Part shown: piece by piece, positions 1 through 64,000 of the stretch
How the letters are laid out: every line of letters starts with the position of its first letter
Position numbering within the stretch: the first letter of the stretch is position 1
DNA from: Panorpa germanica
Lineage: Eukaryota; Arthropoda; Insecta; Mecoptera; Panorpidae
Assembly (NCBI GenBank): GCA_963678705.1
Contig: OY783209.1
Span: forward strand, 10,478,001 to 10,542,000
Direction of reading: 5' to 3'
DNA: 64,000 nt
The notes under the pieces: generated by a model
Database searches by the model: none
Seen by the model: the letters and a program-made list of their open reading frames with translations, nothing else
Told to the model about the DNA's origin: nothing
Position numbers and translations under genes: made by a program

Positions 1-1917
1 ATATTTAAGGTAATATTCATGCTTTGTGTATATATAAATAATTAGCAAAATTAAAATTAGTGTCACTTACGCAAAAGAATGATTCGTATTTTGACTATGA
101 ACACTTTAACAAAATAAAACAAACAAAAAAGTCGTCAAATATAAGTTTAAATGTTATCATATGATGCGATTGTGTTATCAAATAAACGATTAACTAAAAA
201 GTCACTCATTCAATAAAAAATAATCAAAAAAACTAAATAAATGAACTCAATTGATGTAGTCTAACGTCGAGTCAGTCCCGCATCCGAAACACTGACCAGT
301 ACTCCTCAGCACTGACTGTTGTCAGAACCACCAAACGACGAATCGATTGCACTCTGGAGGTCTTGAGCTCTGGAACGGGTGGTCACAGAGTGTTCTGCAA
401 GCACTAGGTTATTTAACTGACCATCATGCATAATAAACGCAATGTTGTTGTTAATATTTGTTGGTGGATTTCTCATGATATGGGGTTTTGTACAGATGTG
501 CAAGTACAATGTACAAGGTACATTCCCGCAAAACACAAAACATGGAAACTGCCTTAATAAGTTTAAGTTGTTTAGACATGAGTGTACTTTAATTTTTATA
601 ACTTGTTTGTCCAAGCTAGTGTAATTCCATCATGCGGTTTCGAAGGTTAGAAAAAGCATATTTTCTCTAACTTTTTTTAATATAATAAATATAAAAATAA
701 ATAAAGCAAGAATTATTGTCAACTCTTAAGCATAGAAAAAAGTAACAGACAGACAATGGGCCAGAGCATTGAAGATTAAGATCGGTGCATTAATTTTGAG
801 AAATCTACTTTGAAAAGTAAAATTTTGAGAAAAATGTGATTCAATTGCGACGCTGCTAACCGACCTAGTCTAGTGAGTGAAATTTCCAAAAGCTTTCTCT
901 TCCATAGCTTTACTCCGATTAATTTGAAACTTGTGGAAAATAATCTTAACATATTCTACTATTAGATAGGAACATCAAAAATGAAATATTTTATATTCTT
1001 TGCTATTTACCGTAAATTCGGTGAATGAATTGTGTCTTTTTGGTCAATTATTTTATTTATTTGGAATTAATAAAAACTTATTTTATACTTCTTTTTATTT
1101 ACATAGACCAGTATACTTGAATTACCAGTTTGTTTTTTACGTGTTGACCTATTTGCTTTTATCTCTAGAAGTTAAAGGAGAAAGTACAATATTTAAATCT
1201 GCAACTATCAGTTGGGTATGTGTGATGCAGTAGCTTTAGTAGATTGCAGTTTTAGTATAGTCATTTGTAAAGTTAGATTCACACTGGATTCAGTCGGTAC
1301 AATTATAACTAGATTTAATTGAATTTGCGTGGGAGTTAAACAAGAACGTAGTTTGAGATAGCTGTAGCTAAAGAAGGGCCCATATATTGAATATAGCCAC
1401 AGACCCCTATTAATCCAAGTACACCTGTCTGTTATCATTTTCCTTCGAATCATTTTTGCAATTTGTTTTATCCTAAAGTTAATGGAAGTAAATTACTACC
1501 TTAATATTATACCTACCTACCTACTTAATATTATGATAGTTGCCATTCGCAACATTGTTAGCCACGTATGTAAATTATGTGTAGTTACGGACACTTTGTA
1601 TAATTATATTTGGTAATTAATCCATTAAATAAAAATAACAATTTGACACAGGAAATATAAGTCAAGGAATTGAACTCAATTGTTCAGAAGTTTCGCCCAC
1701 TGTGCAATCTAGAGCCATTTTTTATTTAAGCGAGTCTATTAAATAAGATCGTAGGAAATTGCACATCAGAGATACAGCTTCAGAAACATATAGAGTATTA
1801 TATCTAAATGCTTAAGGTGTACAGACAGCTACATTACAATACTCTTTTTAAAATATTTAAGAAGCTTCAAAATAAATGGCCATTATTCAACGCACTGTGC
1901 GTTATTTTCAAGGACGT
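1..1917. other. gene-free AT-rich stretch
   Basis: No coding exon that I can support. A minus-strand open frame at 306-614 has a fairly protein-like end, but no partner exon with compatible phase was found. The rest is AT-rich sequence with short chance frames. Confidence 0.5.
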
Positions 1918-2556
1918 AATTGGCTTGTGTCCTATGTCTTAATTTCTATAAAAGTGTACTATATATTAATAAAGTGGGTTACTAGAACCTCAAATGTTCA
2001 ATTATTTTTTAATAACTTCTTATATGTTAAGAGATATTAACAATTAAGAAAGTCATTTTATCTCTTTAATTATTAAAGGGATTCAACGTTTTACACATTC
2101 CAAATGCATGTGACATCACAATCCTTGTGTAAGGTTACCAACCTTACAGCTCATAAAACTCTGCTATATGTATTTATATATCAAAATATCAAATATTATT
2201 TACAGCTATTTCAAGGAATAATAAAATTCCAATATTATATCTGCCTTAGCAGGGTTAAATAAAATAAAAACTTATTATTCTTTGGCTTAATTTGATTATT
2301 TGATTACCAACAGCTACAGAACATTACCACAGCACTGACCTACTCAATAAATAACTGACGGTAAAATGCATTTCACGTCATACAAATATGGTCGACCATT
2401 TCTAGCGCTAAAACTACAATTTAAACTATTAATTGCTATATCTCCGTCAACATTTAGATATATAATACAATAGACACGCCAATACTCATTTATTAACATC
2501 AATTTCAATCAACAATTGAAAAATCGACCACTAAAAAATAAGGACACAAGCCCATT
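1918..2556 (+). mobile_element. non-autonomous TIR element, family T (copy T1)
   Basis: About 640 bp bounded by an inverted repeat whose core reads GGCTTGTGTCC on the left and GGACACAAGCC on the right. The interior is AT-rich with no transposase frame. The same sequence recurs at 25706, 41331, 43254, 44770 and 59271, so it is a dispersed family. The best copy (T5, 44770-45399) has a 9-bp target duplication, which would fit a Mutator-like or Merlin-like group. This copy has no clear duplication. Confidence 0.8.
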
Positions 2557-3148
2557 GTACTGTATAACTAATATATAATATATCTAATACAATTTCTTTT
2601 TTAATCACAACTAGTAAACACGCCCATTATAAAAATAAATTAAATATTTGAAATGTCTTAGTAATCATTTAAAAGAAACATTACTTATTTATTATCATAA
2701 TGATAAGGCATGAATTTAGAGATGCGAAAATGTCAGTGTCAATGTCCACAAAGTTATTTAGATTGCAGTAATCTTTCACGTGGATCTATTTCACACATAT
2801 GGTGCAATGGAACAAACAAGGGATTAGCGCAAAATAGAATAGACAGTAAATAAGAGCCACCCTATGGTACTCACATGTAGTATTTAGTTTTTCTTGAACA
2901 AACTATTAATCGAAATTGAAATCGAACTCGTATCGTAACGTGTAAGACCTCCTTTAACAGTGAGTCATTAAAAATATTTCTAGTCATATTTCATATAAAA
3001 CGGATTAAAAATGAAACGAATATCATGTTATTTAACAAGCGTCGGCGTATTTTGTGCAGTAGCATTGCATATACGCCACACACATACTCGTATAGATCAG
3101 TTTAGCAAAAGTTTAGCAGATTGTGAATACTTCTAATTACCATATTCT

Positions 3149-4132
3149 TCTAATATATAAAATTCTCGTGTCGCGGTGTTTGTTCCCAAACTCCTTCGAA
3201 ACGGCTGAAACGATTTTGATAAAATTTTGTGTGCTTATCGGGTAGGTCTGAGAATCAGCCAACATCTATTTTTCATACCCCTAAATGTTAAGGGTGGTCC
3301 ACCCCAAAATTATTTGTTTTTATTCTTTCATGATTCAGCATTGAAAAATACATTTAATTCTAAATTTTCACACTTATATAATCAACCCCTGATTTTTAAT
3401 CGCTATTTTTATATTATTCTGTTCCATCCACAGATCCACAAGATGGCAATCGAATATAATAATTGTAGTATACTCAGTTATCCGCGCCAGGTGTCTCCCG
3501 TTGTCACTTTTTAACCAGCAAACATCATGGAATAGGGGTGAGAACGAAGCCGGCTTCCTTTCTCTCAGTTTTCCACCATTTTTTTTTTTTGATTTTATTT
3601 GTGTCTCGATCGTAGCAGTGACTGCTATACGTTTATTTTAATTTTTCAGTGCAACTCTCAAGTTAATTATATTTTCATAGTAAATTTATCATTATTTCTC
3701 AGTGCTATTATTATTTATTTACATTTTATAAATAATTAATAAAGACAGTTTTCACTTTAAATTGATTAAGAATTAAGAATCATATTCGCTAAAAACGGAC
3801 TGACCAAAAATATTGTACACGCCATTGCGTTGAAAGATTAATGTTTGTTTATTTTTTAATTGCAATAATTAGTAGTAGAAGTATGAATTATTTTCGATAT
3901 CCATCGATAGCTATCAATAATTGTAATTTAATATATTTGTTACTTTAATAAAGAATAATTTATTAACTTAAATAAAGTATACTTTAATTGTCTACAACGC
4001 TCCATTCCTCTTTGAATTATAATGACATGCCCACACACTTATAGTGTTAGCTATTTTTAAATATATTTTTAAAAAAAAAATATTTCCTAGAAATAACGTA
4101 TATGGCAAAACATCGTTTGCCGGGTCAGCTAG
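3149..4132 (+). mobile_element. non-autonomous Helitron
   Basis: The element starts with TC followed by an AT-rich leader and a conserved insect Helitron-type start (TATAAAATTCTCGTGTC). It ends with CTAG followed by T. Just upstream of the CTAG lies a perfect 6-bp stem hairpin, GGCAAA at 4104-4109 and TTTGCC at 4116-4121, as expected of a Helitron 3' terminus. No Rep/helicase is encoded, so this copy would have been moved in trans. There are no terminal inverted repeats and no visible target duplication, also as expected. Confidence 0.85.
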
Positions 4133-4880
4133 TATTATTATATAAGTAGTTCTCGTATATAAAAATTATAAATATACTTACTTTATACATAATATAAAAA
4201 TCTCTTTTATGTAAACCCCATATCGATTTTCTTTTTTTTTAATTTTGTATTTAAAATAAATTTATATTAAATACATTTTACATACAAAACTATAGGTCAT
4301 TATAAAAGTAACCTATTAGGAAATGATGATAATTTTAATAAAAATAGATTGCAAATGTAATGTTTGTTAATCAGTATCATGGTCATGATTTTTGAAGGTC
4401 AAAGCCATCTGTAATTATACACGTTACATGTACGCCTGCATGTAAGCAACACTATTAACCTCTGTTATTTATTACATATATAAATTAACTTTAAATATAT
4501 ATTAGGTCCATATGCGGATATTGTTAAATAATTACAAATAACAAATATTTTAAATGTTTGGTTTATTTAATTTTATGTGCACAGTGTTAAATTACTCAAG
4601 TGCTTGCCAAGATATTGCAGATATTGTTATTTGGAAAATAAGGCCCCTATTTTGTAACTGTTTGGCAAAGACAGCTTTGGTTAAAGTTACGTGCCTAATT
4701 TAAAAAAAATAAGCCGTTGAAAAAACTTTGGAGGTTAACGCACGTCAGTTGCAGTTAAAATATAGGGGTCTTACTTAAGATTGGTAAATATTTCAGTATA
4801 TTGCTTTATTTAAGTATTATATATGTTATATAGGAATAGGGATAATATATAAGCATTGGGCAAAGGAGAATACAATCAAA
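4133..4880. other. gene-free spacer
   Basis: AT-rich spacer between the Helitron and the 3' end of the OBP gene. I see no gene, tRNA or repeat end here. Confidence 0.5.
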
Positions 4881-5806
4881 TTAAAGATTCTCAGGTAAAA
4901 CATAGCCAATTTCACCACCTCCGTTCTTGTTAGTGCATTCGTAAACCCGTACTGCAGTTTCACAAGGATCATCCGAGTTCACAACCTGTAAAAAGAAATT
5001 TTTATATTATTTGTCAATGTTATATTTTGCATGCATTAGCAACTTCTCGCTATTTCGCATGCATTAGCAACTTCTCTAGCCTTTCAACTTACCGCTATTT
5101 CGCATGCATTAGCAACTTCTCTAGCCTTTCTAGCTTTCTGCAAATTTCCAATAGTCATAGGTGCCATCGCGATAATAAAGCCAGCTTTTGAAAAATGCCC
5201 TCCTTTTAGAATCCCACCCTGAAAATAATTTTTATTATTATTGTTATTATATCTGTTGGTTTTGTTCGGAAGGGACAGCCCATTGGTACAGATCACGTTA
5301 TTTAATTTACCTTATTGTATAAACATTCCAGAAAGCACTTAGCTGGTTTTGTCGTTGGCAGCTCATTTTTCTTTAAGATTACAAGGTCTTCTACGCTTAA
5401 TTCTGTGGCATTGCGACAATCCTCGGTTATTTTTCTAACTACATCATTCAGGGCACTCATAGTAACAGGCAGCTTTAAAGCAGCTAAAAATATTTCAAAT
5501 GCATCAGGTAATAGTAGAAACTACAACCTTCCTGTACAGGTTAGCTTTTGATGACTCGGTGAGTATCTCCGCTAGGCTGTATCTTCGGGTTCGTTATATT
5601 TTGTAGGTTTCATTGTTACATAGTTAAATTGATTATATAAATACATAATCATAACCTTATCAAGTAGCAGTGTATTCACATAGTATTAGGTCATTGGGGA
5701 TAGGACTCAGCATCGGAAATAAGTTGACATTAAACAAATTAAATATAAAAAAAAATTACTTACCTGTGGATCCAAGAGTAATTAATATAATTGTAGAAAA
5801 ATACAT
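4881..5806 (-). CDS. classical odorant-binding protein (4 exons)
   Basis: Secreted carrier of small hydrophobic ligands in the PBP/GOBP family. Exons, 5' to 3': 5806-5764, 5483-5311, 5218-5093, 4985-4881. All junctions are GT-AG with phases 1, 0, 0, and the product is 148 aa. Residues 1 to about 16 (MYFSTIILITLGSTAA) form a signal peptide. Six cysteines occur at 37, 64, 68, 111, 122 and 131, spaced X26, X3, X42, X10, X8. That matches the family's three-disulphide pattern, including CFLEC for C2-C3. The start is the only ATG giving a signal peptide. The reductase gene lies upstream on the same strand. The end of exon 3 with its donor is partly duplicated into the following intron. The ligand and expression site cannot be read from sequence. 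Confidence 0.93.
5029..5131 (-). repeat. local tandem duplication of the OBP exon 3 end
   Basis: About 38 bp at the 3' end of OBP exon 3 (including GCTAATGCATGCGAAATAGC) recurs directly after the splice donor inside the intron. A shorter third piece (AGAAGTTGCTAATGCATGC) follows. The first intronic copy lacks the GT that follows the exon copy, so it should not act as a donor. It looks like recent slippage or unequal exchange. Confidence 0.85.
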
Positions 5807-6930
5807 CGCGCTACAATAATTGTTACTTCTACAAATTTGAAATCGCAACTATCTATATCTCATTGGAATAATTTTAGAGTAAACACTAGAAATTGATTAG
5901 AATCAATTCGGAAATGCTTTCATAAATAATATAAAAAATGAATAATTATTTGATGGTATCTGTGTCCTGTTTCGAATTCCAAAAATCATCATTTAGAAGT
6001 AATTTCGTTAATAATTGTATAGAAATGGTAAATTGTATGAAATTTAAATTGTCACGCTCTGTAATATATCGATGGGAGATTAAAACGCGGACTAATTACT
6101 GGAGGGTAATTACTGGAGTACATGAAAACTTATTCAGAAATACTCAAACATTAAAACAGAAAAAAAGAAAACATTTGTATTGACAGTACAGATAAATATA
6201 CAGTTTCTATTTTAATTTTAGCAAAAACAAGATTTTTTTCATTTCTCAACATAATTTAGTTGGAAGAAGGAATGAAGACAACAGAGATTTATAAATATTT
6301 ATAACAATATATTTTTGTACACAGTTCAGTAAATGATTTATGATAAAAAATCTCTATTAATTAATTAACTTATATTATTAATTTATGTTTTAAAAGTTTA
6401 ATTGCTTAGTAGTAATTTTAACATAAAATGCGCCATCTATTAGAAAGTATATACAATTGATAAAGTTAATCATTTGTTTCATAAATGGCACTATTAGTTT
6501 ATAAATTAGAACGTTTTATCAGTAAGTAATAATATATTCTTTTACTTAAGTATATATAGTTGCATGCTAATTAGGTGTTAAAATAAACATATTTAGAAAG
6601 TATGGTTTTTTAATAAATTTTTCACTACAAAGTTATACAAGATAAAAATCTTAGACATAACTGAGTTTAATTTTAAGGTAGAATAAAAAATTGTTGAATA
6701 ATTTCTATAAAAATTATGAATATAAAACTTTTAAACTTTAACTAGGCGTTGTCTTGTTAAAATTGATAAATATGTTGTATTTTTAATTTACTAGTACTAC
6801 TCTATTAATTTTAAACAGCCGACATGAATGAAATTAGCAAGATATTTAAACGTCTATATGTCAAAGTTTAAATTTTGTGATATTCACTTAATACTTTAAG
6901 TACTTATAGGTAATAATAATATTTTAGCAA
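5807..6930. other. spacer between OBP and FAR genes
   Basis: Holds the OBP 5' flank and the FAR 3' flank. A plus-strand open frame at 5938-6183 has low-complexity composition and no family resemblance. I see no other gene. Confidence 0.5.
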
Positions 6931-9900
6931 TTAAATAAAAACCATTAAAACTTTCCAAACAAAGATCACTGCGAATCCAACAAGTAGGTACACTAAAAAA
7001 GTATTCAGCCCCTTCAATCTGAAACAAGGACAAAAATAAGTGCGTTAAGTACAGAAAACAAAACCAGCAGGTTTGTTGTTATTGTAGAAGGATTATTACA
7101 GAAAATATCTAGTTCTAGCAGGAGCTAAATCGCAAGGCATTTGCACCATCATATGCTTTCCAAGTCCTTTAAGAAAATATTCGAAGTAGTCATCCCAATG
7201 CAAGTTGGGCATGTGAAATGGAAGTCGTTGCTGATCCTATAAAATTAAAGAAATCAACATGATAACTTGGATATAACCCAGTAAACAATTTGGTGAAGTG
7301 CCCTATTTAGTGACGTTTCTATCACTATTTCACTTCAATTATAGTTCGCATCAACTTTATCTTCATTTGTATTCCGACAGGTGGAGTAATTTCGCCATCT
7401 GCAGCCGATAAAGTAGACATTTTATATGAAAAAATGTGAGAAACTGAACTATAAATGAACTCTTTTATGACAAAAAAATCATGACGCATTTTCAATATGA
7501 TGTCAAAGTGACTCCAAAATGTTTACTGGGAAGCCTCAGAATTCTTACAAGATATATAATATGCAACAGATATATAATATACAATTTTACCACCTTCAAT
7601 TTAGTGATGTATTGATAAACATTATAATAAAAATGATTCATCTCATGATGAAATCCAAGTAAACAAGTGCAGGTGTAAGATCAGTCTTAGTTTAATTACC
7701 TTACTATCAAGTTTTTCCCATAATTTGTGAATATTTTCCGTCTCGAAGAGCCATGGAGATGATATAACAAGATCTTCTAAACGTTGATGAATTTTTTTAT
7801 ACATCTTTATGAGCCTATACAAAATGTATACGATTTTTGTTATTTTTCTTTAAAAATAAAAATATATTTCAACTTATTTCCAATGTTTACTTTGGTTTTC
7901 GTCCTGTTACGAAGAGAAATGCGTCAATGAGAGACGCTGGTAGAAAATGCTGGAACAATTGAGCTGCCTTGTATCCCCAATTTGAAGTACAGAAAATTAG
8001 CATTGGGACCCTACAACAAAGCAAAGTATTTTTAAAAAAAAATTCAAACAGAAATTAGTACATACGAACTTACGTTATATTAAATACAATTATTCTCAAT
8101 AAAAAGCACCGTACACACTCGAAAACGTAAGGGGCCCCATTCCTGAGTTAGCCTAGATAATAGAGCGATACCGAATGCATGTATGTTACCAGTACAAAAT
8201 ATTCGAGTGTGTACAGAAATTGATTGTGTTGCTCCACTAATTCGTCACATTATAAACTGTGAAAAGTCAATACCATTTTGCGTTCTTCAGCGGGTATTTC
8301 AATGAGTTCTGTGCCGCCTTATTCATATCCTTCCAAGACAGTGGACTATCCGCAGAGCAATAGTTGTACACCATGGTCCTTGGATTTGATTTTGATCTAT
8401 AACTAATCATGTTTATAAGTATATCTGCGTTTTCTTCATGAAAGAATTGTTGTCTACTTACTTTTCAGAAACATCTGGTGCAGCTGCAATTATAGCATTG
8501 ACGCACCAATCGGCTGGAATGATGTAGGAGTTTAGCTCTGGATCAATTTTGAGGCAACGAACTGTACCAGAAAGGACAAGGGCTGTTACCCCGAGAACTA
8601 CGTACAAATTATCTGTCCATCCTTTGACGGGGTCTCTGTAGGTGGACATCACTTGCATTAACATAGAAAATTAAGAGATGTTAGTACAATGTATGGAAGA
8701 AACTATTTATGTTCTGCAGTACTATCAGTACAATATCATTGGTTCTTACGGGTTTACCATATTGACAGTGGTACCAACATACCATTATACAGCTACTAGC
8801 TGTTCGGCCCGTCAGAAGACAATGAGTGTGAGTTATGTATTTCTTTTTTTAAATAATTAATATTTCAAATGTGTTTAATTTTTTAATTGATCTATATCCG
8901 CTATACATTAAATTGATAAACTGTTTAATTAAATTTCCAATATCTACGCTTTTCTGGCTTTTTTGTAATCTTTTCTCAATTCATAGGCTTTCTTTTAAAA
9001 TTTTAGCAAAAACGGTTAAATTTATTTGCTAATTGGTGAATTAAAAGCGTATAACAATGTAATATTTCTTCCGCCTTCAATTAATTGTTACATTTAGTCT
9101 GTAAATATTGTCAGAAAATAAGAGCAAAATACATGATTTTCCTGTACTGTAAATTTGGTCGTAAGTAATGTTCCCCCCTGTCAGGCGCAATGATGTCTAA
9201 GTTTTATTAAATTCATGGACTTTTTTTTCTAAATTTATTTTTGGATTTCTTGAAATTTTGTGATGCAGTTATGTTCACTAGGCTTTAAAGTAAATAATTG
9301 CTTCATTACATTTTAAATATCTACGCGATTCTGGCTTTTATGCGACCTTTTTTAAATTCATGGACTTTTCTTTCTAAAATTTTTTTTTTTATTTCTTGAA
9401 ATTTTTTGATGCAGTTATGTTCGTTAGGCTTTAAATTAAAGAACTGCTGCATTACATTTTAAATATCTACGCGATTCTGGCTTTTATGCGACCTTTTTTA
9501 AATTCATGGACAATTTTTTTCTAAAATTTTTTTTTTGATTTCTTAAATTTTTTTGATGCAGTTATGTTGGTAATGTTTTAAATTAAAGAACTGCTTCATT
9601 AGATTTTAAATATCTACACAGAAACTCAAAAAATTGCATTGCTTTTAAAATCATAAAAGTGAACCTTTTCATCATTTTTAACAAGATTATAGCCTTCTTT
9701 CATTACATACTCTGATATAGAGATTTAATATATTGATATATCATAAACTAAAATACTAATTTAAAAATGAATTATAAATATGAAATCAGCATTTAAAATT
9801 AAGTTAAAATCCGTTATAAAATGACACATATTTTTCTTAAATTTTTACGAAAAGTAAGAAGGTTATACTCTTCTTCATCAATATATTAAATCTCTTTATC

Positions 9901-12273
9901 GGAGTATGCAATGAAAGAAGGCTATAATCTTGTTAAAAATTATGAAAAGGTTCACTTTTATGATTTTAAAAGCAATACAATTTTTTGAGTTTCTGCGTAG
10001 ATATTTAAAATTTAATGATGCAGTTCCTTAATTTAAAGCCTAACGAACATAACTGCATCAAAAAATTTCAATAAATCCAAAAAAAAATTATAGAAAAAAA
10101 ACGTCCATGACTTTAAAAAAGGTCGCATAAAAGCCAGAATCGCGTAGATATTTAAAATGTAATGAAGCTATTATTTACTTTAAAGCCTAGTGAACATAAC
10201 TGCATCAAAAAATTTCAAGAAATCCAAAAAAAGTTTTAGAAAAAAAAGAGTCCATGAATTTAAAAAAGGTCGCATAAAAGCCAGAATCGGGTAGGTATTT
10301 AAAATGTAATGAAACAGTTCTTTAATTTAAAGCCTAGTGAACATAACTGCATCAAAAAATTTCAAGAAATCTAAAAAAAAATTTTAGAAAAATAAAGTCC
10401 ATGAATTTAAAAAAGGTCGCATAAAAGCCAGAATCGCATATGTATTTAAAATGTAATGAAGCAATTCTTCACTTTAAAGCCTAGTGAACATAACTGCATC
10501 TAAAAATTTCAAGAAATCCAAAAAAAAATTTAAATACAAATGTCCATGAATTTAAAAAAGGTCGCATAAAAGCCAGAATCGCGTAGGTATTTAAAATGTA
10601 ATAAAGCTGTTATTTACTTTAAAGCCAAACGATCATAACTGCATCAAAAAAATGTAGAAAAAATGTCCATGAATTTAATAAAATTTAAGACATCATTGCG
10701 CCTGACAGAGGGGCAACATTACTTACGAGCAAAATTTACCGTACAAGAAAATCATGTATTTTGGTATTATTTTCTGACAATATTTACAGACTAAATGTAA
10801 CAATTAATTGAAGGCAAAAGAAGTATTACATTCTTATTCGTTTTTTATTCACAAATTAGCAATTAAATTTAATCGTTTTTATTAAAATTAATTAAGAGTT
10901 ATACAGCAAAAAGTTTATTGGTTTATGGTTTTCATTTACCTACTCCTGGTCGAAAAATTCCCACTGGTAAATGACTATCGCCTACAATTTGTTCTCCCAG
11001 ATACTTCGTGAACATGTAGATATTTGGCCAGTTGTTCAGTAAGGCAGGGGTAATTCTTGTCAAGGTGTCGTCGTCCAGAAATTCCAACAACTATAAAGAC
11101 ATGTACGTAACATGTGAATAAAAAATACATTCAGATGTAAATTATGCGTAAATATTACATAACTGTGTTTACCTGAAGCACCGTTTTATAATTTATTCCA
11201 GATTTCATAACTTCTTCTTTTATGGGAGTGTTTCTTAAGTGGCCATGAGAAAAAGCGGTAGATATTTGTACAATAGACTAGAAATATCAAGAAAATAACC
11301 CCAGGTAGAAAATTATTGTACAGTGTAGTTCCAAACTTGCTATAAGCTAATTCCATGGATCATTTTCTACCTGCGGCTAATAGAATTAACAACAGGAAAT
11401 ATATTACAGTCGCAGCTGACCAAACGTTGATTCTCAGCCCACTTATTCTTCTTCTACTTTACTTAAAGTCTACAAATATTTTAGGTTAGGAATACAAAAT
11501 GAACTCCAATAATTCTTAAGAGATCTGTCAGGATACAGTTTTGTTATTTGACAACTTTATACGATATTGCCTGGAAGTTTAACTATACCTTTAGGTTTTT
11601 CATGTCCTGGCAAATATTTAACAACTCAAAAACTCCTTGAGTATTCACCCTAAGAGAACTTTTTAGAGAGTCCTTGAATCTAACGTTAGCAGCGCCGTGG
11701 AAAACGATCTGCAACATCACAAGTTACTTTATGAAATCATTACAAATAAAAAGTTAAGCTACTCACAAAGCTACTTACCTGAACTTCGTCTTTAAGCCTA
11801 AAGATATCCTCCTCAGATATTCCTAATCTAGGATGACTGGCATCTCCAAACACTCCGTGAATTTTTTCTGAAAAATCTGGACACACTGTGAGAAGACCGT
11901 TGAATATCTGAGAAAATGTACAAATTTTAATAGCTAACAAGACGTCGTCTTCATTTTATCATTCATCTTCTTACCTTCTGCTTACAATATTCTTTTATTC
12001 GACTTTCAGCTGTTACTTCATTTTTGTTTCTAACCAATATATAAATTTTCTTAATTTTTGGAAAAGTTGCCAGTAATTTTCTAAGCAACAGTTTCCCAAG
12101 AAAACCTGTTCCACCTGTCAGAAATATAGTAGTATCTTCATAGAAAGAGTCGAGAGAATCTGCAAAGATTTCAAGTAATAATATTTCTAAGTATTTATGA
12201 AACTTAAACAATGAAAATTAAGAAACTTACTATTGGTGCAATACTGGGCACTTGCACATTCTTTGTCATCCAT
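6931..12273 (-). CDS. alcohol-forming fatty acyl-CoA reductase
   Basis: Reduces long-chain acyl-CoA to fatty alcohol with NADPH at the ER or peroxisome membrane, feeding wax, cuticular lipid or pheromone synthesis. Twelve exons, 5' to 3': 12273-12231, 12159-11975, 11907-11779, 11708-11589, 11277-11173, 11090-10940, 8651-8462, 8396-8274, 8010-7891, 7814-7700, 7236-7100, 7018-6931. Phases are consistent throughout and the product is 501 aa, the usual family length. Residues 29-36 TGGTGFLG form the Rossmann dinucleotide motif. Y219-x3-K223 (YMFTK) is the catalytic pair. The C-terminal FAR_C domain (about 355-475) ends in a hydrophobic helix (LVYLLVGFAVIFVW), typical of insect FARs. A 5'UTR intron is likely, with an acceptor at 12282-12283. 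Intron 6 (8652-10939) carries a foldback element and intron 10 carries a P-family element. Insect FARs form large families, so the product alcohol is unknown. Confidence 0.95.
7277..7530. mobile_element. family P MITE, 254-bp variant (copy P1)
   Basis: Ends in inverted repeats CCCAGTAAACAATTTGGTG and CTCCAAAATGTTTACTGGG and has no coding capacity. It lies in FAR intron 10. Copy P6 (54747-55000) is the same length and nearly the same sequence in the opposite orientation. Longer relatives of 816-863 bp occur at 27797, 32014 and 33763. No clear target duplication was found, so the superfamily is left open. Confidence 0.85.
8985..10890. mobile_element. long foldback element with internal tandem repeats
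   Basis: Two long arms are reverse complements: 9000-9740 on the left, 9880-10890 on the right, with a loop of about 140 bp. The outer part of each arm is unique (for example, CTGTAAATATTGTCAGAAAATA on the left is mirrored near 10785-10805). Inside lie tandem units of about 120 bp, each containing a GATGCAGTTATGTT-type core and a GATTCTGGCTTTTATGCGAC-type core (in inverse on the right). The right arm has more units (about 5-6) than the left (about 3). It lies in FAR intron 6. A related single unit at about 8935-9000 suggests the true left edge may lie slightly further out. No transposase frame was seen. Confidence 0.85.
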
Positions 12274-12625
12274 ATTTCAACCTGTTAGACAACAAATAAT
12301 AAACTACAACATGTTGTCGCTTACAAATGCTTATATACCGATATTTATCGAGTCCTTGAATAGTAGAAATGTTGAGCTCTGATAAACACTGCTACTGTGA
12401 AGCTAAAAAGTAGTGGATTAAAATCATATGTGATAGGAAATTAATATTATCTTTTGCGCTTCAGAAGTGGGCCATGGTTGTACACCCACACCCAGTAGTG
12501 TATCAATAAGAGCTGACTGTTTTAAAATCACTGCCATTTGACACCAGTATTATTTAAACCCGTCAAATTTAAGATATGCAGTCTAGAGGTATGAGAAATT
12601 AGTCATGGCAGTAGCTATATGAGTA

Positions 12626-13379
12626 AGGCCTGTCTCAGTATGGGACCGTATTTAAGCGACAGCGTATTCGGACGTAAATCGGCGGATTGGATGAGCTACA
12701 AAGCAAACCGCCTATGTGTGTCACAGATGTCTGCTAGTCGTGTAGTAGGGGGTGTATTGGAGTTCTTTAGCACTTATATAATTTATCATGAGAGCACACT
12801 TTAACTTTAATTTTTATCGATACACTACTGGTATTAAAGGGACTTTAGCATTTATTATATATCTGAGTTCTGGTGGGCGTGAATTTAAATTTAGTTCTAT
12901 CGTATTGGTGTCGGTATCTGTGTCCATGATTCAGCAAATATATCTGAGTTCTGGATGGCTCTCTTTCTTGAATTCAAAGAATTAATTTTTCGGTGTCCAT
13001 GATTCACTGAAATACAAACATAAACTGAAGCATGCTGAACATACTCGTCATACGCGATGTCGCGATAGACCCGAAAAGATCCGTATTGCAGCGAAAGAAT
13101 AAGCGATGTTAGGTATCCCCTCCAGCCTGAGGCGGCTGCATTTACAAAGGTTCGGATAGGATATCGTTGTAGTAGTGGTAACTCTTGGATAAAATTCGCC
13201 TTTATACGGTTCTAATGTGCGAGGTAGTGCCGCCCGTATTCGGACTGCTTTGTAGCGTGCAGTCTGAGAGCTCCAGAGCGATCTCATTACATTTACATGG
13301 TTCGAATAGGTAAAGCGTAGTAGCCCGAATACGCCCGGCAGAAATTCGCTTAAATACGGTGCCATACTGAGACAGGCCT
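12626..13379. mobile_element. TIR element, family G (copy G1)
   Basis: 754 bp with inverted ends AGGCCTGTCTCAGTATGG and its complement. Inversion of the ends continues further inward through ACCGTATTTAAGCG. The second copy (45942-46613, 672 bp) is in inverse orientation. The overlapping open frames of about 60-105 aa inside both copies read through the inverted repeats and resemble no transposase. The superfamily is unassigned. Confidence 0.8.
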
Positions 13380-16300
13380 AAATAGTGTTTCTGTGATAAC
13401 TGATGCGTAATTATTAAATGATAATCTTTTCCGTTTGATATTGTTTCGATAGTTTTGCTGCAACAAGTCAATTTAAATAATAATTTTTAATTTTTGCAAT
13501 TTCATTAAATAAGACAGTGTATGCGCAAATATATACCAAGGTAAGGTCAAAGGTTTATGAATATAATAATAATAAATAATGTATTTGTGTATTATCATAT
13601 ATTATAATGTCCCAGGAGTATGTTTACATTCTTATATGTTTGGTACTGAATTTTGTATGGTAGCTCCAAGGTAGTTTTTGAAAATATTCTATTTCGTATA
13701 GAAAAAAATTCTAAGACTTTTGGCGTCCTCGGATTTTTCCCTGAATTTTTCTGGAATGGCGTAATTTTGAAGAAACTGGAAATAGAAAATTCAAAATTCA
13801 AATTTTATTTGAGGGCACGAAAGCGGTTATTACCGAGGGTAAAAATTGTATAAGAAAGTTGAAATTTGTGTAAGAATCACAGGTTTACTTGCGGTTACTT
13901 TTACAATGACATTATAGTTTCCTTCTAGTTCACTGCATAAAAAATTAATATCCATATAATATCTACTTATATTGAAATTAAAAACTTATTTTTTGCTGAA
14001 ACTAACTGCATTTATTTTACATGCATATATTCATAATTATAAACATTTAAACATAAATTAACAAATTATTATAATATTTTTTGTTTTCAATCCCACATAC
14101 AAAACGTATCTTGTTATATATCCATCAAAAATAAGCTTTTAGGTATAAACTTCTGTAAACCTTTCAAAATATTGGAATTACTGATACGTATTTCATTTTG
14201 AATACATTTATATTATCTAAAATCTATCTATATAACACATTTATTAGTACAACTATTGTAAATTTAAGTAATACCCACATAACATTATCTCTGTACATTC
14301 ATATATGCCCCATAATGTGAAAATAATATCCTGTATATATATTACATATACATGAAATGAATAAACATGACAGTGCATACTACATACATGCAATGCACTG
14401 TTTAAATATGCACAAACCTTTGCATTTGCACATAAATATGACATACAGCGTATGTTTCACACACAATAGGATAAGCAATATACATGAATGTGTACCTTGA
14501 ATATAGTATTTATACCCAAATGTTTTCTGGGTATTGACTTTCTATATTTAAAATGAAGTGTAAGACATGCAAATGTTTTATTTTTAAAATTATGGAAAAC
14601 AATACAGACTGACCATCTGTATAAACTGTTTATTCCTATAAAATTCCGTGGGTTGCAGTTTATGTTAAACTTCAGTTAATAAAGTCATTCGGAAACCTCT
14701 TGCAGTCATTTTATATTAGGGTTTCGAAAATAAACAGTTTAAGTAAAACTTATACCATTACATTCATATTGGTAAAAGTTGTAATCTTGGAACCAAACCA
14801 GCAGTATATTATTTAATATTAATATTACATATTCCAAAGTAATATAAATAATTCATTTTTGTTTCTGAACATAGTTCCATATAGAAAAATTTATCAAATA
14901 TATAAAAAGTTATCTATTTGATAAAATTATTTATTAGTTCAGAAACAAACCCTCGCAATCTATCGAAACAAAATACATCTTAAAAAATTTCTAACACTTA
15001 TCTATGACTTTATCCATATTCAAATCTTAATTTTTAGTTTACATCATGTATAATATAAATTATTTAACGAGTTATTTTCGTGTTTATTCAGCTTTATGTC
15101 TAAGAATTATTTGTTAGGTGATGTTATGATTCAATGTTTTGTCAGTATATTGTATATAGCTAACCATAAAGTTTACATTTTTAATGTTGAACTAAAAACT
15201 TAATGACTAATTTTTACACATACTTCTTTTTAGTTTACACTGGATAATATATTTATAGAATATATCTAGAAGATTGAGATAGAATCTACAATGAAACACA
15301 ACTTTAAAATGCATTCTATTCTTTGTATTCAATTACGGGTACATCTTTTCAAACTATTTTTTTTTATATTTATTTTCTTCTTTGCCTTGACGTTCTTTCG
15401 TCATAGCCACCATCAAACTAATAAATAAACAAATATCTCTGAAAACACAAACGTAATATTTATGTAACATTACGATGTGTTTATACGTACATCATACATA
15501 ACTGTAATTAGTGTGATAATAATGATTTGTTTCTGTTAAAAATAAAATACATTTTAAAGTAGATATTTGAAATTACATCCATTACATTATACCAGTTCGT
15601 ACATAGAAGATCCAATTTCTTTAAAAATTAATACAATCGTTTAGTTTCAGGTAGCTGGCGACTTTTTGTACTAATATTACAAGTGATATAAGGTTTGATC
15701 AAGTATCTATTGCAGATGCATTGTTATCTCTTTCTAACACCTCTTTATTTATATGTTTGTCTCCACTATATCAAACTTAATTAACTTCAGAAATAGCTAC
15801 TACTCTACTAATAAAGTTTTGCCGTTGAGAAAATATATAAATATTTAGAGAGTTATTGAGACACAAGACACTGAGACACGTTGCGCAAACCCTTTCATAA
15901 ATTGTGAAGCGTCTAAACAGACAAAACTCCATATATTCTTGGGAAGCATTTAGCATAATAGATAGCAACAAAATAGGTCCAATATTGCATCACAAAATGT
16001 CAGTTACAGAGGTTTTATACGTATAATAATATATGTGCCTTGTTAAATATAAAAATATTGTCTATAAAAATATTTATGTTACAATATAACCTTCGGAATT
16101 TTTGAAGTATGAAAATCCTTAAATTGTTTGAATTGCAAATATTCTCTTTAAGAAAAAATATATAAAGATAAACAGTGAACATGTATTAGTAGTGACAGAT
16201 AACACAAAAATAATAGCATCACAGTTTTTCACATTTATTCTTCACGCTAGACTAGACAAAATACATTTAATAACATGTTTATAAGAACGTTAAAACGTAC

Positions 16301-17711
16301 TAAGTACTAATAAAACATTCTCTCAGCATTTGTACAGCTGCGTTACTGTAATTTAGAGTTCAGTTGATGTTAGTCTTTACTTTCCGACTATTATTTTGTT
16401 TATTTTTCAACCATTTTTGATGGTTAAGGATTGTCCTCGGTTAACGCAAATCATGAAATATCATTACGGATCGCATTGTTGTCTTTATTAGGATCATAAC
16501 CACCTTCACTTTCGTCTACAACAAAACCACACTTTTGTCTTTTAGGTTAAAACACATTTTCACGTTTATGAATAAAATACAATTTTGAATATACATCGAC
16601 TACATACATCGTAACATTAATAAACTATAATATTTCCATATATATTTATGTTATAGATAGTAAAATATATTTTAATTTGTTTATATATCATATTTTATGT
16701 ATCATAATTAAATAGGGACTATTTTAGTCGATGATTTCATATTTTAGATAAAGAGAATCATATATTACTAAATTGGCTAAAGACGATAGTTAATGCTATC
16801 AGTTGAACATCACAGTTAAATGAATTAGTTATACCAACGATACCAGGTTTGTATCTTAGTTATTTTATATTATAAATTTATTTTATTAAATATATTTTGG
16901 GTTAATATGACACAACGATATGTTTTTGAGGTCAAAGTTCTTTAAATTAAAATGAACCTTTTTTAAGTCAGTTTCATAAATGGAAGTTCTATTCAAATAC
17001 AGGAGATCCCATAATGCTTCGTGTACTTAAAGGGTTCGCTTTATTTAAGCGCTTATACAAGTTATGTTCTACAGCAGTCTAAAGGAAGCAATTAATAATA
17101 AGAACTTGAAACAGATTCTGTTTTATTCTTCATTAAAAAAAACCATTATGTTTTCAAAATCGAAAATTGGATTTTATTTTAGAAGGGTTCATCTACCGAT
17201 TAAAAGAAATGTGGCATTTTAAAGTAAGCGCCTATTTGTGATTCGCCATATATTATTCTTTTAAAAAAGAAGCGGGAGTCATAACTTTATCAAAATATGT
17301 TCATAAGTTCATGTTCTATTTAATTTATATAATATAAAAATAAATTATTAAAAACTCAATTTAAAAAAGGTTCAACAGTATACATCGAATATAATAGTGT
17401 ATTATAATTAACAGTGTATAATGTATTCGTTAAAATTGAAGTGAATAACAGCTAATATATTTATTTAATTTTATATATCTATTATATCATAAATTCAACA
17501 TTATATATTATAATTCTTCTTTTTCTTTTCTATTTTTCGTTATCATAAATAAAGAAAATATTATGATGTATTTCCAATCCAAATTAATGGCGATCAGAAC
17601 TATAAAAAATCATTTCTTTCTCTTTTATTTTTATCATCACATTCTTTGTCATGGTGTGCGTTCACATGTTTCTTTTTTATTTCAATTAAACTAAATACTT
17701 TTTATAATATT
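13380..17711. other. gene-poor spacer 3' of SGSM
   Basis: About 4.3 kb of AT-rich sequence between the family-G element and the SGSM stop codon. The only items noted are a LINE 3' scrap at 15357-15420 and a possible terminal exon at 16451-16515 (see findings). It may contain SGSM 3'UTR. Confidence 0.5.
15357..15420 (-). mobile_element. 3' end scrap of a LINE
   Basis: Read on the minus strand, it contains GGTGGCTATGACGAAAGAA, then GTCAAGGCAAAG and an A-rich tail. The same 3' sequence ends the LINE copy at 20730-21513 and the scrap at 31209-31382. Only the 3'UTR is present. Confidence 0.75.
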
Positions 17712-20700
17712 TTATTTATTTTCCATTAGAGTTTGAAGTTGCAGAACCAAGTCTCTGGCTAAAGCTAGAACGGATTTTGCGTTATGTCTTTCAGCCATCT
17801 CTGAAAATAGAATTTATTTATACATTTTGCTAGGTAAAATATTAAATATTTAATTAGAGTGCTGCATACCATTAAAGAATTTAATTATATCTGTAAAGTC
17901 CATACTGTTCGATAGAATAATATCTCGATAAGTTTCCAGTAGTGCCAACGCAAGGAAAAGTACTAAATGGGCTGAAGCAACTTGCCTAGAAAAGGGAAGA
18001 ACATTTCACTATAATGGTTAAGTATGGATATTGTTTTAGATTATTTATTTACCTGGCAGCCCAAATAGTTTCCCAGGTGCTAAATACGTCACAATACAAG
18101 AGCTCCCTTTTAAAATCTAAAAGAAACCATCGATAACAAAAGTAGAAATGTGTGTAGTCGCCGTGTGCGTGCATCAATTCAAACATCTCAGAATCAAGGA
18201 TTTGAATAAGCGATCTAGTAATAAAAACGACAATCAATTAGCAGAAAATATAAGTAGCTTTCAAATCAGTTTCTGTCATTTGTATTTACCGCATGTTAGC
18301 AAAGTGGGTGTCCATCGCACCACCATTTGGAAAGTTATCAATCATTCTTTCCATTAGCCGACAAAAGCAGGCGTATGTTTGTGACTCATCATCTAAGATA
18401 ACAAGCAATGGCGCAGCAAGGTCACACATTCCCTGCATATAACCCGTATCTAGATGGCTCCAAACGTAGCTGGAAAGAAACCAAATAAATGTAAGAGAAA
18501 TTCCTGAAGGGGTGATAATTTTTCTATTTAAATATTTGAAACTTACGTGCACATTACATTTCGCAATTTATCCAAATTATCTCCGGTAAAATACCAGTAG
18601 TTCCTATCACATCTTTGCACATCTTTGTCAATGCGGTGAAGATTCAAACCAAAGGTTTCTAAGAGCTCCATCTAGAATTTATTGAATTTTTTGAATATAA
18701 ACTATAAACTGAAAACAAACTAATTATAATAATAACATACGGTGTAGACGCCTCCATTTGAACTTGCTGGAGAAACACAGTTTGACCGAGGTCCTAAATT
18801 ATTAGAAGTTTCTTCGGTTAAAGTATCTAAAAGTTCTCCAGGAGTATTGGAAATAGCAGATACTCCATTTCCAACAATGTCCACAGAGGGATTCGTCACA
18901 ATTACACTAAAAAAACAGCTTTTATAAAATCTCTTGGGCATTTATCAACGAATGAATGTACGTAACAATAAAAACCTTTTGGGTACATCCGGCACGTGGT
19001 TGATTTGGTTGTCTTCTGCATTAGCAAGGTTTCCATTAACTTCAATTCCTTCTGCCACAATATCGTCCGGCTCGTTTTCGTCATCATGCTGAAAGATGTC
19101 AGTATGTGTGTCTTGCGAACTGTGATTAGTGTTACAATGTTTGTCAGGGCTGCTGGGAACGGATATGGTTCCATTAGGAACTGTTACTTGTCCTTCAAAA
19201 TCTAAACAAGTAGCTTCTTCATCGGATAAACTGCAGTCCTCAAATACCTAACAGTATTTTGTTTAAAATTAAGTTTACTAATTAGATTTAGATTTAAGAG
19301 AATAGTCCTATAACTTACATCGTTGCTAACATCTCGAACCATAGCGGGAGCATCGCTAGCACTAGCGCTTTCAGAACTTAGCTTAGCAATTGATGCCGCT
19401 GTTTGCTCCTTATCTCGTTGTCGTACAATTGCTTCAACGGCCAGCCATTCAGACATTGTCGTTTCGTATGTTTGTCGAGTTGTTTCGTCCAACTCCGAGC
19501 GTTCATTAACAGTTGAACCAAAGCTAAAATTAAAACCACAATCATTTTATCAATTTAACATAAAAATCATTCCTAATTTCATATATTTACCAGTAATGCC
19601 CCAATAAATATGGCCACACTTCTTTTCTAATTTCATGCTCAACCCCACCCCAATAAGTTAGTCTGTAAACCTCTTCACAATCTGATACTATTCCACTAGA
19701 ACATAGATCTTTCCATTTTGCAGCTGTTAGACCTTCCTCAGCGCCATCTGTAACCATTATAACGTGTACAATGCGTTAAATTCTGTTAAAGATGGTTAGA
19801 CGCGTAGCTTACCTGATGGTGTTATATTGGCATTAACTAGTCCTGATAAATGAGTCCTCACCGTCGACAGATGTCTGCAGTAAGCCAACCAGCCGTAGAA
19901 AGCTCTCGATATTATTTGCCTTTTCATAGTAGAACATACCAGAGCTATACTTGCTATTTGTGGTATTAACTGAAACAACCAAACTGTGTAATAAAGGCCT
20001 TTAACACTATTTGGTATATTAAACATGTTTGCTAACTTGAGGACTATCTGGAACATTTGTGTCCAGAGATATGCTTTTACTAGAACTTTCACTGGACCCA
20101 GTCGTGGAGCAACTGCTAAGAGGACCACGACTGCATCTGCTTGATGGCCGAATAGCATTACCCCGTTCCAAGAGTCCATGCCGTGTAACTATATCAGAAA
20201 CAACTTTAACAGAAAAACTCTAGTCTAAAAGAGTTAATTTCCCGGTAATACATACATAGAATATTCACAAGCTGTACAAACTCTTGTCTTAAGCAAACAA
20301 TCATTGATAAATCTTACCAAAATCTTCATGATTCGATTTGCTAACAATTCTGAAAACATAGTCGGAAGGTTCTTCTGGAAATTCATTCAAAGAAGGAAGG
20401 GGTCTTCGGCGTGGTCGTGCTGGTCTTGGAAATACTTTTCCAGACCCTCGGGTGCTCCATAATGGTGGATCCAACTGTCCATGTGGAAGCAGTCCTGTTT
20501 CCAAACAACTTAAAAACGCACCCAGATGACCGCCTCCAGGGAATATAATCGGAGGTCTTTGGACACCATCTTGTCCCACGAGGATAAGGCTCCCACCCTC
20601 CTCAATACCTGCCGCCTGGTGGCAATGCACGTAAACTATTTCGTCCACAGAAATGTTGAGTGCATAATTCCAGAACGAACTGAAATCCAACGGTGTAAGA

Positions 20701-23700
20701 ATGATTATCACAGTAGTTAATAGATTGGTTAGCTCTTATACTGGTGAAAAAATAGCAATAGCAATATTAAAAGCATTGGAAATAAATGAAAATATGAACA
20801 ATAATAAAATTATAATAATAACGGATTCTTTAAGTACTTTAAAAAAATTAAATTCTAATGATCACAAATCAAATAATTATTCCAATTTAATAACTAAAAA
20901 TAATACCATAAAATTTATGTGGATACCAGGACATTGTGGAATAAGAGGAAATTAAATTGCGGATAAATTGGCAAAGGAATCAATAAATTTAGAAATTGAG
21001 ATGAAAGTGAAATTACCTTCATATGAAATTTTTAATATAATCAAAAAATTAAACTTCAATTTGAGAAATGAAGATATCATTAACAAAAGTCAATTAAAAG
21101 GAAAAGATTATTATATGTTTCATTCAAATATAAGTAAGAAAAAGATGGTTTAGTAATGAGTCCCGCAAAATTATATCAACTATAATCAGAATCAAAAGTA
21201 ATCATTGTAAAACTCCAGCTCACCTGTACAAAATTAATATTAAATCTGACGATAGATGTCAATGTGATAAAGAAGGAACTTTGGATCATATTATATTTGA
21301 ATGCATAAATTATAGTTTAGAAAGATCAAAATTTAATAGTGAAATATTAGATGTGATTAAAACTTTTCCTGTTAATACTAAACTTTTGTTAAGTGATTCA
21401 AAATGAATTAGTAAGTTATTTAAATATTTAGAAATTTGTAAAATAGAATTATAAAAAGTGGCTATGACGGATAAAAGTCAAGGCAAATAAATAAATCAAA
21501 AAAAAAAAAAAAAATTGGTACCTTTTATCAGTGATTTCACTCTCCGAGTATCCATTCATCAGCTGATTCGGAGTCCACTTTATAGTTAACGATTGCGCCG
21601 TTTGATGAAGACTTAAATATCCCGGCATCGGAGTTTTTACATCTTTCTATAATTAAAGTGAATAAAATTATAGTAAAAAAAGTAAATACATTTCATTTTA
21701 AATCTATAATAGATGTCTTACCGGAAGCACCCGAACATTATTCTTTCCATACAACAACGTAGCTCTAGAATTCTGGTGAAGAGATTCGACGTAATCTTTG
21801 GCACAATACATAGGCGCACTGTTGGATCTGGAAGTGTGACCTTCTTCTGAGCTTGCATTTAAGCTGCGTTTGAAATTTAGCATTGGACGTCGACAAGATG
21901 GCGGTGTAGGATGCCCGGAACTGATGCGATGTCGTTGGACCTTTAACAAAAGAAATACAAGATACTAGTTTCTTTTCTAATACACTACTAGCATTCACAA
22001 ACGTGTCCACCCACAACAGCAACACTACCTGCAGGCGCAATATTTAATGGTTGCAATTAACGAGAGGCCGTTGGAAAAGTCCTCTCGTCCACTGCATGAT
22101 CGTTACCCCTTTCAAATGCACACAACCCTACTCTCTAAAGTATTATTGGCCGCTGTGTGGCGCGCGTTTTAAGAACGCGCCGCACTCTGTGTTTGTAATA
22201 TATATGTTTTATAATACATTAGCACTGGCAATCGAAGTGCAGAGCATATTACCACTGGTGCAGTGATGTAGCCTATATTTGAGGCCACGACACCATAGAG
22301 AACTAACTATGAAAGAGATTACCAGAGATTACATAAAACAAATAGAAAAAAACACAGTGAAAAATTTTCAAAAACCAAAGCACTCTATTTTATGTTTTCT
22401 TTTTTTTTATAAGAAATTATTTTCGAATTTCTTACAAATAAATAAAACAAATTTGAATTTGATAAAATTGTGTCATAAAAAAATATTATCAGAATTATTA
22501 TTTTGAAATTAATATGATTTAATATATATTATAAATTAAAATATTCAATTTTTGAGTGAATTTAAAATTCCAAAATTTTATTATATTATTCAAAAATAGT
22601 AATTTTTATTAAATCATCTCTTTCGAATAAAATATGGCGACTTCGACGTATGACCCAGTTGAAGAACTAAATGAAGCACCAAACACCTTCGAAACTCACC
22701 CAAGTGCGACGGTTCGTATTAGTTTCGTAATGATTTCGCATTATTTCTATTATAGCATTTCGAAACGATTACGATACTGTTAAGAAATCATACATATATA
22801 ACAAGTGAACAAATATTTCAAATTTTCATAACGAACTATAGTCACAATATACTTCCAGATAGAAATTTGTCTTGCAGTGCAAGTTTCACACAACCTAGCT
22901 TACCGCAAACTAATTTCAATGTTCATATTGAAGCTGGTTTGCATACGGAAAATTCTGTTGCAGTGCGTTTTCACTGTCAATATCCAATAAAGTAAAAAGT
23001 AAGTTTACAACGAAATTCAAATCTTTTCAGAATGTAGCTCCGGTAGAGAAACCAATCCAAGAAAAGCCACCGGAAGTGGTAGAGGAAGTGGTAGAAGAAG
23101 CGGTTAAAGATATATACAAATGTATTTGTACAAATATTATTGAGGAAGAATATTTGGAAGAAGAAGGTTTTCTGGAAGAAGAATATGTGCAAGATGAAGA
23201 ATGCATTTGTGAGGAGAGAGAAGAAAAGTTATCTATCAGTAAGTCGATCCCAGAAGTAGTGGCCATACAACATATTATTATAGATGAAGAAGAAGAAGAA
23301 GGTCTTGAAGAGGAAGAGACAAAAGGTATTACGACGGACTTGATTGTTGCCTTCATTAAATATCATTTGTTGTATATAATTATTATTAATTTTATTTTTT
23401 TAGAAAAGAAAAAGAAAGCCCCTACAATTGTTGAAGAAGGTATTTCTATATTAATGCATACGATTTTTTTCCATTTACATTTTCTTCCATTACTATTTAA
23501 TTTCAACATATTTTGATCCTGCTATTTTTCATTGGAGTCAATCTTTGTTTATCTACTTTTCTCATCTTCCCACCAGTTCCTTATTTGCCAATTCTATTTT
23601 TTTGCTTTTTCGGATAGTCTTCTTCTATGCCTATGATGCTTCCTTTTAGCCTGTCCTTCCATTATCCACATGAACCTTTATCTTATTGTTATTCTAAAGT

Positions 23701-26700
23701 GCTGGTTTCGTAGTTCCAGCTTGATTTCTTCATCTGTACTTCATTTTCATTTCTCCTAATCTTTCTTTCACCCCCGCAACACTTATAACAACGTCTGATT
23801 TCTGAGTAATTCAGAACGAAAGAAGTATTAGATTTTCGTTCATCATTCTTAAATATGAATTATTTGTTCCGCAGAAGTGATTGCTGAAGAAGAAGAAGAA
23901 CCAACGGATATAATTGTAAAGATCGATCGAGAAAAATATTTAAAAGAATTATTATATTTAAGAGAAAAAAATGACGAGTTACAGGTTAGAAGTAACATCC
24001 TGAATAATTTATTGGCTTCTTACTTCACGCGGAAAAGGGTAAAAATAAATATATATGAACTGAATGATTCACTTATAGATTAAGTTTTAAAACTTTATGT
24101 ATATTTTCAGATGCAACATGTTCTTCAAAAAGAATATCGACAAACCAGAAGTGATCTTAAAAAGAAATATGTAGAAAAATTAAATGCATATGAAGAAATA
24201 AGAAACAAAGCAAAAGATAAAATATATTTATCGAGAAATGAAATTCTGGACTTTCAAATTGTGCTTGAAGAAAAACGATCTAAATTTGAACAAGAATTTA
24301 AAATATTTCAAAATAGAGAAAAAGAAGTTGCGACCGGATTAAAAAGTTCTAGGACTGGAGTAGAAATTGCTGAAAAGGTAGGAGGAAGTTTTATTTCTTA
24401 AGGATAAAAGATACTTGGGCATTTTTTCTAGCGAAATATAGATGGCGATACTATACAGCAGGTTAAATATTATCAAGAAATCCATGTTTTTTATGTTTAA
24501 ATCGTTTTATGTAAGTAACTATAAGCGCGAATCAAAATCTAAAGCTGCAATTACTTAGATGAATAACGTATCTACATTTTACGTTTTCTTTCACTGACTT
24601 TTAATGAGTTGGAACCGCAAAAATAACTTTTGAAAATTAATTGCTATATTTTCTAGTTAAATTCCAATTCCTGACAGTGGAAGAAAGCTTAAAATGTAGA
24701 TACGTTATTCATCTAACTAATTCAGATCATAGACAAGAGCAAGTTTCAATTATTCATGATTACATTAAATTAACTACATGATGTTAATTAAATGAAATCT
24801 ACTACATATTCTGAAACATAAATGAATTGATTTAAATACAGAGTGATAGTGATTAATTAGAGTGGCAACTTACTGCCGAATTTTGACTGGATTTTTTCTT
24901 TTCCGAATTTAGTCTTGAGAGACTATTCTAGACATATTGTACTATTTAATAAGACAATAAAAGAAATCGTTTTTTGAAATTTTAAATCCATGTAACCCTT
25001 TAAAACGCGTATTACTTGTACAGCACATATGGCAACACTCTTTCATGGAGAATTTAAAACAAAATACAGCACAAGCTTTAACGTGTTAAATTTAAATACT
25101 TTACCTCTGCTTTAACGTATTTAACAGCGGAATGTTCGTTCATGGAATAAAATAATTACATTTACAAGTGTTGCTATACCGTGAAATCCATCACCCCCCC
25201 CCCCCCCCCACTCCCCAAGCCACCACTTCAACAAACTCGTATAAAATTAATCCCACATATCCCATACTGTTATTACTAAAGCCGTATCTCTAGGGAAAAA
25301 ACACATTTAATGCAAATTATTTTTATTTCTAGGCAATAGATCGTTTTCTTACTCGGCAGAATTCGGAATGTAGAAATTTAGCAAAATTTCGATTTTTGTA
25401 TATAAAAGCTAAGAATGAATTAAATGCTAAAATAGAAGCATCAAATAATCTGATGAAGATTGGTCCAGGACTGACGATAGATTATTATGAAACCCTAACG
25501 CTAGTGCACGCAATCGCAACGGATAAAATACAAGGTACTTAATCGATACATATGTAGTTTGTAGGTTAGGAAAAAAGGGTGAGCGTTGGTTGCACGCTTT
25601 GATTAGAGTTCAATCCCGGAGGATTATGTTCCAACTGTCATTACGATTATAATTGGCAGCACTGCAACTAAATGTTGTCCAAAATTTTAATTGTGACTAC
25701 ACATTAATTGCTTGAAAGTGTACTATATATTGATAAAGTGGGTTACTAGAACCTCAAATGTTCAATTATTTTTTAATAACTCCTTATATGTTAAAAATTA
25801 AAAAAGTCATTTTGTCTCTTTAATTATTAAAAGGTTGTATACATTCCAAATGCATGTTACATCACAACCGCTGCCAACCTTACCGCTCATAAATCTCTGC
25901 TATATGTATTTATATATAAAATATTATTTACAGCTATTTCAAGGAACAATAAAATTTCAATATTATGCCGTAACAGGGTTAAATAAAATAAAAACTTATT
26001 ATTCTTTGACTTGACTTGATTGTTTGACTACCAACAGCTACAAAACATTACCACAGCACTGACCTACTCAACAAATAAGTGACGTTAAAATGCATTTCAC
26101 GTCATACAAATATGGCCGACCATTTTTAGCGCTAAAACAACAATTCAAACTTTTAATTGCTATATATCCGCCAAAATTTAGATATTTAATAAAATAGACA
26201 CGCCAATACACATTTATTAACATCCATTTCAATCAATAATTGAAAAATCGACCACTAAAAAATGAGGACTCATGAGGATTAACAATATTACAGAGAAAGA
26301 AGCAGAATTGGAAGTATGCAGAGAAAAATGTGACAAACAAACAGCAGTTCTTTCCCATGCCCGAGAAAAGCTTGACGTGACGATTACCGATATCAAATAT
26401 TACAGCGAACACTTGAAAAAATTCGGACAAAGTATTTTCCATGTGAGATATCTCTTAATTTACAAATCTTTATATTAATTGGAGATAATTAATGTATTGT
26501 TTTATGTTTAGTATCGAGAAAATATAAATGTTCGTAGATGCCATCGGGACCGAATTCGAAAAGCAAGCGAAAAACTGAAATACAAAAACGCCTTAGCTTT
26601 CAATAAGGATCTTCTCTGTGACATGTATGACACATGTCTAAAGGTTTGAAGATTTACTTAAATAATTTTAAAAAGATTTGGGTCTCTACTTAAAAACTTT

Positions 26701-29700
26701 TTCTTGTTTTAGGTAGATAAGTATAAGATAGTAATCGAAGACCTTAAAGCTTCTTATACTGATTGTCGTTCTAAAGTACAAAAAATAAGAGAAGGTGTGC
26801 CAATAGTTGCCCAGCCTCATTCTGACGCATCTCAACCTTCAAAAGCACATCCCCCAAAGTCACTTAATCCAAAGAAATCGTGTTATAAACGAAAAACTTC
26901 TGGAAGCCGCGCTACAAAACCCGTTGAGTGCCACGAACCTGTTCAAAGCTCTTCCTCAGAGAACTCCTACGATTCCTCAATAATTAATTTATATTTTAGA
27001 CCACCAGATAAACAAATTACATAACTTTTAAGCTAGATCCAATATTTATACTAATTATATTTTGATTTTGTATTTTTGATAAATGAACTACAAAATAAAA
27101 TGCATTTTTAGATGCATATTAAATTACATATATAGTATTTATTTCTACATATACGTATTGTGTAAAGGCCGCGTTGACACTTGCGCGTTAAAATATTTTT
27201 GTGTCGTTTGCCGATTATTTGAGGTCAAGTAAGGACGTGCAGGATTATTTGCCGAACTACCTGTCCACACTTGTTTTTAAATTATGGCAAATATTTAATA
27301 CCCGAATGCAATTAATGTTTACATACGTTCACACTGAACATTGTAGGTTATGTTTTAATGTCTTACCTCAAACATGGCCGAAGTAAATACTGGTTTGCTC
27401 TATTCTAATTTTGTTACTACAATTGTGTACGGATTCCAAATGTTAGCCAAATGAGTACGAACTTTGTGTCCACACATGTGTCTTCGCACTAAATGTTTAG
27501 ACCCGAACACACAAGTATGAGCGTGTTCTAACAGAATACCAAGTAAACAAACCTTAATGGTAAAGTAGAGACAAAACTGTCAAAACATATGCGTTGACAT
27601 GACAGCTGTCTTGTTTGCATAGCTACTTATACAAGTGCGTACACTGTTCAGTATCACATGTGTCTAAACCGCGTAATTGCGAACATTATCAACTCCATTG
27701 TTCAATTGCATGTGAAAGTGTCGGTAAATTGAATATAATCAGAAATAATATCAGCATTGGCGTCTACTGCACACGGCGCGGTCCTACAGGTTAGTCCCCA
27801 GTAAACAATTTGGTGAAGATCGAGTCACTCGTACAATTCTATTCTAACGCTTTACAAGTTCTCTACCTGTCACAGATTTTGTATTAGTTGTTAGAGTTTT
27901 TTCATAATAATATTCTTTCTTTTTCCAACATCATTCATTAAGTATTTCTGTTTCTTTCCCACATGGATATATTTTTTTTTAATTCACTTTCATCTCATTT
28001 ATTCCAAAGTGAGAGAGAAACGAGATGCGGTTAGACAAGTAAAATATATTTTTCACCGTTACACTTGTATACTTGTATAGTATTTCATTCAGGACAGTAT
28101 GTTTAAAGTATATGCTATCCTTTTTCAACAAATATTTCTTTAATGGTAATAGACAGACGCTATCTCCCTCAATCCCCGAATATTATGTATATAAACGAAG
28201 ATAGTATCTAGCGATGCTAAGACAGAGGTTTTAAACCTAACGCAGACGTGCCGATCGTGGATTTTTGAATCACCAAAACAATGTAAAAAACTAATATAAC
28301 GAGTATTGTTCAAGATGAATAATATTCATTAAAAAAATCACGATCCGTACTAAAGATTACATCTATTTATTTCTCCATTTAAATATTTATATTTTGCAGA
28401 CTCTAAAAAGTAGAATTCCATTAAGTTTTATACCCCTGCCATCCCTGCTAGTGTCAAGTTTATAACTCCGGTCATACATCATAAACCGACTCCGCTTTTA
28501 ATTCAGCAGTGAACCGTCGTTGCGATCTCTGTAGGTCATAAAAAGGGCCTTTCCTATGAACGACTGAATAGAAAACGAACAAAAAATTCATGATATGTAA
28601 TAGAAATTAAGTAGAATTTACTCCAAAATGTTTACTGGGAAAACATACAAAAATGCAGTAGTTTTTTTTACAAAGTGAAAAACAAAAGGTATAGCTGAAA
28701 TAAATAATTACCAATCTTTGGCTCGTATACATAAAGGAAAAGGTTTGCTATCACTGCTGTAATCAGTAGGAAATGTAAAATAAAAAATATCGCGTTTTTC
28801 AGAAACTAGTTAACATGACACAGAAACAAATGAAATGGCATTCATATTATATTAAGTTACTGATAAAATAGTTTATTTTATTATTATGTGTAGCTTAATA
28901 ATTAATTTATTAATTATAGCTTATTTATATTAATTATTTATGCCTTTAGGCTAATAATTATAAATTCTAAAATTAATTTTATTATTAAATTATCAAAATT
29001 CAAATTTTAGAAATATTTCTATATTTCTGTATATTGAGAATTTAAATGCAGCTATTCTGGAATATATCCTATAGGTTTCAAAGAAAATTTTAAGTGAAAA
29101 TTTATGTATACATCGATTAACGTTAGAGGAAATTAAAATCAGTAAGAAAAGTAGTAGACGTCCTTGTAATACAGTCTTAAAGTTCAAATTACTTGAATCT
29201 GTTGAAACTGACTTTCAATTGCTTTCAAGTTTAAACAAGTCAGTTGCTTTCTAATTTACAGGTTATCTTTATTCTCATCTCTACCAAAAGAACAACCAGT
29301 AAGAAATAGAGGAATCACATAAAAAAAATGTCACCTCAGTTATCAAAAGAAAATCCTCACTTAAGTCCTTCAAAAGAAAGGACAGGCAGAAAGGAAGATT
29401 CCAAGACGGGCATTCCAAAAACAAATTCTAGAGTAAGTGAGAACGATGACTCTACAGATGGATACACGAGTGACACTAATGAAGAAGGAGGAAGTGACAA
29501 CAAAGCTACGAAGGAAGTCCATTTTAATATGATAGATACCAACGCTTTTTTAGGTTACAACACATATGGGGATATCCACTACAAATATAGTATAGATGAT
29601 GATATTATATTCGGACAATTAATCTTAATTGAAGGTATCAATGTTTAAGATTATTCTAATGATGTTGCATACTTTGCTTATCCTAACTCGAATTCACTTC

Positions 29701-32700
29701 CGCTAAACACAAAATTTAAACTCATGCACTGGCGTAGCTAGGTATGGGCGAGTCGGTGCAGTGCACCGGGGCCCTCGGACTTTTATAACTTATACTTATA
29801 TTTTAACGGTTTCACATTGAAGTAATACTCTCAGTAAATAGTTTTTTTTTTAATATTTATTTATTTATAGTGCATCAACTATTGAGTTATTAGCACTAAA
29901 TAGTTATTCCCGACCATACATACAAAACTTTTATAACAAAAACATAAACAATAACAAAAATTCTAAATAGGAATGAATTTTTTTTATTGAGAGTGTATTT
30001 GATACTCACTTGTGTACAAATTTATCGCTGAACATGAGGGAGGGGGGAAGCATGGACCAGGCAAGGGTCTATGTCTATTATGTAATTTTCTCAGGCAGCG
30101 GTACGCATTCTAGAATTGTTTATGTTGAGATTAAGCTAAAACAAAAGTAGCTGCAGGATTGTACTTAGAGTCTTAGAGCGTAATATGGCTAACAATATAG
30201 AGAAAAGGCAGATGTTTATTTCCTTTGGTCTACAATTAAAACATCATAATAATTGATCTGGATAAGATAGAAGGAGTGACATAAGTGCACATAATTTGTT
30301 GCAAAATAGTATACCCGCTAGTGAAGAAAGTAGGATATTCCAGTCCGCGTGTTTGCCACCCTTGCCTTCGGATAGGGGTCAGTTTTACACGCGGGTTGAA
30401 ATGTCTTACTTTCTTCCCTCGGTGTGTAATATACTATTAATGTTCTATCTACAATAAAGTGTTTTACATACATACATGCATAAATCTTTTGATTTACTTC
30501 GTTTTATTGATTAATACCAATATTATAAATCCAAGTATACGTTCCTAAACTCTTCACCTAGGCGATCACTAAAGCTCACACAAGACACACATACACATAC
30601 ATATAGTAAGTAGTTTTGCTACACGTGCACGATAAAGAGCTGATGATAAACTAATAGCTTTGTACCTTTAAAGTATTTATATATATATATATATATATAT
30701 CTAATTTGAAAAACCTAAACAGTTTAGTTAGGGGCCCAGATTTTTTTTTGCACCGGGGCCCTTAGTTACCTAGCTACGCCACTGAACTCATGCAGTATTT
30801 AACGTACTACTTTGTATATAACGTTACGTTTTATATTTAAAGAAGTTTAACATAATTTTGTTTTATTAAGGAGATCCTAGTACCACTGTAGTGTAAATAT
30901 TACTTATTACTTTTTTCATGCAGATAATATTACACTATAAATTTAATTAATACAAATTTATAAGCATTCAATTGACTAAAATACTCTAAATCGCTTAAGC
31001 ACATTTAAAAACACCGCTAGAGTACATAACCTGAAAACTTACTTCAAATATTCGCGGTTACTCATGCGGCAATTAACTCCGAAAACGACGTTGCCAAGTC
31101 TTACATCGTGTTTTGAACAGCGGAAGATTGTGATATTATTTTTTATAAAAAATGTCAATTATTTTCCTTAACATACTATTTTAATCAAAAGCTTAAGGTG
31201 AAACGATATTTTTTTTTTTTTACTTGTTTGCCTTGACTTTCTTTCGTCATAGCCACCATCAAACATTTTTTATACATCTTTTATAATTTATAATTCAATT
31301 TTACAAATTTCTAAATATTTCAATAATTCACTAATTAATTTTGAATCACTTAACAAAAATTTAGTATTAACAGTTTTATTAATACCGTATCTACATTTTA
31401 AGCTTTCTTCCACTGACTTTTAATGAGTTGGAACCGCAAAAATAACTTTTGACAATGAATATTGTTATATTTTCTAGTTAATTTCCAATTTTTATATGAC
31501 TGGTAACATTTCTAAGGGTTTGTCATAAATTTTATAACCTTTATATAACTTAAAAAATGTAACAAGGAAACATTTCTATGTTAAATAAATTTTAAATCTA
31601 TGTAACTGTGTTTAGCGGAATATTGCTTCACATACTAATATGAAATTTGTAACACTTTTCTATGTGGGAACTTGCTTCAATTCAAGATGACATCGAAATG
31701 ATGCATGAAGAGGGTAGGTTGTACAATTATTTACTCGTGTTCATAATTATGATGAGAATATAAATCATTGCGTTCTTGTAGATCAATCAGTTGGTGGAGT
31801 AATGAGCCTGGTAGATGTCTTCGACAGAGACAACTATATTCAGGACTATTTTGTACAATTGCGACGAAACTTTTATTTGAAGAGAGAAACAGAACGTTGG
31901 CACAAATTAATGGCTATCCACTTCAAGAAAAAAAAGGTTTCATTTGAAAATACTTTTACTAATTTAAGTCATTCGCAATATGGTCGGGTTCCAGACACTC
32001 GCTTTCCTTAATTCCCAGTAAACATTTTGGAGTAAGTTCTACTTAATTTCTATTACATATCATGAGTTTTTTGTCTGGAATGTGTTCGTTTTCTATTCAG
32101 TCGTTCATAGGAAAGGCCCCTTTTATGACCTACAGACATCGCAACGACGGTTCACTGCTGAATTAAAAGCGACTCCGGTTTATGATTTATGACCGGAGTT
32201 ATAAACTTGACACTAGAAGGGATGGCAGGGGTATAAAACTTAATGGAATTCTACTTTTTAGAGTCTGCAAAATATAAATATTTAAATGAAGAAATAAATA
32301 GATGTAATCTTTAGTACGGATCGTGATTTTTTGAATGAATATTATTCATCTTCAACAATGTTCGTTATATTAGTTTCTTACATTGTTTTGGTGATTCAAA
32401 AATCCACGATCGGCAGGTCTGCGTTAGGTTTTAAACCTCTGTCTTAACATCGCTGCTTAGAGTATTCGTTTAAACACATTATATTCGGGGGTTGAGGGAG
32501 ACAGCGTGTGTCTATTACCATTAAAGAAATATTTGTTGAAAAAGGATAGCATATACTCTAAACATACTGTACTGAACGAAATACTATACAAGTATACAAG
32601 TGTAACGGTGAAAAATATATTTTACTTGTCTAGACCGCATCTCGTTTCTCTCTCACTTTGGAATGAAAATGAACTAAAAAAAAATATATCCTAGTGTGAA

Positions 32701-35700
32701 AGAAACAACTGCTACTTAATGAATGATGTTGGAAAAAGAAAGAATATTATTATGAAAAAATTCTAACAACTAACACAAAATCTTGACAGGTAGGGAACTT
32801 GTAAAGCGTTAGAATTGAATTGTACGAGTGACTCGAACGTCACTAAATAGGGCACTTCACCAAATTGTTTACTGGGTTGTGTATTTTAAATAAGTAATTT
32901 TTGTTAATAAATTAAAGTTAGACCACGTGCTACAAGAAGTGAATCCATTCCATAAACCAGAGCTGTTAAAAAAGTACGAAGCGGTTCTAATCAGGTACGA
33001 TGAACTAAAGTATGCCGAAGAAACGACAAGATTAAGAGAGCAGAAGGAAATAGATACGATGATAGAAGTGAGGCGTCAAAAGTTAGACCAATTTAAAAAA
33101 GATTTTGGGCACCTTCTACATCGAGCAAAAGAAATTGGCTTAGGACTAAAATCATATCGAACTGGACAAATAATATCGAATGAGGTACGTGAAATAAACC
33201 TATCAATACACTTAAGAAGGGCTGGAAAACTCTTCTTCTTTTTTCAAAAATCAAATGGAATTTGGAGAAAAGAAGATGAGGTTTCCGCCATAGAGATTAA
33301 ACCACTTAAATTAGCTTCTGGTAAACTAGCAAGTGTTAATCTTAAAATGCAGGGAAATTTTCTATTTAAGTACACATTTAATGGCACATTTTTTTAACCA
33401 CGTTTTTGACTGTAACTGGACAAAGAAATAACTTTTGGCAATGACAAAAATCATCAGAAAGCAATAGCGTGTAATAAATAATTAGTGCCAGTTTAAAATA
33501 AATGAGATATTATTAGAAGTTAATTGATAATAATAAAAATATGAACATTTCAGATAGTAAAAAGACGTATAAATCTACAATTCGATGCCTTAAAGAAATT
33601 ATCAAGAGCAAGAGTTGCTTATATCAAAGAAAAGAATGCTCTCGCAGCCCAAAACGAAAAGATGCGCAATTTGGAGAACATTGGTCCTGGGTTAACAATA
33701 GATGATTACCAGCAGTTGCTATTGGCAAAAAAAATCATAACCGATAAAATCCAAGGTAAATACCCAGTAAACATTTTGGAGTAAATTCTACTTAATTTCT
33801 ATTACATATCATGAATTTTTTGTCTGGAACATGTTCGTTTTCTATTCAGTCGTTCATAGGAAAGGCCCTTTCTATGAGCTACAGACATTGCAACGACGGT
33901 TCACTGCTGAATTAAAAGCGGAGTCGGTTTATGATTTATGACCGGAGTTATAAACTTGACACTAGCAGGGATGGCAGGGGTATAAAACTTAATGGAATTC
34001 TACATTTTAGAGTCTGCAAAATATAAAAATTTAAATGAAGAAATAAAAAGATGTTATCTTTAGTATGGATCGTGATTTTTTTAATGAATATTATTCATCT
34101 TCAACAATACTCGTTATATTAGTTTTTTACATTGTTTTGGTGATTCAAAAATCCACGATCGGCAGGTCTGCGTTAGGTTTAAAACCTCTGTCTTACCATC
34201 GCTAGATACTATCTTCGTTTATATACATTATATTCAGGGATTGAGGGAGATAGCGTCTGTCTGTTACCATTAAAGAAATATTTGTTGAAAAAGGATAGCA
34301 TATACTTTAAGCATACTGTACTGAACATAATACTATACAAGTATACAAGTGTAACGGTGAAAAATATATTTTACTTGTCTAACCGCATCTCGTTTCTCTC
34401 TCACTTTGGAATAAATGAGATGAAAGTGAACTTAAAAAAAATATATCCATGTGGGAAAGAAACAGAAATACTTAATGAATGATGTTGGAAAAAGAAAGAA
34501 TATTATTATGAAAAACTAACACAAAATCTGTGACAGGTAGAGAACTTGTAAAGCGTTAGAATAGAATTGTTTACTGGGTCGATACGTTTTTGTTATAATT
34601 CGTTTTCTGAAAATGAAGCATAATAATTTGCAGAAAGAAACAGTGAATTAGATAATTGCCGCCAAAAATTAGTTGAAAAATATCAAATTCTTCGTCATGT
34701 GCAAGAGAAACTTGTAATCGCCTACGAAGATGTCAAATACCACAACAGTCACGTTGAGAACCTGGCAGAAAATGTTGCGTATGTAAGTAAGAAATGTAAC
34801 AGAAGAAAAAAGACTGTTTACCTTAGACTGGTTTTAAAAGATAATTTTTTATAAAATGTATCCAACCTAAAGGTATCGCTCAGATATTGCAACTTATTTA
34901 ACGTTCACGAATATATTTAGGTAACCAAGAATAAAGCAAATTTCGTATTTCAGCTCAGAGAAAGAATCAGCGAACTTTGCCAAGAGCGGGATCAGATTCG
35001 CAGGAAGATTGCAGCAACAAAGAAGAAACATTACTTAATGTTTCACAAAAATCTGTCATCTGATATGTACAAGACTGGCAAACAAGTTTGTGTTCCAACT
35101 TTATTTATATTATTACTATAAGTATATATATAGAAAAGCAATTGGGCCAATTAAAAACTTTCATGTACTTGACATTACATACATTAGGGTGAAACAATAC
35201 TTGGCCACTTTTACTAGCGAAATATAGATGGCGATACTATACAGCAGATTAAATATTATCAAAAAAAACAAGTTTTTTTTTGTTTAAATCGTTTTATGTA
35301 AGTAACTATAAACGCAAATCAAAATCTAAAACTGCAATTAGTTAGATGAATAACGTATCTACATTTTAAGCTTTCTTCCACTGACTTCTAATGAGTTGGA
35401 ACTGCAAAAATAAGTTTTGAAAATAAATATTGCTATATTTTCTAGTTAAACTCCAATTTTTATATGACTGGTAACATTTCTAAGGGTTTGTCATAAATTT
35501 TATAACGTTTATTTATGATGATGATGATGTGAAAAGTATTTGCATATTCCAGATCATCAAGTTACAAGCTGAACTGGATAGTATCAAGGAAACCTACAAC
35601 ATTAACGCAGAAAAATTGAAAGCATGGAATACCAAAAGAAAAGTAAACAAGGCACTTGAAATGTCTCTTTCCGAGAGTCAAATACCAACCATTCTCCCAA

Positions 35701-38700
35701 AAATTCTCAACAAACATGAAAAAGAAAAATATAAGAAGAGGAATATGTTGCTTGAGAAAGAATGTCAAGTAACATTGAAAGAAGAAGTCGAGAAGATTCC
35801 GACAGACAGTGAAATGTTCTTTGATATTTCTGTCACAAGCTTATCAAATATCAACCTTATTATCAACTCATCTCAGGCAGGTTGATGCCCTTCCAGATTT
35901 TGACAAAATGGTTTAAAGTCAAAAATAATATATTTATTTATTTTTTTACTTTTTTAATTTATACAATAAATATTATTTATAAAAACGAGTTGCTTACTTT
36001 CTAGACTTGTCAACTATGACTTCATTTATATAAAACTGAATCAAATGTCCAATTATTTTTTAATAACTCTTTATATTAATTATTAAAGAGATACATCTCT
36101 TTTATACAGTCCAAAGTGCTCTTATCTAATTCTAGCTCTTATCACTGCATCTTAGACGGCTATGTAGGAAACAAATGAACTATTTCATTCTTATAAATAT
36201 TATTAATCGATAATATAGCATGTGATTTAATTAACCTTAGCATTTTTATTAATATTATTTATAAGCCTAAGGGCAAAATTTTCAAAATTCAAAAATTAAT
36301 TTTATGAATTATTTACAAAATTCAAAAATTAATTCTATTGAGTTATTGAATTAATTTAATTAAAAAATATTGTTGATTTGACTTTTTTTTGAACAATGGA
36401 TGAAGAAGAGCCTATCAAATTCGATATTAACGTAAGTATTAATGGAGTCGAGTGTTTTCATTTCTGGCATTTAGTGAAAATGTATATCATGTCCAAATTT
36501 TCAGACTAAACTACCAACTGCGGATGAGGACGACCTCATTCAGCACGAAGTGTTAGATTATGAAGAAGAAGAACATGAAGAATTAGAAGAATATTTCAAA
36601 CAATATAAAAAATGTTTGTGTAAAGATATTGGTTATGAAGAAGAATATATTTGCGAGTGTTTTGAAGAAGAAGAAGAATGCATTTGTGAAGAAGGTGAAG
36701 AAGATGAGGAAGAAAAAATAATTGTAAAACCAAAAAAGGGAAAATTTGTGCCAATTACATTAGCAGTAGATGAAGAAGAAGAAAAAGTAGAGGAAGAGGA
36801 GAAGAAAGTAGACGAAGATGCAAAATCCGAAGTGGGGGAAGGTATGATTTTAGAATGAATACACTATGGTATATGAAATGTATATCAAGTCTTTAACTTA
36901 AAACTTTTCTTATTTTCGGTTTCAATTGCAGCAGAAGAAGTTGAAGAAGAAGGTAAAACTTTGATACTTTTTGCACTTAAAAACTCACAAATGTATTTGG
37001 TAAAATTTGGGAAACAATTAGCAGTTGTGGCTTTACTAATTATAAACGCAAATATGAATAATGATTATCGTTTTGCAGAGTTCTTGCATGTGGAAGAAGA
37101 AGTAGTAGAAAAAGTATTGATTGACAGGGAAGCATTGAAAGCAGAACACAACGTGCTAATGGTCAGCGGTGCTATACTGAAAAAAGACAACGACTCGTAC
37201 CATAAGAAATTGGCCAATTACTTTAAACGGAAAAGGGTAAATTAATGTCCCAAATTAAATTCTACGAGTTACAGAAATTCCAATTTATCCAAAGGCCTGG
37301 ATCATACTTTAAATACATTTCTGTTGACAGATGGAGCATGTACTGCACGACGTGAATCCTAAATTCAAAGATGAACTTTGTAAAAAAATGGAAGATAAAC
37401 TAAAAACGTATGAAACGTTGAGAGCATTGGAATACGAACACAGAACCAGAGAATGTAAAGAGCTGGATGAAATGATCATAGCAAAAAGTAATAAAATTAA
37501 AACATTTAATGAAGAATTTTCTAATTTTCTACACCGTGAGAAAGAGGTTGCAACAGGACTGAAAAGTCTGCGAAATGGTCAAGAACTTCCTGAAAAGGTT
37601 GTTATTGTTTTCAAAATAAATATAGTTATCTGGAAAATTGTTACAAAATTGTAAAAATTATTGTTTGTTTCACAGATTATAGACCGATTCATCAGCCGTC
37701 AATCGGCGGCTTTAGAATCCCTGTCCAAAAACAGGGTTTTGTACCTAAAGGCTAAAAACGCGTTATTAGCAAAAATAGAAGCCACCAAGAAGTTGGAAGT
37801 CATTGGCCCGGGACTGACGTTGGCCATGTATGACCAACTATTGCTTTATCACGCAACCAGCACGGATAAAATTCAAGGTAACTTTACCAGTTGCCAAAAA
37901 TTATCTAAAACATGTGGTGAACAATTTATTCTATTTGCTAATTGTACGTTACAGAAAAAACTGCAGAACTAGAAGTCATACGTATGAAATGTGATCAGGA
38001 AACAGGAATCCTGGGGCATATACGTGAGAAGCTGGATGTCACCCACACCGACATCAAGTATAATGAAGAAATGCTGGATGATCTGGCTAATACAGTCGTC
38101 AGTGTAAGTCAATGACATCTCTGTAGTCGACTAGAAGACTAAAGTTAGAATCTTTGCTAAAACTTGATTATTTTCTTTTTAGCTGCGCCAATACATAGCT
38201 AATCATTGTATAAACAAAGACGAAACTCGCAAAGAAATCAGCAAACTGAAAATGAAGCACGCTCTCCTATTCAACAAAGAATTATTATGTGATATGTATG
38301 CCTGCACCAAGAGCGTGAGGGTTTCTAATTACGATTGTTCATAATAAATGTAATCCAATGTTTAATTAAAACATACTTTTAGATCGAGAAGATGAAGGTG
38401 GAAATTAGTCAACTGAAAGTTGAGCATTTTGATCTCGCAGGCCAAGTTTCTAATTTAAGACTAAAACAAAATCAACATTATGCTAGAGCATCTAACAAAT
38501 CTGAAGCGCCTTACATGAATAATTCTAAACAAAGACGAAGACCATGTAAGAGAAAACCTCCTACTATAGTTCCAACTTCTTCCGATTGTCGAGTGACCAG
38601 CCAATTATCCACCTCAACTACAGGTACCGATGCGTACGATATATATGCATCCCCATCGACACGCTTTATTCCAAATTTAGTGGATATTGTTTAGATTACA

Positions 38701-41700
38701 ATCTTAAAGATATAAGGAAAATTGAATGATAAATTATTAATTTTGAAATTATTTGTATATACATTTGACACAGATGATTTGAATTTATTTTCCTTTAATT
38801 AATAATAAATTATTTAAATATACTCGTATTTTTTATATATATTTTTAATGGCTTTTAAGTCTAGTCTTTTTTTCGCCATAGAGTCTGCACTGCCACTTAA
38901 TCTTCCATACAACTTCGACCAAACCTCACCAGACTTTGTAGCCTGCGACGTACCAGATCGTATTGATGGCAAAACATACAAACCGACGTTTTTATTCTTA
39001 AATGCATTTTGCATTATTTAATATTCAATTGAAATTGTCCAGAAATAGAAAAACAAAGGCTTACCAATTCGTCTGCCGGAGGATCTGTCCAGAAATGATC
39101 CGGTGTCTTCGTTTTGGAATATTCCAGCGCACATGGACCGACCAGAAGTGAACTAAGTATAGATCCATAATCTGGATCAGCAACCAATGCATCTCGTTCA
39201 TAATACCTTGATGAATTACTTGCTAAGTGATCAATAATGCGAGCCAATTGTTTATCGAACAGGGCTAGACGAATCCAAAGATATCTGCAATGAAATACCA
39301 TAGATAAATTACATATTGTAATGATGTTTTACCTGTGACTTAAGTTTACAAAACCTAGATTATTTGCCGTTTGGCAACTACGTAAGGTGGGGGTAAAGTT
39401 TCTACTTTTATTCATTTTTTATTTATTTATATTATTGTACAACATATTAAGTTTATTGTGTAAAAATTTGTAGTCGATTGGAGTAAAACTGTCAGAGATA
39501 TAGAGTTTTAAGTCTTCACCTCTCTGGTCTGCTTTCGTGTTACTTTAAAACTTTTAAATGCGGTTTCTCACACATAGCTTTTTCAGAGTCGGTGCCCTCT
39601 CTAGCTCAAAATCTACTGGACCGATTCTTTTGAAATTTTGCACACTTTTTCTTTACATAAATGCCGAGGTAACATTGTCGAGTTTTTTTTTATTTTTTTA
39701 TTTTAACGTATTTTAAAATAACAAAGTTTCTGATTTTTTTTATGAAAAATCGGTATTTTGACTTTTAAGTGTTGTAAAAAATTGAAAAATCAATAAAAAA
39801 AAAACTCGACAGCGTTACCTGCAGAAACTTATCAACTAATGAAATCATTTTGGTTTTTCGATTTCAGAAAATCCAGTGATGAGTTATGAGTGGCACCGCA
39901 ATGTTACTTTTTTTGTGACGTCTGCGGAGATTCGCTGTCAATGCCTTGATATTTACTTATGAGAATTTCACAAAGTATTCTTCAAATGTCATTTTATCAT
40001 GTAGTAATTATAGGAATAATTATATATTAACTGTGTCGTCAAAAAACATTATCGAAAATATGCTTTTTTATCGTTTTGACCTTACCCCCTTCTTAAGTAA
40101 CGATTATTTTGGCTCGAAGTGTGTTAAAGGATTGCGGATTGCTTCATTTTGTAGCTTGTACTTCTAAAAAATAATATTGTAAACTAAGATTGATATGCTA
40201 ATCCAATCTCTGAAATATATTTGAACTATTTTACATAAATAACAGAATTAGTAAGTGACTGACGGTAAAGAAATGCGATAAAAACATTTTTTCATAAGAA
40301 AATAACAAGATATATTTACTTGACAGTTGGAGTTCCATTAGACGAGGATCCAGTGACACTTGTAGAAGAGTTCTTTTTACTTAAAGGGGGTTTGCTTGTG
40401 CTATCTCCACTAGAAGATGACCTCTTATTCGGGTCGCTATTTTCAATTTCCTGAACTTTCTTACTGATGACAGCTGCTTCTTCACAGTGCTGCTAACAAA
40501 ATAGAGGGAACGATATCAATTCATGTACCAGATAAAATATTTATACAAGAGTTCTTTTTATATTTAGAGCAGTGCTATCCAACTAGTGACAACAGAAAGT
40601 AAATAATATTTCTAAGGCTAAGACAGTTCAAACAGCATCTTAATATATTTGCCGTTGGCTTGATTGCTCTGGTTTTTTTTATGGAGACGTAAGGTATGCA
40701 TTATTTTATGTGCATGTGACGTCAATCTGCACTTTGAATTTAATAAAGCAAGTATACAAGTGGACGTACTAAACGTTGGAAATCTCTGATAAAAAAAACG
40801 CTATGGATATATACCAAAAAACACTTTTTCTCTATTTTCTATTTGGTTTTCATCGAATTTCCTTTTAAGGAAAGGTCAATATACAGAAACCATTAGCTTT
40901 CATGGAATCGTAAATACATTTTGTATAGAATCCATATATCAGATTTCAAAAGCTTTTTATATGTGAATACAACACGGATTGCCACGTGCCATGTGAATAA
41001 AAGCACGTGCGCTATATCATAGTCTTGATTATATAAAGCAATTTTGCTTCAAGGTATATTAATAAACAGTATTAAATAAAAATCAAATTAATCAAACCAT
41101 TTTGTTCACATATCGAAGAGTTTTTGCAGACTTACAGCAGCTCAGCTGATATTTAAGTAGGCGTGGGGTAATGCATTTTGCTTCTGAAACTTTTGTCTCA
41201 GATTCCGATTAGAAACGCTCACGCTTTTCTTTGCTATATCGCCTAAATATCGATTCAGATAATAGTTCGTGTCTAAGAGTATCGTATTCGAATTTTAAAC
41301 GCTTGTGATCCATATTGTGTGCATGGGCTTGTATCCTATGTCTTAATTTCTATAAAAGTGTACTATACATTGATAAAGTGGGTTACTAGAACCTCAAATG
41401 TTCAATTATTTTTTAATAACTCCTTATATGTTAGGAGATATTAACAACTAAAAAAAGTCATGTTGTCTCTTTAATTATTAAAGGGATTCAACGTTATACA
41501 CATTCCAAGTGCATGTGACATCATAATCCTTGTGTAAGGTTACAAACCTTACAGCTCATAAATCTCTGCTATATGTATTTATATATCAAAATATCAAATA
41601 TTATTTAGAGCTATTTCAAGGAACAATCAAATTTCAATATTATGTCTGCCTTAGCAAGGTTAAATAAAATAAAAACTTATTATTCTTTAATTTGACTTGA

Positions 41701-44700
41701 TTATTGGACTACCAACAGCTACAGAACATTACCACAGCACTGACCTAATCAACAAATAACTGACGTCAAAATGCATTTCACGTCATACAAATATGGCCGA
41801 CCATTTCTAGCGCTAAAACTACAATTCAAATTTTTAATTGCTATATCTCCGTCAATATTTAGATATTTAATAAAATAAACACGCCAATACACATTTATTA
41901 ACATCAATTTCAATCAACAATTGAAAAATCGACCACTAAAAAATGAGGACACAAGCCCATTGCTTACAGCTGGATAAACTTGAAGTGGCCCATCTGTTAT
42001 CAAAACATTGGGTATCCCTGGGTTAAATAACAACCACCCCTACGCCCTACGTTGTACAAGTCCTCCTACATAGTCATATGTATACTCGCACGAATCTGTT
42101 TATCCATCCCTTACATTCCAAACATTGACGTTAGTAATTGCATAAGTAATTCACTGTAATTATAACAACAAAGCTGAAGTGGAACGCAGTGAGGCAGTGA
42201 GGCAGTTCCATCGTCAAACAATTTAATTATTCAGGGAATTGTTATCATCCCCTGTACTGCCTGTACCAGTCGGCGTTTGACGGTCGGTAATTTGTGCTTT
42301 GTTTTTTTTATACGCCCACGCCTGCCGCTTACTGCCTGCTACCAGCGATACAGATTGAACTTGGTTCAGTTATTGACAGTTCAAACTGAGTTCGATATTG
42401 TTTTAGACAGGTACAGGGCGCACTCACGTATTTCTGATAATTTCACATTACGTTGTTGATATAGGGTGTTCATGAGATAAATATTATCAGCTTAAGGTGA
42501 AACGATACTTGGTCATTTTTGATTCGCGAAATATAGATGGCGATACTATACAGCAGGTTAAATATTATCAAAAAAACCATGTTTTTTATGTTTAAATCGT
42601 TTTATGTAAGTTATTTTTATACTCTATATACTCTCTAAGTCTTAAGCGTTAGTTTGAGAACCATACTAAAGGTTATAAAATTTATGACAAACCCTTAGAA
42701 ATGTTACCAGTCATAAAAAAATTGGAGTGTAACTAGAAAATATAGTAATATTCATTTTCAAAACTTATTTTTGCGGTTTCAACTCATTAAAAGTCAGTGG
42801 AAGAAAGCTTAAAATGTAGATACGTTATTCATCTAACTAATTGCAGCTTTAGATTTTGATTCGCGTTTATAGTTAATTACATAAAACGATTTTTTTTATA
42901 ATATTTAACCTGCTGTATAGTATCTCCATCTATATTTCGCTAGTAGCCAAGTATCGTTTCACGTTAATTGAGTTGTAAACTGATTTTATTTTATTAAATA
43001 TCTAAAAATTGACGATAAATGTATTTAAAGTTTGAATTTAGTTTACATACGGGTCGACGCTACAGCTGCTATAGCTCTGACGTTTAATTCTGCATCTCTT
43101 TTGCACTTCTCTTTTTAACAGTGATGGTAAAGGTTGGCAATTGATAGTAAGGAAGAAGATGAGGAAGGAGTGACATCGACTTGTCAAACATTTTTATAAA
43201 TTTATACCCCATTAATTATTAGAATGGAAAAAATGACTATTTCAATCGCTGATAATGGGCTTGTGGTCGATTTTTCAATTGTTGATTGAAATTGATGTTA
43301 ATAAATGTGTATTGGGGTGTTTATTTTATTAAATATCTAAATATTGACGGAGATATAGCAATTAAAAGTTTGAATTGTAGTTTTAGCGCTAGAAATGGTC
43401 GGCCATATTTGTATTACGTGAAATGCATTTTAACGTCAGTTATGTGTTGAGTGGGTCAGTGCTGTGGTAATGTTTTGTTGCTGTTGGTAGTCAAATAATC
43501 AAATCAAGTCAAAGAATAATAAGTCTTTATTTTATTTAACCCTGCTAAGGCAGGCATAATATTGAAATTTGATTGTTCCTTGAAATAGCTGTAAATAATA
43601 TTTGATACTTTGATATATAAATACATATAGCAGGCATTTATGAGCTGTAAGGTTGGTAACCTTACACAAGGATTGTGATGTCACATGCACTTGGAATGTG
43701 TAAAACGTTGAATCCCTTTAATAATTAAAGAGACAAAACGACTTTTTTAATTGTTAATATCTCCTGAAATATAAGGAGTTCTTAAAAAATAATTGAACAT
43801 TTGAGGTTCTAGTAACCCACTTTATCAATATATAGTACACTTTTATAGAAATTAAGACATAGGACACAAGCCCATTTCTATAATATTGGGAATTGAATAT
43901 TTGAGGTTATAATAGCCAACTTTATCCATATACAATGCAGTTTAATAAATAATAAATAAATTTATTAATTTTATTATTGAGGTATTACTCTTTCTTTGAT
44001 AGAACTTAAGTATTCTTCGTTATTCAACATTTCTACAACCGGAGATGAAAAATCTTTTCACTTGTTCATGTTTTATGCAGATGTCTTGATAAGAAAATGA
44101 AATATTTCAAAACCAATTTATAAATCAAAGTAATAGAGAATTTATAAAACTTATTTCTTCCGAAATATAGCATCTCCCACATACAAGGGATTACCAAGGA
44201 TATCCCTCGGCTTATATAATATCCCTCATGTCCTATTATCTTGATATCTGTCATGTCCTGAACTCTAAAGGAAGCGATTAGGCTGACATCTACCATACGT
44301 CTAAAGCCCGCATGAACGAAGATTGAAAATACTAAAATGTTTCTCATAAAATGAAGAAAATAATAAATGGGTACTAAGGAAACATAAAAATATTTTTACG
44401 TTGAAAAAGAAATAACAAATTTATTATCAACACGTGTCTAAAGGAAACAGTGGTCTGTTTCCGGTTCATTCCGGAAACTGTTCGTTTTGTTGAAATAATG
44501 AAAGAAGCAGTCGAGAAGATGAATACAGACTTTGTTGCACAATCTTAAGATGGTTATGGCGTGAACAGATTTTTTTTAAACTTTGTTTATAGGTTATAAA
44601 TAACGTTTACTATTAAATCCCGAGGTTTCACAATTTTGTACCGCTTAGAATCCGAAATAATTAATAATACAGTTACCAATTTTTAGGTTAACCTTTCATC

Positions 44701-47700
44701 TTATATATATATAAATGTGCGTATGTTTGTGCTCATAAAATTCGAAAAGTAGTCGGTCGATTGACTTGTAATGGGCTTGTGTCCTCATTCTTTAGTGGTC
44801 GATTTTTCAATTGTTGATTAAAATTGATGTTAATAAATATGTATTGGCGTGTCTATTTTATTAAATATCTAAATGTTGACGGAGATATAGCAATTAAAAG
44901 TTTGAATTGTAGTTTTAGCGCTAGAAATGGTCGGCCATATTTGTATGACGTGAAATGCATTTTAACGTCAGTTATTTGTTGAGTAGGTTACTGTTGTGGT
45001 AATGTTCTGTAGCTATTGGTAGTCAAATAATCAAGTCAAATCAAAGAATAATAAGTTTTTATTTTATTTAACCCTGCTAAGGCAGACATAATATTGAAAT
45101 TTGATTGTTCCTTGAAATAGCTGTAAATAATTTTGATATATAAATACATATAGCAGAGATTTATGAGCTGTAAGGTTGGTAACCTTACACAAGGATTGTG
45201 ATGTCACATGCATTTGGAATGTGTACAACGTTGAATCCCTTTAATAATTAAAGAGACAAAATCAATTTTTTAATTGTTAATATCTCTTAACATATAAGGA
45301 GTTATTAAAAAATAATTGAACATTTGAGGTTCTAGTAACCCACTTTATCAATATATAGTACACTTTTATAGAAATTAAGGCATAGGACACAAGCCCATTT
45401 TGACTTGTGTTTTCTACTGTACCGACAGACATCAGACCATAGCGAAGTGTGCTAGGGTTAAAAATATAGACCACTGACCTTGGCAACTTTATGTAAAAGT
45501 GCTGTAGTAGAAGACGTCTTAAACAGCCCTAATGCTCTCCGACGAAGCCCTTGACTTAGACAAGCTTCCACAGCTCCACAAAGTGATGTTACAGAACCGG
45601 ATTCTTCATGAACAAACTTTCTTGTAACAGCCTCCTCCATCACCTGCTTCACCTCCTTCTTCACGGCGGCAATGAGTCGTTCTTTGTACTCATTGCTATT
45701 TTCTGTGAATAATAATAATATTTTGATTATACGTTTAAGTTAATATATGTGTCATTCATTTTCAATTTGATTCTTTGGCATGCACTTGCACAAGGTCTTT
45801 GACAGCGTTCACACTTGCGTGTTCTGTCCAAGTTCGCGTCCATTTGGCAAACATTTGTAATGCGTACACAACGCCAAAACACTTTCGGTCTAGTGTTGGT
45901 AAAATAGAATAGATCAATGCGTTCAAATATTTGCTTCTGTTAGGCCTGTCTCAGTATGGCACCGTATTTAAGCGAATTTCTGCCGGACGTATTCGGGCTA
46001 CTACGCTTTACCTATCCGAACCATGTAAATGTAATGAGATCGCGCTGGAGCTCTCAGACTGCACGCTACAAAGCAGTCCGAATACGGGCGGCACTACCTC
46101 GCACATTAGAACCGTATAAAGGCGAATTTTATCCAAGCGTTACCACTACTACAACGATATCCTATCCGAACCTTTGTAAATGCAAACAGCCGCCTCAGAC
46201 TGGAGGGGATACCTAAGACCGCTTGTTGTTACGCTGCAATACGCTTCAAATGAAATCTATCGGCGACATCACTATGTTCTGCAGGCAGTTTATGTTTGTA
46301 TTTCAGTGAATCATGGACACCGATACCGATACCAATACGATAGAACTAAATTAAAATTCACGCCCACCAGACCTCAGATATATAATAAATGCTAAAGTCC
46401 CTTTAATACCAGTAGTGTATCGATAAAAATTAAAGTTAATGTTTGCTCTCATGATAAATTATATAAGTGCTAAAGAACTCCAATACACCCCCTAATACAC
46501 GACTACAGACATCTGTGACACACATAGGCGGTTTGCTTTGTAGCTCATCCAATCCGCCGATTTACGTCCGAATACGCCGTCGCTTAAATACGGTCCCATA
46601 CTGAGAGAGGCCTAAAACATAACCTACAATGCTCGCTATGAACGTATCAAAACTTTTATTACCCATAGTTAACAACTTTTGGTAAGTATTTATGTTTTAG
46701 TAAACAATCGTAACTGTTATTTTATTTAAATGAATGTGTTATAAGATTAGCCAAATGTTCTGGTTTAAACAGCCAACATTCATTCATTTATTAATTGAAA
46801 TAAGAAGATTACAGAGAATAATATTAAAAGAATGCGCATGCTCAGACTTGTAAATATGTGTTGACTAAATATCAAGCTGTATGGTTGAAATTAAAGTGAA
46901 AAGCAAAAAGATTAACACCGAAATTTGTTCTTTAATAATTAAAGAGACAATATGATTTTTTTACTTGTTAATATCTCATGAAATATAAGTAGTTACTAAA
47001 CTAAAAATAATTGCACATTTGAGGTTATGGTAACCAACTTGGAGTCGTACTTCACAAGCCCATTCCGTATTAATTATTTAGAGATTCAATTCTAATTGTA
47101 CTGGATTATAAGGTTGAGGGCTTAAACAATATTCCTACTCAGTACGAGCCATAACAAACAAACATACATCCTACAAAATTGATAGTGCTGTCTCTATTTG
47201 TTCTATCGATTCAAATAGTGCTGTCTCTGTCTTGTCTACAGCGTACGTCTCGGGTCTAGGCTAACACACCATTATTATAAATTATATTGTTATTTCACTT
47301 TATTATTCCCAAGACATGGATATGGGATGGGGAGGCAGGAGGAGAATTCAAGGGTAAAAGGAAAACAGAAAATAAGGGTTGCTAACATAATGAGCACAAT
47401 TATAAGCGTGTAGGATACATAATGGCAGCGTCAACAGAAAACTCAAAGCTCCAGCTTCACGAAACGAGAGTTTCTGATTTTCTAACAAAGGAATCCGTAT
47501 AATGATGATACGTCGTAATACGATTCCTAACTTTGATCTTGAGTTTCATTTTATGTGAACATGGAACAAAAGAAGAAGAACATCTGCTACAACCCATTGA
47601 AATGAAACAACCCGTTAAATACAGAACGTGTAAAGGTCCCAAATTATTTGGTACATTTCTTGTGTTTACATTAAACACTGTTACGTATATTAAAGGTTTA

Positions 47701-50700
47701 TTTAACATAACATAAGTTACTTGTTATGTAACTACTCAGTAAACATTTTGGAGTATACTCCAATAATATTTACAAAGTTTGAATTACATAAAACGATAGG
47801 ATCATAATTTTGTTTATGACGAAAGCAGGGTCATATAATAATGTTTATGATGAGAAGAGGTTTACTTTACTTTATTTAGTATGAAAAGAGGAGTATAGAT
47901 CCCTTTTAGGGTTAGGATAGGTCTAAAATTTCGACTCGGATAAATTCTATTACTTTTCATGAGTTTTTTGTCATGAATGCGTTTGCTTTATATTCAGTCG
48001 TTCACAGGGAATGTCTCTTTTATGAGCTACAGACGGCGCAACGACTGCTCACTGTTGAATAAAAGCGACTCCTGTGACAGGTAGGGAATCAATTTGAACT
48101 AAAATCGATTTTCTGTATGTTGCTCCAACTTGTTAAACGTTAGAATTGAAATGTACGAGTGACTAGAACTTCACCTAGTTCTATTTCACCAAATGTTTAC
48201 TGGGTTTGTTACTCAAAATACATCCTTTTGTGATCTATTTTACTACTTTGTGTAGCGTAATATCTCTGCTTGTCTATCCGAAAGCATTGTACGCAATCGA
48301 TTGAAAATTTATTTGGGAATTTAGTTCGTAATCCGAATTGTTCGTAAGTAGAAGCGTTCACAAGCCGGGCATCACTGTATATGCATTTGTATGTTAGCAG
48401 AAATACATATCTATATAAATGTCGTATTGGTTTAGTCCATAAAAGTTCAAAAATCTAGTAGACTTATAGCTAAAAATATCAACTTATGAGTAATGATATA
48501 TGAATGTCGAATGTCGCATGTCGCACGGGCAGCAGATCTTTGCGAGGCACTTGTTCGTTGTAAAATTTATGTAAATTGTAAGTAAGTATTTTTGATGATA
48601 GTTGACGAGAAATAAAATTTTATATTGGAAGATTTATAAAAGTTAACAAGCACAAAAACGACAAATATTAATAATGATAAACTAAGGTACATGAATGCCT
48701 TAAAACACATACGCAGTGATTCTAGTGGAATTTCTAAGGAGCGAGGCGCGAGATTCAAATACATATATAGTAATGAATTTTTCTACTTGGGTTGTTGCGC
48801 GAGAATGCGAGGCCCCGAACGATTGCCCTGCTTGCCACCCCCTAAGGCCGCCTCTGGTGGAGACAACGCATAATGTAACAGCCATGTTTTGTGTTTAACG
48901 TAGTAATAATTTTATGATTAAAACATGTAGTTTGTGCAATAATGGTAAACTTATGTAATAAAAGCGTAATTTACAGATAAAATACAACTACAATTTACAG
49001 TAAAGTGCCGACTTCGATATAAAATGCTCTCATTTGATAAGCGCTTAACCTATTTTAAATTTTAATACTACATATATCCGTTCTTACCGGAAATAATCTA
49101 AAAAATACTATCATAGATACGAGAGAAAATAATGGACAGCTGTGCATGTTACTTTACTAGGTCAAACTGCTAAGCTGGTCATTTATTTTATGGCATATGG
49201 CAGGTTCTATATGATCCTTCTATCGATTGATTGAAAATAAAAAAAGACATAAAAAGCAAGTTGATTTGTTGATTTTTATTGAAACGTTCAGTTATTTATT
49301 TTTTATGACATGTTTAGAATTAAGCTTTTTGTCAATGTCGCCGAGGTAGTTTATACGATCCGAAGCTAGGGATTACGTGGCAGATTGATGAGAAGGGGAG
49401 ATGTTGAAACAGGGAGAGGTAGGAAGTCAAGGTTATCAAACCTCCTCTAATATTAAATCTCTGTTTATTCTACTCTGTTGATTTTCATTATTAAATACGA
49501 TACAGTTTGCCCTAAGCATGTTTGAAATCTGATCTACTATTCTATGTGTATTTCGTTCTAAAAGATTTTCCAGTACTTTTCTGAGGTCTTGTGTTTTGCG
49601 AAGTTACACAACACATATATTCCATTGTTATACGTTTCGGTAATTCTCTTAGTTTTAATATTCTATTTGTTATTTACTCTAATATTTAAGTATGAGATGA
49701 TTTATCGTATATAATTATAACTTGTTTGTTCTTTAAAACACCGCATTTAACAACACACTGTTTCGCTATGAATTGTTGGAACATTACCTTGCAGACGCTT
49801 TAAAGCTGACAAAAAAATTACTTAAACTCACTTATAGTCTGACGATCTATTTTTATATATGTTAACAAGACAACTGTTTTAATAAGTTTTCGATCGATCC
49901 AAGGGCCAGACATCCCCTAGACCCAATTTTAATTCCGCTATGAGTAGGAGCGAGAGGGCATTATCCGTGCGCATGAGAGTGAGTGAGACATAAACCTTGA
50001 TTACCTGATACCTGGAAAATAGCCGCCTGGTCAAGTTAGCAGAAAGGCATACAATCATTGTACATACTAACACTACTCAATCTTACACATTTTGTTCTTC
50101 TTTTTTAAATTCCAACACGTTCTTTTCATGGTCAATGGTGAGCGGGTAACGCTGCGCGCAAAATTATCTCGAGTAGTGTAGAGAAAAGAGCGGGAATTTT
50201 AAATATTTGATGATACTAATGCAAACACTGCAACCGAAAATATTTGATAGTGTATGTGGGACTATACTACGAGTATACCACGCTGGAACTACTTTAAATA
50301 CAGCTAAGTTTTTTCAGTGATTGCGTACTAATTTTATACCGCTTCTAAGAATTATAACGTTAACATTTCAATGATTTTAATCATTCAAAGGAATTTTACT
50401 TAAAATGAATAAAATATCCGTAAATAGCTTATTTATATGCTGAGTTTGTTTAACGTCGTCTGTATTTATATTTAAATGATCCCTCAAGTCAAGTCAAGAT
50501 TATTTCAAGAGTTGTTTTCCACTTTTTTTTAATGGAGTTGTATTTCTTACTGAAAGCTTCTTACGCTTACCTGGATTTAGATACTTAACTGATTGAGATG
50601 GAAGTTTTCCAATTATAAAGTCGGTTGGCTTACTAATTGGAAATTATAAAAGTAATATTGCGATAAACGAATAAATTTCTGAAAGATTTATGTTTCTTAT

Positions 50701-53700
50701 ATGAAAATAAGATAAAATAACTTTGTTTTGAAGCAGACTGTGGTGTGGTAACTACGTAAAAGTTAGCATAAAAGGAATTTTTGGTTTTGAGGCAACCTTC
50801 TAGTATATATTTTTTTCTTCTTTCAGCATTAAATATAATATACAATTCTGTATACAGGGTGTCCCAATATTCATCGATAAGCGGGCACCAGAACAACTAT
50901 CAACAACAACAATTTATGAAATATGGTTCTTGTTTAGAAATAGTATGCATAATTTTTTTTTATTGCTAGTTTTCCTAGAGTATTATACCATTTTGGAATC
51001 CTGAAGAGTTGCGCCAATTTTTAAAAAAATTTGCCATAGTAGTGTTCATACTTTTTTTTTACACCACGATGAGTTAAAGTGGACAGAAAGTAAAAATCTT
51101 TAAACATTTTAGGGAAAAAAATAATTTCTATTGATTTTTATGTAAAAACTACTAGCATTCTGGGATTTTTAATGGTTGTGGTGGATAGCAGTGCTATTTA
51201 GGTTGCCGATACAAGAAAAAAATCAGTAATATTTAAAAAATTGTGATCATGGTAGTTAAAAACATCTTAAGGTGTTTCAATTTTCGAAAAGAAATTATTT
51301 TTTTTTCTAATTCCTAAACAAAATGAGATAAATTGTTTTTTTTTCTTTTTTTCTTGTGTAGTCATGAGCAAGACCACCCTCTGGAGCCCGCTTATCGTTG
51401 AATATTGGGACACCCTCTATATTTATATAAAAAATTATTTAAAAATATTGAAAAACTATTGAAAAATCCATATGATTTTTAGATAGTACCAACTTTCAAG
51501 CGATATATATCAATATACTAATCAATCAAAGCAATAATTTCACAAGTGTTATTGTTTTGAAAATGACAAACGTAGCGTTACTAAAACTACTGTAACTCAT
51601 AAACTAATAGTCTGAATGTCAAGAAATTTGGACACATATCGTTTGAAGGTTTCACTATATAAAAAGCATATTGATTTTTCTATATGTCATCCTACGAACT
51701 TATTGAATAACGTATTATTGTGGTGATTAATTCGAAAAATGTAGTTTCGGAGTAATAAATAAATCTAAGCAAAAGAAAATTCAATTTATTTTAAACGTAT
51801 TAAAGTTATATGTATCATATCATCATCAGAATAATGACTACATTTCCAAAATAAAAAATATAACAACTAAAATGATTTATAATATAAGTAAACGTAGCCC
51901 TGGAACGTAGAACCATGTTAATAATATTTAATCATAATTACTGGTAGTAAAAAAGGTTTCTGCAACTAATGTGTCCCCAAGGATTCATCAATTACTTAGC
52001 TAGACACGTAATATAAAAAGGAACTTTGCTTAATTAAAATTCATCCATTTTTAAAAGTTCATTAGCAAAGTGTTCTATATTTAGAAAATTTAATGTTTAA
52101 TGTTTGGAAGTGTTTTATTTTAAAACGGTCGAACTCAATATCTATCAGATACTTTTGGGGTAACGTATTAAGCCTCATTCCCACTCACTGTTTTGATATT
52201 TAATTTACTGTTTTTATTTAATATTGTAATCTAGATTTAAGGTTTTCGTTTAAGCATTCCTTTTCACATTTATGTTTTAATTTAAGTTTAGTTAATTTAG
52301 TTGGTGCGTATGCATCGTTAGTAATATCAATTTTGACAGTTCAATAAAATTGTATGTGAAATAATTAAAATTGCTATTTTTAATAACAATTAGTATTAGA
52401 AATTGTTTTTACTTCTTTTCAACGTGTTCAACTTCTTTGAAAAGTAAATCCTACTGCATTTTGACAGATTGCCACATTTTGGAGATTATAATATGATATA
52501 GTTTTTCTTAATTTATTATTTTTAATTTAAAACATTAGACCTTGTAAGGTTCTAAAAAAACTAAGAAAACTTAAAAATAAATTAAATTAAAAATGGTACT
52601 GTGAATGACAACACGTATTGTCATATGCTAAACAATTTAAATTCTAAACTAAGAACCACCCTACAAGATATGCATAATATTTTTCTCTTAAATCTCTTTT
52701 CTTAGTATTCTTTTAAATTGTCTCTTATTAAAAATATTTTTTAACCAGATGAAAACTAGTCACCGTAATATTTTTGTTGCGTTCTACAAGGATCTCGTTC
52801 TCCTGTAATTCTCCCAGCTTCTCGAAATATATTTTCATAAAATTAATAACGAGACAGTAAGTTCAATGTAACGTGTACCGAGCTTAGCGTCCAATGATTA
52901 ATTTCCTTGGCTTTTCAAACATTTACAAAGTCAGCAATAATTTATTGTATATATCTATTCACGAAGTCTTACAAAAACATCAATCATATTTTCTAACGAA
53001 TCGATTCATTCGAGAACCAATTAGAGACCAAACAGTGGGTGGAGTAGCTAGCAAGCAAGGGAAGAGAGAGAGAGAAGTATCTATTCTTAATAAGTAAATA
53101 AAATATAATAAGTCGCCGAAAAGAATTTTCAAAGTCTCATTTAAATTTTATAAAGTTTACTAGAACCACGTGACATTTTGTTTTTCTATTTTTATACTTT
53201 TTTTAATAAATAACTTAACAAAATTATAACTAAAATAAGTATATATACTGGGAAAGTAGTGAGGAAAGAATGTGTAGAGTGTGCGGAACGGAGGACGAAA
53301 CACTGAAGCACATTAAGTTTGAGTGTAAGGAAAAAGTAGTGAGCGAAAGGAATATTGGCCAGCTATTAAAGGGAGGCAGTGAAGGAAAGAGCTGGATGGC
53401 GGAAATAGTAAAAAGGAAAGGAAAAACAGGACAATAAATAAGCTGGGTTGCATAAGAAACATGGAGAGAGAGGAAATACTAAAAGAGGCAGTGAAGGGAA
53501 GCAGGAGAAAGAAAGAAGTAGCGAGGAAACAGTTAAACTGCAGTCCAGAAAAATAGAGGATTTTCGGAAAGGAGATAATTATTAAGGACAAGAGGTAGAT
53601 GACAGAGATAGAGACAATAATAACATAGTAAAGAAAGAGAGTTAAAAAGAAATAGTAAAGCAAGAGAGTCAAGAGGAAATAGTAAATATAGAGCGTCTAT

Positions 53701-56700
53701 GCCTGTAATAGACATAACTGGAGAAGTGAAAACGAAGAGAGAAGGCAGGAAGGATAGTGAAAAGATAATAGAGGGTTTGTTGAGAGGAGACAAGGAAGGC
53801 AAGAGGTGATAGATGAAGATATAGGCAATAAGGAAGGAGAAGCAGGAAACGGTTTGCCGAGAGGAGACAAAGAAGACAAGAGGTGAGGAAACGTTGAGAA
53901 TGAAGGAAGACTAGAGAAAATGAAGGAAGAGGGAGATTCAAGAGAAGAAGAAGCAGAAAGTACTTTTGGAAATAAAAAGGTCTAGAATAGTTTAAGTTTA
54001 ATTTCAAGTTGAAGTTCTATGAAATGTATTAAGAATGTAGATTGTAAAGCCGAAAGGCGAACAATTAATATAATATAATAATAATAATAAATAACTAAAA
54101 TAAGTTCCTAATAAGTGACGTAATTTGTGGAAAGCCCCTTCTTTAATTCATAATATCAGAAACCATTTTGTTAACGTTGGTTAACGGTCTACCTTAAATA
54201 TATTTCTTAGTGACATTTTTTTGCTAATATTTCTTAGATGTATCACGCATAACTGAATTTGATTTCTTAGAAAAATATACGCGTATTTTCTTTTAGAGAT
54301 GATATGTTTTTAAGCTCCATTCCAATATATTCTATAAGTAGAAATACTTTGAAATACTTTTGTATTTCTTTTCACAATAACTGAAAAAAAAATCTTGTTT
54401 CCAACTCCGATGGCAATAATAAAACTTTTTATATATTCCTAGCTCACAATTTATGTCTATAGAAAACCAATATTTGGAATTGGAACCAATACGGGTGAAG
54501 TAAAGTAAATATTGTAAATATTGTTGCTTGTAAGACATATACGAGTTATCTGAAAAATATTCCTATCACAGTGGAAATAGACGAGTATGTTTGTACTTCT
54601 TATTGTAGACGTAAAAGTAATATCGATCACAAAACGAGGAATTATAGAAAGGTAAAAAGAAATGTACAACAAATATAAAGAAAAAGCCAGACCCGAACTA
54701 GATAGTCTTTCGTTGAACAGAAAGTTCTTCTTCCTATACTAATCATCCCAGTAAACATTTTGGAGTCACTTTAACATCATATTGAAGATGCGTCATGATT
54801 TTTTTGCCATAAAAGAGTTCATTTATAGTTCAGTTTCTCACATTTTTTCATATAAAATGTCTACTTTATCCGCTGCAGATGGCGAAATTACTCCACCTGT
54901 CGGAATACAAATGAAGATAAAGTTGATGCGAACTGTAATTGAAGTGAAATAGTGATAAAAACGTTACTAAATAGGGCACTTCACCAAATTGTTTACTGGG
55001 CTACCACTTTGTGTTTTATAAGTCCCCGCACTTCACTATCTAAAGTACTAAACGTTTTAAAACAAAAATATACGAGTTTTTTTAGGATTGAATTTAAAAT
55101 TTATCTTGAATGCTCGAGTTTAAACAGATCTTAAAAAGGAAAGGAAAACTGAAGCTCTTAATGCGACTTTTATCCCAAGGTTTGTTTTTAGTCTTCTGGT
55201 TTCGTTTTGTACATGAAAATGCTTGCGATTTCCCATTAAACAATTTGGTGAAGTGCCCTATTTAGTGACGTTCGAGTCACTCGTACAATTCAGTTCTAAC
55301 GCTTTACAAGTTCGAAGCAACAACGCAGAAACCAATTTTAGTTCAAATTTATTCCCTACCTGTCAAGATTTTGTGAAATAAAATCTGATATATGTAGTCT
55401 TATATCTCATATCATGAGGTTTTTGTCTGGAACGTGTTCGTTTTCCATTCAGTCGTTCATAGGAAAGGCTCTTTTTATGAGCTACAGACATTGCAACGAC
55501 GGTTCACTGCTGAATTAAAAGCGACTCCAATTTATGATTTATGACCGGAGTTATAAACTTGATACTAGCAGGGGTATAAAACTTAATGGAATTCTACTTT
55601 TTAGAGTCTGCAAAATATAAATATTTAAATGAAGAAATAAATAGATGTAATCTTTAGTACGGATCGTGATTTTTTTAATGAATATTATTCATCTTCAACA
55701 ATACTCGTTATATTAGTTTTTTACATTGTTTTTGTGATTCAAAAATCCACGATCGGCAGGTCTGCGTTAGGTTTAAAACCTCTGTCTTAGCATCGCTGCT
55801 TAGAGTATTCATTTAAACACATTATATTCGGGGATTGAGGGAGACAGCGTGTGCCTATTACCATTAAAGAAATATTTGTTGAAAAAGGATAGCATATACT
55901 TTAAACATACTGTACTGAACGAAATACTATACAAGTATACAAGTGTAACGGTGAAAAATATATTTTACTTGTCTAACCGCATCTCGTTTTTCTCTCACTT
56001 TGGAATGAAAATGAACTAAAAAAAATATATCCTAGTGTGAAAGAAACAACTGCTACTTAATGAATGATGTTGGAAAAAGAAAGAATATTATTATGAAAAA
56101 ATTCTAACACTAACACAAAATCTGTGACAGGTAGAGAACTTGTAAAGCGTTAGAATTGAATTGTACGAGTGACTCGAACGTCACTAAATAGGGCATTTCA
56201 CCAAATTGTTTACTGGGTTTCTTCAAGATCATTCTGTCACTGTCACACCTATATTCTCTTCTTCTTCTTGTTGTATTTATCTTTTGCAAAATATACGTAA
56301 TAAAATTATCACCAAACCAAACTTGGTGTCATTAGAAAGATACAGAATTACGGTTTTGTGAGGTCCCTCAGAAATGTCTGTCGTTAATTAAGCATTAATC
56401 ATTTTTGTACACGTTTGAAGCCCCTCAAGCGTATGTAAATGACCACCACTGTCGCATTGTCTCGCTTAAATTATAAGTGAAAATATAATACTTTAAGCTA
56501 CGCTATGAAACAAACAAACGCCGTGTCAACCCGCATGCTCCCTACTTTATATTCAGAACAAGTTTATTTCATTATCATTTACAAAATAATGGTAAAACGA
56601 AGAAGAAATTTTAATTATTTTTGCAGCGGTAAAAAAGAAATACAAATACACATTTATTCCATTACTAAAATAAATATTATAGCGTCCCTTGGGAGTAGTC

Positions 56701-59700
56701 CAACAAGGGTATGCTGGCGAGTGTTGGGTAATGGGTGGAGAGTGGGGTAGGAGTACTGTTTGTAGTAAAACATGCGTGTTGTTTAGCCTGTTTTAATTAC
56801 GCAGGACATGGTATTACGCAGATAGGTATTACTAACACTTTTGTAGCTATTTTATAAATCTGTATCATATACAGAGTTTCGCTATAAGGGGTGATATAAA
56901 TATGACAGTTATAACAGCCATTTTTTCAATTATTTAACTGTCATTTTTTTGACATTTGTTTCTTCCAGGAATGTAGTACAAAGGTAGCTCACTAGTAGAA
57001 AAGTTAACAGATTGTACTTGTTTTCAATTCTCCATTAAGTGGGGGAGTAAGGTTTCAACATTTTTTTTAATTTTTTTTAATTTATTTATATTATTATATA
57101 ACATATTAAGTTTATTGTGTAAAAATTTGAAGTCGATTGGAGTAAAACTATCGCAATTATAGAGTTTTAAGTCATCATGCTTTCGTGTTACTTTGAAACT
57201 ATCAAATGCGGTTTCTCACACATAGCTTTTTCAGAGTCGGTGCACTCTCTAGCTCAAAATCTACTGGACCAATTCTTTTGAAATTATGCACACTCTTTCT
57301 TTGCATAAATGCCGAGGTAACTCTGTCGAGTTCTTTTTATTTTTTTCATTTTAACATATTTTAAAATAACAAAGTTTCTGATTTTTTTCATTAAAAATCG
57401 GTATTTTGACTTTTAAGTGCTGTAAAAAATTCATAAAAAAAAGAAAAACTCAACAGCGTTACCTGCAGAAACTTATCAACTAATGAAATCATTTTGGTTT
57501 TTCGATTTCAGAAAATCCCGTAATGAGTTATGAGTGGCACCGCAATGTTACTTTTTTTTGTGACGTCTGCGAAGATTCGTTGTCAATTCTTCAATAATTC
57601 GTCTCATTTCTTGACATTTTATTATGAAAATTTTACAAAGTATTCTTCAAATGTATCGTTTGACCTTAACCCCCCCTTTCGTCCTGTGAAAAATGCTTGG
57701 AGGTGTCGCAGAGCAATGAATAAATAACACATGGGCTGAAAAGTCCCGGGCCTAACAAAGAAAACACAGTTTTTTTGGTTCAAAATTAGCTTTATTCATC
57801 AACGTAATCTCCATCAAGAGCAACGCAATCATTCCAGCGCTGCTCTAACATTTCAATACCACTTTTGTAGAACGATTTATCTTTTGCCTCAAAATAGGCC
57901 TCAGTTTCAGCGATGACCTCTTCGTTCGTGCGAAATTTCTTACCGGCGAGCATTTTTTTCAGGTCTGCGAACAGGCAGTAGTCGCTGGGAGCCAAATCTG
58001 GCGAATACGGTGGATGTGGGAGCAATTCGAAGTTCAATTCATGTATTCTCTGTTCAATTCTCGTTTTTGGTCAACAGGCACCCACTTTGAACAGAGCTTT
58101 CTCATAGTCAAATGCTCATGCAATATAAAGCCAACACGTTCTTTTGATATCTTTACGATGTCAGCTAACTCACGCAACTTCACTTTTCGATCATTCAAAA
58201 CGATTTTATGGATGTTGGTTGGATATGGTTTTATGTTTTCTGGTGTTACCGCCTCATTTGGACGTCCACTGTGTTTTGCATCATCGGTGTCTCTACGACC
58301 ACGTTTGAAGTCAGCAAACCAACGTTTTATTGTTGTTTCTGATGGAGCGGAGTCCCCATAACACTTTTCAAGCCATTGCTTCGCTTGAACGGTATTTTTT
58401 CCCATCAAGAAGCAGTGTAAAATTAAAGCACGAAATTGTTTTTGATCCATTGTTTTGAAAATAACAAAAGTAGCGTCACTCTTAGCACAATAACTCACAA
58501 ACTACTGAATAGAATATCATGAAATTTCAACAGCTGTCTTTTGAAGATTAGTATTAACTGAAAAAAAGGTGACTGCAATAAAACTAGCGCCATCTATGTG
58601 TTAGGGGACTTTTCAGTCCATGTGCTAGCAGCTTATTAATTTCACAATATAAAACTTAAGTATAGCAAAATAATAATTGATTCTATGTTATACAAAGAAT
58701 GATAAACATGTACATGTACATATATTCACTGAGTGACTGGAGTGAAGTAATTAATTTTCTATCTAATTAATAAAGTGGCTCTAATATACATAACAGTTGG
58801 TGATCCTCACCTTGCTAATCCGAAGCAACGAAGCAGTCGAACGATCGATTGGTTATTTAAGTAATTGAATTTATTTTTTCCATGAATATTTTATATATAT
58901 AGTATATATATATATACCACGAAGCGAATCTCACATCTTGCTTGCTGTATTAAAATTTCAATAAAAAAAACTTTTTTTTTACTTTCGTTATTTAGTACAA
59001 ATAGTTTAATCGTAATTCGCTAGACTGGCAATATAAAACCGAGAGGGAAAATTAATTTTAATTTTTAATTAAAATTGAGATAAATCAAATGAAATGGCAA
59101 TAATACTCGACGTTTTATAAGCAATGACAGAAGCGAATTAATTAATGTATTGTCAATATTTATGCATATATATCTGTCAAAATGACAGGCTAATGTAATA
59201 AATAATATAATATTGGCGTAGGATTATCTAGAGGACGAATAAATAGTGAGAGCACACACGCTTGTGTCCTATGTCTTAATTTCTATAAAAGTGTACTATA
59301 TATTGATAAAGTGGGTTACTAGAACCTCAAATGTTCAATTATTTTTTAATAACTCCTTATATGTTAAGAGATATTAACATTTAAAAAAGTAATTTTGTCT
59401 CTTTAATGATTAAAGGGATTCAACGATGTACACATTCCAAATGCATATGACATCACAACCGCTGCCAACCTTACAGCTCATAAATCTCTGCTATATGTAT
59501 TTATATATCAAAATATCAAATATTATTTACAGCTATTTCAAGGAACAATAAAATTTCAATATTATGTCTGCCGTAACAGGGTTAAATAAAATAAAAACTT
59601 ATTATTCTTTGATTTGACTTGATTATTTGACTACCAACACCTACAAAACATTACCACAGCACTGACCTACTCAACAAATAACTGACGTTAAAATGCATTT

Positions 59701-61449
59701 CACGTCATACAAATATGGCCGACCATTTCTAGCGCTAAAACTACAATTCAAACTTTTAATTGCTATATCTCCGTCAATATTTAGATATTGACTTTTAGAT
59801 TTAGATTTAATAAAATAGACACGCCAATACACATTTATTAACATCAATTTCAATCAACAATTGAAAAATCGTCCACTAAAAAATGAGGACACAAGCCCAT
59901 TTAATTTGTCGTTTCAATAAAAAGTGGAAGAGAAGCAGAAAGGGAAGACGTTTGCAGCGACAACTACAGATCTACTGGCATGTATTACAAGATTGCTCTT
60001 CAAAAGAATTTTTTTCTTTAATTTCTTTTACAGTGTAATCTTCCTAGTCACAAATTTATATTCCTCCAATTTATTTATATTCCGTCACAAATCCTATTGC
60101 ACAAATTGAGTCTTAATCCAAAGATTGACAAGAAGACAAGGTAACATTGTCATCATAGAATTAAATTGGAGACTCTACAAATAGCCAATCTGTTCCAGAC
60201 ATCAAAATACTACCATACAACTCAGCCGATCATAGAACATCTCCCCTTTGCCCCCCGCCCTCCAACATGTTCTCTATATAATTATTTAGTTATATTTTTA
60301 AAATCTAATTATCAAACTTATTACTTTACGAATTAAACTTGTGGAAAATAAAGTTTTATCATTTGGGAAAACCTCGTCAATTATATCGGTGAAAACAACT
60401 TTTCAAAACACCCACGTATGAAAACCTAAAATTTTCATTTTATGGTTTCATGAATATATAAAATTATATTTGTTGACATTTTATTTTTTATATTGAATAA
60501 TATTTGTCCTTGAATCACCGTAATAAAATAACAGACCCTTATTTATAATTCTGTGTGTGCTTCACGGTGAACGAATGGGAGGAGATTAGAGATAGATTGA
60601 TAAATATTTTCAGACTAAAAGGAGGAGAAGAAGAAGAGCATCATGAATACAATTTATAGAGAATATAAATACTTAGAATTTTTTTTATGGAACTATCAAA
60701 ACTACGGGGTGTCTCATAAACATCCAACTTTTTCAAGTGCGAAGGAGACGGTGCGATACCGTGAGAGTGGGGAAAAGAACGCGGCATCAGGTAGCGTGGT
60801 TCGAGAATTTTTAGTTGGTATCATGCCATACACGCGAGAGAAACGCGCTTTTTGTGTGCACATGTTTCTCGAGATAGAAAAGGTATAATTGGAAACTAAT
60901 CTGGAGCTGCAGACTTCGAATTTATGGGTTAGATATGAGTAATTCCGCTGCAGAACTCCGCAGCATACATTATGTGCAAGAGTATAGAAAAATGTTGCTT
61001 CATGCAGAGAAAACAAACTAGAATTAATATAAATAATAAAATTAAAATATTGCATGCCTTTGATTACTTTGATTGTTAATAGAATAGTAGTCAAAATCTA
61101 AAATTTCCCTCTAAACACGAAACGTATCTGCTACATAAATATTACTCTCACGTTTTCTTGATGGAACTACCACAAGAACAGCTTTAATAATTAAAGGATG
61201 TTAATTTCTTATAACTGTAACGTTGAAACCTACATAAAACCATATTCCGATGAAAGCGACAATTCTTATCAGCCAACTAGTTATGTTATCAGCATGCGAC
61301 CATATTTATTGTATTTACAGTATTTGATATACAATAATGGTAACAGAACTCAAAGACCATTCATTAAAAACACCTGTTCTGTTGAATATTGAATTATAGA
61401 AGCCATATTTAAAGTAAAACAACAATTATTTACCTGACACGGAACTCAT
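17712..61449 (-). CDS. SGSM: small G-protein signalling modulator (RUN + TBC Rab-GAP)
   Basis: A Rab GTPase-activating and Rab/Rap-binding protein. Exons: 61449-61434, 45702-45479, 40492-40320, 39284-39065, 21940-21722, 21646-21522, 20679-20318, 20188-20037, 19969-19813, 19747-19591, 19523-19319, 19247-18976, 18906-18741, 18671-18547, 18469-18290, 18214-18053, 17985-17870, 17800-17712. All are GT-AG with matching phases; the sum is 3120 nt, or 1039 aa (vertebrate SGSM1/2 are about 1000-1150). A RUN domain spans about 10-205. The SGSM PH-like Rab-binding region spans about 295-440, with PNQLMNG and [12 protein letters not shown]. The TBC domain starts at about 583 ([15 protein letters not shown]), is split by an acidic insert of about 220 residues, and resumes with the arginine finger IDKDVQR (about 830-836) and glutamine finger YMQG (about 868). 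The start is a 16-nt coding exon, MSSVS. Introns 1 (15.7 kb) and 4 (17.1 kb) are transposon-rich, and intron 4 hosts three opposite-strand genes. Confidence 0.95.
20730..21513 (+). mobile_element. 5'-truncated LINE with RNase H domain
   Basis: The 3' part of a non-LTR retrotransposon in SGSM intron 6. A plus-strand frame reads through an RNase H end ([14 protein letters not shown], then [13 protein letters not shown]) and a C-terminal CxC-x10-H-x4-C-type region ([16 protein letters not shown]). The 3'UTR carries GTGGCTATGACGG and GTCAAGGCAAA, followed by poly(A). Several stops and frame changes show that it is dead. It is flanked by a 6-bp repeat, ATTGGT (20724-20729 and 21514-21519). RNase H after the reverse transcriptase points to the I/R1/Jockey side of LINEs. 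Confidence 0.88.
22162..22180. repeat. GC-rich perfect hairpin
   Basis: GCGCGTT, spacer TTAAG, AACGCGC: a 7-bp perfect stem, conspicuous in AT-rich surroundings. It lies between SGSM exon 5 and the first CCDC96-like gene. It could be part of that gene's promoter region, but nothing shows a function. Confidence 0.6.
22634..27024 (+). CDS. CCDC96: CCDC96/CFAP184-like axonemal coiled-coil protein, paralogue A
   Basis: Exons: 22634-22711 (or to 22726), 23031-23325, 23404-23439, 23875-24038, 24111-24377, 25333-25534, 26294-26442, 26512-26643, 26713-27024. The product is about 545-550 aa. The N-terminus is Glu-rich with Cys-x-Cys pairs (KCICTN, ECICEE). The YFTRKR segment, then a long coiled coil with [26 protein letters not shown] and [14 protein letters not shown], match the DUF4201 region of CCDC96/CCDC113. 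The acidic N-terminus and length favour CCDC96 over the shorter CCDC113. These proteins bridge radial spokes and the dynein regulatory complex in cilia and flagella. The gene is nested antisense in SGSM intron 4. Exons 5-8 (267, 202, 149, 132 nt) equal those of paralogues B and C. The first donor is uncertain (two in-phase GTs). The Ser/Pro/Lys-rich tail is unlike B. Confidence 0.85.
24398..24724. mobile_element. TTAA-flanked MITE, internally shortened
   Basis: Starts at TTAA with a GATACTTGG-type end, then GAAATATAGATGGCGATACTATACAGCAGG, and closes near ATGTAGATACGTTATTCATC. It is a relative of the fuller copy at 42492-42967. It begins about 20 bp after the donor of exon 5 in paralogue A, inside the intron. 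Confidence 0.7.
25706..26275 (+). mobile_element. family T element (copy T2), left end lost
   Basis: Matches copies T1 and T3 from the AAAGTGTACTATATATTGATAAAG region through the right end, but lacks the outermost left repeat. Its right end stops about 17 bp before the acceptor of exon 7 of paralogue A (ATTACAG, 26287-26293). Confidence 0.8.
27094..27099 (+). other. polyadenylation signal of paralogue A
   Basis: AATAAA 70 bp after the stop codon of the first CCDC96-like gene, the only canonical hexamer close by. Confidence 0.7.
27165..27720 (-). mobile_element. old interspersed repeat, family K
   Basis: Read on the minus strand, this stretch matches 45797-45941 joined to 46614-46680 (AAGTTCG...CATTTGG...AACATTTG...CGTACACAA, then AAAACATAACCTACAATG). 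It is a second copy of an old element with CACACTTGCG-like ends. Exact ends and superfamily are unclear. Confidence 0.55.
27797..28639 (-). mobile_element. family P element (copy P2), 843 bp
   Basis: Bounded by CCCAGTAAACAATTTGGTGAAG and CTCCAAAATGTTTACTGGG. It lies between paralogues A and B, in the inverse orientation to P3 and P4. No coding frame. Confidence 0.85.
29328..35885 (+). CDS. CCDC96: CCDC96/CFAP184-like axonemal coiled-coil protein, paralogue B
   Basis: Exons: 29328-29634, 31687-31713, 31782-31936, 32918-33184, 33554-33755, 34634-34782, 34954-35085, 35553-35885. All phases agree and the product is 523 aa. The coiled-coil core keeps the family signposts: [10 protein letters not shown] at the start of the 267-nt exon, [12 protein letters not shown], and [15 protein letters not shown]. 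The N-terminus differs from A and C. It is Ser/Thr/Lys-rich ([18 protein letters not shown]) with no Glu/Cys domain, and the C-terminal exon (333 nt) is also unrelated in sequence. The 27-nt second exon is a microexon and is the least certain part. Most of the gene's length is transposon: a hAT MITE, a TTAA MITE with LINE scrap, and two P elements fill its introns. It lies in SGSM intron 4 on the opposite strand and is probably testis-biased by family. Confidence 0.83.
29727..30784. mobile_element. non-autonomous hAT element
   Basis: 1058 bp flanked by a perfect 8-bp duplication AACTCATG (29719-29726 and 30785-30792). The right end, read inward, starts CAGTGGCGTAGCTAGG, the hAT-type terminus; the left differs by one base. 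GCACCGGGGCCC follows in both ends. No transposase frame. It contains a (TA)n run at about 30678-30701. It sits in intron 1 of paralogue B. Confidence 0.93.
31192..31620. mobile_element. TTAA MITE interrupted by a LINE 3' end
   Basis: The left end TTAAGGTGAAACGATA is cut after about 20 bp by a minus-strand LINE 3' end (31209-31382: poly-T, then the complement of GGTGGCTATGACGAAAGAA). MITE sequence then resumes with CGTATCTACATTTTAAGC. The right end of the MITE is not recognisable. Confidence 0.72.
32014..32876 (+). mobile_element. family P element (copy P3), 863 bp
   Basis: Complete ends CCCAGTAAACATTTTGGAG and CACCAAATTGTTTACTGGG. It occupies 863 of the 981 bp of intron 3 in paralogue B. The corresponding introns in A and C are 72 and 94 bp. 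Confidence 0.88.
33763..34578 (+). mobile_element. family P element (copy P4), 816 bp
   Basis: Left end intact; the subterminal part of the right end is deleted although GTTTACTGGG remains. It starts 8 bp after the exon boundary at the donor of the 202-nt exon of paralogue B and fills 816 of 878 bp of that intron. Confidence 0.87.
35188..35515. mobile_element. TTAA-family MITE, partial
   Basis: GGGTGAAACAATACTTGGCC, then the GAAATATAGATGGCGATACT block and the ACGTATCTACATTTTAAGC block, as in the copy at 42492. The right terminus is missing. It lies in the last intron of paralogue B. Confidence 0.7.
35965..35970 (+). other. polyadenylation signal of paralogue B
   Basis: AATAAA 80 bp after the stop codon of paralogue B. 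Confidence 0.65.
36396..38694 (+). CDS. CCDC96: CCDC96/CFAP184-like axonemal coiled-coil protein, paralogue C
   Basis: Exons: 36396-36431, 36505-36841, 36932-36952, 37079-37236, 37331-37597, 37676-37877, 37955-38103, 38183-38314, 38383-38694. The product is 537 aa. It is the most compact member, with no transposon in its introns. The Glu-rich N-terminus (about 25-140) holds Cys-x-Cys pairs (KCLCKD, ICECFE, ECICEE), then [40 protein letters not shown] and [14 protein letters not shown]. The last agrees best with the vertebrate CCDC96/CCDC113 C-terminal domain. Exon lengths 267, 202, 149, 132 and 312 are the same as in paralogue A. Exon 3 has tandem acceptors (CAGCAG). It is probably closest to the ancestral gene. 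It converges tail-to-tail with a possible SGSM terminal exon. Confidence 0.87.
38804..38809 (+). other. polyadenylation signal of paralogue C
   Basis: AATAAA 110 bp after the stop of paralogue C. It overlaps the 3' flank of the minus-strand candidate exon ending at 38814. Confidence 0.65.
38814..38996 (-). CDS. candidate alternative terminal exon of SGSM
   Basis: A 61-codon open frame starting 68 bp after the donor of SGSM exon 4. An AAG acceptor before 38996 would join it to exon 4 in the same phase (0), giving a protein of about 271 aa with the RUN domain followed by [16 protein letters not shown] and a Lys-rich end. On the minus strand an AATAAA (38784-38789) lies 25 bp after the stop. 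Composition is protein-like ([20 protein letters not shown]), but I know no homologue. It could equally be a separate small gene starting at the ATG at 39014, or chance. Confidence 0.35.
   Translation of the reverse strand, partial: NKNVGLYVLPSIRSGTSQATKSGEVWSKLYGRLSGSADSMAKKRLDLKAIKNIYKKYEYI
39384..40097. mobile_element. interspersed repeat with GGGGGTAA ends, family N (copy N1)
   Basis: Left AAGGTGGGGGTAAAGTTTC, right TTTGACCTTACCCCCTTCTT: imperfect inverted ends. The interior matches 57036-57680 over its length (for example, CACACATAGCTTTTTCAGAG and GTGGCACCGCAATGTTAC). It fills most of SGSM intron 3. Non-coding, superfamily unknown. Confidence 0.78.
41331..41961 (+). mobile_element. family T element (copy T3)
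   Basis: Both ends present (CATGGGCTTGTATCC and GGACACAAGCCCATT). Same orientation as T1. Located in SGSM intron 2. Confidence 0.85.
42492..42967. mobile_element. TTAA-flanked palindromic MITE, complete copy
   Basis: TTAA at 42492-42495 and 42964-42967 flank 468 bp with long inverted ends: GGTGAAACGATACTTGG, the GAAATATAGATGG block, GCGATACTATACAGCAGG and AAATCGTTTTATGTAA are mirrored on the right. TTAA target choice fits piggyBac- or Kolobok-type transposition. This is the reference copy for those at 24398, 31192 and 35188. Confidence 0.88.
43254..43876 (-). mobile_element. family T element (copy T4)
   Basis: Reverse orientation relative to T3. The left end has a short deletion (GGGCTTGTGGTCGATT), the right end is complete. 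Located in SGSM intron 2. Confidence 0.84.
44770..45399 (-). mobile_element. family T element with intact ends and 9-bp duplication (copy T5)
   Basis: 630 bp from AATGGGCTTGTGTCC to GGACACAAGCCCATT, flanked by the perfect direct repeat TTGACTTGT (44761-44769 and 45400-45408). A 9-bp duplication suggests Mutator-like or Merlin-like transposition. It ends 79 bp before the donor of SGSM exon 2 and was inserted into an older repeat at about 44700-44769. Confidence 0.9.
45797..46680 (+). mobile_element. old repeat of family K, split by family-G element
   Basis: The two flanks of the G2 element (45797-45941 and 46614-46680) together match the complement of 27300-27500, so G2 landed inside an existing family-K repeat. 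It lies in SGSM intron 1. Confidence 0.6.
45942..46613. mobile_element. TIR element, family G (copy G2)
   Basis: 672 bp with ends AGGCCTGTCTCAGTATGG and the complement of AGGCCTCTCTCAGTATGG. Same family as 12626-13379, inverse orientation. Confidence 0.8.
46927..47066 (-). mobile_element. family T fragment (T6)
   Basis: A short end fragment: TTTAATAATTAAAGAGACAA through ATATCTC, then CACAAGCCCATT. The rest of the element is missing. Confidence 0.65.
47067..50854. other. SGSM intron 1 sequence without recognised gene
   Basis: Apart from P5, I see no exon here. Open frames at 48567-48898 and 49879-50073 overlap each other on both strands or lack family resemblance. Confidence 0.5.
47735..48204 (+). 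mobile_element. family P element (copy P5), diverged
   Basis: 470 bp between CTCAGTAAACATTTTGGAG and CCAAATGTTTACTGGG. The interior is shorter and more diverged than in P3/P4, so probably an older copy. Confidence 0.78.
50855..51417. mobile_element. TA-flanked MITE with CAGGGTGTCCC ends
   Basis: 563 bp between TA dinucleotides. CAGGGTGTCCCAATATTCAT (left) mirrors the right end (GAATATTGGGACACCCTC); inversion continues through CGATAAGCGGGC. No transposase. TA target and end sequence fit a Tc1/mariner-like MITE. Confidence 0.88.
51418..53225. other. SGSM intron 1 sequence without recognised gene
   Basis: AT-rich, no exon or repeat end recognised. The open frame at 52894-53097 has no recognisable features. 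Confidence 0.5.
53241..54090 (+). mobile_element. 5'-truncated LINE with TAA-repeat tail and 15-bp target duplication
   Basis: Flanked by perfect ATAACTAAAATAAGT (53226-53240 and 54091-54105). The 5' end of the fragment encodes the C-terminal zinc motif of a LINE ORF2 ([19 protein letters not shown]: CxxC, H, C). It is followed by a long purine-rich 3' region, a GCCGAAAGGC hairpin and an (ATA/TAA)n tail. A TAA-repeat tail rather than poly(A) suggests the I/R1 side of LINEs. It is a different family from the LINE at 20730. Confidence 0.88.
54106..54746. other. intron sequence without recognised feature
   Basis: AT-rich. Short overlapping minus-strand frames at 54332-54672 look like chance. 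Confidence 0.5.
54747..55000. mobile_element. family P MITE, 254-bp variant (copy P6)
   Basis: CCCAGTAAACATTTTGGAG to CACCAAATTGTTTACTGGG. Same length as P1 and nearly identical to it in inverse orientation. Confidence 0.88.
55232..56217 (+). mobile_element. family P element with two right-type ends (copy P7)
   Basis: 986 bp. The left end (CCCATTAAACAATTTGGTG and on through AACGCTTTACAAGTTC) is the inverse complement of its own right end for about 85 bp, instead of the normal TTTTGGAG-type left end. The body matches P3. It lies 231 bp after P6. Confidence 0.85.
56218..57035. other. intron sequence without recognised feature
   Basis: No exon or repeat end recognised. A short G-rich patch at about 56690-56760 has no clear role. 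Confidence 0.45.
57036..57680. mobile_element. interspersed repeat, family N (copy N2)
   Basis: Matches N1 (39384-40097), with imperfect GGGGG/CCCCC ends and some internal deletion. Non-coding. Confidence 0.75.
57727..58625 (-). mobile_element. mariner transposon with internal deletion
   Basis: 899 bp between TA dinucleotides (57725-57726 and 58626-58627). Ends are ACACATGGGCTGAAAAGTC and the complement of GCACATGGACTGAAAAGTC. The minus strand encodes a transposase N-terminus from [13 protein letters not shown] (58450) through the DNA-binding region ([24 protein letters not shown]). It then encodes the C-terminal third ([16 protein letters not shown] to DGDYVDE, about 58037-57792). The middle, with the first two catalytic aspartates of DD34D, is missing and the two parts are in different frames, so the copy is inactive. 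Only the last aspartate (PDLAPSDY region) remains. It lies directly 3' of copy N2, in SGSM intron 1. Confidence 0.93.
58628..59270. other. intron sequence without recognised feature
   Basis: AT-rich with a TA microsatellite near 58892-58918. No exon recognised. Confidence 0.5.
59271..59901 (+). mobile_element. family T element (copy T7)
   Basis: Outermost left bases lost (starts CTTGTGTCC), right end complete (GGACACAAGCCCATT). Contains a short duplication near 59785-59815. Confidence 0.82.
59902..61433. other. 5' part of SGSM intron 1 without recognised gene
   Basis: No exon supported. Opposite open frames at 60643-60888 and 60714-61094 mirror each other and match no family I know. Confidence 0.45.
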
Positions 61450-62653
61450 TTTAACTCGAAAACGCTCACAAATTTACAAAAATATGAATACAATTAAAAA
61501 AACAATAATAATAATAAAAAAAACAAGTACGGTGAAAAAAAAACAACACTTTTAACACACTGTTTCAAATGAATAAATGAAAAATATTAATATTTACAAC
61601 ATTTTATTGAATAGTTTATTATCTTATATCTTTTTTACCATTTTTAAAAATAAAATTCATTAATTTTTAGGTGTGAAGACGCCCTGGAAAATCGATGGCT
61701 CCATAATCTCAAAACACTGTGATTCTGGATGTTCTTTTACTATCCACGCGACCGCGACTTGCAATGTTCAACGCAAGAATATAACATTACGACAATCATG
61801 GTTACTATCAGCCAGTGGGTTCGCACGAGGACCTAGTGCGCAAGACAAATTCTACAACTACTCGACTCGCGTTCAACCCCTGCCCTTCGCTGCTGGTCGT
61901 CTGTTGGTGACGTGCTTATTACAAAACTATGCTTTTAACAGTGACGGCATCATTGTTATCAATTCTTTACACATCTGGCCTCAACTTAAACCCCAATAGC
62001 TTATCAGTTAAATTGTCTATACATTAATTAGAGTACGTACATTGGACAAGCCAATCAATACACATTAGTTACTTTATTATAATATCGATTTGAACACACT
62101 GTTTTATGGTTTCAAGTATAAAATGTAACATACTCGTATTATTACGCTTAACCATGCAAAAAGTATTACAAAGTAACTCAAGAATGGCTTCGGTTTCTAG
62201 AGCTAACAAAGACTGAATGTGTGCTAAATCACTCAAATAATAAATCATGGTTTCTCCGTGGTTCACGTTGTCTTTTACGCTAAAAAAATTCTAGATACTA
62301 AAGTCGTGTTCCAACCCGCTATCTTGCGCGTTTTACTAACCACTACGCCGTCTAAAACGATAAACTATATATACCTTTTAGATTCAATAAGCTCCAATTT
62401 GAATTACAATAAACTAATTGAAAATAATATAAAAATAACGCACTTTTATCGTTACTTTGGCGCTTTAATTTCAAATAAATATAATGCATCGGGCAGCACT
62501 TTGCATTACTTCAAGTTTATTGTCGTAGGCGTTAAATGTAAACATGGCGTCAAATATATATTAACTGTCAAAGAGTGTCAGTTTCAGCTGATTCTAGTCA
62601 AAAACATAATCAAGTTATAATCCTTTTAATTGTGCACATAAATATTATATATA
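61450..62653. promoter_or_regulatory. divergent promoter region of SGSM and Vps33A
   Basis: About 1.2 kb between the two start codons. 61673-62000 is richer in CpG than the surroundings and stays open for 108 codons on the plus strand after an AG (TTAATTTTTAG). It may be promoter DNA, a non-coding first exon or an unrecognised exon. A minus-strand frame at 62069-62275 (YYLSDLAHIQSLLALETEA) has protein-like composition without a family match. No TATA box can be assigned with confidence. Confidence 0.45.
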
Positions 62654-63942
62654 ATGTCTTCTCATTTATCTGGAGGAAGAATAAATGTAGCATTATTACA
62701 AGAAACGTATAGAAAAGAGTTATTATTTTTATTAGAAAAATGTCAAGGAACTAAGGTGACTTATTTCTTTTGCAGTTTTATTTTAACTCGTTGATTGTGT
62801 GTTAAATACTATTCATTATTTTAGGCTATAATATGGGATGATTCACTGGCTGGCCCAATGGGTCTTGTAGCAAAATATTCTCTTTTGAAGGAACATGATG
62901 TTGTTAAAATGTTCAAAATTCAATCTGGGCCATTACCTCCTTTATCTGTAAGACATGTTATTTTTATAAGTAGACCAGATACATTAATTATGGATCTTAT
63001 TGCAACAAATCTTCTGAAAGAAGAACGTATAAGTAGTTCAGGTAAAATTAAAAACTATGTTAATGAAATTTTATTTGCAATCAACAACACTAATAAAATC
63101 GCAATATCTAGGAACCGTTAAGAAAGATTTTCATTTATTCTTTTTACCACGAAAAAGTTTACTGTGTGAAGAACGCTTAAAAAATCGAGGAGTTTTTGGA
63201 AGCTTTACTCTAATAGAAGAGCTTAAGTGCCATTTATTTCCATTTGATAGTGATGTTATGTCCATGGAACTACCAAACGCATTTCGGTGAGGATAGTTTC
63301 TCCGTAATTAAATTATTAATGTATATTTTTTAAATTTATATTGTTAAATTATTAAATATATTGCAGTGAATTATATTTAGAGGGTGATCCTACATGTATA
63401 CACCAATCAGCCCAAGCGTTAATGTCACTACAGTCATTATTTGGGCCGTTTAATAAAGTATATGGTAAAGGACAATATTCTAAACAAGTAAGGACATTTC
63501 ATGTTGCACAGTTTAAAGTATCAATATCATAAAAATTGAATTCAATATGTTTTATAGGTGTGGGAATTGCTCTGTAGAATGGGGAAGCAAGAAGATTTAC
63601 AGCAATCGCAAACATCTGCAGATCAATTAATAATTATCGAAAGAGCTACAGATTTAGTATCGCCTCTAGCCACTCAATTAACATATGAAGGCCTTATTGG
63701 TGATTATTGAGAATTGCCTAAAAATAGATATTGTGTTCAATGTTTATAGGAAAATTCTAATTAGATGCGTTACAGATGAACTATTCGGTATAAGTAATAC
63801 CACTGCTACTTTTCCTGCCAAGAGATTTGCAGATCAAGATGAAAATAATCAAGACCTGACTAGTCAAGTAGAAATCAAACAGATAGTGTTAAATTCTAGT
63901 GATGAATTATTTGGAGAACTTAGAGATAAAAATTTTAATGCG
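62654..63942 (+). CDS. Vps33A: Vps33A (Sec1/Munc18 subunit of HOPS/CORVET), cut by window end
   Basis: The SM protein that binds SNARE bundles in the HOPS/CORVET tethering complexes for endosome-lysosome fusion (carnation in Drosophila). Exons: 62654-62755, 62825-63041, 63112-63286, 63367-63487, 63558-63699, 63776-63942. Phases are 0, 1, 2, 0, 1, 0. The first 308 residues of roughly 600 are present. Family signposts in order: MSSHLSGGRINVALL, KAIIWDDSLAGPMGL, KYSLLKEHDVVKMF, FLPRKSLLCEERL, FPFDSDVMSME, ATDLVSPLATQLTYEGLI and ELRDKNFNAV. These match Vps33A better than Vps33B. The start ATG gives the conserved N-terminus. Later exons lie beyond the right edge. Introns are 69-80 bp, unlike the huge neighbouring SGSM introns. 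Confidence 0.95.
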
Positions 63943-64000
63943 GTAAAAATATCTTTTATATCTCAATGTTTTTAGTTTGAGGTATATTGAGTAATAAACT

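Follow-up and report, generated by a model that had tools for sequence, protein, structure and literature searches.

How several genes of one axonemal family come to share an intron of a host gene unrelated to them, and whether they are still working genes there, is the question raised by this 64,000-nt stretch of Panorpa germanica DNA (hereafter the window). The window contains a minus-strand SGSM gene whose 17.1-kb intron holds three intact, old and diverged CCDC96/CFAP184-like duplicates, here called copies A, B and C (Table 1). As an explanation of the whole, we consider it probable that the locus is an intron-nested tandem cluster that was duplicated in place, whose products act as the CCDC96 half of an axonemal bridge and whose use is split between tissues.

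Three antisense genes in one SGSM intron

The copies are arranged head to tail on the plus strand, antisense to SGSM, and span 16.1 of the 17.1 kb of the intron. All plus-strand models fall within 21941-39064, in agreement with the earlier note, and they form a nested cluster in the sense of at least two paralogues lying wholly within one intron of an unrelated host. Each copy has a stop-free model with GT-AG introns, its own ATG and its own AATAAA. With the bases shuffled within each coding sequence (1000 shuffles each), stops averaged 38-43 and numbered at least 18, against none observed, and GC is highest at codon position 1 in all three, the pattern of coding DNA. The description of the three genes as complete thus stands for the open models and their GT-AG introns; it does not extend fully to copy B. 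Exon 1 of B (29328-29634) has no evident match in A or C; it is predicted from an ATG, a donor in phase 1 and an open connection to exon 31782-31936. The latter exon is a low-scoring tblastn match (E 0.08) with agreeing phase, acceptor and donor. A piggyBac-like assignment of 31718-32008 was dropped, as tblastn shows that 31782-31936 corresponds in B to exon 4, with phase and splice sites in agreement.

Table 1. Features of the SGSM locus and its nested genes (positions in the window; a slash marks an exon boundary in splice-site sequences).
Feature	Positions	Strand	Details
SGSM1/2-type gene, exons 2 to last	17712..45702	-	17 joined exons, one open frame; Pfam RUN, PH_RBD, RabGAP-TBC
SGSM exon 4 (RUN domain end)	39065..39284	-	AG/ATATCT ... 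GAATTG/GTAAGC; 220 nt; phase 2 in, phase 0 out
SGSM exon 5 (PH_RBD match start)	21722..21940	-	TTAAAG/GTCCAACG ... CTTCCG/GTAAGA; 219 nt; phase 0
SGSM intron 4, array host	21941..39064	-	17,124 nt
Copy A, CCDC96/CFAP184-like, 544 aa	22634..27024	+	PF13870 56.7 bits; AATAAA at +70 past stop
Copy A exons	22634-22711, 23031-23325, 23404-23439, 23875-24038, 24111-24377, 25333-25534, 26294-26442, 26512-26643, 26713-27024	+	
Copy A core exons (coiled-coil region common to all copies)	24111..26643	+	267/202/149/132 nt
Copy B, CCDC96/CFAP184-like, 514 aa	29328..35885	+	PF13870 81.1 bits; AATAAA at +80 past stop
Copy B exons	29328-29634 (inferred), 31782-31936, 32918-33184, 33554-33755, 34634-34782, 34954-35085, 35553-35885	+	
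Copy B core exons	32918..35085	+	267/202/149/132 nt
Copy C, CCDC96/CFAP184-like, 537 aa	36396..38694	+	PF13870 58.2 bits (536-aa draft); AATAAA at +110 past stop
Copy C exons	36396-36431, 36505-36841, 36932-36952, 37079-37236, 37331-37597, 37676-37877, 37955-38103, 38183-38314, 38383-38694	+	
Copy C core exons	37331..38314	+	267/202/149/132 nt
Transposon between A and B	27797..28639	-	CCCAGTAAACA terminal inverted repeats
Element, presumably hAT-like, copy B intron 1	29727..30784	.	Inverted ends CACTGGCGTAGCTAGG/CCTAGCTACGCCACTG; 8-nt flanking duplication AACTCATG
Transposon, copy B intron 2	32014..32876	+	CCCAGTAAACA-family
Transposon, copy B intron 4	33763..34578	+	CCCAGTAAACA-family; end 8 nt past exon 33554-33755

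Duplication and divergence of the copies

Four consecutive core exons have the same length and phase in A, B and C and align over 250 codons without gaps. Of these 250 positions, 91 have identical amino acids in A-B, 121 in A-C and 110 in B-C, whereas 2000 shuffles of each pair averaged about 18 identities and never exceeded 35. Synonymous sites are saturated among the pairs (pS 0.74-0.89; pN 0.37-0.42). Because the exon lengths are identical despite this saturation, A, B and C are old duplicates kept by selection. In a tree with four outside relatives, which drew on four of the six PDB matches and left out 8j07_i1 and 9y6s_9t, the copies form one clade (100/100). Together with the common exon structure this gives good support to a duplication, local and at the DNA level, of an ancestor that already had introns. 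Both the local duplication proposed earlier and the divergence of the paralogues are borne out. A retrocopy origin was rejected, given 7-9 coding exons per copy and core introns at the same positions. The branching within the clade is an open fork in one run and places A with C against B at 55% in another; since this order does not settle, a sister relation of A and C is not claimed, despite the small third exon and the acidic, Cys-containing N-terminus that these two have in common. In a tblastn search for a fourth copy or relic (73 matches, E up to 10), 17 matches fell elsewhere than in the array, none of them convincing (lowest E 0.24), and the one match inside the array without exon overlap (E 3.5) was not convincing either.

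The copies are very divergent CCDC96s. Four distant CCDC96 relatives are invariant at 39 columns, and of these A keeps 15, B 18 and C 16; the branch leading to the clade is long, with 2.48 changes per column in the treekit tree; and a common IGPGLT motif replaces the G[LM]-LIDFEQLKIEN of the four relatives. The survival of fewer than half of the invariant columns, the long branch, the replaced motif, and an acidic N-terminus that is found in A and C and lacking in B would all suit a side family, in which a canonical, slowly evolving CCDC96 lies elsewhere in the genome and the nested genes are additional, fast-evolving paralogues that have taken on a new function, axonemal or not and perhaps specific to sperm. 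However, a sole fast-evolving CCDC96 would give the same picture, and we regard such a side family, which is compatible with the anatomy of the cluster, as possible though on the doubtful side. Conversely, the array may be the whole CCDC96 complement of the lineage. The single ancestral gene would then have been relocated to the SGSM intron, where it escaped a constraint otherwise upheld from protists to mammals and diverged into three variants specific to cell types or stages. This is a tentative and rather unlikely proposal; if it is true, the RS3/N-DRC bridge would exist in three versions in the axonemes of Panorpa germanica.

Integrity of the copies

The nested genes might instead be decaying or silent duplicates, with frames still open as the decay is recent, and with copy B being broken up by transposons. 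The introns of copy B contain at least three transposon copies, one of them ending 8 nt past an exon, its exon-5 acceptor (GTTAATAAATTAAAG) is weak and pyrimidine-poor, and its first exon is unconfirmed. Yet all pairs are saturated at synonymous sites without a stop or frameshift in 514-544 codons, the four core exons are kept at exact length in all copies, no exon is overlapped by any repeat that was checked, and copy B scores highest with Pfam, which makes decay very unlikely.

Within 1 kb upstream, RFX X-boxes number 0 for A, 1 (palindromic) for B and 2 for C, not above chance at 1.4 per kb window-wide. ARAGORN, set to the bacterial code, predicted no tRNA anywhere in the window, and no Rfam family reached the threshold in 17000-46000. 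Searches for relatives in IMG/VR viral and GTDB prokaryote contigs confirmed none of the 600 and none of the 124 pattern matches, respectively, as expected for an insect gene.

The host gene

SGSM exons 4 and 5 (numbered as in the earlier note) had been described as joined in phase across 17.1 kb, and this is confirmed by a phase-0 junction of GT donor GAATTG/GTAAGC and AG acceptor TTAAAG/GTCCAA, by an open frame and by the order of domains across the junction. The frame comprises 963 aa from 16 exons (40489 to the stop at 17712) and, with exon 45702-45479 added, 1037 aa without a stop; the first coding exon, which would be upstream of 45702, was not located. Pfam scores on the protein are 57.4 bits for RUN (94.2 bits when a second query takes in the preceding exon), 151.5 for PH_RBD and 102.1 for RabGAP-TBC. 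RUN lies upstream of the exon 4/5 junction and PH_RBD and RabGAP-TBC downstream, which we take to be the SGSM1/2 architecture, and the presence of all three in one open frame places the gene in the SGSM1/2 type.

Intron 4 is an outlier, since 12 of the 15 other introns measured are 65-114 nt long and the remaining three 842, 1,035 and 4,989 nt. Its length, some 150-260 times that of those 12, and the unlocated first coding exon could speak for a RUN part (exons 2-4) and an RBD-TBC part (exons 5 on) that are separate genes with the array between them, or for a misassembled array. Against these readings stand the phase-0 GT-AG join, the single 1037-aa frame, the SGSM1/2 domain order and the absence of N bases from all 64,000 nt of the window; both are highly improbable.

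CCDC96 or CCDC113

All three copies score above the Pfam cut-off (gathering score 31.6 bits) for PF13870, the CCDC113/CCDC96 coiled-coil, a family that covers both proteins and does not tell them apart. A profile of A, B and C matched six PDB sequences (E 4.3e-20 to 7.1e-10), two of which bear the CCDC96 name, and a search with one CCDC96-named chain returned the same six as its best, ahead of four CCDC113/CFAP263-named chains. The latter are absent from the profile list (E up to 10), and 8glv_F4, which is named DUF4201 and ranks with them, reached only E 2.6 with the profile and E 3.3 with copy B alone. Alignments of the copies to CCDC96 chains of known structure extend over 227-252 residues and contain few gaps. 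These comparisons point to genes of the CCDC96 type, as the earlier note had it, rather than to its partner CCDC113, and leave a reading of the array as CCDC113/CFAP263 paralogues extremely improbable.

Proposed origin and function

Under the nested-cluster explanation that we prefer, an intron-bearing CCDC96-like gene would have come into SGSM intron 4 by a DNA-level event and would then have been duplicated in place by unequal crossing-over; nesting before duplication is the simplest reading of the sequence. Each copy may have a promoter of its own and may end its transcript at a separate poly(A) signal. Since the array runs antisense to SGSM, its splice and poly(A) signals would be absent from the host transcript, and SGSM could therefore be spliced across the array. 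Each product would serve as the CCDC96 partner in the CCDC96/CCDC113 coiled-coil bridge, which connects radial spoke 3 with the N-DRC and dynein g, a function described in two studies (PMC7987202; PMC10504270). This ancestral docking role may be partly lost, since so few of the invariant columns are kept. The copies are probably split between motile-ciliated insect cell types (sperm, chordotonal neurons) or between sperm stages, and SGSM is probably active in other tissues than the array. The testis-specific roles put forward in the earlier note are hypothetical. In Drosophila, cell-type-specific N-DRC subunits are described in a paper whose consulted part does not mention CCDC96 (PMC6367277).

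In open-licence PMC, no insect title was among the matches listed for CCDC96/CFAP184, and no paper was found for the full name of CCDC96 with insect, for axonemal nested tandem duplicates or for SGSM1 nested genes.

Comparison with known systems

The PF13870 coiled-coil of the array is also that of CCDC96/CFAP184 (FAP184), the partner of CCDC113/CFAP263. CCDC96 is otherwise conserved from protists to mammals and to our knowledge a single gene, whereas here there are three copies, each without more than half of the 39 residues invariant in relatives. Given how far all three have diverged, the CCDC96 bridge of the Panorpa germanica lineage may not be the same as elsewhere.

An ordinary nested case usually consists of one internal gene, and the array differs from it in holding three paralogues. 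Like the array, ordinary nested genes can lie antisense within a host intron, and one source describes opposite-strand nesting as the prevalent arrangement and reports a frequent testis bias of internal genes in Drosophila and mouse that is not significant in human (PMC8467205). Clusters of paralogues in one intron also have insect precedents: the TipE family forms a cluster in a conserved block inside a single host intron, and most GMC oxidoreductase genes are clustered in a large flotillin-2 intron (PMC3240667). To call the array unusual, as was done earlier, is thus overstated (PMC3240667; PMC8467205). Both the TipE cluster and the array gather several members of a single family in one intron of a gene unrelated to them; family and host are different, and TipE was compared across 11 insects, whereas the array is known here from one genome. 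The GMC oxidoreductases likewise occupy one large host intron; they are metabolic enzymes and comprise most members of their family, in contrast to the three copies of the array. After TipE and the GMC oxidoreductases, the array adds a further insect case of a paralogue cluster in one intron, and one in which antisense transcription and the specialisation of the axoneme can be studied together.

Host gene and nested array

The minus-strand host gene consists of 17 exons (45702-45479 to 17800-17712), joined by GT-AG introns into one open, stop-terminated frame of 1037 amino acids; this frame starts at exon 45702-45479, and the coding start lies further upstream of 45702. In a Pfam scan of the 16 exons from 40489 on, taken as one protein of 963 amino acids, RUN, PH_RBD (Rab-binding domain) and RabGAP-TBC domains were found, as in the SGSM1/2 layout. 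It is the phase-0 join of exons 4 and 5 that makes the protein an SGSM: the match to RUN stops in exon 4, and that to PH_RBD begins in exon 5. Twelve of the 16 introns measured are 65-114 nt long, and the remaining four are 842, 1,035, 4,989 and 17,124 nt. The 842-nt intron (between 21522 and 20679) is mostly filled by a plus-strand RNase H-like frame (about 20690-21510; PF00075 at 22.9 bits, just under the 25.8 cut-off), probably part of a non-LTR retrotransposon.

All three CCDC96/CFAP184-like genes (copies A, B and C) lie head to tail inside intron 4; the in-phase join and the antisense arrangement described in the earlier note both hold. From first ATG to last stop the array takes up 16,061 nt of the intron, with 693 nt between SGSM exon 5 and the start of A and 370 nt between the stop of C and SGSM exon 4, and each copy has an AATAAA 70-110 nt past its stop codon. 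The introns of C are all 68-126 nt long; four of eight in A are longer (319-955 nt), as are five of six in B (369-2147 nt). The inferred exon 1 of B (29328-29634) lacks a clear counterpart in A or C and is the weakest part of the gene evidence. The window yielded no fourth copy or relic. A palindromic X-box-like site, GTTTTTCAGAAAC, lies at 28794, 534 nt upstream of the inferred start of B; the count of such sites was not above chance.

Features of the host intron and the nested array
Feature	Position	Strand	Remarks
SGSM exon 4	39284-39065	minus	end of RUN match
SGSM exon 5	21940-21722	minus	start of PH_RBD match
SGSM intron 4	21941-39064	minus	17,124 nt
Copy A	22634-27024	plus	nine coding exons in model
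Copy B	29328-35885	plus	seven coding exons in model
Copy C	36396-38694	plus	nine coding exons in model
Transposon with CCCAGTAAACA inverted ends, in array	27797-28639, 32014-32876, 33763-34578		three copies, about 0.8 kb each
Same family, elsewhere	7277-7530, 54747-55000		plus single ends at 48204, 56217
hAT-like element	29727-30784		B intron 1; 8-nt flanking duplication AACTCATG

Of 32 repeat stretches checked, not one extends into an exon of A, B or C. In B, introns 1, 2 and 4 carry paired-end transposon copies, and intron 6 has a further repeat; the three array copies of the CCCAGTAAACA-ended family are 92-100% identical in pairwise matching stretches. Elsewhere, another repeat occurs twice (13051-13486 and 45913-46213), the reading frames of the two copies being similar and on opposite strands, and a probably dead Mos1-type transposase (57795-58501, minus strand) spans two overlapping frames (PF17906 at 39.6 bits; weak DDE_3 under cut-off). 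Downstream of SGSM, fragments of a fatty acyl-CoA reductase-type gene lie on the minus strand (8461-8670 and 11743-12217; 'male sterility protein' PF07993 over cut-off in three of four frames scanned). An odorant-binding-protein-type exon lies at 5305-5520, also on the minus strand (PF01395 PBP_GOBP, 30.6 bits vs cut-off 22). This exon, the reductase-type gene and the Mos1-type transposase are in keeping with insect DNA.

Identity and maintenance of the copies

All three proteins exceed the Pfam threshold for PF13870 (CCDC113/CCDC96 coiled-coil). A profile built from them gave its best matches to six PDB sequences (E 4e-20 to 7e-10), followed by seven unrelated sequences (E 0.06-0.9) and 8glv_F4 (E 2.6). 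The name CCDC96 is carried by only two of the six and the remaining names do not separate CCDC96 from CCDC113, so a named CCDC96 chain was used as query: it recovered the same six as best (E 2e-23 or better) and then, at E 1e-12 to 2e-4, 8glv_F4 together with four CCDC113- or CFAP263-named chains. These four are absent from the match list of the profile, and the shared best six together with this absence place A, B and C, by sequence, in the CCDC96 family, as previously proposed.

The copies are divergent members, with a long common branch in a tree with distant relatives. Of 39 columns invariant in four such relatives, A keeps 15, B 18 and C 16, and all three share an IGPGLT motif where the relatives have G[LM]-LIDFEQLKIEN. 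The N-termini of A and C are acidic (pI 5.6 and 5.1), that of B is not (pI 9.1). Repeated Cys motifs (KCIC, CLC, ECICEE) occur in the very acidic N-termini of A (23031-23325) and C (36505-36841) and are absent from B. The CCDC96 tree in PMC7987202 covers ten species and no insect, while two wasps or sawflies appear in that paper's list for CCDC113; the insect gap in the CCDC96 tree may reflect insect CCDC96 being hard to recognise, although the passages cited do not make this point.

Four consecutive exons measure 267, 202, 149 and 132 nt in every copy, with identical phases, and yield 250 codons that align without gaps. Amino-acid identity over this core is 91/250 (A-B), 121/250 (A-C) and 110/250 (B-C), against about 18 on average and at most 35 for shuffled sequences. 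Synonymous differences are saturated (pS 0.74-0.89; pN 0.37-0.42), with a Jukes-Cantor dS of 3.05 for one pair and an infinite value for the other two. The full frames (514-544 codons) contain no internal stop, compared to a mean of 38-43 and a minimum of 18 after base shuffling. Since the frames were kept through such long divergence, the copies have been under selection.

Origin and possible roles

A, B and C form one clade (support 100/100) and have exon structure, orientation and location in common, which favours the local duplication suggested earlier: three separate insertions, or a retrocopy nested in the intron, explain these features less well than DNA-level copying of an intron-bearing gene. 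The simplest order would place the ancestor in SGSM intron 4 before duplication; branching in the tree with four distant relatives does not resolve the sequence of the two duplications.

In the cited passages, CCDC96 and CCDC113 form a bridge parallel to the N-DRC that connects radial spoke 3, dynein g and the N-DRC, both proteins being required for stable docking (PMC7987202), and contacts between the CCDC96/113 complex and DRC9/10 are described from Tetrahymena (PMC10504270). Some Drosophila N-DRC subunits are testis-only or chordotonal-neuron-only, in passages that do not mention CCDC96 (PMC6367277). The three copies could have split their roles similarly, between testis and chordotonal neurons, and by this analogy a division between cell types seems their likeliest use. 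Nested genes are described as lying mostly on the strand opposite their host, and internal ones as often testis-biased in Drosophila and mouse, not significantly so in human (PMC8467205). These patterns fit an antisense cluster that would leave host SGSM splicing undisturbed.

Comparison with known nested clusters

No report of CCDC96 in insects, or of nested genes in SGSM, was found in the open-licence papers searched. Clusters of paralogues within one intron are known from insects: according to PMC3240667, TipE, Teh2, Teh3 and others share the last intron of CG18675, and an intron of flotillin-2 houses most GMC oxidoreductases. As far as these passages describe them, both resemble A, B and C in placing paralogues in a single host intron, and the SGSM-nested array is thus a further example of a kind already known.
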